A stretch of 64,000 bases of DNA, taken from positions 4,861,694-4,925,693 of the forward strand of contig OY282378.1 of NCBI GenBank assembly GCA_958295835.1, in the 5' to 3' direction. The position numbers and the translations under genes were made by a program. The stretch is from an uncultured Gammaproteobacteria bacterium. GTDB taxonomy: Bacteria; Pseudomonadota; Gammaproteobacteria; HK1. How positions within the stretch are numbered: the first letter of the stretch is position 1; every line of letters starts with the position of its first letter. Of this stretch, positions 1-64,000 are shown piece by piece. A model generated the notes under the pieces. It saw only the letters and a list, made by a program, of their open reading frames with translations. It was not told where the DNA came from and did no database searches.

Positions 1-426
1 GTCCTCGCGCCCCTCGATGAGCGGCGCGCGCAGCAACCGCCCCCGCAGATCGTAGGTCCATGCGTGGTAGGGGCATTGAAAGTGCCGGGCATGGCCGCGC
101 CCGCCCGCGACCGGCATGCCGCGGTGCCGGCAGACGTTGGAGAGCACCCGCAACCGCCCGTCCCCGGCACGTACCACCAGCAGCGGCTCCCCCAGCAGAT
201 CGACCGTCCAGTAATCGCCCGGCGCCGCGGCCTCCTCGACGCGGCCGATGCAGACCCATTCCTTGCGGAACAGATCGTCGACTTCGAGCGCCAGGAACTC
301 CGGCGAGGTGTAGAAGCCGGCCGGCATGCCCCACGCCTGCCGGTGAGACCGGCCGAGACAGGCGCGCAACGCCTCCCGGACGCTCTCCACGGAATCCTCC
401 CCCGATGCGTATCCGGCTGCCCTCAT
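1..426 (-). CDS. Rieske-type ring-hydroxylating oxygenase, alpha subunit (N-terminal part only)
   Basis: The reverse strand reads from an ATG at 426 off the left edge, giving about 142 residues. A complete Rieske [2Fe-2S] motif is visible: CRHRG, then 16 residues from the first Cys-His pair, CPYHAW. This is the electron-entry domain of Rieske non-heme iron oxygenases, which hydroxylate or demethylate small organic substrates. The catalytic iron domain lies outside the window, so the substrate cannot be inferred. It follows the peptide-type ABC importer genes on the same strand after a 223-bp gap, so the imported compound may be its substrate; that is inference. Confidence 0.85.
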   Translation of the reverse strand, partial: MRAAGYASGEDSVESVREALRACLGRSHRQAWGMPAGFYTSPEFLALEVDDLFRKEWVCIGRVEEAAAPGDYWTVDLLGEPLLVVRAGDGRLRVLSNVCRHRGMPVAGGRGHARHFQCPYHAWTYDLRGRLLRAPLIEGRED

Positions 427-649
427 GTCCGCCTCTCCCGCCCTGCCCGGCAGCCCCCGCCGGCCGGCGTTCCGAAACACGATTTCACAAGACGATCCCG
501 CGGCGGTTGCGTCCGCCCGGACCAGCCGATCGCGGCGATTCCACGGGCGCCCCCCGGCCTGGCGGGAGCCCCGGCGTTGCGCCGGGCGGTTTGCCCTGCC
601 GCCGGTGGCGAACGATAGCACCCGCGGCCCACTTCTCCGGCTCCGCTGC

Positions 650-2350
650 CTACGCTCCGGGAGCGCGGGCCACCGTCGCCGCGCCGGCCCGGGCCGGCGG
701 CTCCAGGGTGTCCAGCCAGTCCGTCCTCAGGTCGGGGACCGACCTCAACAGGAGCGCCGTGTATGGATGGTGAGGCGGCGACAGCACGTCCCCCGTGGAG
801 CCGTACTCCACGACCTCGCCGTCCTGCATCACCGCAATGGTGTCGGCGACCCGCGCGATTGTCGAGATGTCGTGCGAGATGAACAGGTAGGCCACCTCCA
901 GCCGCTCCTGCAGGTCCCGCAGCAGATCGAGGATGGCGCGGGCGACCACCGTATCCAGCGCCGACGTGATCTCGTCACAGACGATCAGCCTCGGCTCCGC
1001 CGCCAGCGCACGGGCGAGGTTGACCCGCTGCCGTTCGCCGCCGGAGAGCTGCCTCGGGTATCGCGATGCGTAGCTCTCGGGCAGCTCCACCAGCGCCAGC
1101 AGCTCCCGTACCCGCCGTTCCGTCTCCGCCCCGTCCAGCCCGAAGTAGAAGGAGAGCGGACGACCCAGTATCTTCCCGACCCTGTGCCGCGGGTTCAGCG
1201 CCACGTCCGCCATCTGGAACGCGAACTGGATGGCCCGGAGCCGTTCCCGGTCCCGCTCGCCGATGCTGCCGCCGAGCTCGCGGCCCTGGAAGCTCACCCG
1301 GCCGGACCGCGCCGGCATCAGCCCGGTGATCACCCGCCCGAGCGTGGTCTTGCCGGAGCCGGATTCACCGATGATGCCCAGCGTGCGGGAGGCGAACGCC
1401 TCCAGGCTCACGTTGCGAAGCGCGAGATGTCCGCCGGATCGGCCATAGCCGGCGGTGACGCCGGACACCCGCAGCAGGGGCTCCGGTGCGCCCGTGCGGC
1501 CCGGATCCGGCGGCGCGCGCCCGGGCGGCGCCGCGGACGGCATCACGTGGGCTGCGCCGAGGAGCTGCCGGGTATACGCCTCCACCGGCCTGGCGATGAT
1601 GTCCTCGGTCGCGCCCGCCTCCACCATGGCGCCGTTCCGGAGCACCAGCACCTGGTCGGCGATCTGTGCGACCACGGCCAGATCATGGCTGACGTAGACG
1701 GCCGAGGCGCCCTTGCCCCGGATGAGCTTCCTGAACGCCAGCAGCACCTCGACCTGGGTGGTGACGTCCAGCGCGGTCGTCGGCTCGTCGAGTATGAGCA
1801 GCCGGGGATCGCAGATCATCGCCATGGCCGCCATCATGCGCTGGAGCTGGCCTCCGCTGACCTGGTGCGGATAACGGCGTCCGATGGTCTCCGGCTCGGG
1901 CAGATCCAGCTCCCCGAAGAGCGCCACCGCCTTCGCCCGCGCCTCTTCCCCGGACAACAGGCCCTTCATCACCGGCGCTTCCGTCACCTGCCGGCCGAGG
2001 GTGAGCGCGCCGTTGAAGGCGGCGGCGGCGCTTTGCGCGACATAGGCCACGTCCCGGCCACGTATCGCCCGGCGCTCGGGCAGGGACAGATCGAGGATCG
2101 GGCGGTCCCCGAGACGCACGCTGCCGCCGGCGATCTCGCATCCGGGACGGGCGTAGCCCATGCACGCCAGGGAGATCGTCGTCTTGCCCGATCCGGACTC
2201 GCCGATCAGGGCGATCACCTCGCCGGCCCGGACCTCGAAGGAGACACCCTCCACGATGGACACCGCCCTCCCCCCGCGGGACCTCGCGACGACGGACAGG
2301 CCCCGGACCTCCAGCAGGGGCGGCGGCCCACCCCGGACCTCCCGTCCCAT
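650..2350 (-). CDS. Dipeptide/oligopeptide-type ABC transporter, double ATP-binding protein (DppD-DppF fusion)
   Basis: This 566-residue protein carries two complete ABC ATPase domains in tandem. The N-terminal half has Walker [10 protein letters not shown], signature VSGGQLQR and Walker [13 protein letters not shown]. The C-terminal half has [17 protein letters not shown] and [12 protein letters not shown]. In most bacteria the two ATPases are separate DppD and DppF/OppF proteins; fused versions of about 550 residues are common. It would power uptake through the two permeases encoded just upstream. The ATG at 2350 overlaps the permease stop (TGATG), which indicates translational coupling. 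The minus-strand frame extends further upstream, but the homology begins at this start. Confidence 0.93.
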
Positions 2351-3213
2351 CACAGCTCCTCCGGCAGCGCAGCATCCGTGGTCTTGAGAAACCAGTCGAC
2401 CAGCATGTTGACGGAGACCGTGACCAGGGCGATGCACAGGGCCGGGAAGATCGGCGCATAGGAGCCGTAGAGCAGCCCTTGCATGTTCTCCTTCACCATG
2501 ACCCCCAGGTCGGCGTGGGGGGGCTGCACGCCCAGCCCGAGGAAGCTCAGGGCCGAGATGAACAGGATGGCGTAGGTGAAGCGGATCCCGAACTCCGCCG
2601 CCAGCGGCGCGAGGGCGTTCGGCAGCAGCTCGTGCCACATGATCCAGCCGAGCCCCTCGCCCCGCACCCGGGCCGCCTCGATGTAGTCCTGCACCACGAT
2701 GTCCATGCCCAGCGCCCGGGCCACCCGGAACACCCGCGTCGCGTCGATCAGGGCAACGGTCACGATCAGCACCGCGAAGGTCGAGCCCAGCCCCGAGATC
2801 ACGATGAGCGCGATCATGATGGCCGGGAACGAGATCAGCGCATCCACCACCCGACTCAGGATCGCATCCGTCCAGCCTCCCCGGACCGCCGCGAGGAACC
2901 CCGCCGCGGACCCGATGAGGAAGGCCAGGGCGGAGATGGCCAGCGCCAGGCCCAGGGTCACCCGCGCTCCGTAGATCAGGCGCGAGGCGAGGTCGCGCCC
3001 GAGGAAGTCGCCGCCGAGCAGCAGCGCCCCACCGGGTGGCACGAAGCTGTCGTCGGTGAGGATCGCGCTCTCGTCGTGCGGCGCCAGCCACGGGGCGACG
3101 CAGGCGGCGGCCGCGAAACACGCGACGATGCCCAGGCAGACGGCGGCAGGGATCGTGAGCTGCGAAGCGAGCTCGACGAGAGGATGCGCATCCGGCCGTT
3201 CCGTCCCGCTCAC
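2350..3213 (-). CDS. Peptide/nickel-type ABC transporter permease (DppC/OppC family)
   Basis: This 287-residue inner-membrane permease has an N-terminal hydrophobic segment followed by the short periplasmic region typical of DppC (GDFLGRDLASRLIYGAR). The EAA-type cytoplasmic loop reads EAARVRGEGLGWIMWHELLPN. It forms the channel with the next-upstream permease. Its start overlaps the upstream permease stop by 4 bp, and its stop overlaps the ATPase start, so the three genes are a tightly coupled operon. The substrate is not decidable from the permease. Confidence 0.92.
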   Translation of the reverse strand: MSGTERPDAHPLVELASQLTIPAAVCLGIVACFAAAACVAPWLAPHDESAILTDDSFVPPGGALLLGGDFLGRDLASRLIYGARVTLGLALAISALAFLIGSAAGFLAAVRGGWTDAILSRVVDALISFPAIMIALIVISGLGSTFAVLIVTVALIDATRVFRVARALGMDIVVQDYIEAARVRGEGLGWIMWHELLPNALAPLAAEFGIRFTYAILFISALSFLGLGVQPPHADLGVMVKENMQGLLYGSYAPIFPALCIALVTVSVNMLVDWFLKTTDAALPEEL

Positions 3214-4181
3214 CTCGGATACCTCAGCCGCGGGTTGGCGACGATGGCGACGACGTCCGCCAGCAGGTTCAGAACCACGTACACGCTGCAGAAGATCATG
3301 GCGCAGGCCTGCACGACCGGAACGTCCCGGGTCGTCACCGCCTCGACCATCAGCCGGCCCAGGCCCGCGATGTTGAACAGCGTCTCGATCACCACGATCC
3401 CGGAGATCAGGAAGGCGAGGTTCAACGCCACCACGTTGGCGATGGGCGCCAGTGCGTTCGGCAGCGCGTGCACCACCAGCAGGCGCCAGCGGCCTGCCCC
3501 CTTGAGGATAGCCATCTCGATGGCCGGGGTGGCGAGGATGTTGATGACCGCGGTGCGGGTCATGCGGATCATGTGGGCGAGCACGGTGAACAGGAGCACG
3601 GCCACCGGCAGCGTCAGCATCCGGGCGACCACCACCGGATCCTGCCCGGGCCTGAGGTTGGCGATGGCCGGCAACCAGCCCAGGTGGACCGCGAAGATGG
3701 TCACCAGCACGATGGCCACGAGGAAGTCCGGCACCGAGATCAGGGTCAGGGAGACGGTGGAGATGGCCCGGTCCACCGCCCCGTTGGGCTTCAGGGCGCA
3801 GAGCAGTCCCAGCCCGACGGCCAGGGGCACCGCCAGGGCGGCGGTGACCCCTGCCAGCAGCATGGTGTTCACGATGCGCTCGCCGATCATGTCGGCGATG
3901 TCCGCGCTGTTCGCCAGGGACGTGCCCAGACGCCCGGCGAGCAGGTTCCCCATCCAGGTGAAGTAGCGCAGGTGGGCCGGCTCGTCCAGGCCCAGGCGCT
4001 CACGCACGTTGGCGATGAGCTCCGGCGTGGCGCCCTGCCCGAGGATGGCCCGCGCCACGTCGCCGGGAAGCACCTCGGTGGCGACGAAGACCAGGGCCGA
4101 GACGACCAGCAGGACGAGCACGCCCAGCACCAGCCGCCGGGCGACCAGGATCGTCAGCGACACGGCCGCTCTTCCGCCCAC
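3210..4181 (-). CDS. Peptide/nickel-type ABC transporter permease (DppB/OppB family)
   Basis: This 323-residue membrane protein begins with the family's first helix (RRLVLGVLVLLVVSALVF) and the conserved LPGDVARAILGQGATPE segment. The later loop with EMAILKGAGRWRLL and HALPNALAPI is the EAA motif that contacts the ATPase. It is the first permease of the operon and lies 24 bp downstream of the binding-protein gene. It overlaps the second permease by 4 bp. Confidence 0.92.
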   Translation of the reverse strand: MGGRAAVSLTILVARRLVLGVLVLLVVSALVFVATEVLPGDVARAILGQGATPELIANVRERLGLDEPAHLRYFTWMGNLLAGRLGTSLANSADIADMIGERIVNTMLLAGVTAALAVPLAVGLGLLCALKPNGAVDRAISTVSLTLISVPDFLVAIVLVTIFAVHLGWLPAIANLRPGQDPVVVARMLTLPVAVLLFTVLAHMIRMTRTAVINILATPAIEMAILKGAGRWRLLVVHALPNALAPIANVVALNLAFLISGIVVIETLFNIAGLGRLMVEAVTTRDVPVVQACAMIFCSVYVVLNLLADVVAIVANPRLRYPR

Positions 4182-4205
4182 TCCAGCGGACGGTACCGGC
4201 CGGCT

Positions 4206-5795
4206 TTAGCCGTCGATCCAGACCGTCCTGGCGAACTGGTAGAACCCGAGCGGCCCCGAGGGATGGGCGCCGATCCCCCGGACGTCGGGCGCCTTGGCGT
4301 CGAGGATGTCGCGAAACGCCAGGGTGACGTGGCCGCCGTCATCGTGGAGCATGCGCTGCATCTCGCAGTACATCGCCTTGCGTTTCTCGAAGTCCACCGT
4401 GGAGCGCGCTTCCAGCAGGAGCCGGTCGAAGCGCTCGTCCGCGTACCTGGTCTCGTTCCAGTCGCTGCCGCTCTTGAACGCGATAGAGAACATCAGGTCG
4501 GGCACCGGGCGCATGTCCCATCCCGAAGCGCTCAGGGGCTTCTGGATCCACACCGAGGACCAGTAGGTGTCGGCCGGCGGCTGGATCAGGTTGAGGTTGA
4601 TCCCCGCCGCCGCCGCGGTCTGCTGGACGACCTGGCAGGCCGCCAGCGTGCCCGCCCCGGGCACGTCGGAGGCGTAGAAGTCCACCGGGACGTTCTCGAG
4701 GCCGGCCTTCCTGACGTGGTGACGCGCCTTGTCCGGGTCGTACGTGCGCTGCGCGATGTCGCCGCAGAAATAGGGGTCCGCCGGCGAGATGGGGTGGTCG
4801 TTGCCCACGCTGCCGTAGCCCTTGAGCACGTTCCTCACGATCTTCTCGCGGTCCACGGCGTACTTCATCGCCATGCGGAAGTCCGCGCTGCTGGTGGGCT
4901 CGCGGTCGACCATCATCGCGAGATTGATGAACGCGCCGCTCGGGGTCCTGATCAGATCCGCCTTCTTGCTGCGCTCGATCAGGTCGACCGCCTTCGGGTC
5001 CAGCTCCAGCATCACGTTGATGTCGCCGGAGAGCAGCGCGTTCACCCGTGCGGTGATGTCGCCGATGCCGATGACCTCGATCTCGTCCACCCAGGGCCCG
5101 TCCGACCTCCAGTAGCTGTCGTTGCGCTCGAACACGTAGCGCGAGCCCGACTTCCATTCCCTGACCTTGAAGGGGCCGGTGCCGATCGTCGTGCTCACGA
5201 AGTCCTCGTAACCGTTGCGGCTGATCTGGACTCGCGTGTCGGACAGCACGATGGGGAAGTCGGCGTTCGGCGCGGACAGCTTGAAGCGGACCACGTGGTC
5301 GCCGTCCTTCTTCATCTCCGCGATCTGGCCCATGTATCCCTTGGCGGGCGATTCGGAGCCTTCGCGGGTATGCCGGCTGCACGAATAGATGACGTCGTCG
5401 GCGGTGAACAGCGCCCCGTCATGCCACTCCACGTCCTTGCGCAGATGGAAGATCCACTCTCCGGCGTCCGCTCCGCTCTCCCAGGATTCCGCCAGCCACG
5501 GCACCGGCTTCAGGTCCGGACCCCGATTGACGAGGCCGTCGTAGACGGAAAAGCCCATGAGGATGTTGGCCGTCGAGTAGTACCTCGTCGGGTCCAGCGA
5601 ATCCCTGGTCTGGGCCGCCTCGACCCCGACCGTGATCTTGCCGCCCTTCTTCGGCTCGGCGGCGTGGGCGGCGCCGGCCAGCAGCACGGGCATGGTCCCG
5701 GCGGCGGCGCCGAGGGCGCCCATGCGGTGGATGAACTCGCGTCGGGACAGCAGACCGCCGTGCAGTGCCTTCAGAAGTGTTTCTCTCGTCGACAT
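4206..5795 (-). CDS. Peptide-type ABC transporter substrate-binding protein (SBP family 5), Tat-exported
   Basis: This 529-residue periplasmic binding protein is the first gene of the importer operon. The ATG at 5795 is preceded by GAGGAAAAGG. The N-terminus holds a twin-arginine signal (SRREFIHRMGALGAAAG) with an Ala-rich h-region and a likely cut after AHA, so it is probably exported folded by Tat; a tatABC operon lies at 49.2-51.0 kb. Family features include the ladder DPTRYYSTANILMGFSVYDGL, then LAESWESG and WIFHLRKDVEWHDG. The frame continues upstream to 6299, but no signal sequence would then be placed correctly. Family 5 proteins bind peptides, nickel, opines or other compounds. Confidence 0.92.
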   Translation of the reverse strand: MSTRETLLKALHGGLLSRREFIHRMGALGAAAGTMPVLLAGAAHAAEPKKGGKITVGVEAAQTRDSLDPTRYYSTANILMGFSVYDGLVNRGPDLKPVPWLAESWESGADAGEWIFHLRKDVEWHDGALFTADDVIYSCSRHTREGSESPAKGYMGQIAEMKKDGDHVVRFKLSAPNADFPIVLSDTRVQISRNGYEDFVSTTIGTGPFKVREWKSGSRYVFERNDSYWRSDGPWVDEIEVIGIGDITARVNALLSGDINVMLELDPKAVDLIERSKKADLIRTPSGAFINLAMMVDREPTSSADFRMAMKYAVDREKIVRNVLKGYGSVGNDHPISPADPYFCGDIAQRTYDPDKARHHVRKAGLENVPVDFYASDVPGAGTLAACQVVQQTAAAAGINLNLIQPPADTYWSSVWIQKPLSASGWDMRPVPDLMFSIAFKSGSDWNETRYADERFDRLLLEARSTVDFEKRKAMYCEMQRMLHDDGGHVTLAFRDILDAKAPDVRGIGAHPSGPLGFYQFARTVWIDG

Positions 5796-6045
5796 GATCC
5801 TTTTCCTCGGATGGGCTTCTCGGATGGTGTTTCCGTCAGTGTTTCCGTTCGGCCCGAAGGACTCCGGATCGCAGGCGGATCGAGCAGGCCGCAGGTGGGG
5901 AACGTGCGCGACGCGCGTACCGGAGGCCACTCCCCGGGGACGGTCGGAAACCGTGTCGCTGCCGGATAGTGTACGCAGATCGATCGCCCACTGACCAACC
6001 CGCCAGCGCGCTATCATTCCCCGACGTGACTTGCAGGAGCGGAGC

Positions 6046-6912
6046 ATGGACGCCAGGATGGACGACGCAGCCGGGAAGCCCGCGATCGACGCCGCCCACA
6101 TGGTGGATCTCGCCCGCTGCCCGATCGCCGGCCCCGATTCCGCCGCCGGCGCCGCGTTCAGGCAGGCCTGCCGGGAACGCTTCCTCGAAGACGGGCTCTG
6201 CATGCTGCCGGGCTTCATCCGCCCGGACGCGCTGGAAGTCCTGGCCCGGGAGGCGGAGGGATCCACCCGGGACGCTTGGTTCTGCCGCAACACCCACAAC
6301 GTCTACCTCACGAATCATGATCCCGGCACACCGGCGGACGGCGTGGCCGGACGGAAGGAGCGGACCTTCGTGGGCTCGGTGCCCTACGACCGAATCGGGG
6401 AAGATTCCTCGCTACGGCGCCTGTACCTGTGGGATCCCCTGAAGGACTTCGTCGGCGCGGTGCTGGGCAAGGAGCGGCTCTACCGCTTCGCGGATCCCCT
6501 GGGCGCGTGTTCCATGAACGTCTTCGTCGACGGCGGTGAGCACGGATGGCATTTCGACGAATCGGAGTTCACGGTCACGTTGATGCTGCGATCGCCGGAG
6601 TCGGGGGGCTCTTTCGAGTACGTGCCGCGGATCCGGGGGCGCCGGGACGAGAAGGCGATTGTCGGCGCGGTGCTGGACGGCGACCGCGGCAGCGTGATCG
6701 AGCTGCCGTTCACGGCGGGCACCCTGCTCATCTTCGGTGGCCGGCAGACGCTGCACCGGGTGACCCGGGTGCGCGGCGCCCGGCCTCGCCTGGTGCCCGT
6801 ACTCTGCTACGGCGAACGGCCCGGGCTCGAGAACAGCGAAGCCGTGCGCAAGCTGTTCTGGGGCCGCACGGGAACTGAACGCGACCCCGACCGCTGCCGG
6901 GCCGAGGCTTGA
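6046..6912 (+). CDS. Fe(II)/2-oxoglutarate-dependent oxygenase, HalD/ArpA-like
   Basis: This protein of 288 residues starts at the ATG at 6046, preceded by GCAGGAGCGGAG; a TTG at 6031 in frame is less likely. The iron site is visible: HFD inside HGWHFDESEF, a distal His in RQTLHRV, and an Arg in RPRLVPVLCYGERPG for 2-oxoglutarate. The surrounding block FTVTLMLRSPESGGSFEYVP resembles the family that contains amino-acid hydroxylases and the HalD/BesD halogenases. Halogenases replace the carboxylate of the HxD triad by Gly; here the Asp is present, so hydroxylation is the expected chemistry. It is transcribed divergently from the ABC importer, 250 bp away. Confidence 0.78.
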   Translation: MDARMDDAAGKPAIDAAHMVDLARCPIAGPDSAAGAAFRQACRERFLEDGLCMLPGFIRPDALEVLAREAEGSTRDAWFCRNTHNVYLTNHDPGTPADGVAGRKERTFVGSVPYDRIGEDSSLRRLYLWDPLKDFVGAVLGKERLYRFADPLGACSMNVFVDGGEHGWHFDESEFTVTLMLRSPESGGSFEYVPRIRGRRDEKAIVGAVLDGDRGSVIELPFTAGTLLIFGGRQTLHRVTRVRGARPRLVPVLCYGERPGLENSEAVRKLFWGRTGTERDPDRCRAEA

Positions 6913-7058
6913 TGGTCACGATCGCCCGAGGCGATTCCGATGCCGCAATGCGCGGCGCCCCTCGGGTCCCCAGGCGATGCGCGTAACAGGAAGGCGCGCA
7001 TGACACCCTTGGAGCGTGAGCATCCGGCTCGGCCGGATCATGCATCGACAGGAAAACA

Positions 7059-8546
7059 ATGAGCGACACGACGACATCCGCGGACCTCGACGCACGCAAG
7101 CGCGCCCTGCTCGAAGCGTTTCGCCGCTTCCTCCCCCAAGCCTCCGTGCTCCACACCGAGGAGGCGCTGAAGCCCTACGAATGCGACGGGCTCACCGCGT
7201 ACCGGCAGGTGCCCCTCGTCGCGGTGCTTCCCGAGACGGTCGGGCAGGTGCAGGAGGTGATGCGCACCTGCTCGCGCCTCGGCGTGCCGGTGGTCGCGCG
7301 GGGGGCGGGCACGGGGCTCTCGGGCGGCGCCCTGCCGCTGGCCGGCGGGGTCCTGCTGAGCCTCGCGAAGCTCAACCGGATCCTGGAGGTGGATACGGTC
7401 AACCGCGTGGCGCGGGTGCAGCCGGGGGTGCGCAACCTCGCGATCTCCGAGCACGTCGCGCCGCTCGGGCTCTACTACGCGCCGGACCCCTCCTCGCAGA
7501 TCGCGTGCAGCATCGGCGGCAACGTCGCGGAGAACGCGGGGGGGCTCCACTGCCTGAAGTACGGCCTCACCGTGCACAACGTCCTGGAGCTCACCGTGAT
7601 CACCGTGGACGGGGAGCGCATGACCATCGGCAGCGGCGCCCTCGACGCCCCCGGCTACGATCTGCTGGCGCTGATGACCGGCTCGGAAGGGCTGCTCGGA
7701 GTGGTGGTCGAGGTCAGGGTGAAGCTCCTGCCGAAGCCCGCCTGCGCGAGGGTGCTGCTCGCGGCGTTCGAGGACGTGGAGAGCGCCGGCGCGGCGGTGG
7801 GCGCGATCATCGCCGGGGGCGTCCTCCCCGCCGGACTGGAGATGATGGACAACTTCGCCATCCGCGCCACCGACGACTTCTGCGGCGCGGGCTATCCGAC
7901 CGATGCCGCCGCTATCCTGCTCTGCGAGCTCGACGGCATCGAGGCGGAGGTCGAGGACCGGATCGCGGAGGTGGGCGAGGTGCTCCACCGCTGCGGGGCG
8001 ACCGAAGTGCGGGTGGCGCGCGACGAGGCCGAACGCGCGCGCTTCTGGGCCGGGCGCAAGGCCGCCTTCCCCGCCGCCGGCCGGCTCTCGCCGGACTACC
8101 TCTGCATGGACGGCACCATCCCGCGGCGCGAATTGCCGGCGGTGCTCAACCGCATGAAGGCGCTCTCCGAGGAATCGGGCCTGCGGATCATGAATGTGTT
8201 CCACGCCGGCGACGGCAACCTGCATCCGCTGATCCTCTACGACGCGAACGCGCCGGACGAGCTCGAGACGGCCGAGCGTGTCGGTGCACGGATCCTCGAA
8301 TTGTGCGTCGAGGTCGGGGGGACGATCACCGGCGAGCACGGGGTGGGGGTGGAGAAGATCGACCAGATGTGCGTGCAGTTCGCATCCCCGGAGCTTGCGC
8401 AGTTCCACGCCGTGAAGGGCGCGTTCGACCCGCACGGGCTGCTCAACCCCGGCAAGGCGGTGCCGACCTTGCAGCGCTGCGCCGAGTTCGGCGCCATGCA
8501 CGTGCACGGCGGCCGGCTGCCGTTCGCGGAGATCGAGCGGTTCTGA
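7059..8546 (+). CDS. glcD: Glycolate oxidase FAD-binding subunit GlcD
   Basis: This 495-residue flavoprotein oxidises glycolate to glyoxylate together with GlcE and GlcF. The PCMH-type FAD domain is clear: VVARGAGTGLSGGALPLAGG, then GGNVAENAGGLHCLKYG and GSEGLLGVVVEVRVKLLP. The C-terminal domain contains NVFHAGDGNLHPLILYD, EHGVGVEKI and the end motif FDPHGLLNPGKAVP. Length and motifs fit GlcD fully. GlcE and GlcF normally follow directly; here they lie 12.7 kb downstream, beyond an unrelated cluster. Confidence 0.95.
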   Translation: MSDTTTSADLDARKRALLEAFRRFLPQASVLHTEEALKPYECDGLTAYRQVPLVAVLPETVGQVQEVMRTCSRLGVPVVARGAGTGLSGGALPLAGGVLLSLAKLNRILEVDTVNRVARVQPGVRNLAISEHVAPLGLYYAPDPSSQIACSIGGNVAENAGGLHCLKYGLTVHNVLELTVITVDGERMTIGSGALDAPGYDLLALMTGSEGLLGVVVEVRVKLLPKPACARVLLAAFEDVESAGAAVGAIIAGGVLPAGLEMMDNFAIRATDDFCGAGYPTDAAAILLCELDGIEAEVEDRIAEVGEVLHRCGATEVRVARDEAERARFWAGRKAAFPAAGRLSPDYLCMDGTIPRRELPAVLNRMKALSEESGLRIMNVFHAGDGNLHPLILYDANAPDELETAERVGARILELCVEVGGTITGEHGVGVEKIDQMCVQFASPELAQFHAVKGAFDPHGLLNPGKAVPTLQRCAEFGAMHVHGGRLPFAEIERF

Positions 8547-8704
8547 ACGAATCCGGCGAGCCCGATGGGTAAATGGATGGTAAGGCATCATGTAGGATTC
8601 CCCCGGCCCCGTTCCGCGCGGGCTCGACACCGCCTCCGCAATGGACGACCGACGGGCGGGAGGCGGAAGGCGCAAACCCGTTTCCATCGAAAGGGAGAAC
8701 GAGC

Positions 8705-8995
8705 ATGGACATCGACCTCTCCTCCGTGGCCGCACGCAACGAGGCGATCGTCTTCACCGACCTCGACGACACCGTCGTGATGATGGACGTCGACGAGGGG
8801 CAGTACTACGAGCTCGATCCGATCGGGGCGAGAATCTGGACCTTGATCGAGGCCGCCCGGCCCGTGGCCGAGATCTGCGACGCGCTGGCGGGCGAGTACG
8901 ACGTCGATCCCGACACCTGCCGCCACGACACGCTGGAATTCCTGCAAACGGCAAGCGAGTACCGGCTCGTCCGGGTGCAGCCCGCCGGAGCGTGA
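8705..8995 (+). CDS. PqqD-like RiPP recognition protein (lasso B1-like)
   Basis: This 96-residue protein has the PqqD/RRE fold signature: a beta-rich N-terminus (EAIVFTDLDDTVVMMDVDEGQYYELD), the hinge PIGARIWTLIE, then helices with ICDALAGEYDVDPDTCRHDTLEFL. Such domains bind leader peptides and deliver precursors to modifying enzymes; in lasso systems this role is called B1. The start at 8705 has AAAGGGAG upstream. It is the first gene of the inserted block between glcD and glcE. PqqD-like proteins also occur in exopolysaccharide clusters with HprK-like kinases, so the RiPP role depends on the two peptide genes at 13.7-14.4 kb. Confidence 0.82.
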   Translation: MDIDLSSVAARNEAIVFTDLDDTVVMMDVDEGQYYELDPIGARIWTLIEAARPVAEICDALAGEYDVDPDTCRHDTLEFLQTASEYRLVRVQPAGA

Positions 8996-9157
8996 AAGAG
9001 GCGCGAGTCCGGCCTCCGGCCGCGGCCTCGTCGAAGGGGACCGATGCCCCCGAGCAGGACGGCGAATCCCGCGTGAGCCACCCTGCTCCCGGCGCGGCGG
9101 GTAGGTCCGGCGTTGGCGAAAGGCAGCGGGTTCCTCCTGTCCGGTACCGGTCCTGAC

Positions 9158-10120
9158 ATGGCCCTGTCCGGCACACCTCCCGGCTCGGCGGAGCCCGGGC
9201 CCGATCCGGGGGGCGAGCATCGAAGGGTCTGCCTCGCCACGGTGACCACGGACGGCTTCCTGCCCGGAACGCTGGTGATGGTCGCGTCCTTCCTCAAGGC
9301 ACACCCCGGCTTCGACGGGGACGTGGCCGTCATCCACGACGGGCTGTCCGAAGAAGCGAAGGCGTGCCTCGGGGCGTTGTACGACCGGGTGCGGTTCGAG
9401 ACGCCCTCCGCCGAGCTCAAGGACCGGCTGGCCCGCGTGGGCGCCGCCCACCCCCGCTTCGCGCCCATCCTGTGCCATCTGCATGCGTTCGAAGCGTACC
9501 GGCTGGCCGGGTATCGGAAGGTGCTGCTCTGCAACGGCGACCTGCTGTTCCGGCAGCCGATCGACGAGCTGTTCGATGCCGAAGACCTTCTGCTGTGTTG
9601 CGGAGACCAGGTTTTTCTGGCGGGAGGATACCGTGACGCGGCGACCTTCATGCCTCTGGCCGCCCCGTCATGCGCGGGCGCCGCCGGCGTCCTTGGACAG
9701 ACGTTCAACGACGGGTTTCTGGTCCTCGACGGCAGCCTTCCGGGAGAGCGGCGCTATGCGGACCTGCTGGCCCTGGTGACGCCGGAGACGTGGCGCGACA
9801 CCGACACGCCGCATTTCAAGCAGCTCGTCCACAACCGGTACTTCACGGGGCGGCAAACGTTGATCAGCTCCGCGTACAACTACATCCTGCTGGCCGCTAC
9901 CGCCATTCGGGCGAGGGAGGGGCTTGCCGCGACGGACGCCAAGGTCCTGCATTTCAATCTGAACGCGAAGCCCTGGATGCCGGCGACGATGCTGCGCTGG
10001 ATGAACGGCGGGACGCCGGTCCCCGAGTTCAGGCTCTGGTACGACGCCTGGATGGACTCGCTGTCCGTCGGTCATCTCCGCGCTTCGAAGCGATCCGTGC
10101 GATGGACGGTCGTTGCATGA
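9158..10120 (+). CDS. GT8-like glycosyltransferase, single domain
   Basis: This protein of 320 residues resembles family 8 (glycogenin-like) glycosyltransferases. The nucleotide-sugar block reads RVCLATVTTDGFLPGTLVMV, and the metal site reads YRKVLLCNGDLLFRQP, with N-x-D where the two domains at 17.8-19.9 kb have D-x-D. A C-terminal block LHFNLNAKPWMP with conserved His and Lys is also typical. It is a paralogue of the double protein at 17806-19893. A TTG at 9113 in frame is an alternative start. Its 3' end overlaps the convergent HprK-like gene by 49 bp. The acceptor may be a peptide of this cluster; that is inference. Confidence 0.8.
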   Translation: MALSGTPPGSAEPGPDPGGEHRRVCLATVTTDGFLPGTLVMVASFLKAHPGFDGDVAVIHDGLSEEAKACLGALYDRVRFETPSAELKDRLARVGAAHPRFAPILCHLHAFEAYRLAGYRKVLLCNGDLLFRQPIDELFDAEDLLLCCGDQVFLAGGYRDAATFMPLAAPSCAGAAGVLGQTFNDGFLVLDGSLPGERRYADLLALVTPETWRDTDTPHFKQLVHNRYFTGRQTLISSAYNYILLAATAIRAREGLAATDAKVLHFNLNAKPWMPATMLRWMNGGTPVPEFRLWYDAWMDSLSVGHLRASKRSVRWTVVA

Positions 10121-11052
10121 GGGGCAGCGGCTCCTTGCCGGCCCATCTCACCCAGCCACTCCTCGATTCGATCCGCCAGCGCGTCGAGCCGGAACGCAGA
10201 CGCGGGCCTCCTCACGCCCACGACCGGCACACGCCTTGCCAGCGCCACGAAGGTGCGGAAGTGGGCCGGCTGCTGCCCGAGCCCGCGCAGGTACTTCCCG
10301 CGGTAGGTATGCCTGCACAGCCATCCGAAGGCGTCGGCGGGCGGCGCCGTCCGGACCTCGATGCGCTCCCGCTGGTGGCTCCCCAGCACACAGACGGCGC
10401 GCACCGCCAGCGGTGTGGTCCGGAATCGCTCCACCGGGACCAGATACTTCTCCCACCCCTCCCGCACCCTGCCCCGCGCCCGTTCCTGCCAGGCCAGCTC
10501 GTCCAGCGTGTCTGCCCACAGCTTCATGCGGGGAAAGGCGGACAGCGCCACCGCACCGCCGCCCGCGTCCGGCACCACCCCCGTCACGTCGTCGGCCAGC
10601 ATCGCGTAGCCGCGCTCGACGAGCGCCGCGAGCAGCGACGATTTGCCTGTGCCCGGATCGCCCGCGAACAGCACCGCCCCCGAATCCGTCTCAATGGCGC
10701 CGGCATGAAGGAGGGCCACGCCACGCTGCTGCAACAGGGCGGCGAACACCGAGCCGGTGAGGAAGAGGCCGACCACGTCGTCGCTGCCGCCCCTCGGCTC
10801 GACGAGGATGTCGCGGCCGCCGGTGACCAGGAATCGGGCGCCGTCGCGCACGTTCCTCAGGTAGGCGCCGGGGGCGGTCTCCCACGGGCCGCGGCTTTCG
10901 ACGGGCGCCGGGAGCGCCTCCGGGGTCGCGCCGATGCGGACCGTCACGTCCGGTTCACCGGCCGGGGGGACGGGAACGCGGATGAACGGCAGGGCGATGG
11001 GCGAGCGCACCCACAGCCCATACGCCCGATAATCGAGCAGAGGGCGGCTCAC
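10072..11052 (-). CDS. HPr-kinase/serine-kinase-like protein, candidate RiPP tailoring kinase
   Basis: This 326-residue protein has a complete P-loop (GDPGTGKSSLL, residues 131-141) preceded by LLHAGAIETDSGAVLFA and followed by a MLADDVTGVVP segment, matching the HprK/P kinase fold. HprK-like kinases (LasK type) phosphorylate the C-terminal Ser of some lasso precursors; both candidate peptides here end in Ser. The GTG start at 11052 is supported by a second locus whose HprK copy begins VSRPLRDYRAYGLWVR after the same GTGA overlap. The upstream partner in this overlap is an ATPase fragment rather than an intact gene. Confidence 0.8.
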   Translation of the reverse strand: MSRPLLDYRAYGLWVRSPIALPFIRVPVPPAGEPDVTVRIGATPEALPAPVESRGPWETAPGAYLRNVRDGARFLVTGGRDILVEPRGGSDDVVGLFLTGSVFAALLQQRGVALLHAGAIETDSGAVLFAGDPGTGKSSLLAALVERGYAMLADDVTGVVPDAGGGAVALSAFPRMKLWADTLDELAWQERARGRVREGWEKYLVPVERFRTTPLAVRAVCVLGSHQRERIEVRTAPPADAFGWLCRHTYRGKYLRGLGQQPAHFRTFVALARRVPVVGVRRPASAFRLDALADRIEEWLGEMGRQGAAAPHATTVHRTDRFEARR

Positions 11053-11243
11053 ACGGGATCCACCGTCTTGCCCGTCCGGCGCGGTGCGTGCAGCACGATG
11101 CATTTCTTCATCCGAACGAGCGCCGGCGCCTCGTCGAGGTCGAAACGCCCGAGCGGCGGGAGGCAGTGGTGGTCCGCGGGTCTGACGGGACCGGTGGTGT
11201 CGAAGAAGCGCACGGCCTCGGTTCCTCGATTCCTCGTTTCCAT
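11049..11243 (-). pseudogene. Truncated AAA-ATPase-like gene (N-terminal fragment ending at the P-loop)
   Basis: A 64-residue frame reads METRNRGTEAVRFFDTTGPV, then RPADHHCLPPLGRFDLDEAP and IVLHAPRRTGKT, and ends four residues after the Walker A Lys-Thr. The pattern FF.TTGP.RP.DH...PP plus APRxTGKT is the start of a widespread family of 450-550-residue AAA-ATPase-like proteins. Everything after the P-loop is missing. Its stop overlaps the HprK start as GTGTGA, the same overlap geometry a sulfotransferase has with the HprK copy at 42451. A rearrangement joining this fragment to the HprK 5' end is the simplest reading. Confidence 0.6.
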
Positions 11244-11432
11244 CGGCAACGTCCCTGCCGGTGGTCGTTGCAGGCCGCCGTCGGCATGACCGCTTCCGCA
11301 CGGCGGTGCCTCCGGTATCATCCGGCACAGCCTCGGTCTCGTGCAACCATGATCGGGCAGCCGTGCCATCGTCGACCGCGAGCGCCGACACGCCTTGGAA
11401 CCTCCGGTTGATTCCGTAGAACATGTTCACAC

Positions 11433-11550
11433 GATGGACTCCCTCGATGCGTTCTCCAGCCGAACGGCGGCGGGGGGCGATGCGCCCGCCGCCGGGACGC
11501 TCCCGCACGTTGCCCATGCGCCGGACGGCGCCGGCGCCCTGATGCGATGA
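11433..11550 (+). CDS. Possible 38-residue leader ORF coupled to the cyclase gene
   Basis: ATG at 11433 opens a frame (MDSLDAFSSRTAAGGDAPAA and 18 more residues) whose TGA overlaps the cyclase ATG as ATGA. No Shine-Dalgarno sequence is visible. The stretch RTAA..DAPAA is repeated upstream of the cyclase-start remnant at 17684, where the frame runs straight into the cyclase start without a stop. It could be a coupling peptide or chance. Confidence 0.25.
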
Positions 11551-13434
11551 CGGCGATCTGCGGCACGGTCGGGCGCCACGAGGCCCCGGCGGGCGGGGTG
11601 GACGCCATGCTGGCGGCAATGACCCACTCCGGCGCCGACGTCGCCTCCTGGACCGATGCCGGCGTGAGCCTCGGGCGCCGTTGCGCCGCGGGCGACGGCG
11701 CGACGCCCCGGGGCGCCGCGGCCCCGGCCCCGGCGCCGGACGTTCCCGGCACGGTCGTCGTGGCCGATGCCCGGCTCGACGACCGCGATACGCTTTGCGG
11801 CGCGCTGGGCCTGCCGCCCGCCGCCCGCGCGGCCCATGACGACCGCGCCCTCATCGCGAAGGCGTACCGGCGATGGGGCGCCGACTGTCCGCGCCACCTC
11901 CTCGGCGACTACGCCTTCGCCGTGTGGGACGCGGCGAAGCGCACGCTGTTCTGCGCTCGGGACCACGTCGGCGCGCGGCCGTTCTACTACGCCGAGACGC
12001 GGCGAGGGTTCGTCTTCGCCAGCGCCATCGAAGCCGTGCTCGCCGGCCCGGACGTCGGCCGCGAGCTCGACGAATTCACGGTGGGGATGTGGCTGATGAG
12101 GAGGGACGCGGAGCTCCCCGCCACAAGCACGTTCTTCCAGGCCGTGCGCAGGCTGCCGCCGGGGCATGGCCTCGTGGTCACGAACGGCGCGGTGCGGCTG
12201 CAACGCTACTGGCGGCCGGAGGACGTGCCGCGGGCGGCGCCGGCCTCCGACGACGACTACGCCGAGGAGTTTCTGGCCCTGTATTCGCGGGCGGTGAAGG
12301 ACCGCCTGTGCGGCCCCGGCCGGATAGGCGTCCATCTGAGCGGCGGCCTGGACTCGTCGAGCGTCGCGGTCCTCGCCGCCCGCGAATTGCGGCGCCAGGG
12401 CCGTCCGCCGCCGCCTGCCTTCACCTGGCTGCCGCCATTGGGCGAAGAGCCGCCGGGGGAGAGCGGTGGGTGGGAGTACGATGCCGTCGGCGCGGTGGCC
12501 GGGCAGGAGGGGTTGCATGTGTTCCTCCAGCCTCCAACCGCGGCGGACACCCTCGCCCTGCTGCGGTGCGACGGCGCCTTTCCACAAGCGCACGTTGGTC
12601 CCAACGAAGCGGCAGTGCAGCGCGCAGCCGCCGCGCACGGGGTGCGCGTGCTGCTGTCCGGCCTGGGGGGCGACCAGGGCATCTCCTTCAACGGCTACGG
12701 ATATTACGCCGGCCTGCTGCTGGGTGGACGTTGGGCCGCGTTGTTCGCCGAGGCGCGCGCCCGCGGGAGCAATCCGCTCCGGGTGGCGGCCGGCACCGCG
12801 TTGAGGGTTCTTCCACACGGCTACAAGCTGCTCATTCCGAGGAACAGGCTGCGCAAGTGGTTGCAGGGGGACCCGGAGCCGAGGGCCCGGCGCTTCATCA
12901 ACCGGGCGTTCGCGCGGGAAAGGCCGTTTCCCCCCCCCCCCCCCCCCCCGAACGAGACGTTGGCCGACGAGTGCGCGAAGGGGTCAATTGGAGTCGTTGG
13001 GCCACCGGGGTCTTGGCGAGCACCTGGAGTGGTGGGCCGCCAGCGGCGTTCGCCACGGCCTGGAGTACCGGTATCCGCTGCTGGACCGCCGGGTGCTGGA
13101 GCTCGCCTTGAGCCTCCCGACGGAACAGTTCAGGCGCGGGCCGTCGAGCCGCTGGCTGATGCGCCATGCGCTGGCCCTCGATGCCGTCCTGCCGCCCGAG
13201 GTGTGCTGGCACGAGTCCAAGAGCGACCCGGCGCGTTTCAACGCGGCATCCGACGCATTCCTCGGGGCGCTGCCGTCGATTCGGCGGGAGCTCGCCGCCC
13301 GTGCCGTGCCGCCGGGCCGGGCCCGCTACGTCGACATGCCGCGCCTCGTCGAACGTCTGGAGGACCCGGCCCTGTCCAGGAGGAGACGTTCGTGGTCGGG
13401 GCTTGCGGCGGCCTTGTCGTTTCTTGATTTCTGA
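11547..13434 (+). CDS. Asparagine-synthase-like lasso cyclase (C protein), frame broken at a poly-C tract
   Basis: The N-terminal glutaminase-like domain starts MTAICGTVG. Cys is at position 5 and not 2, so the glutaminase nucleophile is absent, as in lasso cyclases. It continues with LLGDYAFAVWDAAKRTLFCARDH. The synthetase domain has the ATP-binding HLSGGLDSSSVAVLAA at about residue 263 and LLSGLGGDQGISFNGYG. The frame is read to a 20-nt C run at 12930-12949; homology then resumes one frame over (LGEHLEWWAASGVRHGLEYR, YPLLDRRVLELALSLPTEQF) to the stop at 13434. The combined product of about 625 residues has the normal length of lasso C proteins. Without slippage the product ends at 13427 with an unrelated tail. 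Confidence 0.8.
12930..12949 (+). repeat. 20-nt poly-C homopolymer inside the cyclase gene
   Basis: Twenty consecutive C residues follow CCGTTT at 12924-12929. They encode a proline run and are exactly where the cyclase frame must change by one base. This could be a slippage-prone contingency tract or a sequencing/assembly length error. Confidence 0.9.
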
Positions 13435-13587
13435 CACCATCGGACAGCACGCCGGACGCCGGCGACGCGCGCGGCCGGCCGGGCGCCGCCGACGTGGGCC
13501 GCGGCGGCGAGCAGGCCGCCGGCTCGGGCAGGCGCCTCGACTTGAGAAGAAGGCGATTGCGCGGCCTTGAAACCACCTGGCCCTCCG

Positions 13588-13617
13588 TTGACGCCGTGGC
13601 CCGGTCGAGTCGAGAAT
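13588..13617 (+). promoter_or_regulatory. Putative sigma-70 promoter of peptide gene 1
   Basis: TTGACG at 13588-13593 and GAGAAT at 13612-13617 are separated by 18 bp, 67 bp before the peptide ATG. The same pair is kept in the second repeat unit with a consensus -35 (TTGACA). Confidence 0.45.
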
Positions 13618-13683
13618 TGCACTCCCTGTCCATACTGCGAAGCTCGGATGATGGTGCCGAGCCTTGGCTGGAGAAGAAACGAG

Positions 13684-13881
13684 ATGACGCATGTCCCCCC
13701 CACGTCTGAGCCTGAGGACCTGCAGCGCTCCGAACACTCGCCGACGCAGAGCTCCGAACGAACGTGGTCCAAGCCCCAAGTGAGGCGGGTGATGCTCACA
13801 GGCACAGGCGGTAACCCCGATTCCCTGCCTGGTACGCGTGAATGGGGGGGGTTCGGTGGTACCTACAGACCCTCCAGCTAG
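13684..13881 (+). CDS. Candidate lasso-like RiPP precursor 1 (65 residues)
   Basis: The peptide begins MTHVPPTSEPEDLQ and has a leader motif TWSKPQVRRVMLTGTGG (residues 27-43), close to the W/Y-x-x-P-x-V/L motif that PqqD-type recognition proteins bind. The C-terminal part (44-65) contains PD at 45-46, GT at 50-51, E53, several Gly and YRP, and ends in Ser65. A good SD (GGAG) lies upstream. It follows the cyclase on the same strand. If cut between G42 and G43, the first acids are D4 and E11, which does not fit a canonical 7-9-residue lasso ring; starting at G40 would put Asp at position 7. The cleavage site is therefore open. Confidence 0.65.
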   Translation: MTHVPPTSEPEDLQRSEHSPTQSSERTWSKPQVRRVMLTGTGGNPDSLPGTREWGGFGGTYRPSS

Positions 13882-14092
13882 CAGACAAAGGTAGTCCGGA
13901 GCGTCTCGGCCTCGGTCGCCTTCCGGTGGTGGCCCCCGGTACACGGGCGGCGCCCCACCGCCAGCGGGACGTCGGCGGCGCCCGGCCGGCCGGGCGCCGC
14001 CGACGTGGGCCGCGGCGGCGAGCAGGCCGGACAGATGACGTGCTACTACACCGGACAGACTATTTGCTCCTGACAAACCACTTGGCCCTCCG

Positions 14093-14122
14093 TTGACACC
14101 GTGGCCCGGTCGAGTCGAGAAT
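14093..14122 (+). promoter_or_regulatory. Putative sigma-70 promoter of peptide gene 2
   Basis: TTGACA at 14093-14098 and GAGAAT at 14117-14122 are spaced by 18 bp. The arrangement matches the first repeat unit base for base except the last -35 position. Confidence 0.5.
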
Positions 14123-14188
14123 TGCAGTGCCGGTTCATGCTGCGAAGCTCGAATGGTGACGCCGAGCCTTGGCTGGAGGAGAAACGAG

Positions 14189-14386
14189 ATGACGCCTGTC
14201 CCCCCCACGCCTGAGCCTGAGGACCTGCAGGGCTCCGAGCGCTCGCGGACGCAGAGCTCCGGACGAACGTGGTCCAAGCCCCAAGTGAGGCGGGTGATAC
14301 TCACAGACACAGGCGGTGAACCCGATCGCCCGCAGGGTACTCAGGAAGCGGGGAATGTAGGCGAGGGCTACAGACCCATGAGCTAG
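14189..14386 (+). CDS. Candidate lasso-like RiPP precursor 2 (65 residues)
   Basis: This is a paralogue of precursor 1 with identical length. The leader reads TWSKPQVRRVILTDTGG at residues 27-43. The C-terminal region (44-65) keeps PD, GT, E53, G55, G58, YRP and the terminal Ser, but differs at most other positions. The leader is conserved and the core has diverged, as expected when one enzyme set processes two products. SD GGAGGAG precedes the ATG at 14189. Confidence 0.65.
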   Translation: MTPVPPTPEPEDLQGSERSRTQSSGRTWSKPQVRRVILTDTGGEPDRPQGTQEAGNVGEGYRPMS

Positions 14387-14845
14387 CAGACGAAGCAGTC
14401 CGGAGCGTCTCGAAGCAACCTTTCACCGGCAGGCGCCGGCCGCCGGTACCGTCTCGACCTCGATCGCCTTCCGGTGGCGGCCCCCGGTACACGGGCGGCG
14501 CCCCACCGCCAGCGGGGCGGCCGGAACCGCTCCCTCGTCAGGACATACCGGCCCTGTCAGAAAATTTTCTTCAATCCAGCTTGCACGAGGACGGCGTTGG
14601 CCGTGTGCCGAGACTTGACGTCACCGTCCACCGGGAAGCTCCGATTCGAGATCGTACTGAACCAGATTTCGTGATCCCCGCGTCCTTGACGGACGAAACG
14701 GCACCCGGACGCCTTGAGGTGCTTCCTCTTTTTTCTCCGACCGCTACATTTGCCACGCCCGGAAACGGTATCGCGTCAGGTAAGGGCCTGACAACCGGCG
14801 GTCTTGTCCAACGAGAGATGAGCCTGAAGGGAGCCGGATCCTGGT
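14387..14845. other. Gap between peptide gene 2 and sulfotransferase 1
   Basis: No gene is supported here. The stretch contains the end of the second tandem unit (to about 14520) and, at 14801-14832, a 32-bp sequence found again in inverted orientation at 46643-46674. Confidence 0.5.
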
Positions 14846-15784
14846 TCAATCTCGCATCTCGTAGCCAAAATGGCCGAAGAGGTCGCAGCGCTCGTGGAAC
14901 ACCCGATTGAACGCGGCGACCTGTCCGGCGGTGAGGCGCGCGATCTGCCGGGCGTTCATGTCGGTGAGCATCTCGTCGTACCGGCCCTTCACCGGCAGGC
15001 GCCGGCGCAGCTCCAGGTCGCCGAGCTCCGGGGCCAGCGCCTGGATCTCCCGCCCCACCCGCTCCGGATCCGCGCACATCGCCTCGTAGGTGAAGAACAC
15101 CCCGCGGCGCCCGTGGGCTTCGACGTTGCGGCGCTGGCGGGCAAGGCAGTTCACGACGTGCACGGCCGCCCATTCTTCCAGGCCGCGTCCCTGCCACGTC
15201 GCCGATGCCGGGTCCGCACCGTGCCTTTCCCGGTAGCTTCGGCAGATCCCTTCGCAGGCCGCGTAAGGGTCGCGCACCATGAACAGGAACCTGGCGTTGC
15301 GGAAGTGCCGTGCCAGCATGTCCACCTGGAAGAGCGCCCGCGGCGAGTGCACGACGAACACCGACGCCTTCGGGTCGCGGGCGCGCGCCATGAAATACCA
15401 CGCCTTGCGGTTGCGCGGCCAGTCGTAACCGGCGGCGCCGGCCAGCCGGTCCATGCGTGGCCGGCTGGCCGCCCAGAGCTTGGATGGTCTCGGCATGTCG
15501 GGTGACTCCACCCGAGGGGGCTGGACGAAGCCCGGCATCCGATCGGCCTCGCCGGGCAGGCTCCAGGCCGACCGGCAGGCGGCCAGCGCTTTCCCAAGGA
15601 ACGTCGACCCGCCGTGATTCGCCGAGATGACGAACAAGTGGGTCCCGATCGTGGGCTCCAGGTCGCGGCCGGCGGCGTACACCATCCCCCCCGCTCCGTC
15701 GTCCGCGCACCGGCCGTGCGGACGAGTTGCGCAAGCGCTACGGGGACCGGGTCCGGTGGGTGCGCATCCGTCGCCCGTCCGCAT
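14846..15784 (-). CDS. Sulfotransferase family protein 1
   Basis: This protein of about 312 residues carries a 5'-phosphosulfate-binding loop (SANHGGSTFLGKALAAC) and a 3'-phosphate motif (RFLFMVRDPYAACEGICRSY) of PAPS-dependent sulfotransferases. The ATG at 15784 is chosen because the paralogue at 19890-20876 starts with the same pattern (MRTGDG versus MQTDDG); an upstream ATG at 15823 is also in frame. The C-terminal halves of the two paralogues are almost identical (LTDMNARQIARLTAGQ). A sulfated peptide or glycan product is inferred from the context. Confidence 0.78.
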   Translation of the reverse strand: MRTGDGCAPTGPGPRSACATRPHGRCADDGAGGMVYAAGRDLEPTIGTHLFVISANHGGSTFLGKALAACRSAWSLPGEADRMPGFVQPPRVESPDMPRPSKLWAASRPRMDRLAGAAGYDWPRNRKAWYFMARARDPKASVFVVHSPRALFQVDMLARHFRNARFLFMVRDPYAACEGICRSYRERHGADPASATWQGRGLEEWAAVHVVNCLARQRRNVEAHGRRGVFFTYEAMCADPERVGREIQALAPELGDLELRRRLPVKGRYDEMLTDMNARQIARLTAGQVAAFNRVFHERCDLFGHFGYEMRD

Positions 15785-15828
15785 GGTGGACTCGCCCCCG
15801 GTGACCCGAAACGTGCGTATCATGCCCG

Positions 15829-17682
15829 ATGCGTCCCAGGCCGGGGAATGGGTGGTTGCAAGGGAGAAGCGGAGGCGGAGATGGCCGTCACTCGTGCAAC
15901 CGCGCGGACGCCGAAACGGGCCGCTGTCCCATCAAGGCTTTCTCGCGGATCGTGCTGCTGGCGGCGGGCCTCGGCCACGGCGGCGAACCGGCCGCCGCCG
16001 CGCCGCAACGTTCGGCTTGGTTCGGCGATCTTCAAGTGCATACGATGTACTCCACCCACTCGTTCTTGAGGAGAAACCACCGCACCACGCCGGACGACGC
16101 CTACCGATACGCCAAGGGGGGCGCCATCCCCCACCCGCGGGGCGGGGAGGTGAAGCTGTCCGGGCCTCCGCTCGACTTTCTCGCCGTCACCGATCACGCG
16201 GACTTCATGGGCGCGGCGCTGCCGTTGCTCCACCTCGCGAACGACAGCCCTCGGGGCTACCCGGTATCCGAAACCGTCAGGCGGGCGGTGGTGCGCCTCG
16301 TCGAGTCGGGCCGCCTTCAGGAAGTGAGGCGCCGTGCCTGGCGACGCACCGTGGAGGCCGCCGAGCGGCACAACGAGCCGGGCAGGTTCACCACGTTCAT
16401 CGGTTACGAATGGGCGTTCCGCCTTCACGGGAGCAACCTGCACCGCCACGTCGTCTTCGGGAGCGCTGACGTGCCGGCGCTGCCGCTCGGCCCCCGGTAC
16501 TCGCGGGGTCCCGAGGATTTGTGGGACTGGCTCGACCGCCAGCGCGGGCAGGGCATCGAAGCGCTGGCCATCCCGCACAACATGGACAAGAGCAGGGGGC
16601 TCGCCTTTCCGGAGACCGACTGGAAGGGGCGGCCGATCGATCGGGCCTTCGCGGAGAAGCGCCTGCGCAACGAGCCGGTCGTCGAGATCATCCAGGAGAA
16701 GGGTGTTTCCGAGACGCACCCCCTGTTTTCGCCGAACGACGAATGGGCCGACTTCCAGACGTTCCGGTACTACGACGGCAGGGAGAGCCCGGTGGGCGAC
16801 TACTACCGGCAGGGGCTGAAACGCGGCCTCGCGATCGAACGGCGCATCGGCGTCAATCCCTACCGGTTCGGTGCGGTCGGCGGCAGCGACAGCAAGCTGG
16901 GCGCGGGCGCCTTCGATGAAGCCGACTTTTTCAAGTCGAGGCTCGAGCCGCACGAGCGCGGCTCGGCGTACCCGGAAGAACAGGGCGGCTGGGAAGGCTA
17001 CCGGACGCCCCACGTCGCCACTCACGGCAGCGCCGGCCTGACCGGCCTCTGGGCGGAAGAGAACACCCGCGCCGCGCTGTTCCGGGCCCTGCGTCGCCGC
17101 GAGACGTTCGCCACCTCCGGGCCGCGCTTGCGCGTGCGCTTCTTCGGGGGGTTCGGGCTGGCGCAAGGAATCGAGCAGTCCCGGGACCCCGTCGCCGCGG
17201 GCTATGCCCACGGCGCGCCCATGGGCGGGGTGCTGACCGGCGCGGCCGGATCGGCGCCGGACTTCTTCGTCTGGGCCATGCGCGACCCGCGGTCCGGCCG
17301 GCTGCAACGGGCCCAGATCGTCAAGGGCTGGCTGGAGGACGGCGAGGCCCGCGAGCGGGTGTTCGACGTCGCCTGCTCGGGCGGCCTGGAGCCGGACCCG
17401 GACAGCCATCGCTGCCCCGACAACGGCGCGCGCGTCGACCTCGCCGATTGCTCGGTCAGCCGGGACCGGGGCGCGGCGGAGCTGCGCACGGTGTGGACCG
17501 ACCCGGACTTCGATGCCGGCCAGCCCGGTTTCTATTACGTGAGGGTGCTCGAGAACCCGAGCTGCCGCTGGTCCACTTGGGACGCCGTCCGCGCCGGCAT
17601 CGAACCCAATCCCGTCCTGCCCCCGGTCATCCAGGAGCGAGCCTGGAGCTCGCCCGTGTGGTATGCGCCCGGCGGCCCGTAG
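15829..17682 (+). CDS. DUF3604 family protein (PHP-like metallohydrolase fold)
   Basis: This 617-residue protein has the DUF3604 features WFGDLQVHTMYSTHSF, LDFLAVTDHADFMG and FIGYEWAF, with GGSDSKLGAGAF and a C-terminal WSSPVWYAP. The spaced His and Asp residues suggest a metal-dependent phosphoesterase-like site; the biochemical role of the family is not settled. A hydrophobic stretch (FSRIVLLAAGLGHGG) before PAAAAPQ may be a signal peptide, which suggests a periplasmic enzyme. It is divergent from sulfotransferase 1. The start is uncertain; the ATG at 15829 is the first in frame. Why it sits in this cluster is unknown. Confidence 0.8.
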   Translation: MRPRPGNGWLQGRSGGGDGRHSCNRADAETGRCPIKAFSRIVLLAAGLGHGGEPAAAAPQRSAWFGDLQVHTMYSTHSFLRRNHRTTPDDAYRYAKGGAIPHPRGGEVKLSGPPLDFLAVTDHADFMGAALPLLHLANDSPRGYPVSETVRRAVVRLVESGRLQEVRRRAWRRTVEAAERHNEPGRFTTFIGYEWAFRLHGSNLHRHVVFGSADVPALPLGPRYSRGPEDLWDWLDRQRGQGIEALAIPHNMDKSRGLAFPETDWKGRPIDRAFAEKRLRNEPVVEIIQEKGVSETHPLFSPNDEWADFQTFRYYDGRESPVGDYYRQGLKRGLAIERRIGVNPYRFGAVGGSDSKLGAGAFDEADFFKSRLEPHERGSAYPEEQGGWEGYRTPHVATHGSAGLTGLWAEENTRAALFRALRRRETFATSGPRLRVRFFGGFGLAQGIEQSRDPVAAGYAHGAPMGGVLTGAAGSAPDFFVWAMRDPRSGRLQRAQIVKGWLEDGEARERVFDVACSGGLEPDPDSHRCPDNGARVDLADCSVSRDRGAAELRTVWTDPDFDAGQPGFYYVRVLENPSCRWSTWDAVRAGIEPNPVLPPVIQERAWSSPVWYAPGGP

Positions 17683-17683
17683 C

Positions 17684-17830
17684 CGAACGGCGGCGAGCGA
17701 TGCGCCCGCCGCCAAGTCCGCACGTTGCCCATGCGCCGAGCCGCAACGTCGCCCCGATGCGGTGACGGGGATCTGCGGCACGGTCGCACGCCCGGGACGG
17801 AGCGGTCATCCAGCCGCGCCGGAGGCGCCC
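17684..17830 (+). pseudogene. Remnant of a cyclase 5' region and start
   Basis: The upstream region of the cyclase gene (11459-11546) and its first codons are repeated here. The block CCGAACGGCGGCG...CGCACGTTGCCCATGCGCC is followed by a GTG-start frame reading VTGICGTVARPG, which resembles MTAICGTVGRHE of the intact gene. Homology stops after about 12 codons, and the DNA then overlaps the 3' end of the double glycosyltransferase. Confidence 0.6.
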
Positions 17831-19893
17831 GCGCCCCGATGCGCATCGGGGCGCGGGAAGGCGCTGCGCAAACGTACGGCCGCCAGGCAGTCCACGTAGG
17901 CGCCGTACCAGTGCTTGAAGCACGGCGTCATCGCGTCCCGGGCCTTCCCGCCCGCCCACGCGAGCATGGCGTCCGGCCTCCACGGCTTGATGGACGCCCG
18001 GAAATGCAGCACCTTGGCGTTCCGGATGCCGATCCCTTCGCGCGCCTGGATCACGTCGGCCCGCGGGAGCAGGTAGTTGTAGGTCGAGCTCACCAGCGTC
18101 TGGCGCCCCGCGAAGTAGCGGTTCAACACGAGCTGATCGGCGATCCGGACCCTGGCGCGGCGCCAGGTCTCCCCGGACACCATCTCCAGCAGGCCGGCGT
18201 AGCAGCCTGCCCGCACCAACCCTTCGTCGATCAGGAGCAGGCCGCTGTTGAACGTTCCCGCCAAGGTAGAGGATTCCCCGGCGACCGCCTCGGGGCGGCT
18301 CCCGACTGCGGACGGCCGCCCCTCCGGCGTTCGCCGGCCGGAGGCGTCCTCGACCGGCAGGTAGGTGACGGCATCGCGGGGCAGCCCGCGCAGATGCGGC
18401 TCGTCACCGCAGCAGAGCAACGCGTCGCGGGAATCGAACAGCTCCGCGATCGGTGCGCGAAACAGCAGGTCGCCGTCGCAGTACAGCACCTTGCGGTAAC
18501 CGTGCAGGCGGAACGCCTCGAGGGAGTAGAAATGCGCCAGCCTGTCGCGCAGCCTCGGCTGCTCGGCGGACAGGCAGGCCAGCCGATCCCGGAGCTCGGG
18601 CGAGATGGGCTCGAAGCGCAGGCGTTCGGACAGAGGCGCCAACGCCTCGCGCGACGCCGCGGACAGGCCGTCGTGGATGACGACGACGTCCCCGTCGAAG
18701 CGGGGATGATGTTTCAGGAAGGTGCCGAGCATGGCGAACGTGCCCGGCACGAAACCGTCCGTGGTCCCCGTGACCAGACAGACCCTCGAAGGGCGGGGGG
18801 CGACCGCTGGCGCGGTCGCTTGGCGATTCCGCTGCGCGGAATCGCGGGTGCTGCCGGCCACCGCTGGCGCGGTAGCGGCAGCGGCCGGCCCGCGCCGAGG
18901 CGGGGCTTCCGCGAAGCGTTCGCGTTCGGGCCGCTGCGGCGGCCCCCGGAACGGGGCGGGGTTCCGGGGAACCACGGCGATGCCCGGCCGGCCGAGCGCG
19001 TGCCGCAGATGCGCATCCGCCAGACAGTCCATGTAAGCGTCGTACCAGAGCTTGTAGCCCGGGGCGAGCGGGCGGGCGGCGTCCCTGCGCGCCCAGTACA
19101 GCATGGCGTCCGGCGCCCAGGGCTTCATGGGCAGCTTGAAGTGCAGCACCCTGGCGTCCTCGACGCCGATCCCCTCGCGGGCCCGGATGGCGTCGGAGCA
19201 GTCCACCAGGTAGTTGTACGTCGAGCTGACCAGCGTCTGCCGCCCGGCGAAGCGGCGGTTGAGGACGAGCTGGTCGTCGCCCACCGCCTTGACCCCGCGC
19301 CAAGCCTCCGGCGAGATCCTGGCCAGCAGGTCCGCATGCGCGCCCTCCCCCATGAGCCGCCCGTCGAGGAGCAGGAAGCCGCTGTTGAACGTTTCCGCCA
19401 GGGTGGGCGCGGCCGGTGCGGCAACGGGGACGACCGGATCGTCGGCCGGCAGGTAGGTCACCGCGTCGCGCCGCCGGCCGCGCAGGGAGTACTTGTCGCG
19501 GCAGCAGATCAGCGCCTCGGGGGAGTCGAACAACTCCTCGACGGAGGCGCGGAACAGCAGGTCGCAGTCGCAGCACAGCACCTTGCGGTAGCCGTGCAGG
19601 CGGAACGCATCGAGGACGTAGAAAGCTGCCCGCCGGGCGCGGAGCTCCGGACGCACGGCGCACAGGCGCGCCACCCGATCCCGGAGCTCGGGAGAGACGG
19701 GCTCGAACCGCAGGCGGTGGAACGACGCCGCGAGCACTTCGCGCGATGCGTCGGACAGCCCGTCGTGGACGATGACGACGTCCCCGTCGAAGCGGGGATG
19801 GTGCTTCAGGAAGGTGCGCACCATGACGAACGCGCCCGGCACGAAATCGTCCGTGGCCACCGTGAGCAGGCACGTCTTCGACCGCCGCATCAC
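17806..19893 (-). CDS. Double GT8-like glycosyltransferase (two fused domains)
   Basis: This 695-residue protein consists of two GT8-like domains. Domain 1 (about 1-300) has CLLTVATDDFVPGAFVMV, YRKVLCCDCDLLFRAS and LHFKLPMKPWAPDAM. Domain 2 (about 360-680) has RVCLVTGTTDGFVPGTFAML, YRKVLYCDGDLLFRAP and LHFRASIKPWRPDAM. Both keep the metal-binding D-x-D. They are joined by an Ala/Pro/Arg-rich linker and are paralogous to each other and to the single-domain enzyme at 9158. It overlaps sulfotransferase 2 by 4 bp, so the two are co-translated. Two successive sugar transfers, or a two-site enzyme, are possible. Confidence 0.82.
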   Translation of the reverse strand: MMRRSKTCLLTVATDDFVPGAFVMVRTFLKHHPRFDGDVVIVHDGLSDASREVLAASFHRLRFEPVSPELRDRVARLCAVRPELRARRAAFYVLDAFRLHGYRKVLCCDCDLLFRASVEELFDSPEALICCRDKYSLRGRRRDAVTYLPADDPVVPVAAPAAPTLAETFNSGFLLLDGRLMGEGAHADLLARISPEAWRGVKAVGDDQLVLNRRFAGRQTLVSSTYNYLVDCSDAIRAREGIGVEDARVLHFKLPMKPWAPDAMLYWARRDAARPLAPGYKLWYDAYMDCLADAHLRHALGRPGIAVVPRNPAPFRGPPQRPERERFAEAPPRRGPAAAATAPAVAGSTRDSAQRNRQATAPAVAPRPSRVCLVTGTTDGFVPGTFAMLGTFLKHHPRFDGDVVVIHDGLSAASREALAPLSERLRFEPISPELRDRLACLSAEQPRLRDRLAHFYSLEAFRLHGYRKVLYCDGDLLFRAPIAELFDSRDALLCCGDEPHLRGLPRDAVTYLPVEDASGRRTPEGRPSAVGSRPEAVAGESSTLAGTFNSGLLLIDEGLVRAGCYAGLLEMVSGETWRRARVRIADQLVLNRYFAGRQTLVSSTYNYLLPRADVIQAREGIGIRNAKVLHFRASIKPWRPDAMLAWAGGKARDAMTPCFKHWYGAYVDCLAAVRLRSAFPRPDAHRGAGASGAAG

Positions 19894-20876
19894 CTTCTCC
19901 CTCCGGGAGCGGCGCTCTTCCCTGGGAGCGATGCTCCCCCCGGAAGCGGCGTTTCTCCCGGCCGGAGCGCCCCGCCATCAAGCATCTCGTAGCCGAAGTG
20001 GTCGAAGAGATCCCGGCGCTCGCGGAAGACCCGGTTGAACGCGGCGATCTGCCCGGCGGTGAGGCGGGCGATCTGCCGGGCGTTCATGTCGGTAAGCACC
20101 TCGTCGTACCGGCCCTTCACCGGCAGGCGCCGGCGCAGGTCCAGATCGTCCAGCTCCGGGACCAGCGCCCGGATCTCCCGCGCCACCCGCTCCGGATCCG
20201 CGCACATCGCCTCGTAGGTGAAGAACACCCCGCGGTCCCCGCGGGCTTCGACGTTGCGGCGCTGGCGGGCAAGGCAGTGGACGACGTGGGCGGCGGCCGT
20301 CTCTTCCAGGCTCCGTCCCCCCTCCGCGGCCCCCGGCAGGTGGTCCCGCCCGAACCGGCGCCGGAAGCTCCGGCAGATCCCCTCGCAGACCGCGTAAGGG
20401 TTGCGCACCATGTACAGGAACCTGGGGTTGCGGAAATGCCGGGCGAGCTGGCCGACCTGGAAGACGTGCTGCGACGACTTCTCGACGAACACCGATGCGC
20501 CGGGGTCGCTGGCGCGGGCGAAAAAATACCATGCCTTGCGGGTGCGCGCCCAGTCGTGGCGGCCCGGATCGGCGAAGAGGGCGATGCTGCGCGGCTCGGC
20601 GGCCCAGATGGCGAGCTCCGGGCCCTGCGTCGTGACCGGCCCGGCGTAGCCGGGGACCGCCTGGCCCTCACAGGGAAAGCTCCAGACGGCCCGGCAGGCC
20701 GCCAATGCGCCCGCCAGGAAGGAGGAGCCGCTGTTGTTCGGGCAGATGACGAACAGGTGAGCGGCGATCGTGTTCTCCGGGTCGCGGGTGGCGCCGCGGA
20801 CGAGCGCACGCTCCGCTCCGGCGGCCCGAGGCGGTCCGGTCCTGTGTGCGGGTGCGCGTCCGTCGTCCGTCTGCAT
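19890..20876 (-). CDS. Sulfotransferase family protein 2
   Basis: This 328-residue paralogue of sulfotransferase 1 shares the 5'-phosphosulfate loop (CPNNSGSSFLAGALAAC), the 3' motif (RFLYMVRNPYAVCEGICRSF) and a nearly identical C-terminus. Its C-terminal tail repeats a PG.A/S pattern (GETPLPGGASLPGKSAAPGG). The ATG at 20876 is the only reasonable start. It is followed, with a 4-bp overlap, by the double glycosyltransferase. Confidence 0.78.
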   Translation of the reverse strand: MQTDDGRAPAHRTGPPRAAGAERALVRGATRDPENTIAAHLFVICPNNSGSSFLAGALAACRAVWSFPCEGQAVPGYAGPVTTQGPELAIWAAEPRSIALFADPGRHDWARTRKAWYFFARASDPGASVFVEKSSQHVFQVGQLARHFRNPRFLYMVRNPYAVCEGICRSFRRRFGRDHLPGAAEGGRSLEETAAAHVVHCLARQRRNVEARGDRGVFFTYEAMCADPERVAREIRALVPELDDLDLRRRLPVKGRYDEVLTDMNARQIARLTAGQIAAFNRVFRERRDLFDHFGYEMLDGGALRPGETPLPGGASLPGKSAAPGGRR

Positions 20877-21039
20877 GGTGGGCTGGTCCGATGATCCGGA
20901 AGGTGCGGGACGCCGCCTGCGCGGCGCCGGCGGCGGTGCGGCCCAGGCGCCGCTTCAACCTTCTTGATCGAGCGAATTCGACGAGTCGCGGCAGCACTCG
21001 GCGAATTGACCCGAATTTTGAAAGGTTCCCTTATGATAG

Positions 21040-21131
21040 AACCGGGGAGTCGTTCAAGGACACGATTCTTCTGCGAAGACCATCGGCAGAGAACGATCGT
21101 TCAGCATTCCATGAATTCATCGACACGGCCT
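21040..21131 (-). mobile_element. Decayed IS5-family element end
   Basis: The sequence from about 21058 to 21130 (CATCGGCAGAGAACGATCGT ... TTCCATGAATTCATCGACACGGCCT) is a diverged copy of the right end of the IS at 24387-25266. Its reverse frame reads MNSWNAERSFSADGLRRRIV, which resembles the start of that IS's transposase frame. It lies exactly at the junction between the inserted cluster and glcE. Confidence 0.65.
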
Positions 21132-21280
21132 GATGAAGGGAGATGGCGTGCAGAGACGCCGGCGGAACCGCCACCTCTGCCCCGTACATCGCGGCGGGCT
21201 CACTCACCGTCACCACTCGGGTCAACCTTTCCCGCATCCGACGTCGCCCTGCCACCAGCCCGTTACGATGGATTCGATCG

Positions 21281-22357
21281 ATGGACGCCGACCTGACCGA
21301 ATCCCTGTCCGCGAGGATCCGGGCCGCCGCCGATGACGGTACGCCGCTGGCGATCGCCGGGGGTGGCACCAAGGACTTCCTGGGCCGCATCACGCAGGCG
21401 GAACGATTCGACGTCTCCGGCCACCGGGGCATCGTCACCTACGAGCCCACCGAGCTCGTGCTCTCCGCGCGCGGCGGCACCCCGCTCGCGGAAGTGCGGG
21501 CGGCGCTCGCGGAGAAGGGGCAGATGCTCGCCTTCGAGCCGCCCGCGTTCGGCGAGGCTGCGACCATCGGCGGCGCCGTGGCGGCCGGGCTCTCCGGCCC
21601 GGCCCGCCCCTACGCCGGGGCGGCGCGCGACTTCGTGCTCGGCACCCGGGTGCTGAACGGCCGGGGCGAGGCATTGCGCTTCGGCGGCGAGGTGATGAAG
21701 AACGTCGCCGGGTACGACGTCTCGCGCCTCATGACCGGCGCGTTCGGCACCCTGGGGGTGCTGCTCGAGGTCTCGCTGAAGGTGCTGCCGCGCCCGGCGC
21801 AAGCGCGCACCCTCGCGTTCGAGACGAGCACGGAGGAAGCGATCGCGCGATGCAACGCCTGGGCCGCGAAGCCGCTGCCGATCACCGGCGCCTGCCACCA
21901 CGGCGGACGCCTGTACGTGCGGCTCGCGGGCACGGCGGGGGGCGTCGCCGCCGCGGCCGATGCCCTCGGCGGTGAGACCGTCGACGGCGAGACCGTCGAT
22001 GGCGATGCGTTCTGGCCGGCGCTCCGCGAACAGGCCCTCCCCTTCTTCACCCGGCACGGCCCGCCGCTGTGGCGGGTGTCGGTCCCCCCCGGCGCCCCGG
22101 CCCTGGACGTCGACGGCGACCGCCTCACCGACTGGGGCGGCGCCCAGCGCTGGCTGCGCACCGACGCGCCGGCCGCGGAGGTGCGTGCCGCCGCCGGGCG
22201 CATCGGCGGACATGCAACGCTCTTCCGCGGCGGCGATCGCACCGACGCGGTGTTCCATCCCCCGGCCCCGGCGGTGCTGAAGCTCCACGAGAGGATCAAG
22301 GCCGCCTTCGACCCGGCCGGCATCCTCAACCCCGGCCGGATGTACGAGGGGATCTGA
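21281..22357 (+). CDS. glcE: Glycolate oxidase FAD-binding subunit GlcE
   Basis: This 358-residue protein has the PCMH-type FAD fold (PLAIAGGGTKDFLGR; VLSARGGTPLAEV; GGEVMKNVAGYDVSRLMTGAFGTLGVLLEVSLKVLP) and the family ending FDPAGILNPGRMY. GlcE pairs with GlcD and GlcF at the membrane. A Val/Asp/Gly/Glu/Thr repeat (GETVDGETVDGD) interrupts the middle. The ATG at 21281 is used because the FAD domain begins soon after it. glcF follows after 74 bp. Confidence 0.93.
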   Translation: MDADLTESLSARIRAAADDGTPLAIAGGGTKDFLGRITQAERFDVSGHRGIVTYEPTELVLSARGGTPLAEVRAALAEKGQMLAFEPPAFGEAATIGGAVAAGLSGPARPYAGAARDFVLGTRVLNGRGEALRFGGEVMKNVAGYDVSRLMTGAFGTLGVLLEVSLKVLPRPAQARTLAFETSTEEAIARCNAWAAKPLPITGACHHGGRLYVRLAGTAGGVAAAADALGGETVDGETVDGDAFWPALREQALPFFTRHGPPLWRVSVPPGAPALDVDGDRLTDWGGAQRWLRTDAPAAEVRAAAGRIGGHATLFRGGDRTDAVFHPPAPAVLKLHERIKAAFDPAGILNPGRMYEGI

Positions 22358-22431
22358 AATGCAGACCCGGATCGACGATCTCGACCCGACCGGCGCCTTC
22401 AGCCCCAGGCCGACTCCCGACAGGTCCTGAA

Positions 22432-23652
22432 ATGCAGACCCGACTCGCCGACTTCATCCGGGACACCCCCGAAGGGCGCGACGCGGATGCGATCCTGCGA
22501 AAGTGCGTGCACTGCGGCTTCTGCACCGCGACCTGCCCCACCTACCAGCTCCTCGGCGACGAGCTCGACGGCCCGCGCGGACGCATCTACCTCATCAAGC
22601 AGCTTCTGGAAGGCGCGCCGGTGACCGCGCGCACCCAGATCCATCTCGACCGCTGCCTCACCTGCCGCGCCTGCGAGACCACCTGCCCGTCCGGCGTGCG
22701 CTACGGGCGGCTCGCGGACATCGGGCGCGGGCTGGTGGAGGAGCGCGTCGGGCGCCCACTCGCCGAGCGCATCAGGCGCCGGGCGCTGCTCGCGGTCATC
22801 CCCTACCGCGCGCGCTTCGCCCCCCTGCTCGCCCTCGGCCGGCTCGCACGCCCGCTGCTTCCCGGCCGGCTCGCCCGCCGGATCCCGCCGCGCGAGCCGG
22901 CCGGCCGCTGGCCGGCCTCGAGACATGTGCGGCGGGTGCTCGCGTTGGGCGGCTGTGTGCAGGGCGCGATCGCGCCGGGCATCGACGCGGCGGCGGCGCG
23001 GGTGCTGGACCGGCTCGGCATCAGCTACGTGCCGGCGCCGGCTTCCGGCTGCTGCGGAGCGGCGAGCCGCCACCTGCACGCGCACGAGACCGCGTGCGCG
23101 ATGATGCGCCGGAACATCGATGCCTGGTGGCCGGAGATCGAGGCCGGGGCCGAAGCCGTCGTGCCCACCGCGAGCGCGTGCGCGTTCGAGGTCAAGGAGT
23201 ACGCGGAGCTGCTGCGGCACGACCCGGCCTACGCCGGAAAGGCGGAGCGCGTCTCCTCGCTCGCGCGGGATCTCTGCGAGATCGTGGCGGCCGAGGACCT
23301 CTCCGGCCTCGTCCCCGCGCATCCGCCGGGGCGGATCGCGTTCCACTCGCCGTGCACGTTGCAGCACGGGCAGAAGCTGCGGGGCGTGGTCGAAGGCATC
23401 CTCGAACGCGCGGGGTTCGAGCTCACCTCGGTGAGCGACGCCCACCTGTGCTGCGGGTCCGCCGGCACCTACTCCATCCTGCAGCCGGAGCTTTCGCGCG
23501 CGCTGCTCGCGCGCAAGATCGACAACCTGGAGGCGCAACGCCCGCGGACGATCGCCACCGCGAACATCGGCTGCCTCGCGCACCTCGCCACCGCGGCGTC
23601 GGCGCCGGTGCGGCACTGGATCCAGCTCCTGGACCCCGGCGGCGAGGCGTGA
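22432..23652 (+). CDS. glcF: Glycolate oxidase iron-sulfur subunit GlcF
   Basis: This 406-residue protein carries two 4Fe-4S motifs (CVHCGFCTATCP and CLTCRACETTCP) and two CCG-type domains (SGCCGAASRH and LCCGSAGTYSI). It passes electrons from the GlcD/GlcE flavins to the quinone pool. A partial duplicate of its first codons (ATGCAGACCCGGATC) sits at 22359, directly after the glcE stop, but that frame ends after 23 codons. Confidence 0.94.
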   Translation: MQTRLADFIRDTPEGRDADAILRKCVHCGFCTATCPTYQLLGDELDGPRGRIYLIKQLLEGAPVTARTQIHLDRCLTCRACETTCPSGVRYGRLADIGRGLVEERVGRPLAERIRRRALLAVIPYRARFAPLLALGRLARPLLPGRLARRIPPREPAGRWPASRHVRRVLALGGCVQGAIAPGIDAAAARVLDRLGISYVPAPASGCCGAASRHLHAHETACAMMRRNIDAWWPEIEAGAEAVVPTASACAFEVKEYAELLRHDPAYAGKAERVSSLARDLCEIVAAEDLSGLVPAHPPGRIAFHSPCTLQHGQKLRGVVEGILERAGFELTSVSDAHLCCGSAGTYSILQPELSRALLARKIDNLEAQRPRTIATANIGCLAHLATAASAPVRHWIQLLDPGGEA

Positions 23653-23723
23653 GAGCGAGGTAGGAGAAGGCGCCATCCGCCTCATTTCCGCACGAAGGGC
23701 GACCCGCCGGGAGCGGACCGAAT

Positions 23724-23888
23724 ATGAAGCTTGAGAAGTTGAAAAAACGTCTGGACAAACGCCGGCCGATGACCATCGACTGTCTGACGTGTGCAGGCAC
23801 AGGCACGATCGACGTCGATCGCAACCTCACCGGCCCCTGTCCCGACTGCGCCGGCCGAGGCTTCCACGATGCCAACGACCTCGACTGA
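23724..23888 (+). CDS. Small DnaJ-type zinc-finger protein
   Basis: This 54-residue frame starts MKLEKLKKRLDKRRPMTIDC and contains CLTCAGTG and CPDCAGRG. The two CxxCxGxG motifs are 19 residues apart from first Cys to first Cys, like the zinc-binding repeats of DnaJ and of small tryptophan-attenuation-type proteins. It could bind one zinc. It lies 71 bp after glcF on the same strand, so it may be the last gene of that operon. Function is unknown. Confidence 0.6.
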   Translation: MKLEKLKKRLDKRRPMTIDCLTCAGTGTIDVDRNLTGPCPDCAGRGFHDANDLD

Positions 23889-24386
23889 CCCCGCCTCCAC
23901 TGCCGCCCCGTGCACACCGCACGGGCGGCCCTCCCGAGCGTTCCGCTTCCGACCGACCCCAACCCCCAGCTCCACCGCACGGCCCGCCACGAGGCTCCCG
24001 AGGCCGTGTGCGCGGCTCCGGCCCGAGGCAACGTCGAAGGCAACGGCGAAAGGCGAACGTCAACGGCGAAAGGCGGATCGGCCAAGAGCCTTTGCCATGA
24101 AGGGCACACCCCTCCACCGCAGTCACCTTCCCGCACATAGGGACCCATCCCTGTGAGATTCCCCGCCAAAAATACCAAACCTTTTAACTCCCAGGATTCC
24201 GCGACATACCGGATTGGGAGCGCCAGGACGCGATCCCGGAGTGTGCCGGAGCGAGATTGGATCGCGTTATCCACCCCCGGCCGCTACCGCGCTGGAAGGT
24301 CGGGGACAGCCCGACCAGGTACGCCAGGCTGGACCTCCACAACGGGCAGGACCTCACGGGAAACGCAGCTTGCGGGCGGTTTACCG
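23889..24386. other. Non-coding stretch before the IS element
   Basis: No gene is supported. The DNA is C-rich with short imperfect repeats (GGCGAAAGGCGAACGTCAAC and similar near 24046-24075). The frames here lack recognisable protein features. Confidence 0.4.
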
Positions 24387-25266
24387 CTAGGCCGTGTTGA
24401 CGAATTATCGAAGCATGATCCAGGCCGACACGATATGAATAAACGCCAGGAACGTCCGACTGAGCTTGTCATAACGGGTGGCAATACGGCGGAATTGCTT
24501 GAGCTTGTTGAAGAACCGCTCAACCTTCTCACGCAGCTTGTACTTCTGCGCATCGTGATGAATCGACTCGATCCGGTTCGCCTTCGGCGGGATGACGGCC
24601 TCAATCCCCTGCATTGCCAGGAATTGACGAATGGCATTGCTGTCATATGCCTTGTCCATCACCACCGCCCCCAGCCCAGGCAACGCTGGCGCCCCCTCCC
24701 ACACTGGCTCGAATCCCACCGCATCATTGCGCTGTCCACCAGTCAACACGAACGACACCCCGGTGCGCTCGTCAATGCAGGCCGCGTGCAGCTTGGTGGA
24801 CAGTCCACCGGCCGTTGCGAAGGGCGGCCCAGAGCCTGGGCTTGTTGCCCACCGTTTTTTTTGATGCCCCGGCCGCGTGCTGATGTGCCCGCACAATGGT
24901 CGAATCGATGAAGAGTTCGTGGAGTTGTTCATCGTCGAGGGTCTGGAACCGCTGCCAGAGCCGCTCCCATAGGCCGCCCTTTTCCCAACGGCGAAAGCGA
25001 TGATAGACGGCATTCCAGTGGCCGAACTCGCCGGGCAGGTCCCGCCAAGGGGTCCCGGTGCGGGCCTGGTACAGGACAGCTTCGATGAACATCCGGTCGC
25101 TGAGCCTCGGCGGGCTGCCGGCGGCGTGCTTGAGTTCCCGGAGCACGGGTTCGATTGTCGACCACAGAGCATCGCTGATGAGCAAGCGTAAGGCCATGAT
25201 TGTTCTCCGAAGAACATCGACAGAGAACAATTGTCCAGAATTCCATGAATTCGTCAACACGGCCTA
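24387..25266 (-). mobile_element. IS5-family insertion sequence
   Basis: The ends TAGGCCGTGTTGACGAATT (24388-24406) and AATTCGTCAACACGGCCTA (25248-25266) are perfect inverted repeats of 19 bp. CTAG occurs at both outer edges, which fits a short YTAR-type target duplication. The element is about 880 bp and encodes one transposase on the minus strand. Confidence 0.88.
24405..25197 (-). CDS. IS5-family transposase, read across frameshifts
   Basis: The N-terminal part (MALRLLISDALWSTIEPVLR to the catalytic DST in LFIDSTIVRAHQHAAGASKK) is in one frame from the ATG at 25197. The C-terminal part (STKLHAACIDERTGVSFVLT ... MDKAYDSN ... HHDAQKYKLREKVERFFNKL) is in another frame. The switch lies at an A8 run (24855-24862 on the plus strand), the kind of slippery site that IS5-type elements use to make OrfAB. 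Between the two, the family block QQAQALGR is found in the third frame, so a second indel about 35 bp further suggests this copy is damaged. Confidence 0.78.
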
Positions 25267-25365
25267 GTGAATTAGTGCCCCGGGGCACTAATTCGAGCTC
25301 GCGCCCTGCCGCGGGTCAAGCACGCATCCGCTGACGAGCGCCTCCGGTCCCGTGGCTTGCGAGCT

Positions 25366-25833
25366 TCATCGCAAGAGCCCATCCACCAGGAAGTACCCCA
25401 GGACGAGCACCGACCCGACCGCCACGCCCCAGGTCCACCGGATTCGGCTTCTCCGCCGTGCGCGCTCGCGTTCCTCCTCGCGTTCGTCGCGGTCGCGTTC
25501 CTCGCGGTCGCGTTCCTCCGCACGTTCGTCGCGGTCGCGTTCCTCGCGGTCGCGCTCGCGTTCCTCCTCGCGTTCCTCGCGCCTCGCGAGGCGTTCCTCC
25601 TCGCGATCGCGGCGCTCGCGTCCCTCCTCGCGTTCGTCGCGGTCGCGTTCCTCGCGCGCGCGGCGCGCACGGCGGCGGCCCGCGAGGCGGAACGGAGCGC
25701 ACACAGCCCACAAAGCCCACGCGAGCGCGAGGAACGCGAGAAAAACGGCGGAGCAGGTGAAGTCGAAGGTGAGGCGGCCGATGCGCTTCGCGAATTTGGC
25801 CAGGCGAGCGGTCCAGTGGCTTCCTCGGGCCAT
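25366..25833 (-). CDS. Two-helix membrane protein with a charged R/E/D repeat
   Basis: The 155-residue protein starts MARGSHWTARLAKFAKRIGR; the ATG at 25833 has GGGGAG upstream. A transmembrane helix (CSAVFLAFLALAWALWAVCA) is followed by about 75 residues made almost only of Arg, Glu and Asp in repeats such as EERDRDEREE, then a second helix (WTWGVAVGSVLVLGYFLVDG). The charged part should form a long alpha helix or coiled coil. I recognise no family. It is intact and has a sensible start, so it may be expressed. Confidence 0.5.
   Translation of the reverse strand: MARGSHWTARLAKFAKRIGRLTFDFTCSAVFLAFLALAWALWAVCAPFRLAGRRRARRAREERDRDEREEGRERRDREEERLARREEREEERERDREERDRDERAEERDREERDRDEREEERERARRRSRIRWTWGVAVGSVLVLGYFLVDGLLR
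25440..25665. repeat. Low-complexity CGCGAC/CGCGAG repeat within the membrane-protein gene
   Basis: Short units of GTTCCTCGCGGTCGC type recur many times. They encode the R/E/D repeat on the minus strand. There are no spacers of fixed size, so this is not a CRISPR array. Confidence 0.7.
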
Positions 25834-25899
25834 GCCGAGTCTCCCCATTGTCACAGTAGCGGCCGTTGGGCGCTCTCTCGTTGGGATGGAGTGTGACAT

Positions 25900-26380
25900 G
25901 GCGGGGGGAAGCGCAAGCGCCGCAAGTCGTGCGCGATGCGGAGCGGGGGGACGCGGTGGAGAGCAACCGGCGAGAGAGACGGGAGCGCGCTGCTGCAGAG
26001 CACGCGCGGGCCTCGGCGACTATGACAACTCGGCACGTGCATCAGCCGATGCAGGCTCCCGCACTCCGTATCCCTACGGTCGATGGCCTGGTTGATTCAC
26101 CGTGCCGGCGTTCGGCAGTGTATGGTGTCAGCCGGTCCCGGCCGAATCATGTAGCCGCATCGATGCGACAGGCTTCCTTCGTGGTCGCCTGTCCGGCACA
26201 TCCTTCCTGCCGCTCCTTCATCGCCACGGCTTCCAGCGCCCCGGCCGGGGCCTTCTCAACGACTCCGGACGTCGCCCACGGGGCGCCCGTGGCGCGTCAG
26301 AGCACGGTTCGCCGGCAGGCTGGCGCGTTCCCGCCGAACCCGGTTACCCTGCCGAGCACGGAACCACACTGGACAACGCC
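25900..26380. other. Gap with no supported gene
   Basis: Several short frames exist, but none has a convincing start, codon pattern or recognisable family. The next gene on the plus strand begins at 26381. Confidence 0.4.
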
Positions 26381-26758
26381 ATGAGCGCCGTCGCCTTCGA
26401 CACACTCACCGCCGCCCGCGACCTCGAAGCGGCCGGCATCGAGCGCCGCCAGGCCGAAGCCATCGCCGGCACGGTCCGCACGGCCGCAGCAGCAGACCGG
26501 GAAGCACTGGCGACGAAAGCGGACCTTGCCGAGCTCCGGGCAGACACGAAGGCCGACCTTGCCGAGCTCGCAACGAAGGCCGACCTCAAGGCCGAGATTG
26601 CCGAGCTCCGGGCAGACATGAAGGCCGGGTTTGCCGAGACCGCAACGAAGGCCGACCTTGCCAGCGTGCGCGCCGAGATCGGGACTGTCCGATGGGCAGT
26701 CGGCTTGACCGCCGCTTTCATTTTCGCCATCGGCCTTCGTGTGTTCGGCTTGATCTGA
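26381..26758 (+). CDS. DUF1640-like coiled-coil membrane protein
   Basis: This 125-residue protein starts MSAVAFDTLTAARDLEAAGI, typical of DUF1640 proteins. The centre has repeats ATKADLAELRADTKADLAEL and close variants, predicting a coiled coil. A C-terminal transmembrane helix (VGLTAAFIFAIGLRVFGL) anchors it. A shorter paralogue lies at 46774-47007. The function of this family in bacteria is not established. Confidence 0.75.
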   Translation: MSAVAFDTLTAARDLEAAGIERRQAEAIAGTVRTAAAADREALATKADLAELRADTKADLAELATKADLKAEIAELRADMKAGFAETATKADLASVRAEIGTVRWAVGLTAAFIFAIGLRVFGLI

Positions 26759-26906
26759 CCAAGTGCCGGCATCGAGCACGCCAGGTCTTCACCGGCGCGA
26801 TGCCGCGCTCGCCTGTAGGCGCCAGCGGCCCGCGAGAGCGCACGCCTCCACGAATGGACCTGCCAGCACGCGAGACAACCCGACCTGCTCCAGGAGGAGA
26901 TTGACG

Positions 26907-27090
26907 ATGCCGAAGAAAGACGGAGTACTCGGAGACGCCTTGAGGAAGGTCACGGCCGCGACGACCACCGCCCCCCCGCCGTGGCCGCAAGTCCATCACC
27001 GTCTACCTCGACGCCGCCGGCCATCGGCAACTGCACCTGCTCGCGCTCGAACAAGACAGATTACGGGCTCCTAACACTCCTAACAGGTGA
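26907..27090 (+). pseudogene. Broken ribbon-helix-helix gene
   Basis: The frame starts MPKKDGVLGDALRKVTAATT after AGGAGGAG. Homology to small plasmid-type ribbon-helix-helix proteins continues one base over as GRKSITVYLDAAGHRQLHLL then ALEQDR, so one base has been gained or lost in the C tract near 26966-26975. The reading then ends in unrelated sequence (LRAPNTPNR) where the normal helix SLQDL should follow. It is therefore frameshifted and cut off. Confidence 0.6.
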
Positions 27091-27176
27091 AGTTGACAAT
27101 GTACCTGGACACAATTATCGTGAATGCCATCCTGGTCGTGCTGGACCCCTGGACACGGTGAAGTTGACGATGTACC
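27086..27176 (+). repeat. 20-bp direct repeat pair
   Basis: GGTGAAGTTGACAATGTACC (27086-27105) and GGTGAAGTTGACGATGTACC (27157-27176) differ at one base and lie 71 bp apart. They sit between the broken ribbon-helix-helix gene and the AT-rich gene and may be part of a mobile-element end. Confidence 0.6.
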
Positions 27177-27251
27177 GGCTGATCCCTACGGCGACCAGAC
27201 ACTCAACCTTAGCATGACAAAGTACTTCAAAGTAGTCATGGAGACATACCA

Positions 27252-27623
27252 ATGGCGAATAGAAACCGCCCGAATTTTTTGGAGATCGACTGGAAAGAAC
27301 TTTATGCTACTGACCATATTCCATACAAATGGTTTAAGCATGATGTAGATGGTGTAGATAAATGTTACAAAATTACCAACCTACGTGGAGAGCGTGGAAT
27401 TCAGGCAAAATGCAAAATTCGTGTTTTAGGAAATCAGGCAACTCTCGATTATGGTGGAAGCAACAAAGAATACAATGAAAGCAAGGATATACATATTGGT
27501 ACTACACGGGTGACATTTCATGACGAAAGCAGAATCGGAGTGCATAAAATAAAATGGGAATGGGAAGATGAGCCTGATCTCGAAGATTTCGAACTGGACC
27601 CCGGTGATTGGAGAGAGATATAA
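27252..27623 (+). CDS. AT-rich hypothetical protein, probably foreign
   Basis: This 123-residue protein starts MANRNRPNFLEIDWKELYAT with GGAGA upstream. It is about 40% GC by eye, against far higher values around it, and uses AT-ending codons (AAA, ATT, GAA). It is rich in aromatic and charged residues and ends in an acidic tail (WEWEDEPDLEDFELDPGDWR). No signal peptide or membrane segment is visible. I do not recognise a family. The composition and the position between element-like repeats indicate recent transfer. Confidence 0.65.
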   Translation: MANRNRPNFLEIDWKELYATDHIPYKWFKHDVDGVDKCYKITNLRGERGIQAKCKIRVLGNQATLDYGGSNKEYNESKDIHIGTTRVTFHDESRIGVHKIKWEWEDEPDLEDFELDPGDWREI

Positions 27624-27790
27624 GTGTCCTCCGCCCCCGTTGGTTCGCCAGCTTCACGCTGCCTTGGGCCATCCTCTACGAACTCGCACAACTCCTCGAA
27701 ACACACTACGCCAGCCAACCCCACCGCGACTCCATCACAACCGACGCGCGGCAAGCCGACCTCTGGCCAGAAACCGACCCACCGTTCTGA
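27608..27790 (+). pseudogene. Possible gene remnant
   Basis: A frame reading WFASFTLPWAILYELAQLLE then THYASQPHRDSITTDARQAD has protein-like composition but no clear start and no recognised family. It may be the tail of a gene cut by acquisition of the AT-rich segment. The rest of 27624-27936 shows nothing else. Confidence 0.25.
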
Positions 27791-27936
27791 GCCCCATCCG
27801 CATCGGCGACTGCCAGCAGCAGGCACCCCTGTTCGCCAAATACACGCGCTTTTACACAGCCGCTAACACGTAGCAGCGGGCGGAGGCTGAAATCGGGGTT
27901 AGAATCCCGTCGAGAGGCTTTCAGGAGCATCCTGCA

Positions 27937-28290
27937 ATGGGCGGACGAGTCTGGACGCAGGCGGAAGACGAGCAGATACGCGCGGCGATGGGCCAGTTCG
28001 GCGCGCTCGCCGCAGTCGGCCGGCGGATCGGCCGCTCACCGGGTGCGGTCCGGGTGCGCGCCCACGTGCTCCGGCAGGCGGACCCGGGCATCGAGCACGA
28101 AGCGGCCGGCATCGAGCACGGCCCCGAGCACGCCAGGGCGGCCTACCCCGAGCACACGCCCGCCGGCCCCATTCTACCCTACCGACCGCGCCCGCCAGGC
28201 GTCAGCGCAGCGGAGTTCGAGCGGCGGGTGAATGAGCAGGTCGAGAAGCTGCGCGCGCAGCACCTGCAAGGGAGGACACCACCACCATGA
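27937..28290 (+). CDS. Myb/SANT-like DNA-binding protein 1
   Basis: This 117-residue protein has one Myb/SANT-like helix-turn-helix at residues 6-46 (WTQAEDEQIRAAMGQFGALA then GRRIGRSPGAVRVRAHVLR). The spacing of the Trp and the third helix resembles eukaryote-like Myb domains also found in phages and plasmids. A Pro-rich linker and a C-terminal helix (AEFERRVNEQVEKLRAQHL) follow. Its TGA overlaps the next gene's ATG by 4 bp. Confidence 0.6.
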   Translation: MGGRVWTQAEDEQIRAAMGQFGALAAVGRRIGRSPGAVRVRAHVLRQADPGIEHEAAGIEHGPEHARAAYPEHTPAGPILPYRPRPPGVSAAEFERRVNEQVEKLRAQHLQGRTPPP

Positions 28291-28655
28291 ACCAGGAACG
28301 ACGCGGCCGACCGTGGTCCCCCGCCGAGGACGAGCTTGCCGCCCTCGCCGCCGGCGACATGTTTTCCGTCCTTGAGACCGCGAGCAGGCTCGGCCGCTCA
28401 TCCACCGCCACGGCGGCGAGAATCGCGAAATTGAAGGCCACCGGCCGCTCGGGCGGTTTCGTCCTGTCGCCCCACATCGGCGCGAGCGAGTTCGAGGACG
28501 TGATCGTGAGCATCGAGCGAGAGGGACGCTCCCGGCTGGAGGCATTCGTCGAGACAAAACAGCTAGCGGAGAAGTTCGTGGAGATCGGAGCCTACGACTG
28601 GCCCGAGCGGGCACGGACCCCGCACGCTCCCTTGCCTCATCCCCCAGCAGACTGA
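28287..28655 (+). CDS. Myb/SANT-like DNA-binding protein 2
   Basis: This 122-residue protein starts MNQERRGRPWSPAEDELAAL, a second Myb-like domain (to KLKAT, residue 50), and continues with a C-terminal region ASEFEDVIVSIEREGRSRLE with no family I know. It overlaps the preceding Myb-like gene as ATGA, so the two are made together and may act as a pair. Confidence 0.6.
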   Translation: MNQERRGRPWSPAEDELAALAAGDMFSVLETASRLGRSSTATAARIAKLKATGRSGGFVLSPHIGASEFEDVIVSIEREGRSRLEAFVETKQLAEKFVEIGAYDWPERARTPHAPLPHPPAD

Positions 28656-28666
28656 CCAGGACCGGA

Positions 28667-29188
28667 CTACCGGCGGGCGCCGTCCCCCCAGGCAGCGCCC
28701 AATCTCGGGACATCGCCTTTCTTCGCCAGGAAGGCGAGACGCTTCAGGTCAACCTCGATCGCCATCACCGGCACGCCGCAAACCCTCGTCCGGCTCGCCA
28801 TCGAGATCCGACGTCCCGCCGGCGGGCCGACCAAAACCTTGAGCTCGCGCAGTGCAGCGATCAGCGTTTCGATCCTGACGTCCCGGCCGCGTAGCCAGGC
28901 CCGAAGGTCAGTCTTCGCAAGGAACGCCGTTTGCTTCGACTGCGGCCCATAGGTCAACAGCTTCCGAACGAGGACCGGTGAAGCCTCGGGCTGGCTCTCG
29001 ACGTACCACCGCCCCGAGCCGAAGCGGGTCAACATCGCAGCGTGCGCCCGCCGCTCCCGGAGATAGACCCCGATCAGCGCACCGAAGGGCAGTGCTTCCC
29101 GGAAGGCCATCGCCGAGCGCTGCGCAGCTTGCGCCTGCCGGCGTGCCTCAATGCTGATCAGCGCTCGATTCTGCAACGACAAGGCCAC
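28667..29188 (-). CDS. Hypothetical protein
   Basis: This 173-residue protein starts MALSLQNRALISIEARRQAQ. It has the block LPFGALIGVYLRERRAHAAM and a central LLTYGPQSKQTAFLAKTDLR. It is soluble and basic and converges on the Myb-like pair, 12 bp away. I recognise no family; its neighbours suggest a plasmid- or phage-type accessory gene. Confidence 0.5.
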   Translation of the reverse strand: MALSLQNRALISIEARRQAQAAQRSAMAFREALPFGALIGVYLRERRAHAAMLTRFGSGRWYVESQPEASPVLVRKLLTYGPQSKQTAFLAKTDLRAWLRGRDVRIETLIAALRELKVLVGPPAGRRISMASRTRVCGVPVMAIEVDLKRLAFLAKKGDVPRLGAAWGDGARR

Positions 29189-29330
29189 GGCTCATCCTCC
29201 ACGCGCTGACGTTCGACGGGGTTCTAACAGCCAGCGCGACCAGCACAAGGAGGGAAACGGATGCGAAACACCAGCAGTTTAGACCGTGCGCTAGAATACC
29301 AGTGGAACGGGACACCCAGAGGCTCCAGCC

Positions 29331-29708
29331 ATGTCCGCACTGCCCCAGGCCGTACCCGCGCACGCCTCGCCTGCACCCGAAAGAACGCAACATCGCGGCG
29401 GGACTCCGGGAGACCCCAGGCTCACCGCCGGGACCCTCACGCTCATCGAGGAGCAGCGCGCGCGGTACGCAGTCCCCCGAAACGCCTTCCTCGCGGCACT
29501 CGGCTTGACGCCGGGCACATGGTGCGACTGGACCAGCGGACGCTACCGAATCCGGGAGTCGAAGTGCAAAAAGCTCATCGCCAGGTCGAAGCTCATCCAG
29601 GGCGCGATCGACGCCGACGCGATCCGGGCGCTCCCGTCAGGACCTCGCCGGCGGGATGCCTTCTTGGCAGCCGCGACGATCGCCGTCAACTCCACCGGGA
29701 TCGCGTAA
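29331..29708 (+). CDS. Hypothetical protein with HTH-like segment
   Basis: This 125-residue protein has a Pro/Ala-rich N-terminus and a likely helix-turn-helix-type segment (RNAFLAALGLTPGTWCDWTS then GRYRIRESKCKKLI). It could be a small regulator. The first ATG in frame is at 29331. No family is recognised. Confidence 0.4.
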   Translation: MSALPQAVPAHASPAPERTQHRGGTPGDPRLTAGTLTLIEEQRARYAVPRNAFLAALGLTPGTWCDWTSGRYRIRESKCKKLIARSKLIQGAIDADAIRALPSGPRRRDAFLAAATIAVNSTGIA

Positions 29709-29765
29709 GCCTCACCACTCCCCAGGCCGACCAGCCCCGCCGCGCAGTCGTGGGAGGGCAACCCG

Positions 29766-30233
29766 TCAGCCAGCTTGCGACCCGTAGATCTCCACACCGA
29801 TCGTAGTGACCCCCTCACCCACGATCCCGTTGTTGAGCACCGTCACAGGCACGCTACGCCGGAGCGAGATAATCTCCCCAGTCTTCTTGTCCCTCACCAC
29901 TTCCACGCCGGCAGCGGGATCGCCGTCCGAATCGGTGAATTGGAGCCGCTGGTCTTGGATACCCTCATAGTCCCTTCCTGAAACTGCCGAGCCGCGCCCA
30001 CTGTCCCGGAAGCCTACCGACGTGTTGCGAGGCAACTCTGGCAACAGTTCATCCACGACCAGGCCGGGCGGGTGATGAAGATGGAAGACACCCGTTCCGC
30101 CCCGATGGTCGTACAGCTTGACGCCGAGGCGACGGCCTTCCCGCTCCATGCCGGGACTCACCACGTCCACGGGGATCGCCTGCACCGTTTCGCCCGGCGC
30201 CCAGGTCTCCATGCGGTTCCCCGAGGACGTCAT
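29766..30233 (-). CDS. Hypothetical protein, partly antisense to the antitoxin-like gene
   Basis: The C-terminal half (TSVGFRDSGRGSAVSGRDYE; VEVVRDKKTGEIISLRRSVP) looks coding. The N-terminal part overlaps the CopG-like gene at 30211 on the other strand, so the true start is probably further in. Function is unknown. Confidence 0.35.
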   Translation of the reverse strand: MTSSGNRMETWAPGETVQAIPVDVVSPGMEREGRRLGVKLYDHRGGTGVFHLHHPPGLVVDELLPELPRNTSVGFRDSGRGSAVSGRDYEGIQDQRLQFTDSDGDPAAGVEVVRDKKTGEIISLRRSVPVTVLNNGIVGEGVTTIGVEIYGSQAG

Positions 30234-30435
30234 CGACGACCTGAAACGGGTGGCCCCTCTCAGGGGCTTTACCGGCTACCAGCCTTTGATCCGCGCCTAC
30301 GTGGGCCAAGGGCTTCGGGTGGATCTGGAGCAGCTCGACACGGACCAGGTGACCTGCCTGGTGGAGAGCCTGAAACGCCGCGGGGTAAGCGAGTCCACCA
30401 TCGAGGAGGCACTGGCCGAAGCAGCCCGAAGGTGA
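30211..30435 (+). CDS. CopG/ribbon-helix-helix antitoxin-like protein
   Basis: From the ATG at 30211 the 74-residue product reads MRFPEDVIDDLKRVAPLRGF then TGYQPLIRAYVGQGLRVDLE, as in CopG-family antitoxins (typically about 80-105 residues). No toxin gene is seen next to it. The frame reaches back to 30118, but those codons do not resemble the family. Confidence 0.55.
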   Translation: MRFPEDVIDDLKRVAPLRGFTGYQPLIRAYVGQGLRVDLEQLDTDQVTCLVESLKRRGVSESTIEEALAEAARR

Positions 30436-30539
30436 TAGGCGAACGGCCCCACTCCGTCGATCGAGCCGATCAGGTGCGCCGGGGCAGCACCCGCCTGACC
30501 TGTCCCCGCGAACGCCTCATCTCTTCCTCCGCCGCCTGA

Positions 30540-30730
30540 GCGGCGGGCCATCGTGCTTACCGGACTGCCTCGCCCTTTGTGCATCGCTACGATGTAGCGT
30601 GGTCTCTCGATGTTCCGGTGTCCGCGGTTCAAGGCGATGAGTCGTTGGGGATGTCCGGCGGTGTCGAGGCGGTGGCTGGTGATGCCACAGGCGTGCTCGA
30701 CGGTGCATTTGCCGATGGATTGAAATGGTC
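30540..30730 (-). pseudogene. ISAs1-family transposase remnant
   Basis: The minus strand reads GITSHRLDTAGHPQRLIALN then RGHRNIE, close to the conserved YGITSL..A...LLALNRGHW.IE block of ISAs1 transposases. The following RPRYIVAMHKGRG has lost its family pattern. Only about 60 codons remain and no inverted repeats are visible. Confidence 0.5.
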
Positions 30731-30875
30731 GTGGGGTGGAGTTAGGCTCGTTACCGCCTCGGAAGACCCCGTTTGCGCGCCAGCGTATGCATCTTCTCCG
30801 AGCGACGTCCGCATCCGCGGAGGGTACGGTGGTCAGTCGGGGCAAGGTTATCGACCTTTCATACAGGAGATCGTA

Positions 30876-31043
30876 ATGGCTGAGCGACATCAGAGAACTC
30901 TCGAAGAGCAGCAACGCGACCGCGACAACAACCGTGCGAACCAGTTGAACCCGAACAACGATGCCTTTTGGCAGTCGCGGGGTCAGCCCGGTCGCCCGCC
31001 TTCGGAACCCGGCCCAGAGCACCCGCCCAAGGCCAGGAAATAG
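30876..31043 (+). CDS. Small hydrophilic protein
   Basis: The 55-residue product starts MAERHQRTLEEQQRDRDNNR and continues ANQLNPNNDAFWQSRGQ. It has a strong SD (AGGAGA). It is Asn/Gln/Arg-rich and probably disordered. Function is unknown. Confidence 0.5.
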   Translation: MAERHQRTLEEQQRDRDNNRANQLNPNNDAFWQSRGQPGRPPSEPGPEHPPKARK

Positions 31044-31319
31044 CCTTTTCCCTGTCCCCCGCCCCGGTGTGGCCTCAGACGCCGGGGCGGGGGGAATGCC
31101 CGTTGGAAGGCGGATGAAGGATCGCCGGATATTGATCACCGGCTCGGATCGCGCGGGCGCCGCCGCGGTCGTTCGACGTATCCCGCTTCCACGGCAACCC
31201 GGCGCGTGCGCGGAGACTGCGCGGCTGGGCTCCGCAAGTGGAACTTCAGCAGGGCTTGCCCACCTGATCCATGATTTTCGTCTTGGACCAGACGCGCTCG
31301 AACCCCAAGGGGCCGTCCC

Positions 31320-33674
31320 ATGAAGATCCTCCAGGTCATCCACGGCTACCCGATGCGTTACAACGCGGGGTCCGAGATCTATACGCAGACCCTCTGCCAC
31401 GAACTCGCCGGCCGCCACGAGATCCACGTATTCACCCGCGAGGAGGACCCGTTCGCACCGGACTTCCGGATGCGCATCGAACGGGACCCCGACCACACCG
31501 GAATCACCCTCCATGTCGTCAACAACCCGCGCAACCGGGATCGCTACCGGGAATCCGGAATCGACCGGCGCTTCGTCGAGGTGCTCGATCGCATTCGGCC
31601 GGACGTCGTACACGTCGGACACCTGAACCACCTGTCGAGCGCACTGCCGTTCGAGGCCGCGACGCGGTCCATCCCGGTCATTCATACCCTGCACGACTAC
31701 TGGGTGATGTGCCCCCGGGGCCAGTTCATGCAGACCTTCCCGGAGGACCCTGAACACCCGTGGGCCGCGTGCGGCGGTCAGGAGGACCGCAAGTGCGCCG
31801 AGCGTTGCTACGCCCGCTACTTCGGGGGCGCTCCGGAGGAACGCGAGGAGGACGTCCGCTACTGGACCGGTTGGACCGGGCGACGCATGCGCCACCTGCG
31901 GGAGATGACCGAGTGCGTGGACCTCTTCGTGGCGCCCGCCCGATACCTCCGCGACCGGTATCGCGACGAATTCGGGATTCCGGAGCGAAAGCTGGTCTGT
32001 CTCGACTACGGCTTCGACCTTGCGCGGCTGCGCGGCCGGGAGCGGACACCGGGAGAGCCGTTCACCTTCGGCTATATCGGCACGCACATCCCGGCGAAGG
32101 GGATCCACGATCTGATACGGGCGTTCGGCGGCGTGAAGGGGAAGGCGACGCTGCGCATCTGGGGCCGCCCGAGGGGCCAGCACACGGAGGCCCTCAAGGC
32201 GCTTGCCCGGAGTCTTCCGGACGGGAAAGCCGATCGCGTGGAGTGGCTCCCGGAGTATCGCAACCGGGACATCGTGCGGGACGTGTTCAACCGGGTGGAC
32301 GCCATCGTCGTCCCCTCGGTATGGGTCGAGAACTCGCCGCTCGTCATCCACGAGGCGCAGCAGGCGCGGGTGCCGGTGATCACGGCCGACGCGGGCGGCA
32401 TGGCCGAATACGTCCGTCACGAGGTCAACGGCCTGCGCTTCGAGCACCGGTCGCATCGATCCCTCGCAGGCCAGATGCAGAGGCTCGTCGACGACCCCGC
32501 CCTCGCCCGGCGCCTCGGCCGGCGGGGCTACGCTTTCAGCGAGAGCGGTGACGTCCCGGCGATCGAAGACCACGCCCGCGCGATCGAAGGTCTCTACCGG
32601 CTGGTTCTGGAGCGGCGCGACAGCGCAAAGGTGTCCACCGGCAAGGGTCCGTGGCGGATCACCTTCGATACGAACCCGGACACCTGCAACATGCGCTGCA
32701 TCATGTGCGAGGAGCACTCTCCCCACAGCCCGCGGCAAATCGCCCGCAGGAAGGAAGGGAGGCCCCGCCGGCTGATGCCCATCGACCTCGTCCGCCGAGT
32801 GGTCGCGGACGCGGCGGCAGCCGGCGGGCTCCGGGAGATCATCCCCTCCACGATGGGCGAGCCGCTGCTCTACGAGCACTTCGAGGACATCCTGGCGCTT
32901 TGCTCGCAGTACGGCGTGCGGCTCAACCTGACCACGAACGGAACCTTCCCGAGACATGGAGCGAAGGCGTGGGCCGAACGGATCGTCCCGGTTGCATCCG
33001 ATGTGAAGATCTCCTGGAACGGCGCCACGAAGGCGACCCAGGAAGCAATCATGCTCGGCTCGCACTGGGAGAAGGTGCTGGCCAACGTCCGAGACTTCGT
33101 CGCGGTTCGAGACGCGCACGCGGCGGGCGGAGGCAACCGCTGCCGCGTGACGTTCCAGCTCACGTTCCTCGAAGCGAACGTTGCAGAGCTGGCCGATATC
33201 GTGCGCCTGGCCGTCGAGCTGGGGATCGACAGGGTCAAGGGGCACCATCTATGGGCGCACTTCGACGAGATCGAAGGGCAGTCGATGCGCCGTGACCCGG
33301 AGACGGTCCGGCACTGGAACGACGCGGTCCTCGCGGCACGGGAAGCCGCCGCCGAACGCCCGCTGCCCAGCGGGCGGTACATCCTGCTCGAGAACGTCTT
33401 CCCTCTGGATGAAGGCGCGAAAGACGATCTTGCCCCCGGCGGACCGTGTCCGTTCCTCGGCCGGGAAGCATGGATCAGCGCACAGGGACGCTTCGACCCC
33501 TGTTGTGCGCCCGATGCCGAGCGGCGGACGCTTGGCGACTTCGGAAACCTGCACGAGCAAGAGCTCATGGAGATCTGGCACGGAGAGCGCTACCGGACCC
33601 TGGTGGACACATACCGGAACCGGTCTCTCTGCCTGGGCTGCAACATGCGCAGGCCCGTCGTGACCGGGCCATGA
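31320..33674 (+). CDS. Glycosyltransferase (GT4) fused to a radical SAM/SPASM domain
   Basis: This 784-residue protein joins two enzymes. Residues 1-430 are a GT-B glycosyltransferase: MKILQVIHGYPMRYNAGSEI, then GYIGTHIPAKGIHDLIRAF and the E-x7-E type block VENSPLVIHEA. Residues 440-784 are a radical SAM enzyme with CNMRCIMC (about 456-463), IIPSTMGEPLLYEH as GGE-like loop and LTTNGTF. The C-terminal cysteines (CPFLGREAW, DPCCAPDAE, CLGCNMRR) form a SPASM-type iron-sulfur site. It overlaps the next gene by 4 bp. The product may link sugar transfer and radical chemistry on one substrate; the substrate is unknown. Confidence 0.85.
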   Translation: MKILQVIHGYPMRYNAGSEIYTQTLCHELAGRHEIHVFTREEDPFAPDFRMRIERDPDHTGITLHVVNNPRNRDRYRESGIDRRFVEVLDRIRPDVVHVGHLNHLSSALPFEAATRSIPVIHTLHDYWVMCPRGQFMQTFPEDPEHPWAACGGQEDRKCAERCYARYFGGAPEEREEDVRYWTGWTGRRMRHLREMTECVDLFVAPARYLRDRYRDEFGIPERKLVCLDYGFDLARLRGRERTPGEPFTFGYIGTHIPAKGIHDLIRAFGGVKGKATLRIWGRPRGQHTEALKALARSLPDGKADRVEWLPEYRNRDIVRDVFNRVDAIVVPSVWVENSPLVIHEAQQARVPVITADAGGMAEYVRHEVNGLRFEHRSHRSLAGQMQRLVDDPALARRLGRRGYAFSESGDVPAIEDHARAIEGLYRLVLERRDSAKVSTGKGPWRITFDTNPDTCNMRCIMCEEHSPHSPRQIARRKEGRPRRLMPIDLVRRVVADAAAAGGLREIIPSTMGEPLLYEHFEDILALCSQYGVRLNLTTNGTFPRHGAKAWAERIVPVASDVKISWNGATKATQEAIMLGSHWEKVLANVRDFVAVRDAHAAGGGNRCRVTFQLTFLEANVAELADIVRLAVELGIDRVKGHHLWAHFDEIEGQSMRRDPETVRHWNDAVLAAREAAAERPLPSGRYILLENVFPLDEGAKDDLAPGGPCPFLGREAWISAQGRFDPCCAPDAERRTLGDFGNLHEQELMEIWHGERYRTLVDTYRNRSLCLGCNMRRPVVTGP

Positions 33675-35335
33675 GTTGGCGAGACGCCCGCGTATCCCCG
33701 GAGGGCACGCATCACGTCCGGAACGGCGCCCCGCTCTACGCCGAACGTTTCGACGAGGTCCTCAAGTTCCACGCGCCGGGGCTGGCTCCCGTGCGGCGGG
33801 GCGGCGAAGCCTGGCACATTCGGGCCGACGGCACGGCGGCCTATCGCCGGCGCTTCCGCCGGACCTTCGGTTTCTACGAAGGGCTCGCCGCCGTGGCCGC
33901 ACCGGACGGATGGCGACACATCCGCCCGGACGGATCGGATCTCTCCGCCGCGCGCTTCCACTGGTGCGGCAACTTCCAGGGTGGACGCTGCGCGGTCCGC
34001 GGGTTCGACGGCGGTTATCTGCACGTCACGCCCGAGGGGGAGCCCGGCTACGACGCCCGGTGGCGGTACGCGGGCGACTTCCGCGATGGCGCCGCGGTGG
34101 TGCAGTCCGGCGATGGACGTTCGACCCATATCGACCTGCGGGGCGAGCCGGTGCACGGGGTCCGGTTCCTCGACCTCGACGTGTTCCACAAGGGCTGTGC
34201 CCGCGCCCGTGACGAAGACGGCTGGATGCACATCAATGCGACGGGGCGTCCCCTGTACACGAGGCGGTTCGCGGCGGTGGAGCCGTTCTACAACGGACAG
34301 GCCCGGGTCGAACGCTTCGATGGAGGGCTGGAGGTCATCGACGAGGCCGGAGGCCGGGTGGTGGAGCTGCGCCCGCCGCTGAAGAGCGAATTCGCCGCGC
34401 TGTCGGACGATATGACGGGCTTCTGGCGTACGCAGGCGATATGCGCCGCCGTCGAGTTGGGAGTGTTCGAGGCGCTGCCGGCCACCGCCGGGGGAGTCGC
34501 CCGAACCTGTGGTCTGGACCCGGCCCGTACGTGGCGGCTGCTGCGCGCCCTCGCGGAGCTCCGGCTGGCGGTGGAGGTGAACGGCGAATGGCGCGCGACC
34601 GGACGGGGCGAGTATCTGAGGACCGGGCACCCCCGAACCCTCACGGATGCCGCCCGGGAATACGGCCGCGCCTTTCCGCAAATGTGGAAAACCTTGCCCG
34701 AGGCTGTACGTGGCACCGACTGGACTCCCCCGGACATCTTCAGCGACGTCGCCGCCGAGCCCGCTCGCACGGCGGCCCACCATCGGATGCTGATGAGCTA
34801 TGCCCTCCACGATTACCCCGCGGTACCGGCCGCCCTCGATCTGCGGGGCGACGAGCACGTGATCGACGCGGGCGGGGGGTTGGGGGCGCTGGCGGGATTG
34901 CTCGCGGACGAGTACCCGGAGTTGCGAATCACGGTCCTCGACCGTCCCGAGGTCGTCGAGCAGGCGACGCGGCGGGGGCCCGGAAACCGGGTGCGGCTCC
35001 GGCCCGCGGACCTCTTCGAGCCTTGGGGAATCGAGGGGGACGCAGTGGTGATGGCCCGCGTCCTCCACGACTGGGACGACGCGCCGGCCCTTCGGCTCCT
35101 CCTCCGCGCGCGGCGCGCACTGCCGTCCGGGGGCCGGTTGTTCGTGGTGGAGATGGTAATGTCCGAGAACGCGGTGGCGGGCAGCCTGTGCGACCTGCAT
35201 CTGCTGACGGCCACCGGAGGCAGGGAGCGGACGGCCGCCGAATACGCCGCACTCCTCGGCGACGCGAGGTTCGCTTTTGAAGGCGTTCGGCGGATCCCCG
35301 CCCTCCCTTCCATCGTCGTGGGGATGGCGCGATGA
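33671..35335 (+). CDS. WG-repeat domain fused to an O-methyltransferase
   Basis: Residues 5-240 of this 554-residue protein are about five WG-type repeats of roughly 45 residues each (DGWRHIRPDGSDLSAARFHW; EDGWMHINATGRPLYTRRF). Residues 245-554 are a class I SAM methyltransferase of the plant/bacterial O-methyltransferase type: FWRTQAICAAVELGVFEAL dimerisation helix, VIDAGGGLGALAGLLADEYP as motif I, and MARVLHDWDD near the active site. The start at 33671 gives a 4-bp overlap with the upstream gene. WG repeats usually bind peptides or proteins, so the repeat half may present the methylation target. Confidence 0.82.
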   Translation: MSWRDARVSPEGTHHVRNGAPLYAERFDEVLKFHAPGLAPVRRGGEAWHIRADGTAAYRRRFRRTFGFYEGLAAVAAPDGWRHIRPDGSDLSAARFHWCGNFQGGRCAVRGFDGGYLHVTPEGEPGYDARWRYAGDFRDGAAVVQSGDGRSTHIDLRGEPVHGVRFLDLDVFHKGCARARDEDGWMHINATGRPLYTRRFAAVEPFYNGQARVERFDGGLEVIDEAGGRVVELRPPLKSEFAALSDDMTGFWRTQAICAAVELGVFEALPATAGGVARTCGLDPARTWRLLRALAELRLAVEVNGEWRATGRGEYLRTGHPRTLTDAAREYGRAFPQMWKTLPEAVRGTDWTPPDIFSDVAAEPARTAAHHRMLMSYALHDYPAVPAALDLRGDEHVIDAGGGLGALAGLLADEYPELRITVLDRPEVVEQATRRGPGNRVRLRPADLFEPWGIEGDAVVMARVLHDWDDAPALRLLLRARRALPSGGRLFVVEMVMSENAVAGSLCDLHLLTATGGRERTAAEYAALLGDARFAFEGVRRIPALPSIVVGMAR

Positions 35336-37119
35336 GCGGCATCGACTGGCGCATTCCCCCTTCCGTGACACGATGGATGGCAGAGGCGCCGGCGTGCGGG
35401 CCCGTGGCCGTTCTCCTCCGTCACTCGGTCCGTGACCGGCTTCAGCCCGGGGAGATTGGGTACGCGCTTCCAATTACCCCGGCGGGCGCCGCCCTTGGGC
35501 ACGAACTCGGAACGCTCCTTGGAAGCCGCCTCCGAACCCTGCACACCAGTCCGCTGGCCCGTTGCGTACAAACCGCCGAGGCGGTCCGTGCCGGGGCCAC
35601 GGATCGTGCCGGGGCCACGGCGGACATTCCGATCGTCCGGGACCGGCTGCTGGGAGACCCCGGTGTGTATGTGGTCGATGAAGATCGCGCCTGGTCGAAC
35701 TGGGTGGAACGAGGGCACGAAAGCGTCATGGAGCATCTCGTGTCGCAGGACCACCCGCTCCCGGGGATGGCCGATCCGGCTTCCGCCGCCCGACTCCTGG
35801 TGCAGCACATGTTGGCCCGCGCCGGAGGCCGGCCCGGCCTGCACGTCTTCGTCACGCATGATTCGCTGGTGACCACCACCGCGGCCCGGCTCCTTGGGGA
35901 GCCGCTCGGAAAAAACGACTGGCCGTGGTATCTGGAGGGTGCGTTCTTCTGGCGGCAGGACGACCACTTGATCACTGCCTACCGTGACCGCCGCAACGAA
36001 AACGACACGCTGAAGCGTGATCCGCTGACCGGCTTCGGGTTCCGGCGGCGCCGGCTCAGGAGCTTGGGCCGGCCGGGACGGCCGGAACAGGAGACGAAAA
36101 TGGACGTGAGATCGTTCGTCCGGGGCCTGCCCAAGGCCGAGTTGCATCTGCACCTGGAAGGCTCGCTCGAACCGGACATGCTGATGCGCCTGGCGGCCAG
36201 GAACAAGGTCGGGATCCCGTTCCGCTCGGTGGAGGAGATCCGCGCCGCCTACCGCTTCACCGAGCTGCAGGACTTCCTCGACGTCTACTACCAGGGCATG
36301 AACGTGCTGCGCGAGGAAGAGGACTTCTACGATCTCACCATGGCCTACCTGCAACGCGCCGCCACCGACGGCGCCGTCCACGTCGAGGTGTTCTACGATC
36401 CCCAAGGGCATACCGCGCGCGGCATCCCCTTCCCGACCGTGACCGACGGCATCCTGGCCGCGCTGGCCGACGGGCGCGAAAGGCTCGGCATCACCTCGCT
36501 GCTCATCCTCTGCATCCTGCGCCACCTGCCGGAGGACGAAGGCTTCGCCACCTTCCGCCAGGCCGAGCCCTACGTCGCCGGCCGGCGGATCGCCGGTCTC
36601 GGCCTCGACTCGACCGAGAAGGACAATCCGCCCGCCAGGTTCCGGCGACTCTTCGCCGCGGCCCGGGAGGCCGGGCTCAAGCTGGTCGCCCATGCAGGCG
36701 AGGAAGGCCCGGCCGCCTACGTCGCCGACACGGTGGACCTGCTGAAAGTGGACCGGATCGATCACGGCAACCGCGCGCTGGAAGACCCGGCGCTGGTCCG
36801 CCGCCTGGCCGCGAGCGGCATCCCGCTCACCGTCTGCCCGCTCTCCAATCTCCGGCTCCGCGGCGTCACCGACCTCCGGCGGCATCCGCTGAAGCGCATG
36901 CTCGACGCCGGGCTCAAGGCCACCGTCAACTCGGACGACCCGTCCTATTTCGGCGGCTACCTGCTGGACAACTTCGTAGCGATCGCCGAGGCGCTCGGTC
37001 TCGGACGGCCGGATCTGGTCACCCTGGCCCGCAACTCGATCGAGGGCTCGTTCCTCGACGAGCCCGCCAAGGAAGCGCATCTGGCCCGGATCGACCGGGT
37101 CGTCGCGGCCACGGGGTGA
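35332..37119 (+). CDS. Histidine phosphatase joined in frame to an adenosine/adenine deaminase
   Basis: The open frame of 595 residues has two parts with no stop between them. Residues 1-235 are a histidine phosphatase: VAVLLRHSVRDRL catalytic motif, SPLARCVQTAEAV and HVFVTHDSLV. Residues 257-595 are a zinc deaminase of the adenosine/adenine deaminase family: AELHLHLEGSLEPDM, LVAHAGEEGP, DRIDHGNRAL, VCPLSN and TVNSDDPSYFGGY. The last motif resembles proteobacterial adenine deaminases more than classical adenosine deaminases. An internal ATG at 36100 with a good SD could make the deaminase alone. The gene overlaps the WG-methyltransferase by 4 bp. Confidence 0.8.
   Translation: MSGIDWRIPPSVTRWMAEAPACGPVAVLLRHSVRDRLQPGEIGYALPITPAGAALGHELGTLLGSRLRTLHTSPLARCVQTAEAVRAGATDRAGATADIPIVRDRLLGDPGVYVVDEDRAWSNWVERGHESVMEHLVSQDHPLPGMADPASAARLLVQHMLARAGGRPGLHVFVTHDSLVTTTAARLLGEPLGKNDWPWYLEGAFFWRQDDHLITAYRDRRNENDTLKRDPLTGFGFRRRRLRSLGRPGRPEQETKMDVRSFVRGLPKAELHLHLEGSLEPDMLMRLAARNKVGIPFRSVEEIRAAYRFTELQDFLDVYYQGMNVLREEEDFYDLTMAYLQRAATDGAVHVEVFYDPQGHTARGIPFPTVTDGILAALADGRERLGITSLLILCILRHLPEDEGFATFRQAEPYVAGRRIAGLGLDSTEKDNPPARFRRLFAAAREAGLKLVAHAGEEGPAAYVADTVDLLKVDRIDHGNRALEDPALVRRLAASGIPLTVCPLSNLRLRGVTDLRRHPLKRMLDAGLKATVNSDDPSYFGGYLLDNFVAIAEALGLGRPDLVTLARNSIEGSFLDEPAKEAHLARIDRVVAATG
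36089..36102 (+). promoter_or_regulatory. Internal ribosome binding site before the deaminase domain
   Basis: CAGGAGACGAAAATGG places a clear SD (GGAG) at a normal distance from the ATG at 36100. That start gives a full-length 339-residue deaminase. Confidence 0.6.
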
Positions 37120-37407
37120 ACGAGCGGCCGCGGTTGGGACCTCACGCGCCCTCGGCCCCACGATGCTCAGGCACGGCATCCATGCCCTTGCGGGTGGATC
37201 TCTCAATGCGCTGGCGATGGAGCCCCTGAGCCAGCCAACCGCGCCCATGCCTCCGCGGGCAGGTCACGGTCGAATTTGAACTGACGGAGCGGGTTTGTCA
37301 CCATCGATCGGTGCTGGTCGTGAAGTCGGACCCGAATACCCGGACCGGCGCGCGCGACAAACGATCGCACGACACACCCGACAATTCGACGACATGGAGG
37401 AGACATC
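37120..37407. other. Gap with a possible minus-strand fragment
   Basis: The minus strand from 37304 to 37203 reads MVTNPLRQFKFDRDLPAEAW and 13 more residues, which has protein-like composition but no upstream domain. It may be the end of a lost gene. The SD of dctP (GGAGGAG) lies at the right edge. Confidence 0.3.
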
Positions 37408-38436
37408 ATGAACATGCCGGTCAGACGCTTGCTCGCCACCGCGGTGGTGGCCTCGCTCGCGAGTGGCTTCAGTACCGCCAGCCTCGCCGCGAAGACGTTG
37501 CGCATGAGCAGCCAGTGGACCGAGACCACCGCCGGAGCCCAAGTCGACAAGTGGTGGGCGAAGGAGATCGAGGCGCGCACCAACGGAGAGATCAGGATCA
37601 AGATCTTCTGGGAGGGCGTGCTCGGCAAGGCCAAGGAGAACCTCGCGCTGATCCAGAACGGCTCGATCGACCTCGCCGCGATGTCGCCGGGCTATTTCCC
37701 GGCCGAGCTTCCGTTCCACTCGGCGCCGAACTCGATCCCGATGGCGATGGCGAGGGTCGAACAGGCCACGGAGCTGATGGAGCGGCTGCTCACCGAAGTG
37801 CCCGAGTTCGACGAGGAAGCGAAGCGCAACGGGATGAAGGCGCTGTTCTTCCACCACCTCAACCCGTATCTGCTGGTGTGCAAGGAGCCGGTGAGCGGCG
37901 TTGACGACATGCGGGGCAAGAAGGTCCGCACCTGGGGCAAGGACATGCCGCGCATGGTCCAGGCCGCGGGCGGAGTCGCGGTCACCCTGAGTCTGCCGGA
38001 GCTCTACGAGGGACTGGGCCGCGGGACGGTGGACTGCATCCCCTTCTCCGTCGATCTGATGGTGAACTACAAGATCTACGAGGTCGCCAGGCATGTGCAC
38101 GACATCACGCTGTGGGAAGGGCCGACGAACGCGGTGTGGATCGCGCGCGGGGTCTGGGAAGGGCTCACCCCCGAGCAGCAGAAGGTGATCCGGGAGGTCT
38201 CGTTCGAGGCCGCGTATCGGGATCGGGACCAGGTGGTGGCGGCCGGCGGGAAGGCAATCGGCGAGTTGAAGGCCAAGGGCGTGCAGTTCCACGACTTCCC
38301 CGACGCCGAGAAGAAGCGCTGGAAGGACGCCAACCCCGACTTCTTCGGTGATTTCATCGAGGAGCAGAAGGGAGTCGGGCGCGGCGAGGCGGCGATGAAG
38401 ACCATCGAGATCTGGCGCGAGGTGGTCGGCGGCTGA
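37408..38436 (+). CDS. TRAP transporter substrate-binding protein DctP
   Basis: This 342-residue periplasmic protein has a Sec signal (RRLLATAVVASLASGF ... SLAA) and the DctP features FWEGVLGKAKENLALIQNG, KVRTWGKDMPRMVQAAGG and a late Asn/Trp ligand region. The SD GGAGGAGA precedes the ATG. TRAP binding proteins capture organic acids, sugar acids or amino acids and deliver them to DctQM by the sodium gradient. The ligand is not predictable here. Confidence 0.92.
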   Translation: MNMPVRRLLATAVVASLASGFSTASLAAKTLRMSSQWTETTAGAQVDKWWAKEIEARTNGEIRIKIFWEGVLGKAKENLALIQNGSIDLAAMSPGYFPAELPFHSAPNSIPMAMARVEQATELMERLLTEVPEFDEEAKRNGMKALFFHHLNPYLLVCKEPVSGVDDMRGKKVRTWGKDMPRMVQAAGGVAVTLSLPELYEGLGRGTVDCIPFSVDLMVNYKIYEVARHVHDITLWEGPTNAVWIARGVWEGLTPEQQKVIREVSFEAAYRDRDQVVAAGGKAIGELKAKGVQFHDFPDAEKKRWKDANPDFFGDFIEEQKGVGRGEAAMKTIEIWREVVGG

Positions 38437-38649
38437 GCGGATTCCGATTCGTATCCGAGGGACGTGGCCCGGTGACCGGGACTCCGGGATCCCGGGCCGC
38501 GTTCCGGACCATTCCCGTGGGAGCGCGGCGTGCCGGGAACGGCGCGTCCCGGGGATGGCGTATCCCGGGAGCACAGGCGCCCGCCCGCTCGAACCCTCCA
38601 CCGCACAACCCCCGGCATCGCGGGCGCCCTACCCCGGCGAGCCTTCCGC

Positions 38650-38751
38650 CGTGGCCCCCTTGGGAATGCGGGCGCTCCCGCCGGACACACGGCGCACCAT
38701 CAGCCGCACCTCGCCGTGGTCCCCTCGGGAATGCGGGCACTCCCGCCCGCA
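38650..38751. repeat. Direct repeats between dctP and dctQ
   Basis: The block GGGAATGCGGGCGCTCCCGCC (38662-38682) recurs as GGGAATGCGGGCACTCCCGCC about 68 bp later, within longer similar arms starting GTGGCCCCC/GTGGTCCCC. The 385-bp gap (38437-38821) separates genes that are usually adjacent and contains no gene. Confidence 0.6.
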
Positions 38752-38821
38752 TCCGCTCCGGTCCACGCAGGTGTGACCCTCCATTGACCGAAGCGGCGCC
38801 GATCCGGTGCGTTCCGAGCCG

Positions 38822-39376
38822 ATGAACGCGAGGTCCGCCATCGCGCGCTGGATGATGCGCGTCAACCTGTGGTGCGGCCTCGCCTCCGGCTTCGCCCTGC
38901 TCGCGATGATGCTGATGGGCGCGGTCGACGTCATCGGCTCCAACCTCGACCTCGCCGGGCTGACCGCGCGGCCGGTGCCCGCCGCGTTCGAGTTCATGGC
39001 CACCATGATGGTGGTGAACGTCTTCCTCGCCATGGCCCTCGGGCAGTCCCGCCGGCGCCACATCCGGGTGGAGATCGTCCTCAATGCGCTGCCGCGCCCG
39101 CTGCGGCGCGCGGCCGAGGCGTTCTCGCTCCTCTGCGCCATCGCACTGTTCGGGCTCATCGCGTGGTTCGGCTGGAAATCCGGGCTGCACGCGACGGGGG
39201 TCGGCGAGTACGCGCCGGGGCTCATCAAGTATCCGGTCTGGCCGGCCCGCCTGGTCCTCGCGGTGGGGGCGACGCTGATGACCGTGCAGTGCGCGTTCGA
39301 CCTCGCGGGGCTGTTCGTCGCACGGCTCCGCACCGACTCGACCGGCGCGGGCTCGGAGCCGGGACCGGCACGATGA
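38822..39376 (+). CDS. TRAP transporter small permease DctQ
   Basis: This protein of about 184 residues has four hydrophobic segments (LASGFALLAMMLMGAVDVIG; FEFMATMMVVNVFLAMALG; LLCAIALFGLIAWFGW; LVLAVGATLMTVQC). The ATG at 38822 is used; a GTG at 38807 is in frame. The stop overlaps dctM by 4 bp. Confidence 0.88.
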   Translation: MNARSAIARWMMRVNLWCGLASGFALLAMMLMGAVDVIGSNLDLAGLTARPVPAAFEFMATMMVVNVFLAMALGQSRRRHIRVEIVLNALPRPLRRAAEAFSLLCAIALFGLIAWFGWKSGLHATGVGEYAPGLIKYPVWPARLVLAVGATLMTVQCAFDLAGLFVARLRTDSTGAGSEPGPAR

Positions 39377-40695
39377 TCGACGTCGACCCGCTCGTCATCG
39401 GCTACACCGGCGCGCTCGCGCTCTTCGTCCTGCTCGCCCTCGGGATCCCGGTCGGGGTGTCGATGGGGGTCATCGGCGTCGTGGGGATGATGCTCGGCGC
39501 GGGCGAGGCGCTCACCTTCGGGCAGCTCCGCACCCTGCCGTTCGCAGTGGTCAACAACTACGCGTTCGCGGTGCTGCCGATGTTCGTGTTGATGGGGGTG
39601 CTGGCGGAGGCGGCGGGGCTGACCTCGCAGGTCTTCCACGCCGCCGACCTGTGGCTGCGCCGGTTTCGCGGCGGGCTCTACCAGGCGGTGATCGTCGGCT
39701 CCGCGATGTTCGCGGCGATCTCCGGGTCCACCATCGTCAACGCGGTGGTGTTCACCCGCATCGCATTCCCCGAGATGATGCGCTTCGGCTACTCGAAGAG
39801 CCTGTCGATCGGGTCGATCGCGGGAGCGGGGAGCTTCGCGGCGATGATCCCGCCGTCGATCACGATGGTCATCTACGCGATCATGACCGAGCAGTCGGTG
39901 GGCCAGCTCCTGATCGCGGGCGTCATCCCCGGGGTGCTCACCGCGACGGTGTACCTGGCCGGAGTCTACGTCCTGGTCCGCCTGAATCCTTCGCTCGCGC
40001 CGCCGATCAAGGAGCAGGTGTCGCCGCGCGAGCGCTGGCGCGCGGCGGGCGCGGTGTGGCCGATCGGGGTGCTGATGGCGCTGGTGCTCGGCGGCATCTA
40101 CACCGGGCTGTTCCCGCCCTCGGCGGCGGGCGCGGCCGGGGCGTTCGGCGCGTTCTGCCTGTCGGTGGCGCGCAAGCGCGGGGTGCGGGGATGGCTGGTG
40201 CCGACCTTGCAGGACGCGGCGTCGATAAGCTGCGTCATCTTCGTGATCCTGATCGGCGGGCTGCTGCTCTCGCGGATGCTCGCGGTGGTCGGGGTCATCG
40301 ACGACATGGTGGCCCAGATCACCGCCCTCGCCGACACCCCGCTCAAGTTCATGATCCTCGCGTCGGTGCTGTACGTGGTGCTCGGCTGCTTCCTCGACAC
40401 GACGTCGATGATGGTGGTCACCCTGCCCTTCCTCTATCCGGTGACCGTCGCGCTCGGGATCGACCCGATCTGGTTCGGCATCGTGCTGGTGAAGCTCATC
40501 GAGATCTCGGTGGTCACACCACCGGTGGGCATCAACCTGTTCGCGGTCATGAGCGCGGTGGGCAGCCAGGCGACGTTCAGACACGTATACCTCGGGGTGG
40601 CCCCGTTCATCGTGTTCGACCTCGTGGTGCTCGGCCTGCTCATCGCCTTCCCCGACCTCGCCACCTGGCTGCCGCGGCGCATGATCGCGGGGTGA
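39373..40695 (+). CDS. TRAP transporter large permease DctM
   Basis: This 440-residue permease has about 12 hydrophobic segments and the conserved SGSTIVNAVVFTRIAFPEMM, AGAGSFAAMIPPSITMVIY and VVTPPVGINLF. It catalyses sodium-coupled uptake with DctQ. It overlaps dctQ as ATGA, and the hydroxylase-like gene follows 4 bp after its stop. Confidence 0.93.
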   Translation: MIDVDPLVIGYTGALALFVLLALGIPVGVSMGVIGVVGMMLGAGEALTFGQLRTLPFAVVNNYAFAVLPMFVLMGVLAEAAGLTSQVFHAADLWLRRFRGGLYQAVIVGSAMFAAISGSTIVNAVVFTRIAFPEMMRFGYSKSLSIGSIAGAGSFAAMIPPSITMVIYAIMTEQSVGQLLIAGVIPGVLTATVYLAGVYVLVRLNPSLAPPIKEQVSPRERWRAAGAVWPIGVLMALVLGGIYTGLFPPSAAGAAGAFGAFCLSVARKRGVRGWLVPTLQDAASISCVIFVILIGGLLLSRMLAVVGVIDDMVAQITALADTPLKFMILASVLYVVLGCFLDTTSMMVVTLPFLYPVTVALGIDPIWFGIVLVKLIEISVVTPPVGINLFAVMSAVGSQATFRHVYLGVAPFIVFDLVVLGLLIAFPDLATWLPRRMIAG

Positions 40696-40699
40696 CCGG

Positions 40700-41347
40700 A
40701 TGGACCGCACGCATCGCATTCGTGCTCGTGCCTGCGTCGCGAGGCCGGCTCTGCCGCGGGTCGAGAAGCCGGCCCTGGTGCGCTGTCTCGGTCCCGTGGA
40801 CGTCGAGGCGCTGCGGGCGCCGGTCGGGCGGCTGTCGGAGAAGGTGTGGCGGCAGGAGGACACTGCCAAGGAGAACGACTACTTCTGCTTCACCCACACC
40901 CGCCACATCGTGTTCCGGTTCATCGAAGGCAACCGGACGCCGCTGAGTTACTACTCGCAGCCGATATGGACCGTCTGGCAGCGGCTGCTGCTGCCGGTGA
41001 TGGCGCAGGCCGCGGCGCCCTGTGGCTACGCCGAGCCGGTCTACCCCAAGGCGATGCTGGCGAGGCTCGCGGCCGGGCACGGGATCGACCGGCACGTGGA
41101 CGGCGAGGGCTCGCATCCGTTGACGCATCGCATCCACGTGCCGTTGCAGACCAATCCGCGGGCGACGCTGACGGTGGACGGCGCCGACTTCCATCTGGAG
41201 GCCGGCTACGCCTTCGAGGTCAACAACCTCGTGCCGCACAGTGCGTTCAACGGCGGCGAGGAGGATCGGATCCACTTCGTCTTCGAGGTGTTCGAGGGCG
41301 CCGGCCACCGGGGAGGCCCGGGGTCCGCTGCGAACGGCGACCGCTGA
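40700..41347 (+). CDS. Aspartyl/asparaginyl beta-hydroxylase-like protein
   Basis: This 215-residue protein matches the short bacterial members of the Asp/Asn hydroxylase family: HVDGEGSHPLTHRIHVPLQT (H-x-D iron ligands and the substrate-side Arg), then FEVNNLVPHSAFNGG (distal His) and RIHFVFEVFE. This is an Fe(II)/2-oxoglutarate enzyme fold. It lies between dctM and a sulfotransferase, all closely spaced. In this locus a peptide substrate is possible because Asp/Asn side chains are the family's usual targets. Confidence 0.78.
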   Translation: MDRTHRIRARACVARPALPRVEKPALVRCLGPVDVEALRAPVGRLSEKVWRQEDTAKENDYFCFTHTRHIVFRFIEGNRTPLSYYSQPIWTVWQRLLLPVMAQAAAPCGYAEPVYPKAMLARLAAGHGIDRHVDGEGSHPLTHRIHVPLQTNPRATLTVDGADFHLEAGYAFEVNNLVPHSAFNGGEEDRIHFVFEVFEGAGHRGGPGSAANGDR

Positions 41348-41365
41348 AGCCGGGGAGCGCCCGCG

Positions 41366-42454
41366 GTGTCCATCGTCTGGCTCGCCTCCTATCCGAAGTC
41401 CGGTAACACCTGGCTGCGGGCGGTGCTGACCAACTACCTGCGAGACGACGGCGAGCCGGCCTCGATCAACGCCCTGGTCGGCCGGCCGGTGGCCATCGGC
41501 CGCGAGACGTTCAGCGAGATCGTCGGGCTGGATTCCTCGGACCTGACCCCGGAGGAAATCTTGCGCCACCGGCCGCTGTTCCACGAGTTGCTGGCCCGGG
41601 AGCTGGCCGAGCTCCCGGCCGGGGGGTACAGGCGCCCGACGCAATCGACGGGGGCTCCGTCCCGCGAGCGCGCGCCGGCCTTCGTCAAGGTCCATGACGC
41701 CTACCTCCACGTCGGGGACGGCGCGGCGCTGTTCCCGAAGGTCGCGACGAGCGCAGTGGTGTATCTGGTGCGCAACCCCCTGGACGTGGCGGTGTCCTAC
41801 GCGCACCATCGGCAGAAGTCCATCGACGACACGATGCGATGGATGAACGAGCCGGCGGCGGCCGAAGGGGAGGTGGCCGGCGGCATTCACACCCAGTTGC
41901 CGCAACCGCTCACGACGTGGAGCGGCCACGTGGCGAGCTGGCTGGACCAGGAGGAGCTGCCGGTACACGTCGCGCGCTACGAGGACCTGCTGGCGGACCC
42001 GATGGCCGGGTTCGGCGCGATCGTGCGCTTCGCCGGCCTCGACCGGGACGGGACGCACCCTGAAGGACCCGGGCGGCCGAGCGCATCCGCGCGCCTCGCG
42101 CGGGCCGTCGGCCAGGCCGCCTTCTCCCGCCTGCGGGCCCAGGAGGAAAGCTCCGGATTCTCGGAGAAGCAGCCGACGGCGCCGTCGTTCTTCCGCGCCG
42201 GGGTGGCGGGGTCGTGGCGGACCGTGCTGGCCCCCCGGCAGGTGCAAGCGCTGGTGGACGCGCACCGGCCGGTGATGGCGCGGCTCGGCTACCTGCGCGA
42301 AGCCGAGGCGTTCCTCGCGGGCGACGCTCTCGTTCCACCCCCCGACGGCCAAGTGGAGCCGGCCCATGGGGCCCTGCTGCACGCGGCGCCGGACTGTCTT
42401 GCACCGGAACACTCGGAAAGAGCCCTGGCAGGCGGGACGGTGAATTCCGCGTGA
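41366..42454 (+). CDS. Sulfotransferase domain protein
   Basis: This 362-residue protein starts with GTG at 41366 (GGGGAG upstream) and reads VSIVWLASYPKSGNTWLRAV, the classical PAPS 5'-phosphosulfate loop. The 3'-phosphate motif is VVYLVRNPLDVAVSYAHH. It belongs to the sulfotransferase 1 family and is not closely similar to the two sulfotransferases at 14.8 and 19.9 kb. Its stop overlaps the HprK-like remnant as GTGA. Sulfotransferases next to HprK-like kinases and cyclases are a feature of some lasso-type loci. Confidence 0.85.
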   Translation: MSIVWLASYPKSGNTWLRAVLTNYLRDDGEPASINALVGRPVAIGRETFSEIVGLDSSDLTPEEILRHRPLFHELLARELAELPAGGYRRPTQSTGAPSRERAPAFVKVHDAYLHVGDGAALFPKVATSAVVYLVRNPLDVAVSYAHHRQKSIDDTMRWMNEPAAAEGEVAGGIHTQLPQPLTTWSGHVASWLDQEELPVHVARYEDLLADPMAGFGAIVRFAGLDRDGTHPEGPGRPSASARLARAVGQAAFSRLRAQEESSGFSEKQPTAPSFFRAGVAGSWRTVLAPRQVQALVDAHRPVMARLGYLREAEAFLAGDALVPPPDGQVEPAHGALLHAAPDCLAPEHSERALAGGTVNSA

Positions 42455-42939
42455 GCCGCCCGCTGCGCGATTACCGGGCATACGGGCTGTGGGTGCGCTC
42501 GGCCATCGCCTTGCCGTTCGTCCCCGTTCCCGTGCCTCCGGCCCGCGAGCCGGAGGTGACGGTTCGCATCGGCGCGACGGCGGAGGCGCTCCCCACCCCC
42601 GCCGACAAACGCGGCCTGTGGGAGACCGCCCCCGGCGCCTTCCTGATGGACGTGCCCGGCATAGCCCGATACCTGGTGACGGATGGCCGCGACATCCTCG
42701 TCGAGCCGCATGGCGGCAGCGACCACGACGCGGGCGTCTTTCTCACCGGCTCGATGTTCTCCGCGCTGTTGCAGCAGCGGGGCGTGACCACCTTTCATGC
42801 CAGCGCCATCGAGACGGATTCGGGGGCGGTGCTGTTTGCGGGCCGTTCGGGCAGCGGCAAGTCGTCGCTGCTCGCGGCGCTGCGGGCGGGAAGACGGCCC
42901 TCCGGTCGGCGGTACGAGCGTGACGAGACGGCAGGTTCG
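42451..42939 (+). pseudogene. Truncated HPr-kinase-like gene, copy 2
   Basis: The frame from the GTG at 42451 is about 75% identical to the HprK-like protein at 10072-11052 over the first 141 residues, including HASAIETDSGAVLFAGRSGS and the P-loop GRSGSGKSSLLAAL. Directly after the P-loop the homology stops (RAGRRPSGRRYER), so the catalytic half is missing. The frame then runs into a cyclase start. Confidence 0.8.
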
Positions 42940-43035
42940 ATGACCGCGATTGCCGGCTGCATCGGAAGCGGCCCGGACGTCCCGGCGGTGTTGGCGGCGA
43001 TGCTGGAAGCAGCAACCGGCTATGGGGCGGCCGGC
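42940..43035 (+). pseudogene. Cyclase (asparagine-synthase-like) N-terminal remnant
   Basis: The ATG at 42940 opens MTAIAGCIGSGPDVPAVLAA then MLEAATGYGA, which aligns with MTAICGTVGRHE...MLAAMTHSGA of the cyclase at 11547. Homology ends after about 30 residues. No synthetase domain follows before the Uma2-like gene. With the truncated kinase it marks a deletion in a former kinase-cyclase operon. Confidence 0.6.
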
Positions 43036-43236
43036 TCCTTGACGAAGATGCCATTAGCTCACAGAACTCGTTTATATCAATGGATTTTTAGCGATCTGAC
43101 CCTGGGCTGGCCCCCGAGCCGACCGGCAGCTCGGGCGTGGCCGCAGGGGCCGTCCCGACGCCTGGTGGCCGGAACCCCGGTCATGAGCGTTCATCTGCGG
43201 TGGCATTGCCGTTCCGGCGCGGCCTACAATCCCGGC

Positions 43237-44421
43237 ATGGAAGACACGGAAACACTGACGATCACCCCTTCCGGGTCGGGGCGCTCACTGGTGGACGAGC
43301 CTCCGGCGGCGCCGGCCCCATCGCCCTCGGCCGCATTGCCGCCGGAGCCTCCGGCATCCCCGCCGCCGTCGGCGGCAGAGTCCCCGGCATTCTCGCCACC
43401 GGCGGAGCTACTGCTGTCCGAGCTGGAGTTCACCGGCTGCAAGGCCGTGCCCATGACCTATGCGCAGCTCCGCCGCTACGACGGACGGCTCGAAGTCTGG
43501 GACGCCGAATCCGAAACCGCCTGGATGGTCCGCGAGCCCACCAGCCCCACCCACGAGAGCCCCTCCCACGGCCTCGCCGGATTGGTCGCCCTCATCGCCG
43601 CGGTGCGCGGCTCGTCCATCAAGTGCTACGGCTCGATGGACCTGCTGATGCGCGACGCGCGGGGTGAGCCGAGGCGCATCATGCAGGCGGACCAGACGGT
43701 GTACCTGTATCCGCGGCGGGCGGAGTTGTTGGGCGCGAGTGCGATGGTGGTGGGGAGGCACAACTACCCGGACGTGGTGCTGGAGGTGGACCACACGACG
43801 GACGTTCGGCGGGGGAAGCTGAAGCTGTACGAGTCGTGGGGATTCCCGGAGGTGTGGGTGGAGGTGCCGGAGCAGTGGGTGGCGAGCCGACCGCGGGGCT
43901 TGGGACCGGGGCTGACGATTCATTTGCTGGAGGATGGTGTCTACCGGGCCTCGCCGGAGAGCGTGGCGTTTCCGGGTTGGCGCGCGGAGGCCATCCACGA
44001 GGCGATGAACGAGGCGGAGCGTTCGGTGCGGACGAACGAGAGACTGGAGCGCTTGGGCCGGGGGTTGGGGACACGGGACGGCACGGGGCCGGACGACGAT
44101 GCGCTGCTGCGTTCCCTGCGTGGTCAGAGCCGGGCGGAAGGCGAGCACAAGGGCCGTGCGGAAGGCGAGAAGAAGGGCCGGACGAAGGGGTTGGCAGAGG
44201 GCCGGCGGAAAGGACGGGCGGAGGGCCAGGCGGAAGACCGGGTGGAGATGGTACGCGAGATGCTGCGGGCGCGGGGCATCGCGTTTTCGGAATCGTTCCC
44301 GGCCAACGTACCCGGATTCGCCGAATCGTCTCGGGCCGTCGTCGTCGCGGCGGCGCTCGGCTGCGACAGTGAACGCGATTTCCATGCGCGCATTGCCTCG
44401 GGGAGTGGCCCGCGACGATAG
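43237..44421 (+). CDS. Uma2-family (DUF820) endonuclease-like protein
   Basis: This 394-residue protein has a Pro/Ala-rich N-terminus, then the PD-(D/E)xK-type Uma2 fold with DVVLEVDHTTDVRRGKLKLY and FPEVWVEVP. The C-terminus holds many basic-acidic repeats (GRAEGEKKGRTKGLAEGRRK) that are common in these proteins. Uma2-like proteins are widespread in mobile regions; their biological role is not settled. The ATG at 43237 is chosen because the upstream part of the frame belongs to the kinase/cyclase remnants. Confidence 0.75.
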   Translation: MEDTETLTITPSGSGRSLVDEPPAAPAPSPSAALPPEPPASPPPSAAESPAFSPPAELLLSELEFTGCKAVPMTYAQLRRYDGRLEVWDAESETAWMVREPTSPTHESPSHGLAGLVALIAAVRGSSIKCYGSMDLLMRDARGEPRRIMQADQTVYLYPRRAELLGASAMVVGRHNYPDVVLEVDHTTDVRRGKLKLYESWGFPEVWVEVPEQWVASRPRGLGPGLTIHLLEDGVYRASPESVAFPGWRAEAIHEAMNEAERSVRTNERLERLGRGLGTRDGTGPDDDALLRSLRGQSRAEGEHKGRAEGEKKGRTKGLAEGRRKGRAEGQAEDRVEMVREMLRARGIAFSESFPANVPGFAESSRAVVVAAALGCDSERDFHARIASGSGPRR

Positions 44422-44510
44422 CGGCGGCCATGCCCATCGGTTCCGTGTGCTGATCGGCGCCGCCGATGGCGTCGAGAAGATCCGGGTGCCGGTGCGCATT
44501 GGCCGCTGTT

Positions 44511-46340
44511 TTAATGAGCGGAAGGCACCGCCTCGCAGCGCGCGAGCTCCCATCCCCGGAACACCAGCGCCAAGCCCGTGAACCGCACCGAGGGGTACTG
44601 CCGCGCCAGCCGCTCGTCCGCCAGGTAGCGGCGTAGCTGGTCCACCGCCTCCCGAACCGCCGCCGCGGCCCGCGCTTCGTCGTCGTCCTCGCGCTTGAGA
44701 TACTTGAGCTCGATGGCGTAGCCGTGGCGCATCGTCGGATACCGGGCGACGAACGGCTCCAGCACGATGTCCGCGTAGCCGAAGTTCAGCTCCCGCTCGG
44801 TGTGGAACACGAAACAGCCGGACGCCCCCAGGTATGCCGCGAGGAAGCCCTGGAGCAGCTTCTCCCCCTGGATGTAGTCCCGGATCCCCGTCTGCCGGGC
44901 GATGGCCTCGGCCAGGTACTCCACCGCCGGGCGCCAGACGCCGTCACGGGCCATCGCCCGGATCAGGCGGTCGAACGCGAACAGATCCACCGAGAACACC
45001 CCCACGTCGTCGTAGGCGTCGCGCAGATACCCGTACATCAGCCGCCGCACGGTCTGGTTCGGAATGCCCAGGCGCGGCGTGCCGTCCGCCACCCCGCGGA
45101 TGCCGAGCAGGCCGAAGCAGTGCATCAGGGAGAGGAAGTGCTCGCGCCGGCCGAGCTGCCCCAGGGGGAAGCTGGCGACGAGGTCGCTGTCCACCCGGCC
45201 TTCGGCGATGACGTGGCGGAGCAGGTCGAAGTTGCCGTTGAGGGCGAGGTCCTTCGCGGCCCACAGCTCGGCCCGGGTCGACACCGACTGCGCCGCCTCG
45301 GCAGCGGCCAGCTCCCGGTTGACCACCAGCAGGTGGCGCAGCTTGCCGTAGTCGATGCGCACGTTGGTGTCGATGAGATCCCGCGGTCCGGGCTTGTTCG
45401 GAACGGAATCCTTCAGGTAGTGGAGCACCATGTCCGTGTTGTAGACGTCATTCTCGGCATCCTCCGAGAACCGGTAGCCGTCGTACCACTCGCGCATCAG
45501 GGCCAGGGCGGCGTCCACGTCCTGGTCGAATGCGCCGAGATCCCGGTACATCCGAAGGACGCCGCGTACCTCCGCTTCGGTGAACCCGAGCAGGTCGTTG
45601 AACTCGGCGCGCAGGCTGAGGTTGCGGCCGATGTTGAAGCCGCTGGTCACGTCGTCCATGGTGATCGGCGACACGCCGGTGATGAACAGCCGCTGGAGGC
45701 TGCCCGACTCGGTCCCCCCCTTGAGGGTGGCGAAGAAGCTGCGGAAGAAGCCGCCGCCGTGCGTGAAGGAGTGGTACGCCTCCGCGCCTTCGTGAGCCAG
45801 GATGGTGTTCGCGAAGTTGTCGTATTCGTCGATGAGGACGTAGAGCGGGATGCCGCGCTCGCCGGCGTACCTGAACAGCTCGTTGAGCCCGCCCTTGATG
45901 GCGGGGGGCGCGAGGATGCGCCGCTGCGCCGGCTCGGAGAACAGGTCCGCGTTACGCTCCAGCGTGGAGCGCAGCACCATGCGGCAGTATTCCTCGAACC
46001 GTTCCTCCAGGGTGGCCAGCGCGTCCCCGAATACCGAGAAGTTGAAGCGCAGGATCACGTAGCGGTTCCGGTGCGCGGTCGGCTGCCGGCCGATGTCGGT
46101 GCCGCCGAAGAGCGACTCGAAATCGCCGGCCTGGCTTCGGTCGTAGTAGCACTCCAGCAGCGACACCCAGCAGGTCTTGCCGAAGCGTCGGGGGCGGAGG
46201 AAGAACACGTAGCGCTCGCGCTCCAACTCGTGGAGGAAGCGGGTCTTGTCCACGTACAGGCAGCCTTCCTGCCGGATGCCCTTGAAGAAGGCCCAGCCGT
46301 AGGGGATCTCGGGATAGTGCGGGGATGGCGTGTCGGACAT
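44511..46340 (-). CDS. AAA-ATPase-like protein with C-terminal PD-(D/E)xK nuclease domain
   Basis: This 609-residue protein starts MSDTPSPHYPEIPYGWAFFK at the ATG at 46340. The ATPase half has YVDKTRFLHELER, FFLRPRRFGKTCWVSLL (P-loop) and LYVLIDEYDNF (Walker B). The C-terminal domain has ERELNFGYADIVL and AIELKYLKRE, the PDDEXK_9 signature. Such proteins are common singletons in environmental genomes, often near mobile DNA. Biological role is unknown. It is convergent with the Uma2-like gene. Confidence 0.82.
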   Translation of the reverse strand: MSDTPSPHYPEIPYGWAFFKGIRQEGCLYVDKTRFLHELERERYVFFLRPRRFGKTCWVSLLECYYDRSQAGDFESLFGGTDIGRQPTAHRNRYVILRFNFSVFGDALATLEERFEEYCRMVLRSTLERNADLFSEPAQRRILAPPAIKGGLNELFRYAGERGIPLYVLIDEYDNFANTILAHEGAEAYHSFTHGGGFFRSFFATLKGGTESGSLQRLFITGVSPITMDDVTSGFNIGRNLSLRAEFNDLLGFTEAEVRGVLRMYRDLGAFDQDVDAALALMREWYDGYRFSEDAENDVYNTDMVLHYLKDSVPNKPGPRDLIDTNVRIDYGKLRHLLVVNRELAAAEAAQSVSTRAELWAAKDLALNGNFDLLRHVIAEGRVDSDLVASFPLGQLGRREHFLSLMHCFGLLGIRGVADGTPRLGIPNQTVRRLMYGYLRDAYDDVGVFSVDLFAFDRLIRAMARDGVWRPAVEYLAEAIARQTGIRDYIQGEKLLQGFLAAYLGASGCFVFHTERELNFGYADIVLEPFVARYPTMRHGYAIELKYLKREDDDEARAAAAVREAVDQLRRYLADERLARQYPSVRFTGLALVFRGWELARCEAVPSAH

Positions 46341-46773
46341 GGCGTCCCGATCCGGACGAATGAGAAAACGGCGTGCGGGCCGAGCCGGGGACGGCTTGCC
46401 CTGATTCTGAAGCCGCGCCCGCTTCCCTGTCCACCGCGAGCTTCCAGGACGGACGGCCCACGCCCAGGGTGATTTCATCCCGGCCGGCTCGCGGCCTGGG
46501 GCCTGGATGCGGACGGGCCTGGTATGCGGGGATGGAGGAGGCCGTTCTGCGCGAGGAACTCGATCGGTCTGTAGCGTCACGATCATCCTCCGATGATCCC
46601 AGACCCCGCGCTACAGGCTCACTTCTCGTTGGATTCACACCCTCCCTTCAGGCTCATCTCTCGTTGGACAAGACTACAGGTTCCGATAATCCCCACGTTG
46701 GCATACGCTACCGGAAGTCAACGGCCAACGGAGCACCCACCATGCAGCAGACTTCCACCACGGAGACACCATC
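46341..46773. other. Gap with shared repeat
   Basis: No gene is supported. At 46643-46674 lies the 32-bp sequence also present inverted at 14801-14832. A diverged partial copy (CAGGCTCACTTCTCGTTGGA) precedes it at about 46614. Confidence 0.5.
46643..46674 (+). repeat. 32-bp repeat, identical to the reverse complement of 14801-14832
   Basis: The two copies agree at all 32 positions (core CAGGCTCATCTCTCGTTGGA). They flank no shared gene, but each lies near one of the two RiPP-type loci. They may be ends of a former mobile element. Confidence 0.75.
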
Positions 46774-47007
46774 ATGACCGCAAGCGCCTTCGACACCCTC
46801 ACCGCCGCGCATGACCTCGAAGCGGCCGGGTTCGAGCGCCGCCAGGCCGAAGCCATCGCGAAGGCCATCAACCATGGCGACGAACGCGCCGCCACGAAAG
46901 CTGACCTCGAAGCCGCCATCGCCGGCCTTCGCGCCGACCTCTACCGCGCCTTGTGGATGCAGGGCGCCGCGATCGCCGCCCTCATCCTCGCTGCCAAGCT
47001 GCTTTGA
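46774..47007 (+). CDS. Short DUF1640-like membrane protein
   Basis: This 77-residue protein starts MTASAFDTLTAAHDLEAAGF, has one ATKADLEAAIAGLRADLYRA repeat and a C-terminal hydrophobic helix (MQGAAIAALILAAKLL). It looks like a shortened paralogue of the 125-residue protein at 26381-26758, missing most of the coiled coil. Confidence 0.7.
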   Translation: MTASAFDTLTAAHDLEAAGFERRQAEAIAKAINHGDERAATKADLEAAIAGLRADLYRALWMQGAAIAALILAAKLL

Positions 47008-47028
47008 CCCGCAACCGGAGACACCGCC

Positions 47029-47109
47029 ATGACCCACTACCGAAACGAGTACGGCAACCTCACCACGTCCGCCGCGGAAGCGGACGGTTGGCGAGCCGCC
47101 GCTCAATGA
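47029..47109 (+). CDS. Possible 26-residue peptide
   Basis: MTHYRNEYGNLTTSAAEADG then WRAAAQ follows GGAGACACC. It is short and may be a fragment; a hairpin starts 2 bp after its stop. Confidence 0.3.
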   Translation: MTHYRNEYGNLTTSAAEADGWRAAAQ

Positions 47110-47111
47110 TT

Positions 47112-47153
47112 TTTTCTACGGCGCAGGCTCCTGAGAGTCTGCACCGTAGAAAA
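47112..47153 (+). terminator. Hairpin with T/A tracts, possibly bidirectional terminator
   Basis: TTTTCTACGGCGCAG (47112-47126) pairs with CTGCACCGTAGAAAA (47139-47153) with one mismatch, and a 12-nt loop. The T tract at one side and A tract at the other would serve both strands. It could also be a mobile-element end. Confidence 0.4.
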
Positions 47154-47302
47154 CGATGCGATGCTGTCACCTCCTCAAGGGACTCCATGTAACCGGACAG
47201 ACGACGGGCTCCTGACACTTGCTCGCGATCACCTTGCTTCACGGATGCATGCCTGATATAAGCCCGCCCTCGTCATTGTCCCCAACCGCGGAAGATCGAA
47301 TC

Positions 47303-47539
47303 ATGTCGAGGGTTTGCGAAGTCACCGGGAAGCGCACGATTACCGGGAACCACGTCTCGCACGCCAACAACAAGACGAAGCGGCGATTCATGCCCAACCT
47401 GCACACGCACCGCTTCTGGGTCCCGAACGAGAACCGCTACGTGCGGCTCCGCATCTCGGCGAAGGGCATGCGAATCATCGACAAGAAGGGGATCGACACG
47501 GTGCTCGCGGACATGCGGGCGCGAGGACGCAAGATCTGA
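47303..47539 (+). CDS. rpmB: 50S ribosomal protein L28
   Basis: The 78-residue product reads [20 protein letters not shown] and continues [20 protein letters not shown], the standard L28 sequence. rpmG follows 50 bp downstream, the usual gammaproteobacterial pair. Confidence 0.97.
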
Positions 47540-47589
47540 TTCATCCCGAGTCGGGCTGAACGAACCGAACGGAAGAGTGGAGACGTGAG

Positions 47590-47745
47590 ATGCGTGAGAA
47601 AATCCGACTGACGTCGAGCGCCGGGACCGGACATTTCTACACCACCACCAAGAACAAGCGCACGATGCCGGGAAAGATGGAGATCCGGAAGTTCGATCCC
47701 GTCGTCCGCAAGTACGTGATCTACAAGGAAGGCAAGATCAAGTAG
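47590..47745 (+). CDS. rpmG: 50S ribosomal protein L33
   Basis: The 51-residue product [20 protein letters not shown] then [20 protein letters not shown] has the normal length and sequence of L33. It is the non-zinc (Cys-less) form. Confidence 0.97.
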
Positions 47746-47801
47746 CCGCGTATCGCGGCACCCCCGTCCGCAATTCCGGAAGCCGCCTCGGCCAAGCGGC
47801 A

Positions 47802-47830
47802 GAGCCGCCATCATCGGGCGGCTCTTTCGT
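47802..47830 (+). terminator. Rho-independent-type terminator after rpmBG
   Basis: GAGCCGCC (47802-47809) pairs with GGCGGCTC (47817-47824), loop ATCATCG, followed by TTTCGTTTCG. It sits between rpmG and the convergent desaturase gene. Confidence 0.7.
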
Positions 47831-47848
47831 TTCGGGCCGGACGCGGCG

Positions 47849-49036
47849 TCAGACCACGGCGCTCCCCTGGCGCATCGAGTACGCGGGAAGCGTCCGGGCG
47901 AACTCCTCGAGCGCCCTCACCCCGCTATCTTCAGCTTGCCGGCACCAGTCGCGCAGCGCTTCCAGCAAGTGCTCCTGGGTCGCATGGCGCTGCTGCCACA
48001 GCTCCTGGAGCTGATGCTTGTATCGGTAGACGGTCTCGAGCGCGTCGCTGTGGGCGCGGGCACGCTCCAGATGCTGCCTCGCCTCCCCGCTCAGCATCGA
48101 CTCCTCGCGCATGAGCAGCGACCGCGCCGACTCCAGAAACCCTCGCCGGCTCGAATCGATCTTCGCGATCTCTTCGGCGTACACCCGGTTCATCACGCGC
48201 TTCGCATAATCGGCCATGACCTGGAACCGGTTGGAGATGACGGCCTGGACGGTGTCGATGTCCGGGTCGAGCTTGCCGGGCACCATCACTACCTCGGGCG
48301 GAAGCTTCTTGACCCTGGCGAGCCCGAGGAGCTCGAACGCGCGGATGTACGCCCACCCGATGTCGAACTCCCACGGCTTGGTCGACAGCTTCGCGGAGCT
48401 GGCGAACGCGTGGTGGTTGTTGTGGAGCTCCTCGCCGCCGATGAGGATGCCCCAGGGCACGATGTTGGTGGAGATGTCCTGCGTCTCGTAGTTCCGGTAT
48501 CCCCACCAATGGCCGATACCGTTGATGACTCCGGCCGCGAAGACCGGCTGCCAGACCATCTGCACCGCCCAGATGGTGATGCCGATGGGTCCGAACAGGA
48601 CCACGTCGATGATCAGCATTAGGTAGTAGCCGCGGTCCGTATATGGCTTGTAGACGTTGCGCTCGAGCCAGTCGTCCGGGCACCCGTGGCTGTACTTGGC
48701 GACCGTCTCCCGATCACGCGCGGCCTCCCGGTACAGCTCCGCTCCTTCCAACAACAACTTCTTGATTCCGAAGGTCTTCGGGCTGTGCGGATCCTCCCCG
48801 GACTCCACGCAGGCGTGATGCTTTCGGTGCACCGCGACCCATTCCCCGGTCACGGTCCCGGTCGCGAGCCACAGCCAGAAACGGAAGAAGTGGGCCAGCG
48901 CGGGATGCAGGTCGAGCGCACGGTGCGCCTGGTGGCGATGCAGGTAAATGGTGATCGATGCGATCGTGACGTGGGTCATCCCGAGGGTTGCGAGGACATA
49001 GCCCCACCACGGTAGATCGAGTAGTCCTGAATACAT
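47849..49036 (-). CDS. Acyl-CoA/acyl-lipid delta-9 fatty acid desaturase
   Basis: This 395-residue membrane diiron enzyme has the three His boxes HRHQAH, HRKHH and HNNHH, with hydrophobic helices between them. It introduces a double bond in fatty acyl chains and so adjusts membrane fluidity. The C-terminal 100 residues form a helical extension (ARQHLERARAHSDALETVYR). The ATG at 49036 follows AGGGGGAA; the frame reaches back to 49108. Confidence 0.92.
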   Translation of the reverse strand: MYSGLLDLPWWGYVLATLGMTHVTIASITIYLHRHQAHRALDLHPALAHFFRFWLWLATGTVTGEWVAVHRKHHACVESGEDPHSPKTFGIKKLLLEGAELYREAARDRETVAKYSHGCPDDWLERNVYKPYTDRGYYLMLIIDVVLFGPIGITIWAVQMVWQPVFAAGVINGIGHWWGYRNYETQDISTNIVPWGILIGGEELHNNHHAFASSAKLSTKPWEFDIGWAYIRAFELLGLARVKKLPPEVVMVPGKLDPDIDTVQAVISNRFQVMADYAKRVMNRVYAEEIAKIDSSRRGFLESARSLLMREESMLSGEARQHLERARAHSDALETVYRYKHQLQELWQQRHATQEHLLEALRDWCRQAEDSGVRALEEFARTLPAYSMRQGSAVV

Positions 49037-49231
49037 TGGGTTCCCCCTGCCCAAGTGACGCCGCGGCGATTCCGGCGGTCGCAACGCTGCCCAGCCCGTA
49101 CCCCGCATCGCGGCCGGCGGCGAACCCGGCTCCCGTGCGAGTCTCGTTCCGAATCCCCGGATGGAGACAGTCTATCCCGCATTTCCCGTCAGGTCACGGG
49201 AAGGAGGCGACGCGGGAGGCCCGTGCCCGTA

Positions 49232-50026
49232 TCAGCTCGCCTCCGCGTCGCCGGCCTTGTCGCCCGCGTCGCGGCGCACGTAGACCCTCGCGAACACCAC
49301 CCCGAGCTCGAACAGCCCCCAGACCGGCAGCGCGAGCAACGTCTGCGAGATCAGGTCCGGAGGCGTGAGCAGCATTCCGACCACGAAGGCGCCGACGATG
49401 ATGTAGGGCCGCTTCTGCAGCAGCGATTCCGGTGTCGTGAATCCGGTCCACACCAGCACCACGGTCGCAATCGGCACTTCGAACGCCAGCCCGAACGCGA
49501 AGAAGATCTTGAGCACGAAATCCAGGTAGCTGCTGATGTCGGTCATGATCTCCACGCCCTCCGGAGCCACCGCCTGGAAGAACGCGAACATGAGCGGAAA
49601 CACCACGAAGTAGGCGAACGCCATCCCCAGATAGAACAGGAACGAGCTCGAGACCATGAGCGGAAAGACGAGCCGCTTCTCTTGACGATAGAGCCCCGGC
49701 GCGACGAATGCCCAGAACTGGTACAGGATGTAGGGCATCCCGATCAGCACCGCGGCGACCAGGGCGAGCTTGAACGGCGTGAGGAAGGGGGATGCCACCT
49801 GGGTGGCGATCATGCTCGAGCCCATCTGCATCTGGGCGAGCAGCGGCGCGGCGAGCAGCGCGTACAGGCGGTTGGCGAAGGGCATCAGGCACAGCAGCAG
49901 GATCGACACGACGATCACCACGCGGAGCAGCCGGTTGCGCAGCTCCACGAGATGTTCCACGAAGGTCATCTCGGCTTGCGAGGCCACGCCGTCCCGGGAT
50001 TCAGATTCTGCCGCTCGATCGCTCAT
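49232..50026 (-). CDS. tatC: Sec-independent protein translocase TatC
   Basis: This 264-residue protein has six hydrophobic segments and the TatC motifs [15 protein letters not shown] at the N-terminus, [17 protein letters not shown] and the [12 protein letters not shown] helix. TatC binds twin-arginine signals, such as that of the binding protein at 4.2-5.8 kb. Its start lies inside tatB (26-bp overlap). Confidence 0.97.
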
Positions 50027-50570
50027 CGTTCTCGCCGACGTCCGTCGCGGCAGCGGGCGTATCGTTCTCGCCGGATTGCATCTCGCCCATGTCCGGCGGA
50101 CTCGTCCCCTCCGGGCCGGTCTTCACCGGGGTCGTCGCCGTCGAGGAGGTCTCCGGAGGTGTCTCCGGCGCCGGGCCACCTTGCGCCGCCCCGGAGCCCG
50201 TGCCCGGCAGCTCGGTCGGGAAGATCGATCCGGCGGCGGGCTCGTTCGGGGTCGAGATGCTGGCCGGCCCGTTGTCGAACGCGGCTTTCGCCTCGCCGAG
50301 GGCGCCCTTCGCCTGATCGAGGGTGCCCTTCGTCTCTTCGGCGACCTTGTACAGGTCGTCGAGCTCGCGAGCCGGCTTGTCGAGCATCTCCTTGAGCTCC
50401 TGCGCGCGCACTTCGCGCTCGATGTCGCTCTTGACCTGGCCTACGTAGTAGCGAATCTTGCCCATCCACAACCCGAGGGTGCGCGCCATCTTCGGCAGGC
50501 GCTCGGGACCGACCACGATCAGCGCGATCACGCCGATCAGGGTGAGCTCCTGGAAGCCTACGTCGAACAT
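50001..50570 (-). CDS. tatB: Sec-independent protein translocase TatB
   Basis: The N-terminus [20 protein letters not shown] then [13 protein letters not shown] is the TatB membrane anchor plus amphipathic helix. A helical stretch and a long Pro/Thr/Gly/Glu-rich tail complete 189 residues. tatA lies 171 bp upstream. Confidence 0.96.
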
Positions 50571-50741
50571 GGAAAGCGGTTCGGTCGCGTGTCGAATCGG
50601 TACGTCACGCGCGGCGCATGCCGGTCCGATGCGCCCGTGGGCCTGGATGGACGACGCGAGGGACAGGGCACCGGCGTTCGAATCAAGACCCTTCCCCCTC
50701 CCGGAGAAGGAGCAAGGACGAAGGTTGGAGCAGGTCGTGCG

Positions 50742-50990
50742 TCAAGCGCTTTCGCGCTCCTTCGCAGACATCGTCGCGGCGTCCGCGGTCGGTTCCGAAT
50801 CATTCTCGATGCGGGCCGCGTCCGCCGCGTCCGCCGCTTCCTTCGCTTCATCTCCACCCTCTTTCACCGCGCCCCTGAAGTTGCGGATCGCAGCGCCGAG
50901 ATCGCCGCCCATGTTGCGAAGCTTCTTCGTGCCGAAGAGCAGCAGCACGATGACCAGCACGATCAAGAGCTGCCAGATACTGATTCCCAT
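50742..50990 (-). CDS. tatA: Sec-independent protein translocase TatA
   Basis: The 82-residue product [20 protein letters not shown] then [20 protein letters not shown] is a standard TatA: one helix, FGTKKL hinge, amphipathic helix and acidic tail. Confidence 0.96.
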
Positions 50991-51135
50991 GGCCTTCTCC
51001 AGGACGTCTCCGGACCCGTCGGTCCCGTTCGGCCGGTGACTTTAGCGCAAAACCGGCCCGCTCCCTACCCTCGTTTCCCCAGGACGCCGGAGTGCGACAG
51101 GCGTTCATCCACTGCCGCGGGAACGCATGTCGCGA

Positions 51136-51450
51136 TCACCCCCGGTGGGCCTTCTCCTCGTGGCCGGAGATCCCGAACCGCCTGGCCAGCTCGGCGGTGA
51201 CCGCCTCCGGATGCGAGCCGCGCGCCGCGAGCAGCACCAGGCAGTGAAACCACAAGTCCGCGACTTCGTGCACGAGCGCGTCGCGATCGCCGCGCTGGCC
51301 GGCGATGACCACCTCGATCGCCTCCTCGCCCACCTTCTTCAGGATTGCATCGACTCCGCCCGCGTAAAGCGACGCGACATAGGATTCGGCGGCCGGAGCG
51401 TTCTTCCGCGCCTCGATGACCTCGGCGAGCGCCTTCAACACATCGCCCAT
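51136..51450 (-). CDS. hisE: Phosphoribosyl-ATP pyrophosphatase HisE
   Basis: The 104-residue protein has [29 protein letters not shown] and [14 protein letters not shown], the MazG-like fold of HisE. It performs the second step of histidine synthesis. hisI is 3 bp upstream. Confidence 0.96.
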
Positions 51451-51453
51451 CGC

Positions 51454-51843
51454 TCAGCGCCCGCCGTCGATCCGATCCGGCGGCTCGAGCACCGGCTCGA
51501 CATCGACCCATCGATCATCTTCGAGGCGCCGGTAGAAGCATCGTTCGCGTCCGGTATGGCACGCGATCCCCCCCACCTGCTCGACCACCAGCGCCACTGT
51601 ATCCGCATCGCAGTCGAGACGAATCTCACGCACCCGCTGCTCGTGGCCGGACTGCTCGCCCTTGCGCCACAGGCGCCGCCGCGATCGCGACCAGTACACC
51701 GCCCGACCTTCGCGCGCGGTGAGCTCCAGCGCCTCGCGATTCATCCACGCCATCATCAGGGGTCGTCCGGAGTGCACGTCCTCCGCCACGCAGGGCACCA
51801 GCCCCTGTTCGTTCCAGCGCACTTCGTCGAGCCAGGACGTCAT
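51454..51843 (-). CDS. hisI: Phosphoribosyl-AMP cyclohydrolase HisI
   Basis: The 129-residue protein has [39 protein letters not shown], the metal-binding [20 protein letters not shown] and [10 protein letters not shown]. Here HisI and HisE are separate proteins. hisI-hisE-tatABC is a known gammaproteobacterial order. Confidence 0.96.
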
Positions 51844-52009
51844 CGCCAGGAAGTCTTATGGAGCTCAGCGCGGCCTGCCTTCGGAGCGCGGCCGTGGCGG
51901 GGCGGCGATGATACACGAATCGCAGCGCCGGTCCGGGGGACGTGTCCCGCCTTGACCATGCCGCCGGGCCGCCGCGAAACTACGCGCCTCGCACGCGGGC
52001 TCCCGAACC

Positions 52010-52972
52010 ATGGCGGCGAAACGGATCGCGATTCTTGGCGGCTCAGGCTTCGTCGGCCGGCATCTCGTGGCCGCGCTCACCCGAGAGGGATACGCGACCC
52101 GCGTGTTCACACGGCGGCGCAGCCGCTCGCGGTCCTTGCTGGTGATGCCGACGTGCGAGGTCGTCGAGACGGACGTCCATCGCGCATCGAACCTGAGCTC
52201 CTGCCTCGCGGGATGCGACGCGGTCGTGAACCTGGCCGGCATCCTGAACGAGCACGCCAGGACCGGCGACAGGTTCCGGGACGTGCACGCGGAGCTTCCC
52301 GGCAAGCTCGTCGAAGCGTGCCGGCGCCACCGCATCGAGCGAATGCTGCACATGAGCGCGCTCGGGGTGGGCGCCGATGCGCCCAGCGAGTACCTGCGCA
52401 CGAAGTTTCACGGCGAGCAGGCGGCTCACTCGGCCGAAGCCGGCGGCATCGCGGTCACGAGCTTCCGGCCGAGCGTGATTTTCGGGCCCGGCGACAGCTT
52501 CTTCAACCGATTCGCGGGCCTGCTCGCGCTGTCGCCGCTGGTCTTTCCCCTCGCCTGCCCGGAGGCGCGATTCGCGCCGGTGTACGTCGACGACGTGGTT
52601 CGGGCATTTCTCGCCGTGCTTGGCGACGAAACAACGGCGGGACAACGCTACGAGCTGTGCGGGCCGCACACGTACACGCTTCGCGAGCTGGTCGCCTATA
52701 CCGCAGGGGTCACCGGCCGCCGGCGGCTGATCGTCGGGCTCGGCGACCGATTGTCGCGGCTCCAGGGACTGGTGCTCGAACGAATTCCGGGCAAGCCGTT
52801 CAGCACCGACAACTACCTCTCGACGAAGATCGACAGCGTCTGCGCGAGCAACGGCCTGGAGCGGCTCGGTATCGCGCCGCGCAGTGTGGAGAGCGTCGTG
52901 CCGGGCTATCTCGGGAGGAGCGAGAGGAACGCATGGCTCGGCCGCCTGCGGGCATCCGCCCGCCGCGACTGA
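52010..52972 (+). CDS. NAD(P)-binding complex I NDUFA9-like epimerase
   Basis: The 320-residue protein opens with the Rossmann motif IAILGGSGFVGRHLVAALTR and keeps YLRTKFHGEQ (Y-x3-K) and FRPSVIFGPGDSFFNRFA, the signature of complex I NDUFA9-subunit-like SDR proteins. Its bacterial role is not certain. It is divergent from hisI and convergent with uppP. Confidence 0.88.
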   Translation: MAAKRIAILGGSGFVGRHLVAALTREGYATRVFTRRRSRSRSLLVMPTCEVVETDVHRASNLSSCLAGCDAVVNLAGILNEHARTGDRFRDVHAELPGKLVEACRRHRIERMLHMSALGVGADAPSEYLRTKFHGEQAAHSAEAGGIAVTSFRPSVIFGPGDSFFNRFAGLLALSPLVFPLACPEARFAPVYVDDVVRAFLAVLGDETTAGQRYELCGPHTYTLRELVAYTAGVTGRRRLIVGLGDRLSRLQGLVLERIPGKPFSTDNYLSTKIDSVCASNGLERLGIAPRSVESVVPGYLGRSERNAWLGRLRASARRD

Positions 52973-52990
52973 AGGTGTTGCCGGCGCGCG

Positions 52991-53782
52991 TCAGACGAAG
53001 AGCCAGAGCAGCACCCCGCCGAGCGCCAGCCGGTAGGCGACGAAAGGCGCGAAGCCGATCCGGTCCACGAGGCGCAGGAACGCGTGGATGCAGGCGTAGG
53101 CGCAGACCGCGGCGAATATTGCACCCGCGGCGAGCGCGGACCATTGCGCATCGGCCGCTCCGGCGGCGAGTTGCAGCGTCTTGTAGCCCCCGGTCATCAG
53201 GATCACCGGCGCCGACAACAGGAAGGAAAACCGGGCCGATGCAGCCGGTGTGAGGCCCACGAGCAGGCCGGCGGTCATCGTGATCCCGGACCGGGACGTG
53301 CCCGGAACGAGCGCGAGGATCTGCGCGCAGCCGATCACGATCGCGTCACGGAGGTCGATGGACTCGAGCCGGCGGCTCTTCGCCCCCGCACGATCCGCCG
53401 CCAGCAACAGGAGCCCGAACCCGATGGTGGCGGCGGCGATCACCAGCGGGTCGCGCAATGATTCGGACAGGCCCGCGTCCACTGCAAGGCCCGCCGCGCC
53501 GACGGGAATGCTCGCAACCACCACCAGCCGCCCGACGCGGGCATGCCCGTCGGCCCCGAGCGGGCGGCGGAGTCCCTCGCGCAGCATCGATGCAAAGTCG
53601 TTACGGAAGTAGATCGACACCGCCGCAAGAGAGCCGACGTGAACCGCGACGTCGAACGCGAGCCCCTGGTCGGGCCAACCCGTCAGCACCGGCACCAGGA
53701 CGAGGTGGGCGGAGCTGGAGACGGGCAGGAACTCGGTCAGGCCCTGGACGCCCGCGAGGACAAGGGTCTGCAACCATTCCAT
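52991..53782 (-). CDS. uppP: Undecaprenyl-diphosphatase UppP
   Basis: The 263-residue integral membrane protein has LAGVQGLTEFLPVSSSAHLV and LVPGTSRSGITMTAGLLVGL, the two catalytic motifs of the BacA/UppP family. It recycles undecaprenyl pyrophosphate for wall and polysaccharide synthesis. The ATG at 53782 is the natural start. Confidence 0.96.
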   Translation of the reverse strand: MEWLQTLVLAGVQGLTEFLPVSSSAHLVLVPVLTGWPDQGLAFDVAVHVGSLAAVSIYFRNDFASMLREGLRRPLGADGHARVGRLVVVASIPVGAAGLAVDAGLSESLRDPLVIAAATIGFGLLLLAADRAGAKSRRLESIDLRDAIVIGCAQILALVPGTSRSGITMTAGLLVGLTPAASARFSFLLSAPVILMTGGYKTLQLAAGAADAQWSALAAGAIFAAVCAYACIHAFLRLVDRIGFAPFVAYRLALGGVLLWLFV

Positions 53783-53881
53783 GACCTTGAATCCCCGGTG
53801 TGAAGCGTCCGCGCTCGGGCCGCGGGCACCTGATCGAGTCGAACCTTCTGTCCGGCCTGCCGTCCGGCGCCCGCTTCCGGC

Positions 53882-55048
53882 TCACAGGCGGGAACGGTGG
53901 TCGCGCCCGGAGAACCCGATGAGCGGCTCCTCGATGCCGCGCGTGAGGGCCAGGACCTTGACCGCTTCGCCCATCTCGCCGGGCAAGGTAATTCGCTTGA
54001 TCCGGGTGGTCAATTCAACGAACTCCGCGCTGCCCGGTTCGAGACCGGCCGCCAGATCGAGCAGCCCGCACCCGAGGAGAAACTCGCTCTGGGTGGTGAA
54101 TCCGGCGACGTCGAGCCCGGCCGCACGAGCGATTGCGGTGAAGTCCACGTGCGCGGTGATGTCCTGCAGGCCGCACAGCGCGAGAGCGTCGTCGTGACGG
54201 CGATGCCGGAAATGGCATCGCAGCGTCCCGTCGCGGCGGTCGGGGTGATAGAGCTCGCGGCGGGGGAATCCATAATCGATCACGAGCAGGAGGCCGCGCT
54301 CGATCCGCTCCGCGATGCTCGCGGCCCAGGCGCAACGCGCCGGCCCGATCTCCGAGACGTATCCCACCGGCAGCCTGTGCTCGATCTCGCACTGGATCGA
54401 CTCCACCGCATCGGCAAGCCAGGGCGGCGCCGGGCGCGAGCACCAGCAGGGGTGACCCGCCTCGAACCCGACGCAGTGCATGGAGACGCCGCCGGCGGTC
54501 ACCTCGAACCGTTCGACCGGCAAGGCGTCCACGACTTCGTTGGCCAGCACCACTCCGCGGAACCCGGGCTCGGGAAGCGCGTCCATCCAGCGCACGTTTG
54601 CGAGCGCCTGCGGCGCGTGTGCCTCGATGGTCTCGCGCTGCCGTGCGGCCATTGCACCGCTCAGCTCGAGTATCCGGTAGCGCACGCCTCCCCGCGGTAC
54701 GAGCTCGGCGAGCATCTGGGCCGCCATCGTCCCCGCGCCGGCCCCGATCTCGATGACCTCCCTCCTGCCGGTCAACGACAGGGCCTCACCGACCTGACGC
54801 GCTACGGTGCGCGCGAACAGCGGCGAGAGCTCGGGCGCGGTGACGAAATCGCCCCGGGCTCCGAAGGTTCGCCAGCCGGCGCGGTAGTATCCGAGCCGGG
54901 GGGCATAGAGCGCGGATTCCATGTATCGGGAGAACGGAATCGCCCCTCCGCCGGCCTCGACCTCGGCCCGGATCAGATCATGCATGCGCTCGACGTGCGC
55001 CCGTTCGCCGGCGCCGACAGCAGGAAGTCCAGGCCCCGCCCGCATCAT
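53882..55048 (-). CDS. MidA/NDUFAF7-like SAM-dependent methyltransferase
   Basis: This protein of 388 residues has IPFSRYMESALYAPRLGYYR, GDFVTAPELSPLFARTVARQ, EIGAGAGTMAAQML (motif I) and VLANEVVDALPVERFE, all typical of the NDUFAF7 family of arginine methyltransferases. The tandem ATGs at 55048 and 55045 follow GAGGGGAGGG. The frame upstream to 55402 is not coding. Confidence 0.88.
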   Translation of the reverse strand: MMRAGPGLPAVGAGERAHVERMHDLIRAEVEAGGGAIPFSRYMESALYAPRLGYYRAGWRTFGARGDFVTAPELSPLFARTVARQVGEALSLTGRREVIEIGAGAGTMAAQMLAELVPRGGVRYRILELSGAMAARQRETIEAHAPQALANVRWMDALPEPGFRGVVLANEVVDALPVERFEVTAGGVSMHCVGFEAGHPCWCSRPAPPWLADAVESIQCEIEHRLPVGYVSEIGPARCAWAASIAERIERGLLLVIDYGFPRRELYHPDRRDGTLRCHFRHRRHDDALALCGLQDITAHVDFTAIARAAGLDVAGFTTQSEFLLGCGLLDLAAGLEPGSAEFVELTTRIKRITLPGEMGEAVKVLALTRGIEEPLIGFSGRDHRSRL

Positions 55049-55110
55049 CCCTCCCCTCGCATGGCCGTTATCATTACGCCCATGACGAGCGGAAGCTTCC
55101 ATGCCACACG

Positions 55111-55899
55111 GTGCCGGCACTCCAGGTTGGGGCGGCGGTGAGCGGGACCGTCGAGGCCCGGAGCCGCGTGGCGCTCGTGACCGGCGGCGCGCGGCGCATC
55201 GGGGCAGCCGTCGTACGCGCCCTGCATCGGCGCGGTCTCGGCGTCGCGGTGCACTACCGGGCATCCCGCGACGACGCCCGGGCGCTCGCGCTTGCGCTCG
55301 ACCGCGAGCGCCCGGGAGCGGTGGCGACGTTCTGCTGCGACCTCCTCGACCCCGGCGCCCCGGCCGGACTCGTCTCCGACGTCGTCTCCCGGTTCGGAGC
55401 ACTCGACGTGCTGGTCAACAATGCTTCGAGCTTCTACCCGACCCCGCTGGACACCACCACGGAGGCGGAATGGGACGATGTGGTCGGCACCAACCTGAAG
55501 GCGCCCTTCTTCGTCACCAGGGCCGCCGCGCGGTTCCTTGCCGAAAGCCGCGGCTCGGTCGTGAATCTTGCCGACGTTCATGGGCGCAATCCCGTCACCG
55601 GCTACCCCGTGTACTGCTCGGCCAAGGCGGGGTTGATCATGCTCACGCGCGCCTTGGCGCTGGAGATGGCGCCGGAGGTTCGTGTCAACGCGGTCGCCCC
55701 CGGAATCGCGCTGTGGCCCGAGGGCGACCGCGACGCGCACGCGCAGGCCAGGGCCGTGCGGTCGGTTCCGCTGCGCCGTTCCGGCTCTCCCGAAGAGGTT
55801 GCGGACGCGGTCACGTGGCTTGCGCTCGATGCCCCGTACACCACGGGAGAAGTCCTTGCGGTCGCCGGCGGCCGCGGGATCGGGACGATCGGTCCTTGA
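55111..55899 (+). CDS. Pteridine reductase (short-chain dehydrogenase)
   Basis: The 262-residue SDR has ALVTGGARRIGAAVVRALHR, NNASSFYPTPL, YCSAKAGLIML (Y-x3-K) and TTGEVLAVAGGR. The NNASSFYPTP block marks pteridine reductases, which reduce dihydrobiopterin or dihydrofolate. The frame opens with GTG at 55111; GTG at 55138 is an alternative start. folB nearby fits the pterin link. Confidence 0.88.
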   Translation: MPALQVGAAVSGTVEARSRVALVTGGARRIGAAVVRALHRRGLGVAVHYRASRDDARALALALDRERPGAVATFCCDLLDPGAPAGLVSDVVSRFGALDVLVNNASSFYPTPLDTTTEAEWDDVVGTNLKAPFFVTRAAARFLAESRGSVVNLADVHGRNPVTGYPVYCSAKAGLIMLTRALALEMAPEVRVNAVAPGIALWPEGDRDAHAQARAVRSVPLRRSGSPEEVADAVTWLALDAPYTTGEVLAVAGGRGIGTIGP

Positions 55900-55956
55900 G
55901 CGCCGGTTCGAAGGCGGCACGGCGGGATCGACGTTCCCGCGGCATCCTGCCGCCGG

Positions 55957-56499
55957 TCACCGCGTGGCGCGGCGCTGAATCACATCGGTGTGGGTCCCGA
56001 ATGCGCCGTCACGGCGGTCCCGGAACCAGAGCTCCAGGGTGCGCGAGATGGCGGGGAACGCAATCTCGTCCCACGGCACCTCGGCTTCGTCGAACAGGCG
56101 CGTGTCCAGGCTCTCCGCGCCCGGCGAGAACGACCCGCCGACGAGACAGCCCCGGAACATCACGTAGACCTGGTTGATCCGGGGGATGTCGAGGCAGGTG
56201 AACAAGGCGTCGACCTCCACCCGGGCGTTCGCCTCTTCGAACGTCTCCCGCACCGCTGCCTCTTCCATCGTCTCGCCGTTCTCCATGAACCCGGCCGGGA
56301 GCGTCCACCGCCCCGACCGCGGCTCGATCGCACGGCGGCAAAGCAGCACCCTCCCCTCATGCTCCGGAACGCATCCCGCGACGATCTTCGGGTTCTGGTA
56401 GTGGATGGTTCCACAGACGTCGCAGATGTGGCGCGGACGGTCGTCGCCGGGAGGGATGCGCAGCACCACCGGCGCCGCGCATTGAGAGCAGAAGTTCAC
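55957..56499 (-). CDS. Nudix hydrolase with N-terminal zinc ribbon
   Basis: The 180-residue protein has a zinc ribbon (CSQCAAP ... CDVCGTIHYQNPKIVAG) and the Nudix box GFMENGETMEEAAVRETFEE. The GTG at 56499 follows GGGGAG. It hydrolyses a nucleoside-diphosphate-linked substrate; zinc-ribbon versions resemble NADH pyrophosphatase relatives. Confidence 0.9.
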   Translation of the reverse strand: MNFCSQCAAPVVLRIPPGDDRPRHICDVCGTIHYQNPKIVAGCVPEHEGRVLLCRRAIEPRSGRWTLPAGFMENGETMEEAAVRETFEEANARVEVDALFTCLDIPRINQVYVMFRGCLVGGSFSPGAESLDTRLFDEAEVPWDEIAFPAISRTLELWFRDRRDGAFGTHTDVIQRRATR

Positions 56500-56515
56500 G
56501 GATGCATTCTCCCCG

Positions 56516-56678
56516 TCATCCGTGCACCGCATCGGCGATGCGGTGCATCTCGTGCGTTTCCTCGAATTCGCTCCGGAGCTGGGCGAACGTGCGCGGCACC
56601 AGAGGGTGCTTCGTCGCAGGCCCGCTCTCGGCGGGCGAGCACGTACGCGTACGAGAGTACGTCCACCCGCTCAGTCAT
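56516..56678 (-). pseudogene. Possible small frameshifted gene between folB and the Nudix gene
   Basis: From an ATG at 56678 (overlapping the folB stop) the frame reads MTERVDVLSYAYVLARR. A coding-like peptide GPATKHPLVPRTFAQLRSEF then EETHEMHRIADAVHG lies one frame over and stops at 56516. One lost base would join them into a 53-residue protein. It may also be chance. Confidence 0.3.
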
Positions 56679-57093
56679 CCGGTTTGCGCCCTCGCTCGAT
56701 CACGATGCCGACACCCGCCGCGCCGCGCAGGGCGCCGACCTTGTTCAGCTTCACCCGCACCCATGGAACCGGGAACTCGTCGAGCACCAGCGCCGCGATG
56801 CGCTCGGCGAGGGTCTCGACCAGAAAAAAGCTCGACTCGCCCACGAACTGCTGCACGCGCTTCGAAACCGACTTGTAATCGAGGGCGTCCGCCACGTCGT
56901 CGCTCGCCGCGGCCCGCGCGATCTCGGTGCCCATCTCCAGGTCGATGACCACCGGCTGCCGGATTCGGCGCTCCCAGTCGTAGACCCCGATGACGGTGTC
57001 CACCCGCAACGCTTCGATGAAGATGATGTCCAGAGCCCGGTCTCCCGATCGTTCCACCCGGCCAGTGTGCTCGTCCGTCTCCGTTCCCGCCAT
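56671..57093 (-). CDS. folB: Dihydroneopterin aldolase FolB
   Basis: The 140-residue protein has IIFIEALRVDTVIGVYDWER, ALDYKSVSKRVQQFV, LVETLAERIAALVL and VRVKLNKVGAL. It makes 6-hydroxymethyl-dihydropterin in folate synthesis. The N-terminal 20 residues may not belong to the fold; an internal start is possible. Confidence 0.93.
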   Translation of the reverse strand: MAGTETDEHTGRVERSGDRALDIIFIEALRVDTVIGVYDWERRIRQPVVIDLEMGTEIARAAASDDVADALDYKSVSKRVQQFVGESSFFLVETLAERIAALVLDEFPVPWVRVKLNKVGALRGAAGVGIVIERGRKPDD

Positions 57094-57178
57094 CCGCGCG
57101 AAACTCTACCTGCTCCGCATCGGGCGCGCATGTGCCGGGCGCTTGACCTGTTCGCCGGTGCACCGGTCCAATAGCGTG

Positions 57179-57775
57179 ATGATCGATGCTGCCGTGGTGC
57201 TCATCGCCTACTTCATCGGATCGATCGCGTCGGCGATCGTGGTATGTCGCGCGATGGGTCTGCCCGATCCCCGTGGCGAGGGCTCCGGCAATCCCGGCGC
57301 GACCAACGTCCTGCGCATCGCCGGCAAGGGACCCGCGGCCCTCACCCTCGCCGGCGACGTGCTGAAGGGCGTCCTGCCGGTGCTTCTTGCAGGCAGCCTG
57401 TCGCTCTCGCCGACCGTCGAAGCGCTCTCGGCCCTTGCCGCCTTCCTCGGCCACCTCCATCCACTGTATTTCCGCTTCCAGGGAGGAAAGGGCATGGCGA
57501 CCGCGCTCGGTGCGATCACCGCGCTGGCCTGGCCGATCGGCTGCGTGATGGGCGCACTCTGGCTCGCGGTCGCGGCCGTGACCCGTTACTCCTCGCTCGC
57601 CTCGATGACCGCTGCGATTGGAGCACCGGTGGCCGCTCTGTGGTTCGCCCCCGAGCCTGCAAGCATGGTGGTTCTCGCAGTGATCGCGGCATTCGTGCTG
57701 TGGCGCCATCGCGCCAACATCCGCCGGCTCGTCGATGGAACCGAAAGCCGGATCGGTCAACGTGCGGCCAGGTAG
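57179..57775 (+). CDS. plsY: Acyl-phosphate:glycerol-3-phosphate acyltransferase PlsY
   Basis: The 198-residue membrane protein has IGSIASAIVVCRAMGLPDPR, GSGNPGATNVLRIAGK and FRFQGGKGMATALG, the three PlsY motifs. It performs the first acylation in phospholipid synthesis. folB and plsY are divergent, as in many gammaproteobacteria. Confidence 0.95.
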   Translation: MIDAAVVLIAYFIGSIASAIVVCRAMGLPDPRGEGSGNPGATNVLRIAGKGPAALTLAGDVLKGVLPVLLAGSLSLSPTVEALSALAAFLGHLHPLYFRFQGGKGMATALGAITALAWPIGCVMGALWLAVAAVTRYSSLASMTAAIGAPVAALWFAPEPASMVVLAVIAAFVLWRHRANIRRLVDGTESRIGQRAAR

Positions 57776-57787
57776 CCGCGCGCCGGC

Positions 57788-58807
57788 TCAAGCGCCGGGC
57801 GGGCGCAGCTCTTCCAGCCCCCAGCGCGCTCTTGCGCCGAACCGTCGAGGCTCGCTGGCCCCATGGAGAAGCCGGCAGCATCCCGCGTAGGCGATCATCG
57901 CTCCGTTGTCGGTGCACAGCTCGGGACGCGGGTAGCTCACCGCCGCGTCCTCGCGTTGCGCCATGTCCGCGAGCGCCGCGCGCAGCCGCCGGTTCGCGCC
58001 GACCCCGCCGGAGACGACCAGCACCGGCAGCCCGGTCGCCCGCAGAGCACGACGGCACTTGATGACCAGCGTGTCGACCACCGCGTCCTCGAACGCGCGC
58101 GCCACGTCGGCCAGGAATCGTTCATCACGATGTCCTCCCGCCAACGTGTTGAGCGCGAACGTCTTCAGGCCGCTGAAGCTGAAATCGAGCCCGGGGCGAT
58201 CCGTCATGGGCCGGGGAAACCGGAAACGGCCAGGGTCGCCGTTGCGGGCCAGGTCGGCGAGCGCCGGCCCGCCGGGGTATGGGAGTCCGAGCAGGGTCGC
58301 GACCTTGTCGAACGCCTCCCCTGCCGCGTCGTCGACCGACTCTCCCAGGATTTCATACGCGCCAACCCCCTCGACCTCGACGAGCTGGGTATGCCCGCCC
58401 GAGACGAGCAGGGCCAGGAAAGGAAACGCGGGCGGATCGGGCTCCAGCATCGGGGCAAGGAGGTGACCTTCCATGTGGTGGACGCCAAGCGCCGCCACCC
58501 CCCACGCCCAGGCGAGGCTCCGGCCGAACGCGGTGCCGACCAGCAGCGCTCCGACCAGCCCCGGGCCGGCGGTATAGGCCACTCCATCGACGTCTCCGGG
58601 CCGAGAGCCGGACTCCTCCAACACCCGCCGCACCAGAGGCGGCAGCCGCCGGACGTGATCGCGCGAAGCGAGCTCCGGCACCACGCCCCCGAATTCGGCG
58701 TGGACGGCGCTCTGCGTGTGCACGGCGTGTGCGAGCAGGCCGCGCGCGGCGTCGTAGACCGCGACGCCGGTCTCGTCGCAGGAAGTCTCGATTCCAAGGA
58801 CGCGCAT
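57788..58807 (-). CDS. tsaD: tRNA N6-adenosine threonylcarbamoyltransferase TsaD
   Basis: The 339-residue protein has [27 protein letters not shown] (metal His), [20 protein letters not shown] and [13 protein letters not shown]. It attaches threonylcarbamoyl to A37 of ANN-decoding tRNAs. It diverges from rpsU, the common arrangement. Confidence 0.97.
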
Positions 58808-59073
58808 CCGGCACCATATGCCCCATCACGCTGCGTTTGACAACCGGCCGGTTCGCTCTCCCGCCTGCCACCTGCGACATGAGTTCGTGGATCGTCCCAT
58901 CGACCTCGATCGGCGAGATGGACTCTCCTCCCAAGGTGGTGACATCCGTCGATCGGCCCATCGGCTGCTGCACGGGCGCCGACCTCCACGCCTTTGCCGA
59001 GGCGTGCGGAGAGGGTATATTCGTGCGTCCACCGTCAAGCGCCCGACCACTTTCAGATGAGGAACCCGTCTCG

Positions 59074-59289
59074 ATGCCGCAAATCCGTGTGAAGGAGAAT
59101 GAGCCTTTCGACGTCGCGCTCCGCCGTTTCAAGCGCGCCTGCGAGAAGGCCGGCGTACTGACCGAGGTGCGCCGTCGCGAGTACCACGAAAAGCCCACGT
59201 CGATCCGCAAACGCAAGGCCGCCGCCGCGGTGAAACGCCACTTGAAGAAGATCCAGCGCGAGCAGATCCGACGCACCCGGCTGTACTGA
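59074..59289 (+). CDS. rpsU: 30S ribosomal protein S21
   Basis: The 71-residue product [20 protein letters not shown] then [20 protein letters not shown] matches S21. It is the first gene of the macromolecular synthesis operon (rpsU-dnaG-rpoD). Confidence 0.97.
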
Positions 59290-59314
59290 GGCTCTCCCGC
59301 CGCCGTCCCGCGCC

Positions 59315-59770
59315 GTGTCCGATCCACTGAAAGCCCGTATTCTCGAAGATGTGAAGGACGCGATGCGCGCCCGGGACAAGGCGCGGCTCGGGACCTTGCG
59401 CATGGTCACCGCGGCGATCAAGCAACGGGAGGTCGACCAGCGCATCTCGCACCTCGACGACGCCTCCGTCGTGGCGGTGCTGGAGAAGATGCTCAAGCAG
59501 CGCCGCGAGTCGGCGACCCAGTACGAAGACGCGGGCCGCGACGATTTGGCGGCGGCCGAACGCGGCGAGATCGCGATCATCGAGCAGTACATGCCGCGGG
59601 CGCTCGACGCCGCCGAGATCGACGCGATGGTCGAAGCCGCCATCGACGATGCCGGAGCCGCGACGATGAAGGACATGGGTCGCGTGATGGGCCTGCTCAA
59701 GCCCCGGATGCAGGGCCGCGCGGACATGGGCGCGGTGAGCGCGACGGTCAAGGCCAGGCTGTCCGGCTGA
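59315..59770 (+). CDS. GatB/YqeY domain protein
   Basis: The 151-residue protein starts with GTG at 59315 and has LGTLRMVTAAIKQREVDQRI, YEDAGRDDLAAAERGEIAII and the helical GRVMGLLKPRMQGRADM. The domain resembles the tRNA-binding tail of the GatB amidotransferase subunit. It lies between rpsU and dnaG in many proteobacteria. Confidence 0.93.
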   Translation: MSDPLKARILEDVKDAMRARDKARLGTLRMVTAAIKQREVDQRISHLDDASVVAVLEKMLKQRRESATQYEDAGRDDLAAAERGEIAIIEQYMPRALDAAEIDAMVEAAIDDAGAATMKDMGRVMGLLKPRMQGRADMGAVSATVKARLSG

Positions 59771-59820
59771 ACGCTCTTCCGGGGCCCCGTCCGGCGGACC
59801 CTCGAACATCGCGACATCAC

Positions 59821-61626
59821 ATGGCGGGGCGGATTCCCGAGTCATTCATCGACGACCTCGTCGCGGCGACCGACATCGTCGAGGTCATCGAACACTACGT
59901 TCCGCTCAAGCGCGCCGGCAAGGAGTTCAAGGCGTGCTGCCCGTTCCACGACGAGAAGACGCCGTCGTTCACCGTCGTCCCGGACAAGCAGTTCTACCAC
60001 TGCTTCGGCTGCGGCGCGCACGGATCCGCGGTCGGCTTCCTGATGGACTACGCGAACCTGGAGTTCGTCGAGGCAGTGGAAGAGCTGGCCCGCCGAGCCG
60101 GGCGTGACGTACCCCGCGAAGGCGGCGGCGCGCGTGGACCGCACGAGGACTTCGAGCCGGTCTTCATGGCGCTCGAAAGAGCCAATGCGTACTTCCAGCG
60201 ACAGCTCCGGCGCCACCCGCAGGCATCACGGGCGGTGGAGTACCTCAAGGGACGCGGCCTCTCGGGAAGGATCGCGGCCGAATTCCAGCTCGGCTTCGCC
60301 CCGCCCGGATGGGACGGGCTGCTGCGGGAGCTCGGCATCGACGACTCCGCGCGCGCCACGCTCGTCCGGGCGGGCCTGCTTGTCGAGCGCGACGGCGATC
60401 GCCCCTACGACCGGTTCCGCGACCGGATCATCTTCCCCATCCACGATGTCAAGGGGCGCGTCGCCGGCTTCGGCGCCCGGATCATCGACAGCGGCGAGCC
60501 GAAGTACCTCAACTCTCCGGAGACACCGGTGTTTCAAAAGGGCCGCGGGCTCTACGGACTGTGGCGGGCGCGGCGTGCAGGACGCTCCCCGGCGCGGCTG
60601 CTCGTGGTGGAGGGCTACATGGACGTGGTGGCGCTCGCGCAGTCGGGGATCGACTACGCGGTAGCGACCCTCGGCACCGCCGCGACCGAAGCCCACGTCC
60701 AGCGTCTGTTTCGCGCCGTCAACGACGTCGTGTTCTGCTTCGACGGCGACGAGGCCGGCCGGCGCGCCGCATGGCGCGCGGCGGAAAACACGCTTCCATC
60801 GATGAAGGCCGGCCGTTACGCACGGTTCCTGTTCCTCCCCGAGGGCGAGGATCCCGACAGCCTCGTCCGCACGGAGGGCAGGCAGGTGTTCGAGAGCCGC
60901 CTCGGAGATGCGCTGCCGTTGAGCCGATTTCTGTTCGATCGGCTCGCCACGGGGATCGATCCGGGCACGCCGGAGGGAGACGCGCGCTTCGTCGAGGATT
61001 TCCGCCCCCACGTCGAGCGAGTCCCGGCCGGTGCGTATCGGCGTCAGCTCGTGAGCCGGATCGGGGAGCTGTACGCCGCACGGGTCCCTGCCGGTCCGTA
61101 TCGACGTCAGATTGAGACGTGGTTCGACGCGCTGTCGAGAGACGATTCACCGGAAGGACTGGGCCGGCTCGGCAACAGGATCCATGCGCACACCAGGCGC
61201 CTCCAGGGCTCGGGATCCCCCGCGACGCGCGCGGCGCGGATGCTGCTCCACGAGCCGTCGCTGGCGGCCGAAGCCGTCGACCCGGAGCTGCTGCGCAGGG
61301 CGGGCGTCGCGGACGCGGATCTGCTTGCCCATCTGATTGAAATTCTGCGCGCACGCCCCGACCTGAAGACGGCCGGGCTGGTGGAGCACCATCGCCAGCA
61401 CGAATGGTTCCGAAGAATCGAGAGACTCTCCCACAGCGAGCCGGAGCTCTCCGATCCGGATCTGCTTCGCAGAGAGTTCGTCCACTGCCTGCGGTGGGTG
61501 ACGGACCAGGCCAGGCATCACAGGGCGCGACGCCGCCTCGACGAGCTGAAGAATCGGCATCCATCCGAGCTGAACGACGCGGAGCGGCGAGAGCTCACCG
61601 AGCTGACTGCCCGCAAGCGACGCTGA
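59821..61626 (+). CDS. dnaG: DNA primase DnaG
   Basis: The 601-residue protein has the zinc domain CCPFHDEKTPSF ... HCFGCGAHGSAVGF, the TOPRIM region (LLVVEGYMDVVAL; VFCFDGDEAGRRAAWRA; LPEGEDPDSLV) and a C-terminal DnaB-binding helical part. It makes RNA primers at the replication fork. Confidence 0.97.
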   Translation: MAGRIPESFIDDLVAATDIVEVIEHYVPLKRAGKEFKACCPFHDEKTPSFTVVPDKQFYHCFGCGAHGSAVGFLMDYANLEFVEAVEELARRAGRDVPREGGGARGPHEDFEPVFMALERANAYFQRQLRRHPQASRAVEYLKGRGLSGRIAAEFQLGFAPPGWDGLLRELGIDDSARATLVRAGLLVERDGDRPYDRFRDRIIFPIHDVKGRVAGFGARIIDSGEPKYLNSPETPVFQKGRGLYGLWRARRAGRSPARLLVVEGYMDVVALAQSGIDYAVATLGTAATEAHVQRLFRAVNDVVFCFDGDEAGRRAAWRAAENTLPSMKAGRYARFLFLPEGEDPDSLVRTEGRQVFESRLGDALPLSRFLFDRLATGIDPGTPEGDARFVEDFRPHVERVPAGAYRRQLVSRIGELYAARVPAGPYRRQIETWFDALSRDDSPEGLGRLGNRIHAHTRRLQGSGSPATRAARMLLHEPSLAAEAVDPELLRRAGVADADLLAHLIEILRARPDLKTAGLVEHHRQHEWFRRIERLSHSEPELSDPDLLRREFVHCLRWVTDQARHHRARRRLDELKNRHPSELNDAERRELTELTARKRR

Positions 61627-61799
61627 ATCGCGGGCGCCCGACTCCCCGTGGCCGCCCGCGGCGAGGCGAGGCGTGAACCTGATTCCACGAAATCCGTCCA
61701 ACCCGATGCAGATTCCCGGCAGAGCGGATCCGCCCTCTGTCTGCTAGACTGCGCGGTTACGCCGCTCCGACCAATCACATCATGGATATGGGTGGGACC

Positions 61800-63602
<1,803 letters not shown>

Positions 63603-63688
63603 GGCGGAATTGCGCCGCCGCGAACGGCTCGGCGGCCGCTGCCCGCATCGAACAACCCGCCGGCGCGAGAGAGCAGGAACAGGGTTAC

Positions 63689-63721
63689 GGAGAGAGCCGC
63701 GCCTTGAACGCGGCCTCTCCG
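63689..63721 (+). terminator. Hairpin after rpoD
   Basis: GGAGAGAGCCGCG pairs with CGCGGCCTCTCC with one bulged A. There is no T tract. It lies between rpoD and a convergent gene. Confidence 0.35.
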
Positions 63722-63786
63722 GTAGAGAACGGCGACGACCGCACCTCCCTTTCGCCCGCGGGATTGAACCGTTCCGGGATACTGCC

Positions 63787-64000
63787 TTACTTCTTCGGCT
63801 CGGTCTTGCCGTCGTAGCGCTTTCGCCATTCGGCGACGATTCGACCCTTGTTCTTCGCCGCCCATACGAAGTCGTTGTTGATCATGCGATCCTGGACCTC
63901 GGGGGGAAAGTGCTCGCGTTTCCGGATCTTGACGGGCATCGCGACCACGGAGTAGCGCGAGGCATAGATCTCCATCGCCGGTCCGGTGACGGTCCAGTCG
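63787..64000 (-). CDS. ABC transporter substrate-binding protein, C-terminal part
   Basis: The minus strand enters from the right edge and reads DWTVTGPAMEIYASRYSVVA, MPVKIRKREHFPPEVQDRMI, then NNDFVWAAKNKGRIVAEWRK to the stop at 63787. The pattern NDF.WA..N...I..EW..RY resembles the end of iron/2-aminoethylphosphonate-type ABC binding proteins. Most of the gene is outside the window, so the assignment is tentative. Confidence 0.6.
   Translation of the reverse strand, partial: DWTVTGPAMEIYASRYSVVAMPVKIRKREHFPPEVQDRMINNDFVWAAKNKGRIVAEWRKRYDGKTEPKK

Follow-up and report, generated by a model that had tools for sequence, protein, structure and literature searches.

Genetic Organization of the Inserted Block

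The window, a 64,000-nucleotide stretch from the genome of an uncultured gammaproteobacterium (G000), contains a glc operon in which glcD is split from glcE-glcF by a block of 12.5 kb at 8582-21072. All of the genes that the original prediction had named for this block are present, and the features of the block and its flanks are listed below.

7059..8546, + strand: glcD, left flank of the insertion; 99% identical in G003; adjoins glcE in 14 other family genomes
8582..21072, no strand: inserted lasso block; edges are the start and stop of homology to the G005 cluster
8705..8995, + strand: B1, predicted PqqD-type leader-binding protein (RRE); PF05402 4e-21; NF033536 lasso PqqD 2.6e-19
9113..10120, + strand: GT8-like glycosyltransferase; PF01501 7.5e-11
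10072..11052, - strand: HprK-like peptide kinase (tailoring K); Walker A GxxGxGKSS and ADDV motifs
11053..11369, - strand: AAA ATPase relic (FFDTTGPVRPADHH...RRTGKT), from sequence inspection
11547..13434, + strand: C, lasso isopeptide cyclase, frameshifted at poly-C; NF033535 8e-83 (N part) and 6e-13 (C part)
12930..12949, + strand: C20 homopolymer, the exact point of the cyclase frame change
13684..13881, + strand: precursor A1; ATG and C7 leader, W-S-K-P-Q-V motif, core ...GGNPDSLPGTREWGGFGGTYRPSS
14189..14386, + strand: precursor A2, tandem copy; core ...GGEPDRPQGTQEAGNVGEGYRPMS
14846..15823, - strand: sulfotransferase ST1; PF13469 2.6e-13
15829..17682, + strand: DUF3604 protein; PF12228 7e-195
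17741..17792, + strand: relic, 5' end of a second lasso cyclase (VTGICGTVAR); 85% identical to 11503-11577
17806..19893, - strand: tandem GT8 protein, two domains; PF01501 2e-25 in two stretches
19890..20876, - strand: sulfotransferase ST2; PF13469 2.8e-12
21056..21137, + strand: decayed IS end, right junction; 83% identical to 25190-25271 in the IS at right
21143..22357, + strand: glcE, right flank

In the 14 family genomes with an uninterrupted operon, glcD and glcE lie about 210 bp apart or less, and among the family genomes compared only the window genome (12.6 kb) and its congener G003 (14.2 kb) carry the split; a comparison with glcD-glcE-glcF of related genomes had been proposed as a check in the original prediction. 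A near-identical block is present at another site in a different genus (G005), where identity by blastn reaches 91-95% over most of the shared segments; the cluster proteins are 91-98% identical to their G005 counterparts, but glcD is only 70% identical. Of the two flanks of the G005 cluster site, one shares 98% identity with the window genome at 396 kb, and the other does not. The decayed IS end previously reported at the right junction proved to be real, and horizontal transfer, possibly with the help of the IS, would have brought the block to its place between glcD and glcE. Family MAGs that were assembled from short reads and show no lasso genes (G001, G002, G004 and others) were not counted as true absences, because assemblies of this kind may lose repeats.

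Predicted Tailoring and Accessory Proteins

The best NCBIfam model for B1 is lasso_PqqD (NF033536), yet the score remains below the 80-bit cut-off of that model, and the closest solved structure is TbiB1, a lasso B1. The HprK-like gene begins at a GTG start and does not extend over the longer open reading frame; both of its motifs are conserved in the kinases of 10 relatives. Intact ATPases sharing the N-terminal motif of the neighboring relic flank other lasso loci. At the position of the DUF3604 gene, a TPR/2OG-Fe(II) oxygenase gene is found in both G003 and G005, and judged by this comparison the former is a lineage-specific replacement of the latter; the DUF3604 protein probably stands outside the lasso pathway.

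A sequence-only PDB search for the sulfotransferase gave nothing useful and the fold search was informative. The AlphaFold model of ST2 (pLDDT 82.5) has tyrosylprotein sulfotransferases as its top structural matches, namely TPST1/2 with Z of 17-17.8, closely followed by the curacin sulfotransferase (Z 16.2). On the basis of the modeled fold, both sulfotransferases are classified as tyrosylprotein-sulfotransferase-like, the structural match having been computed for ST2. As with TPST1/2, the putative substrates possess a conserved Tyr near the C-terminus, although ST2 shares 14-15% sequence identity with these enzymes and its sulfation activity is putative.

Precursor Peptides

A1 and A2 are 65 aa each, and their genes are 86% identical over 300 nt. 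The leader motif W-x-K-P occurs in all members of the precursor family, which is partly due to the construction of the search, and no NCBIfam model matched the precursors themselves. The C-terminal residue is Ser in 56 of the 68 precursors, and a Tyr lies within the last nine residues in 64 of them. A Thr at position -2 together with an acid at core positions 7-9 fits 28/68 precursors, and Ile/Val at -2 fits a further 20; many family members can take Glu9 or Asp8 as the ring acid. The leader junction of A1 and A2 has a Thr-Gly-Gly register, for which a cut after Thr-Gly under the Thr(-2) rule leaves no Asp/Glu at core 7-9, so that it is uncertain whether their ring closes; the acid that is conserved in them is Glu11.

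The Cyclase and Its Poly-C Tract

The best model for the cyclase is NF033535 (lasso isopeptide cyclase), which gives 1.7e-95 for an intact copy at 406 kb of the window genome, with scores of the cyclases lying under the curated cut-off of 525 bits. As assembled, the window cyclase is off because the C20 run shifts its frame. The 406-kb copy is 98% identical, has C13 at this site and is in frame, and the orthologues of G003 and G005 carry CCCGCCCC there. The C13 copy could supply the activity for the window locus.

A Single Leader Peptidase Proposed to Serve Many Loci

No transglutaminase-like leader peptidase (B2) was found within the block. The only PF13471 gene of the window genome is located at 3942 kb, about 930 kb from the block, where it adjoins an ABC exporter and an NTP_transf_5 gene at what is termed here the core locus; it passes NF033537 with 74.4 bits vs a cut-off of 33. 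The window genome thus holds one B2 vs six lasso cyclases and eight precursor matches, and the corresponding ratios of B2, cyclases and precursors are 1 : 11 : 20 in G003 and 1 : 4 : 5 in G005 (cyclases counted as matches over 250 bits). Five Pseudomonadales MAGs have 24, 18, 7, 5 and 2 precursor HMM matches, and B2 exceeds the cut-off once in each of four of them and twice in the fifth, while the precursor HMM (E<=1e-4) had no match in a sample of 368 other genomes of the class. A missing B2 is the rule at the satellite loci of relatives with intact cyclases. Because B2 is absent near the other loci, we infer from the gene distribution that it works in trans for the satellites.

Many loci of the relatives retain the linkage of precursor, cyclase, kinase, sulfotransferase and GT8 genes. 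Conserved co-occurrence of the PqqD, cyclase, GT8 and sulfotransferase families had been proposed as a check, and together with B1, the cyclase and the lasso-type leader motif of the precursors this linkage strengthens the earlier assignment of the block to a lasso (RiPP) system.

Poly-C Tracts in Precursor Genes

Of the roughly 65 precursor genes of the relatives, 32 harbor a C12-C26 tract right behind the start codon (within about 30 nt). For tracts of C>=8, 12 precursors are in frame, 12 at +1 and 14 at +2, and translation in the shifted frames would end early, at a median of 16-18 codons. Nevertheless, Ser is still the last residue in 23/26 of the out-of-frame copies, and the Tyr is retained in 26/26. 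Seven of the 15 genome-wide C>=12 tracts of G003 sit at precursor starts, where 0.003 would be expected; some tracts fall in genes that are unrelated, among them a likely transposase. Tract lengths differ both between copies, as in paralogous precursors with near-identical flanks, and between orthologues, one set of which shows C7 in the window (in frame), C6 in G003 and C8 (out of frame) in G005. The sole long-tract precursor of the window genome, L072, has a disrupted core, and A1 and A2 have C7. The lengths of assembled C runs may be off by at least one base, and individual on/off states are therefore unreliable. From their position and frame distribution, the precursor tracts of the relatives look like on/off switches.

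Phase variation is a characteristic trait of the surface antigens of host-adapted bacteria, and most known targets of homopolymer contingency loci are surface structures or the pathways that make them. The tracts described here resemble the contingency loci of Neisseria, Campylobacter and Bordetella in being coding poly-C/G runs with multiple lengths, three frames and early-stop off states, and differ from them in that the targets belong to a ribosomal natural product, being its precursor gene and in one case its cyclase. A search for papers linking phase variation to lasso peptides found none in the literature collection covered, where two papers contain both terms but looked irrelevant by title and abstract, and a broader search on such tracts and RiPPs returned only unrelated phase-variation papers.

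Comparison with Known Lasso Systems

The paeninodin, pseudomycoidin and bsf systems likewise possess a split B1/B2, C and an HprK-like kinase (PMC8498205, PMC9266682, PMC10368454), and the C-terminal Ser of most precursors recalls the phosphorylated lasso peptides of the paeninodin type. The NTP_transf_5 gene next to B2 may be compared with PsmN (PMC8498205, PMC9266682, PMC10368454). Unlike in these systems, B2 and the exporter are situated outside the cluster at one distant locus that would serve many, the leader motif is W-x-K-P rather than Y-x-x-P, and sulfotransferases, GT8 proteins and poly-C tracts are present.

Highly modified lassopeptide clusters with sulfo-, glyco- and nucleotidyl-transferases have been reported from uncultured symbionts in sponge metagenomes (PMC9426513). 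In view of that report, the statement in the original prediction that no described lasso system has this combination must be narrowed, as the combination is not wholly undescribed. The passages of that source considered here deal with cluster content only and make no mention of one B2 shared by many loci, of dispersed satellites or of poly-C tracts. By analogy with those clusters, it may be guessed that the present organism is a sponge symbiont.

Proposed Pathway

Translation of A1 and A2 would require the C run that follows the start codon to be in frame, as the C7 run is here. The local B1 may then bind the W-x-K-P-x-V/I leader motif, and the HprK-like kinase is predicted to place a phosphate on the C-terminal Ser. 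The leader would be removed by the B2 encoded once per genome at the core locus, and the isopeptide ring closed by the asparagine-synthetase-type cyclase, for which the 406-kb copy could replace the frameshifted one. The sulfotransferases may add sulfate to the conserved Tyr within the C-terminal Y-x-P-x-S, the GT8 proteins would attach sugar to the peptide, and the exporter of the core locus would secrete the product. If reversible, slippage within the C tracts of the relatives' precursors and of the window cyclase would turn individual peptides on and off independently.

On these grounds, the block is probably a satellite locus of a distributed, phase-variable and decorated lasso-peptide arsenal. 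The fuller picture, to which we give slightly better than even chances, is that up to about 20 dispersed precursors, many of them with their own three-state poly-C switch, would share one leader peptidase and exporter, that their products would bear phosphate, sulfate and sugar decorations, that single cells would display different peptide sets, and that the satellites would spread between genera as transferable units.

Alternative Explanations

The frameshifted cyclase, the relics of a cyclase and an ATPase, the DUF3604 gene in place of the oxygenase gene and the A1/A2 cores without an acid at 7-9 could instead describe a decaying lasso cluster that has lost B2 and persists as a dead passenger in the glc operon. 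This is unlikely, considering that the reading frames of B1, K, GT8, ST and the precursors are open, that the block enzymes keep 91-98% identity to the G003/G005 copies, that the intact cyclase copy persists at 406 kb and that B2 is normally absent at the relatives' satellite loci with intact cyclases. A product of the A1/A2 subfamily closed as a non-canonical ring of 11 residues at Glu11, or cut at another site, is about as improbable: four precursors that are orthologues or paralogues conserve Glu11, three of them being acid-free at 7-9, and its alignment column is that of Glu9 in other family members, whereas natural lasso rings comprise 7-9 residues, ten having been reached in vitro only (PMC8498205), the G003 orthologue has Asp9, and the cleavage site is itself deduced.

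Slightly more weight, although still well on the doubtful side, is given to the C tracts being assembly errors or neutral repeats in a GC-rich genome. Long-read sequencing errs most often in homopolymer length, and some tracts lie in unrelated genes as noted above, but the tracts recur at the same place, just past the precursor start codon, across independent genomes and leader families and far more often than by chance, out-of-frame copies retain conserved cores, and tract length varies among paralogues whose flanks are nearly identical. Far less probable than any of these is a polysaccharide locus of the HPr-rel-A/XrtA type, the exopolysaccharide alternative of the original prediction, which was raised because PqqD, HprK-like and amidotransferase proteins co-occur there too and which finds weak matches to TIGR04353, TIGR04352 and TIGR03108. 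The models for such loci score far below their cut-offs (PqqD_rel_X 17.5/35, HprK_rel_A 39/200 and XrtA amidotransferase 118/817 bits), lasso models lead for the block proteins, the precursor genes are conserved and co-occur with cyclases, and the relatives have a PqqD/HprK/amidotransferase locus elsewhere that is separate and more distant (L030, L051). The exopolysaccharide reading was rejected on model scores and linkage.

Implications

The satellite reading of the block extends beyond the original prediction in the missing B2, its proposed distant supply and the suggested role of the poly-C tracts. If it is correct, genome mining would be misled, with frameshifted precursors left uncalled as genes and B2-less clusters seeming incomplete. 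One B2 acting on many leaders would offer a route to promiscuous leader removal, and TPST-like enzymes beside conserved-Tyr peptides a route to sulfated lasso peptides. The peptide output of these bacteria would be diversified across the population by bet-hedging rather than by regulation, which is directly testable in existing long-read metagenomes.

Lasso Identity of the Inserted Block

The window belongs to G000, a 5.73-Mb genome assembled as a single contig, in which a 12.5-kb lasso-peptide satellite locus (the block) lies within the glc operon. The edges of the block, 8582 and 21072, were set by the extent of homology with G005, a family relative of another genus, and the junctions are formed by the following features:

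7059-8546, glcD, left flank of the block
from 21143, glcE, right flank of the block
21056-21137, relic of the right-hand IS end, right junction of the block

The original prediction had proposed that glcD and glcE were parted by an insert with a decayed IS end at its right junction. Both points were borne out, the relic being confirmed and the two genes being adjacent in 14 other family genomes, while the insert is found only in G000 and its congener G003. In G005, the block resides at a different chromosomal site with 91-98% amino-acid identity, its glcDE is intact, and its glcD is merely 70% identical to that of G000; this disparity points to a recent horizontal movement of the block.

Model searches identified B1 (a PqqD-type leader-binding protein), the isopeptide cyclase, the precursors, the kinase, GT8 proteins and sulfotransferases in the block. 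The best models for the cyclase and B1 were the lasso cyclase and lasso PqqD models, respectively, and the nearest solved structure to B1 was the lasso protein TbiB1. A precursor HMM made from these lasso loci recovered both window genes, A1 and A2, plus many others in relatives; a sample of 368 further genomes of the class gave no match at E<=1e-4. In G000, G003 and G005, most loci that encode the cyclase also carry genes for the kinase, sulfotransferase and GT8 proteins, so this gene set represents a conserved association. The remark of the original prediction that no lasso system with this combination is known to have been described holds only in part, as decorated lasso clusters have been reported from sponge metagenomes (PMC9426513).

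Predicted Tailoring and Ring Closure

A C-terminal Ser occurs in 56 of 68 precursors, and a Tyr among the last nine residues in 64 of 68. Kinase-tailored lassos are well characterised. Phosphorylation by lasso kinases of the HprK type takes place on the C-terminal Ser and precedes threading (PMC8498205). For the sulfotransferase ST2, the seven top structural matches of the model (pLDDT 82.5) were tyrosylprotein sulfotransferases (Z 17.0-17.8), followed by CurM (Z 16.2). Fifteen relatives retain both Glu70 and the region likely to form the PAPS loop; the precursors may accordingly be candidates for tyrosine sulfation. A DUF3604 gene (window 15829-17682) takes the place of the TPR/2OG-Fe(II) oxygenase of G003 and G005, which may be a further tailoring enzyme, since a related TPR-oxygenase (L081 4930-5838) adjoins the second lasso PqqD of G000. 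An AAA ATPase relic lies inside the block (window 11053-11369, minus strand), and intact ATPases that share its N-terminal motif flank several lasso loci (L023 1756-3369, L086 7932-9545).

When the leader cut is placed by the Thr(-2) rule, many family members present Ser, Gly, Ala or Thr at position 1 plus Glu9 or Asp8. For A1 and A2 the same rule yields Gly1 and places no acid at 7-9; in natural lassos the ring comprises 7-9 residues (PMC8498205). Their next conserved acid is Glu11, shared with the G003 and G005 orthologues, and Asp9 occurs only in the G003 orthologue. Either another cut site is used, or the ring is unusual, or A1 and A2 form no lasso.

Poly-C Tracts

Immediately 3' of the start codon, the relatives' precursors carry a C run, amounting to C12-C26 in 32 genes and C5-C10 in others, with one group devoid of it. 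In G003, 7 of the 15 genome-wide tracts of at least 12 C are at precursor starts (expected 0.003). In the 38 genes whose start could be identified and whose tract reaches at least C8, the leader is in frame in 12 cases and shifted to +1 in 12 and to +2 in 14, an even split as expected if tract length drifts freely. Out-of-frame readings stop after a median of 16-18 codons; these precursors nevertheless do not appear decayed in sequence, because they keep the C-terminal Ser (23/26) and the Tyr near the end (26/26). A1 and A2 have C7, in frame, and their orthologues C6 then TT in G003 (in frame) and C8 in G005 (out of frame). Three tandem precursors at L144 (G056:C1:311-314 kb) have C17, C20 and C20, all in frame as assembled.

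At L072 of G000, two C16-C19 tracts (G000:C1:2225734 and 2227124) are separated by 1.4 kb. One of them stands at the start of a lasso precursor in which unrelated sequence has taken the place of the core, which suggests recombination between tract-bearing genes. Tracts also occur outside lasso genes, as shown by a 45-nt G run (L038 11794-11838) within an apparent IS transposase gene that lies close to a lasso locus. A literature search of incomplete coverage turned up no lasso precursors described as carrying poly-C tracts.

The window cyclase carries C20 exactly at the point of frame change; a 98% identical, intact copy at 406 kb in G000 has C13, and the G003 and G005 orthologues have CCCGCCCC. 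Tract length would therefore have changed in this lineage, with loss of frame, provided the assembled lengths are correct. The copy belongs to a 2.4-kb duplicate (G000:C1:406647; L023 6237-8617) of window 11289-13682 at 98% identity, comprising the cyclase and the precursor upstream region but neither a precursor, a kinase nor any other lasso gene; the surroundings of this duplicate are 96-98% identical to the region flanking the G005 cluster. Of a second lasso cyclase, a remnant of the 5' end is left at window 17741-17792.

A Single Leader Peptidase

The block has no leader peptidase (B2), and a PF13471 search found exactly one in each of G000, G003 and G005, genomes with 6, 11 and 4 strong lasso cyclases, 2, 2 and 1 lasso-type PqqD genes, and 8, 20 and 5 precursor matches (a few of them partial or with a stop), respectively. 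Four of five Pseudomonadales MAGs (24 to 5 precursor matches) have one B2 over the cut-off, and the fifth has two, with two precursors. The same search of the literature, incomplete in coverage, retrieved no report of one B2 for many dispersed loci. At L025 5123-8880, the core locus comprises NTP_transf_5, lasso B2 and ABC exporter genes, and an adjoining satellite encodes a cyclase, a sulfotransferase, a rhamnosyl-transferase-like protein, GT8 and a kinase. The G000 B2 scores above the cut-off of the NCBI lasso B2 model, and its gene has NTP_transf_5 and ABC exporter genes as neighbours. The simplest reading is that one B2 and its exporter would be shared and act in trans on the dispersed loci.

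Follow-up and report, generated by a model that had tools for sequence, protein, structure and literature searches.

Poly-C tracts as candidate contingency loci in a cyclase gene and precursor genes for lasso-type peptides of an uncultured gammaproteobacterial lineage

A cyclase gene within a lasso-type gene cluster is interrupted by 20 C residues in the 64,000-nt stretch of DNA analysed here (the window), which belongs to a single-contig genome of 5.73 Mb (G000). The run (positions 12930-12949, plus strand) is a homopolymer that determines the reading frame inside the gene, and at the assembled length this frame is off by +1. Judged from sequence comparison, the tract is probably a homopolymeric contingency locus through which the production of lasso-type peptides would phase-vary.

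The initial annotation of this DNA had described the cyclase as split by the C20 run into halves lying in different frames, which is borne out by profile matches situated one base apart (Table 1). The upstream part, starting with an ATG at 11547, matches GATase_7 and Asn_synthase, the latter over its first half (profile positions 5-168), and profile positions 231-346 are matched in the frame of 12955-13431, one base off from the upstream frame. Neither half contains a stop codon. Simulated tracts of C13, C16, C19 and C22 bring back the C-terminus of the family, but C20 does not. Read out of frame, the gene meets no immediate stop and stays open to 13427, because stop codons are rare at 70% G+C; its product of 626 aa would have an incorrect C-terminus. 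When 33 cyclases are aligned, the tract corresponds to a variable linker, and the family-invariant residues downstream of it would be lost if the frame is off. AlphaFold2, applied to the orthologue of genome G003 plus 16 relatives, gave a mean pLDDT of 53, with the tract region inside a low-confidence stretch. Between genomes, dN is about equal to dS downstream of the tract; the changes are few there and purifying selection on this half is not evident. Among the cyclases aligned or read, such a tract was found only in the window cyclase and its twin.

Table 1. Features of the lasso-type cluster in the window
Feature	Position	Strand	Evidence and remarks
PqqD-like leader-binding protein	8573..8995	+	PqqD 1.1e-20; NF033536 67.5 bits; true start probably further in
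Family 8 glycosyltransferase-like protein	9113..10120	+	Glyco_transf_8 7.5e-11
HprK-related kinase reading frame	10072..11619	-	TIGR04352 4.9e-10
Duplicated block, 98% identity	11289..13682	+	other copy at G000 ~405.7-408.1 kb, minus strand
Cyclase, upstream part	11547..12929	+	GATase_7 1.3e-20; Asn_synthase 1.1e-13; NF033535 279 bits; SGGLDSS motif
Cyclase, downstream part	12952..13434	+	second Asn_synthase half, EYRYPLLDRR, 26 family-invariant residues
Lasso-type precursor peptide 1	13684..13881	+	ends TWSKPQVRRVMLTGTGGNPDSLPGTREWGGFGGTYRPSS; C7 at 13695-13701, in frame
Lasso-type precursor peptide 2	14189..14386	+	ends TWSKPQVRRVILTDTGGEPDRPQGTQEAGNVGEGYRPMS; C7 at 14200-14206, in frame
Sulfotransferase-like protein	14846..15823	-	Sulfotransfer_3 2.6e-13

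A chance origin of the C20 run can be ruled out. All remaining C and G runs of the window have 8 residues or fewer, and the rate at which run lengths fall off there predicts 0.9 C/G runs of at least 12, 0.004 of at least 16 and 1.7e-5 of at least 20 residues per 5.73 Mb. A pattern search over the whole genome located eight runs of at least 12 residues in G000, seven of them 16-30 residues long.

The cyclase gene lies in a duplicated block of 2.4 kb, and in the other copy the tract is C13 and in frame. This second copy encodes a 624-aa protein with a complete Asn_synthase domain in one frame (a single continuous match of 102.9 bits), which is split in the window copy, and has two additional prolines in the variable linker in which the tract lies. 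Of the 400 bases on either side of the tract, the two copies share 398 upstream and all 400 downstream (798/800), while the tracts themselves are 7 nt apart. Over the gene as a whole the copies differ at 22 sites in the 1383 nt upstream of the tract and at none in the 480 nt downstream, a distribution suggestive of partial gene conversion. A comparison of the two copies upstream of the tract gives a fairly high dN/dS of 0.66. The initial annotation had also proposed looking at the tract in related strains. Orthologues from two related single-contig genomes, G003 of the same genus and G005 of the same family, 94-95% identical in the upstream part, carry CCCGCCCC at the tract site and are in frame, which supports a changeable tract. 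Together with the C20 and C13 copies and their nearly identical flanks, this interrupted form indicates that the tract is of recent origin and that 7 nt have changed between the copies. The window copy occupies the ancestral place, its PqqD-like, glycosyltransferase-like, HprK-related, precursor and sulfotransferase-like neighbours being common to G003 and G005. The second copy adjoins a DNA methyltransferase-like gene (named by reading its translation), and no precursor was seen there.

The surroundings of the window cyclase resemble lasso clusters in the NCBIfam type of the Asn-synthetase-like cyclase, in the PqqD-like leader-binding protein beside cyclase and precursor, in the HprK-related kinase and in precursors that combine a W-x-K-P leader with a conserved glutamate and a serine at the C-terminus. 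The kinase domain is C-terminal in the HprK-related frame, and translation probably begins well inside this frame rather than at the ORF start. Serine and kinase together recall paeninodin-type phosphorylated lasso peptides, whose clusters include an HPr-kinase-like enzyme. Unlike in known lasso clusters, the cyclase stays under the curated cut-off of NF033535 (lasso peptide cyclase), its best NCBIfam family: 525 bits are required, and even the in-frame second copy and the G003 orthologue reach only 321 and 332 bits, respectively. Furthermore, no transglutaminase-like leader protease was found in the cluster, the only Transglut_core3 match of the genome lying at 3942158, about 0.9 Mb off; glycosyltransferase-like and sulfotransferase-like genes as well as poly-C tracts are added. 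Near the cluster, at 17806-19893 on the minus strand, two family-8 glycosyltransferase-like domains are fused. GATase followed by Asn_synthase is also the domain order of enzymes with the asparagine synthetase B / CarA fold. The cyclase has sequence matches to 7ylz, 1ct9 and 1q15, though the similarity is low, and its cluster context suggests peptide macrocyclisation as the putative role of the window cyclase.

In eight single-contig genomes we detected 117 tracts of at least 12 residues, 31 of them within 6 kb of a cyclase-family gene, compared to 2.2 +/- 1.8 expected (maximum 14 in 5000 circular shifts). Most of these cyclase-near tracts come just after the start codon of short lasso-type precursor genes, whose products have a W-x-K-P lasso-type leader, a conserved core glutamate and an end like Y-x-P-x-S. 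Among 79 clearly anchored precursors from the eight genomes, 41 carry a tract of C12 or more (C12-C33), 4 one of C9-11 and 19 one of C5-8, and 15 have none; the proportion of 41/79 is biased since the precursor profile was built largely from tract-bearing genes, whereas the circular-shift test is unbiased. The position of the tracts is mostly 3-26 nt past the start codon, and both window precursors have their C7 run at the same place. Long tracts were in frame in 14 of 44 cases, i.e. the one third expected of random lengths, compared to 12 of 18 short runs, with start codons picked by Shine-Dalgarno match and single frame calls being uncertain for some precursor genes that have two candidate starts in different frames. 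Several draft genomes from this genus and family had tracts, and neither a cyclase nor a precursor of lasso type was detected in them. All eight single-contig genomes retain an intact MutS, so that slippage is not raised through its loss, and a defect in mismatch repair was rejected as the cause.

Tract length varies among near-identical copies, not only for the cyclase (C20/C13) but also for the precursors (C19/C17/C13; C33/C25). Genome G029 has tandem precursors at 204.5-206.1 kb. Two of them, with 400 identical nt on either side of the tract, have C19 and C13, and a third copy, identical over 400 nt upstream and 100 nt downstream, has C17. In a separate precursor pair C33 is opposed to C25, the flanks being identical at 200 of 200 bases on each side. 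These copies indicate that the length of the tract changes while hundreds of adjoining bases stay the same. Orthologous precursors on two MAG contigs with k141 names exhibit C16/C14, C15/C11 and C22/C14, of which the C22/C14 case is located at the end of a contig. Such names are in MEGAHIT style and hence probably stand for short reads. An artefact of one long-read pipeline is thus unlikely, as contigs with short-read assembler names carry the same tracts and genomes nearly free of them occur in the same accession series (G033 has one).

The initial annotation had named a length error from sequencing as the main alternative to a slippage-prone switch. The real tract would then be C19 (or C22) and the window cyclase intact. 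C20 is one base away from an in-frame length, neither half of the gene has acquired a stop, long homopolymers are error-prone in every technology, and a consensus of C20 can be one off. Yet such an error explains neither the 7-nt difference between the two cyclase copies, which attest that the tract is real, nor the precursor copies with identical flanks that are 6-8 nt apart, nor the same tracts in short-read-style assemblies and the pattern throughout the lineage. We therefore consider it an unlikely account, and even if it applied here, the reading as a contingency locus would be left intact. Of similarly low probability is the decay of a redundant copy: after the duplication the second copy would have assumed the function, and a frameshift at a mutable tract of no regulatory role would have inactivated the window copy. 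The in-frame state of the second copy and the fairly high dN/dS between the copies are in its favour, but it is the window copy that holds the ancestral locus beside precursors, while the in-frame copy has the methyltransferase-like gene as neighbour. Moreover, the window copy is otherwise undisrupted, the 400 bases downstream of the tract are unchanged, and tracts in precursor genes recur across the lineage. For C20 itself a length error or decay is possible; neither accounts for the lineage-wide pattern.

Alternatively it might be that the tract has a fixed length and that slippage of RNA polymerase or ribosome results in mixed frames, with a low, steady output of cyclase and no heritable switching. 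Transcriptional slippage can arise at long homopolymers, and as the C20 copy is off frame without an early stop its transcript would remain translated. The large length differences between copies with identical flanks are, however, those expected of slippage at the DNA level, making this the least probable explanation, at which we look with considerable doubt. Regarding the on/off switch put forward in the initial annotation, the slippage-prone nature of the tract gains support from the C20 and C13 copies, from the interrupted in-frame form of the relatives and from the precursors of unequal tract length. Its scope has to be revised: with a second copy in frame, cyclisation may persist in a cell even when the window copy is off, and the precursor genes, which had been missed, are the main target in the lineage, the cyclase being the exception.

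Poly-C tracts were also found in genes of other kinds. In G000, C16 (L033:5031-5046, at 2225730) and C18 (L032:4994-5011, at 1481693) each split a multi-pass membrane protein out of frame, for which no Pfam family was matched by the pieces searched. A C19 (L033:6418-6436, G000 2227117-2227135) directly follows ATGGTGATG of a lasso-leader-like gene and puts it out of frame; this gene is fused to a longer domain (FFLQVVPEDVEDLPVDRRQ...RIRTGQF) which recurs beside other tracts (L033, L169). A C26 is situated at the 5' end of an ammonium-transporter-like gene (G000 4444871, L036:4872-4897). In G031, poly-C runs lie in or just before Calx-beta-repeat-like surface-type proteins (L261:3046-3071, L261:7536-7556 and L267:3053-3074). 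The Calx-beta-repeat-like and multi-pass membrane proteins, with domains named by reading the sequence, resemble the usual targets of phase variation.

Homopolymeric contingency loci have been described e.g. for the G/C tracts of Campylobacter (PMC8355987) and the homopolymeric tracts of P. acnes (PMC4746626). The tracts reported here share with the loci of Campylobacter, Neisseria, Helicobacter and P. acnes that they are long intragenic G/C runs, often at the 5' end, variable between copies and with about one third on, that they are far beyond chance length and set the reading frame, and that surface-type (Calx-beta repeat) genes are among the tract-bearing genes. Unlike in the known loci, the enriched targets are lasso-type precursors and, in the window, a biosynthetic enzyme; set against those loci, MutS is intact in these genomes and switching is a prediction from sequence.

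In the proposed mechanism, slipped-strand mispairing would gain or lose C residues. One length class in three (C13, C16, C19, C22) would leave the cyclase in frame and thereby on, while other lengths would leave the synthetase domain with a wrong or shortened C-terminal half, corresponding to off. With the tract in a variable linker, in-frame changes of length would merely alter a proline run. Across the lineage, the usual effect would be to turn individual peptides on or off via tracts early in the precursor genes, the window cyclase representing a less common target within the same biosynthetic system. Ongoing switching in a population and its benefit are what we infer from these comparisons. 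The bacterium is likely to be host-associated.

Most known cases of phase variation concern surface structures, adhesins and restriction systems. Searches of the open-access literature, outside which most subscription papers lie, brought up no previous account of lasso or RiPP genes that phase-vary. It is an even call whether the lineage maintains a stock of lasso-type peptide genes, about 20 at most in one genome, many with a mutable poly-C tract of their own after the start codon, such that a random selection of the peptides is made in each cell and inherited by its descendants, and the cyclase is occasionally switched, too. This would amount to combinatorial phase variation of a natural-product repertoire. 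If the precursors do phase-vary, one clone would make changing sets of peptides, which would bear on the escape of producers from the resistance or immunity of their neighbours and on "silent" clusters. It would also help to show why gene callers miss such precursors: in the assemblies some two thirds of the genes with a long tract do not read in frame, which would lead to their being dropped or annotated wrongly.

Follow-up and report, generated by a model that had tools for sequence, protein, structure and literature searches.

A candidate lasso-peptide cassette with a putative ring acid at core position 11, a frameshifted cyclase and poly-C tracts in an uncultured gammaproteobacterium

Gene content of the cassette

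The window, i.e., the whole analysed stretch of 64,000 nucleotides from an uncultured gammaproteobacterium (G000), harbored a cassette encoding a leader-binding protein, a lasso cyclase, two short precursors and several tailoring enzymes (Table 1). The cassette splits the glycolate-oxidase-like genes glcD (7059-8546) and glcE/glcF (21143-23652). It occupied the same site in the relative G003 and another site in G005, while glcD and glcE were adjacent, with no cassette between them, in five relatives (G001, G002, G004, G005, and G012), the behaviour of a movable cassette. A DUF3604 gene (15829-17682) also lies within the cassette; the orthologous G003 and G005 cassettes match it over its first 27 codons only.

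Table 1. Features of the cassette and its surroundings, in window coordinates
Feature	Position	Strand	Basis or remark
Cassette, ~12.5 kb, between glcD and glcE	8582..21072	.	boundaries are ends of blastn matches
B1, PqqD-family leader-binding protein	8708..8995	+	PF05402, 75.5 bits, over cut-off
GT8 glycosyltransferase	9113..10120	+	PF01501, over cut-off
HprK-like kinase, presumed target C-terminal Ser of precursor	10072..11019	-	weak family matches below cut-off
Lasso cyclase gene, two frames broken at poly-C tract	11547..13434	+	NF033535 in both pieces, below cut-off
Poly-C tract C20 in cyclase	12930..12949	+	C13 in paralogue L022; 8-nt CCCGCCCC in G003 and G005
Promoter-like pair 5' of A1, TTGACG-18-GAGAAT	13588..13617	+	consensus match only
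Precursor A1, 65 aa	13684..13881	+	orthologues L029, L041
Promoter-like pair 5' of A2, TTGACA-18-GAGAAT	14093..14122	+	consensus match only
Precursor A2, 65 aa	14189..14386	+	predicted core GEPDRPQGTQEAGNVGEGYRPMS
Sulfotransferase 1 (ST1)	14846..15823	-	PF13469
Fused double GT8 glycosyltransferase	17806..19893	-	PF01501, two stretches
Sulfotransferase 2	19890..20876	-	PF13469

An asparagine-synthetase-like cyclase beside the precursor and a B1 protein, both expected of lasso clusters, were present, though the cyclase gene is frameshifted. NF033535 was the best family for the cyclase, with a score under its 525-bit cut-off. The closest solved relative of B1 was TbiB1 (E 9.5e-15), and B1 scored 69 bits against a lasso-PqqD cut-off of 80 bits. 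The kinase fell below both the Pfam and the NCBIfam cut-offs; across 25 homologues its His105, Lys126, and Asp143 were invariant and Asp144 nearly so, matching the His-Lys-Asp-Asp residues described for PadeK-type kinases in PMC9266682. Such a kinase and a precursor with a C-terminal Ser, two marks of the paeninodin type, occur together here. The model of ST1 (pLDDT 82.5) matched tyrosylprotein sulfotransferases (TPST1/2), heparan 3-O-sulfotransferases (3-OST), and the curacin sulfotransferase about equally, so that it does not decide for tyrosine as the target. In related lasso loci (L059, L060, L061, L083, and L091), GT8-sulfotransferase fusions of 582-620 aa were observed, so the peptide may carry a sugar that is sulfated.

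Precursors A1 and A2 and their homologues

An earlier note, made from the letters of the window, had proposed two tandem 65-residue peptides with divergent cores, and both ORFs were found with the common leader TWSKPQVRRV[MI]LT[GD]TGG. The predicted leader of A1 comprises residues 1-42 and its predicted core residues 43-65 (GNPDSLPGTREWGGFGGTYRPSS). The duplicated 505-bp unit of the note was recovered as well (start-to-start distance 505 bp; 300 nt at 86% identity), and both copies retained a promoter-like pair, the two pairs found lying 505 bp apart, against 0.1 pairs expected from shuffles. Base differences between A1 and A2 amounted to 9/126 in the leader, 25/69 in the core, and 12/114 upstream, with pN 0.39 and pS 0.29 in the core and pN 0.09 and pS 0.03 in the leader; this hints at a diversification of the cores, albeit from small counts. 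The positions that had been listed as conserved (PD45-46, GT50-51, E53, G55, G58, YRP61-63, and S65) were shared by A1 and A2, but this held only in part across the four orthologues, in which G43, G50, E53, G55, Y61, P63, and S65 were kept and PD, T51, G58, and R62 were lost. The leader also carries the motif aromatic-x-x-P-x-[LVI] (W28-P31-V33), which marks lasso leaders together with Thr (or Ile/Val) at -2, here Thr41 if the predicted cut is right. As the earlier note remarked, the motif is of the type bound by PqqD-like B1 proteins, and the cassette does encode a B1.

Scanning of genome contigs yielded 77 loci, the closest of them in uncultured Gammaproteobacteria/Pseudomonadales assemblies. 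Selected loci among the 77, as well as further genome stretches, were searched by pattern and gave more than 60 relatives of the precursors, dozens of them beside related cyclases; this set is pattern-based and neither exhaustive nor independent. The usual relative had a W-x-[KR]-P-x-[VI] leader, Thr at -2, a core starting with [STGA]-G, a Glu, and a terminal Y-x-P-x-S; a C-terminal Ser was found in A1, A2, L029, L041, and the majority of relatives. In both G003 (L029) and G005 (L041), an orthologous ORF adjoins the cyclase orthologue. The earlier note had named a lack of homologous ORFs next to related cyclases as the finding that would speak against its reading, and since such homologues lie beside cyclases in several related genomes, this objection falls away. 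With cyclase, B1, kinase, GT8, and sulfotransferase genes around them and homologues beside cyclases elsewhere, the prediction that A1 and A2 are lasso-peptide precursors is well supported.

Two related precursors (L033, 9684-9824; L086, 9296-9442) carried two conserved Cys residues (CVTRG[SN]FC), had their acids grouped late in the core, and are perhaps disulfide-bearing relatives. Moreover, poly-C precursor-like ORFs were detected far from cyclase matches in G000 (L147, ~2.23 Mb) and G003 (L152, ~1.17 Mb) and represent orphan precursors, that of L147 appearing altered past the leader.

Leader cleavage and the ring acid

With a core starting at Gly43, A1 and A2 have no acid at core positions 7-9, as had been remarked earlier. 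A cut before residue 40, which had been offered as a remedy because it would place Asp46 at position 7, was rejected, since the +1 residue would be G, D, D, and G in the four orthologues and the G003 orthologue would have no acid at position 7. Thr41 at -2 and Gly43 at +1 appear to be the better reading, and a core start at Gly43 by the Thr(-2) rule makes Glu53, the only acid common to A1, A2, L029, and L041, core position 11 and the first usable acid.

Acid positions were counted across the precursor set. After removal of the chance matches L040 and L082 (also left out of the reading-frame counts below), 38 of 67 precursors had a Thr(-2) site and 29 had none. An acid at positions 7-9 was present in 25 of the 38 and missing there in 13, two of which (L060 and L076) rest on a poor site, so that among the 36 precursors with a usable Thr(-2) site, 11 had no acid at 7-9. 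These 11 include A1, A2, the G005 orthologue, and members of several other groups, one of them at L089 of the named isolate Pontixanthobacter rizhaonensis RZ02, where a related cyclase, a kinase, and a GT8 enzyme accompany a Thr(-2) precursor whose first usable acid is at position 10. At L037, neighbouring precursors with nearly alike leaders had the acid at position 9 in one and 11 in the other, and the G003 orthologue of A1 and A2 had acids at both 9 (Asp) and 11. That Glu at position 11 is the ring acid of A1 and A2 is slightly more probable than not.

An enlarged ring would be the simplest reading of these acid positions, and a later cut would restore a canonical one. Lasso rings are given as 7-9 residues in PMC9266682 and PMC8498205, the latter also mentioning a ten-residue ring obtained in vitro. 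Were the leader cut before residue 45, two residues further on, Glu53 would become a canonical position 9 and W, P, and V would stand at -17, -14, and -12, the spacing reported for other leaders in PMC10368454; however, +1 would then be Pro, Pro, Asp, and Ser in the four orthologues, -2 would be Gly instead of Thr, the Gly kept at +1 would be lost, and the first usable acid also lies at 10 or 11 in further families whose Thr(-2) is clear, so that a nine-residue ring seems rather unlikely. Rings of at least 10 residues might also fail to hold a tail, in which case the products would be unthreaded lariats, i.e., head-to-side-chain macrolactams, but the cyclase family and gene set of the locus are of the lasso-peptide type and this outcome is considered quite improbable. 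If the threaded, enlarged ring is correct, natural precursors with an acid at 10-11 would widen the range of lasso rings and provide a test of what cyclases can thread.

A single B2 peptidase and the hub locus

No B2 peptidase (PF13471) was found within the window, and the only one in the genome was located at 3.94 Mb. This hub, ~0.93 Mb from A1 and A2, contained B2, a nucleotidyltransferase (NTP_transf_5), an ABC transporter, a cyclase, a kinase, a GT8 enzyme, and sulfotransferases, with a second B1, 74% identical to that of the cassette, some 12 kb on. In total, G000 had three PqqD proteins: one in the cassette, one near the hub, and one elsewhere. At the hub (L024, 3626-5380), a TGA parts the nucleotidyltransferase from B2, where G003 has a single open frame (a fusion).

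G000, G003, and G005 each had one B2 over the cut-off, along with six, 13 (two of them distant), and four cyclase loci, respectively. B2 was also over the cut-off in eight of nine further genomes, seven of them with a single match and G042 with two, and three genomes had additional weak matches. Matches to the cyclase profile, which take in fragments and more distant cyclases, numbered 7 (at the six loci), 13, and 4 in G000, G003, and G005, and 10, 4, 7, 6, 3, 1, 1, 1, and 1 in G038-G046. As G000 combines six cyclase loci with a single B2 that lies outside the window, leader removal would have to occur in trans, and it is likely that the hub B2 acts on the leader of A1 and A2. Among the literature matches listed, nothing evident concerned one peptidase serving several lasso cyclases. 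If true, a shared leader peptidase would explain the spread of many lasso clusters as partial cassettes in one genome, and would mislead cluster finders that require a nearby B2.

The frameshifted cyclase and poly-C tracts

The earlier note had passed over three features: the absent B2, the out-of-frame cyclase, and the poly-C tracts as part of the system. The cyclase adjoining A1 and A2 is out of frame at C20, so cyclisation would hang on slippage or on a paralogue. The gene was unbroken in G003, in G005, and in the paralogue L022 (~0.41 Mb in G000), a 2.4-kb duplicate of cyclase and flanking sequence that is 98% identical to 11289-13682, has C13 with an open frame, and stops just 5' of the A1 start codon; a precursor was looked for near L022 and not found.

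In many related precursors, a tract of C9-C26 separates the W motif from the start codon. When only Shine-Dalgarno-like starts were accepted, 12 tract-bearing precursors were in frame, 18 were out of frame, and six were undecided, compared with 23, three, and seven of those free of a tract; in-frame starts thus made up 12/30 of the decidable precursors with a tract and 23/26 of those without one (Fisher p 2.5e-4). Thirteen of the 69 entries in this count are undecidable, L069 was replaced by three L159 copies, and seven precursors were added by hand. The three out-of-frame precursors with no long tract had C7 or C8 runs. Tract length also varied between close copies: the three tandem copies of a single precursor at L159 carried C17, C13, and C19, and the near-identical loci L084 and L085 carried C15 and C9.

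In six genomes (G005 excluded), 37 of 113 tracts of C>=12 lay within 6 kb of a cyclase, compared with 2.8 expected (~13-fold), while none of the three tracts of G005 came within 6 kb of any of the four cyclases there. The other 76 tracts were away from lasso cyclases, and G001, G002, and G004, which have no lasso-cyclase matches, also carried poly-C tracts; the tracts are thus enriched near lasso loci rather than specific to them. A1 and A2 are in frame with C7 each, and the G005 orthologue, with C8, is out of frame. Among the fetched loci of this genome, no cyclase-adjacent precursor had a long tract, and only the two cyclase copies had one.

Of the marks of a contingency locus, a long homopolymer in the coding frame near the start was found in many relatives and not in A1 or A2, and differing lengths with on and off frames among copies were found as well (C17/C13/C19; 12 on, 18 off). 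Phase variation of the precursor family is likely but unproven, and for A1 and A2 in this genome it would act via the cyclase. Among the literature matches listed, no title concerned phase-variable precursors of lasso peptides or of other RiPPs; poly-C switching, if true, would be a route to varying RiPP output inside a clonal population.

Homopolymers are a weak point of most sequencing, and because assembled lengths can be wrong, an artefact may account in part for the frameshift and for the on/off calls. The pattern as a whole could even be a sequencing artefact, the tracts encoding proline runs of the leader that never leave the frame in the actual genome, and an in-frame share of 12/30 equals that expected if lengths were called at random. 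The tandem copies nevertheless differ by 2 to 6 bases, which is beyond small calling errors, as is the difference between L084 and L085; the enrichment near lasso cyclases also stands against this explanation, and tracts of such length would be expected to slip even if miscalled. We therefore regard a pure artefact as somewhat unlikely. The C20 frameshift, together with the TGA between nucleotidyltransferase and B2, could alternatively mark a decaying cluster in which the cyclase is a pseudogene, A1 and A2 are no longer matured, and the homopolymer is a mutational scar. This is held to be unlikely, given that both cyclase pieces are open apart from the break and share 92-94% identity with intact orthologues, an in-frame paralogue exists in the genome, A1 and A2 each keep an open, in-frame coding sequence, and like tracts recur across many precursors.

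Proposed maturation of A1 and A2

Under the preferred reading, A1 and A2 would give rise to two C-terminally decorated lasso peptides. B1 would bind the leader via W28-x-x-P-x-V, the HprK-like kinase would phosphorylate Ser65, and the GT8 enzymes and sulfotransferases would decorate Ser65 further. The hub B2, the sole B2 of the genome, would be used in trans to cut the leader after Thr41-Gly42, and the cyclase would join Gly43 to Glu53, forming an 11-residue ring that the tail ...Y-R-P-x-S would thread. The calculated masses of the cores after loss of water are 2376.09 (A1) and 2413.07 (A2), to which phosphorylation would add 79.97. Cyclisation would need either slippage of the C20 tract or the in-frame paralogue at 0.41 Mb, and the C9-C26 tracts past the start codon in relatives would be contingency tracts toggling single precursors. 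As one explanation, comprising decorated lassos, a Gly43-Glu53 ring, a trans-acting hub B2, a poly-C-dependent cyclase, and contingency tracts in precursors, this is regarded as probable with moderate confidence. A switchable repertoire, in which scattered loci, some with 10-12-residue rings, share one peptidase/exporter hub and poly-C slippage in the precursor genes, and here in the cyclase, chooses the peptide per cell, is put forward only tentatively, as a possibility rather than an expectation.

Comparison with known systems

Poly-C and poly-G contingency loci are known in host-associated bacteria such as Campylobacter and Neisseria. The present loci resemble them in having the homopolymer just past the start codon and on and off frames among copies, and differ in that the tracts lie in RiPP precursors and a RiPP cyclase, for which switching is a prediction from sequence.

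Among lasso systems, the paeninodin type (PadeK/ThcoK/SyanK; Firmicutes and Proteobacteria) is similar in its HprK-like kinase with His-Lys-Asp-Asp, C-terminal Ser, split B1/B2, and cyclase. In contrast to it, A1 and A2 have no acid at 7-9, B2 lies outside the cluster, poly-C tracts are present, and GT8 enzymes occur with several sulfotransferases, sometimes fused to each other; a sulfotransferase gene is noted in some Firmicutes clusters in PMC8498205. Pseudomycoidin, which is phosphorylated and glycosylated (PsmK and the nucleotidyltransferase PsmN), finds a parallel in the nucleotidyltransferase domain fused to B2 in the G003 hub, an arrangement that PMC8498205 reports for some Firmicutes. 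Here, however, the nucleotidyltransferase lies in a separate hub, cyclase loci are numerous in the genomes, and GT8 enzymes come in addition. In BsfA-type precursors, position -2 is Ile or Val, and Ser3 is the kinase target in BsfA (PMC10368454); A1 and A2 differ from this type in carrying Thr at -2, whereas some of their relatives likewise have Ile or Val at that position.
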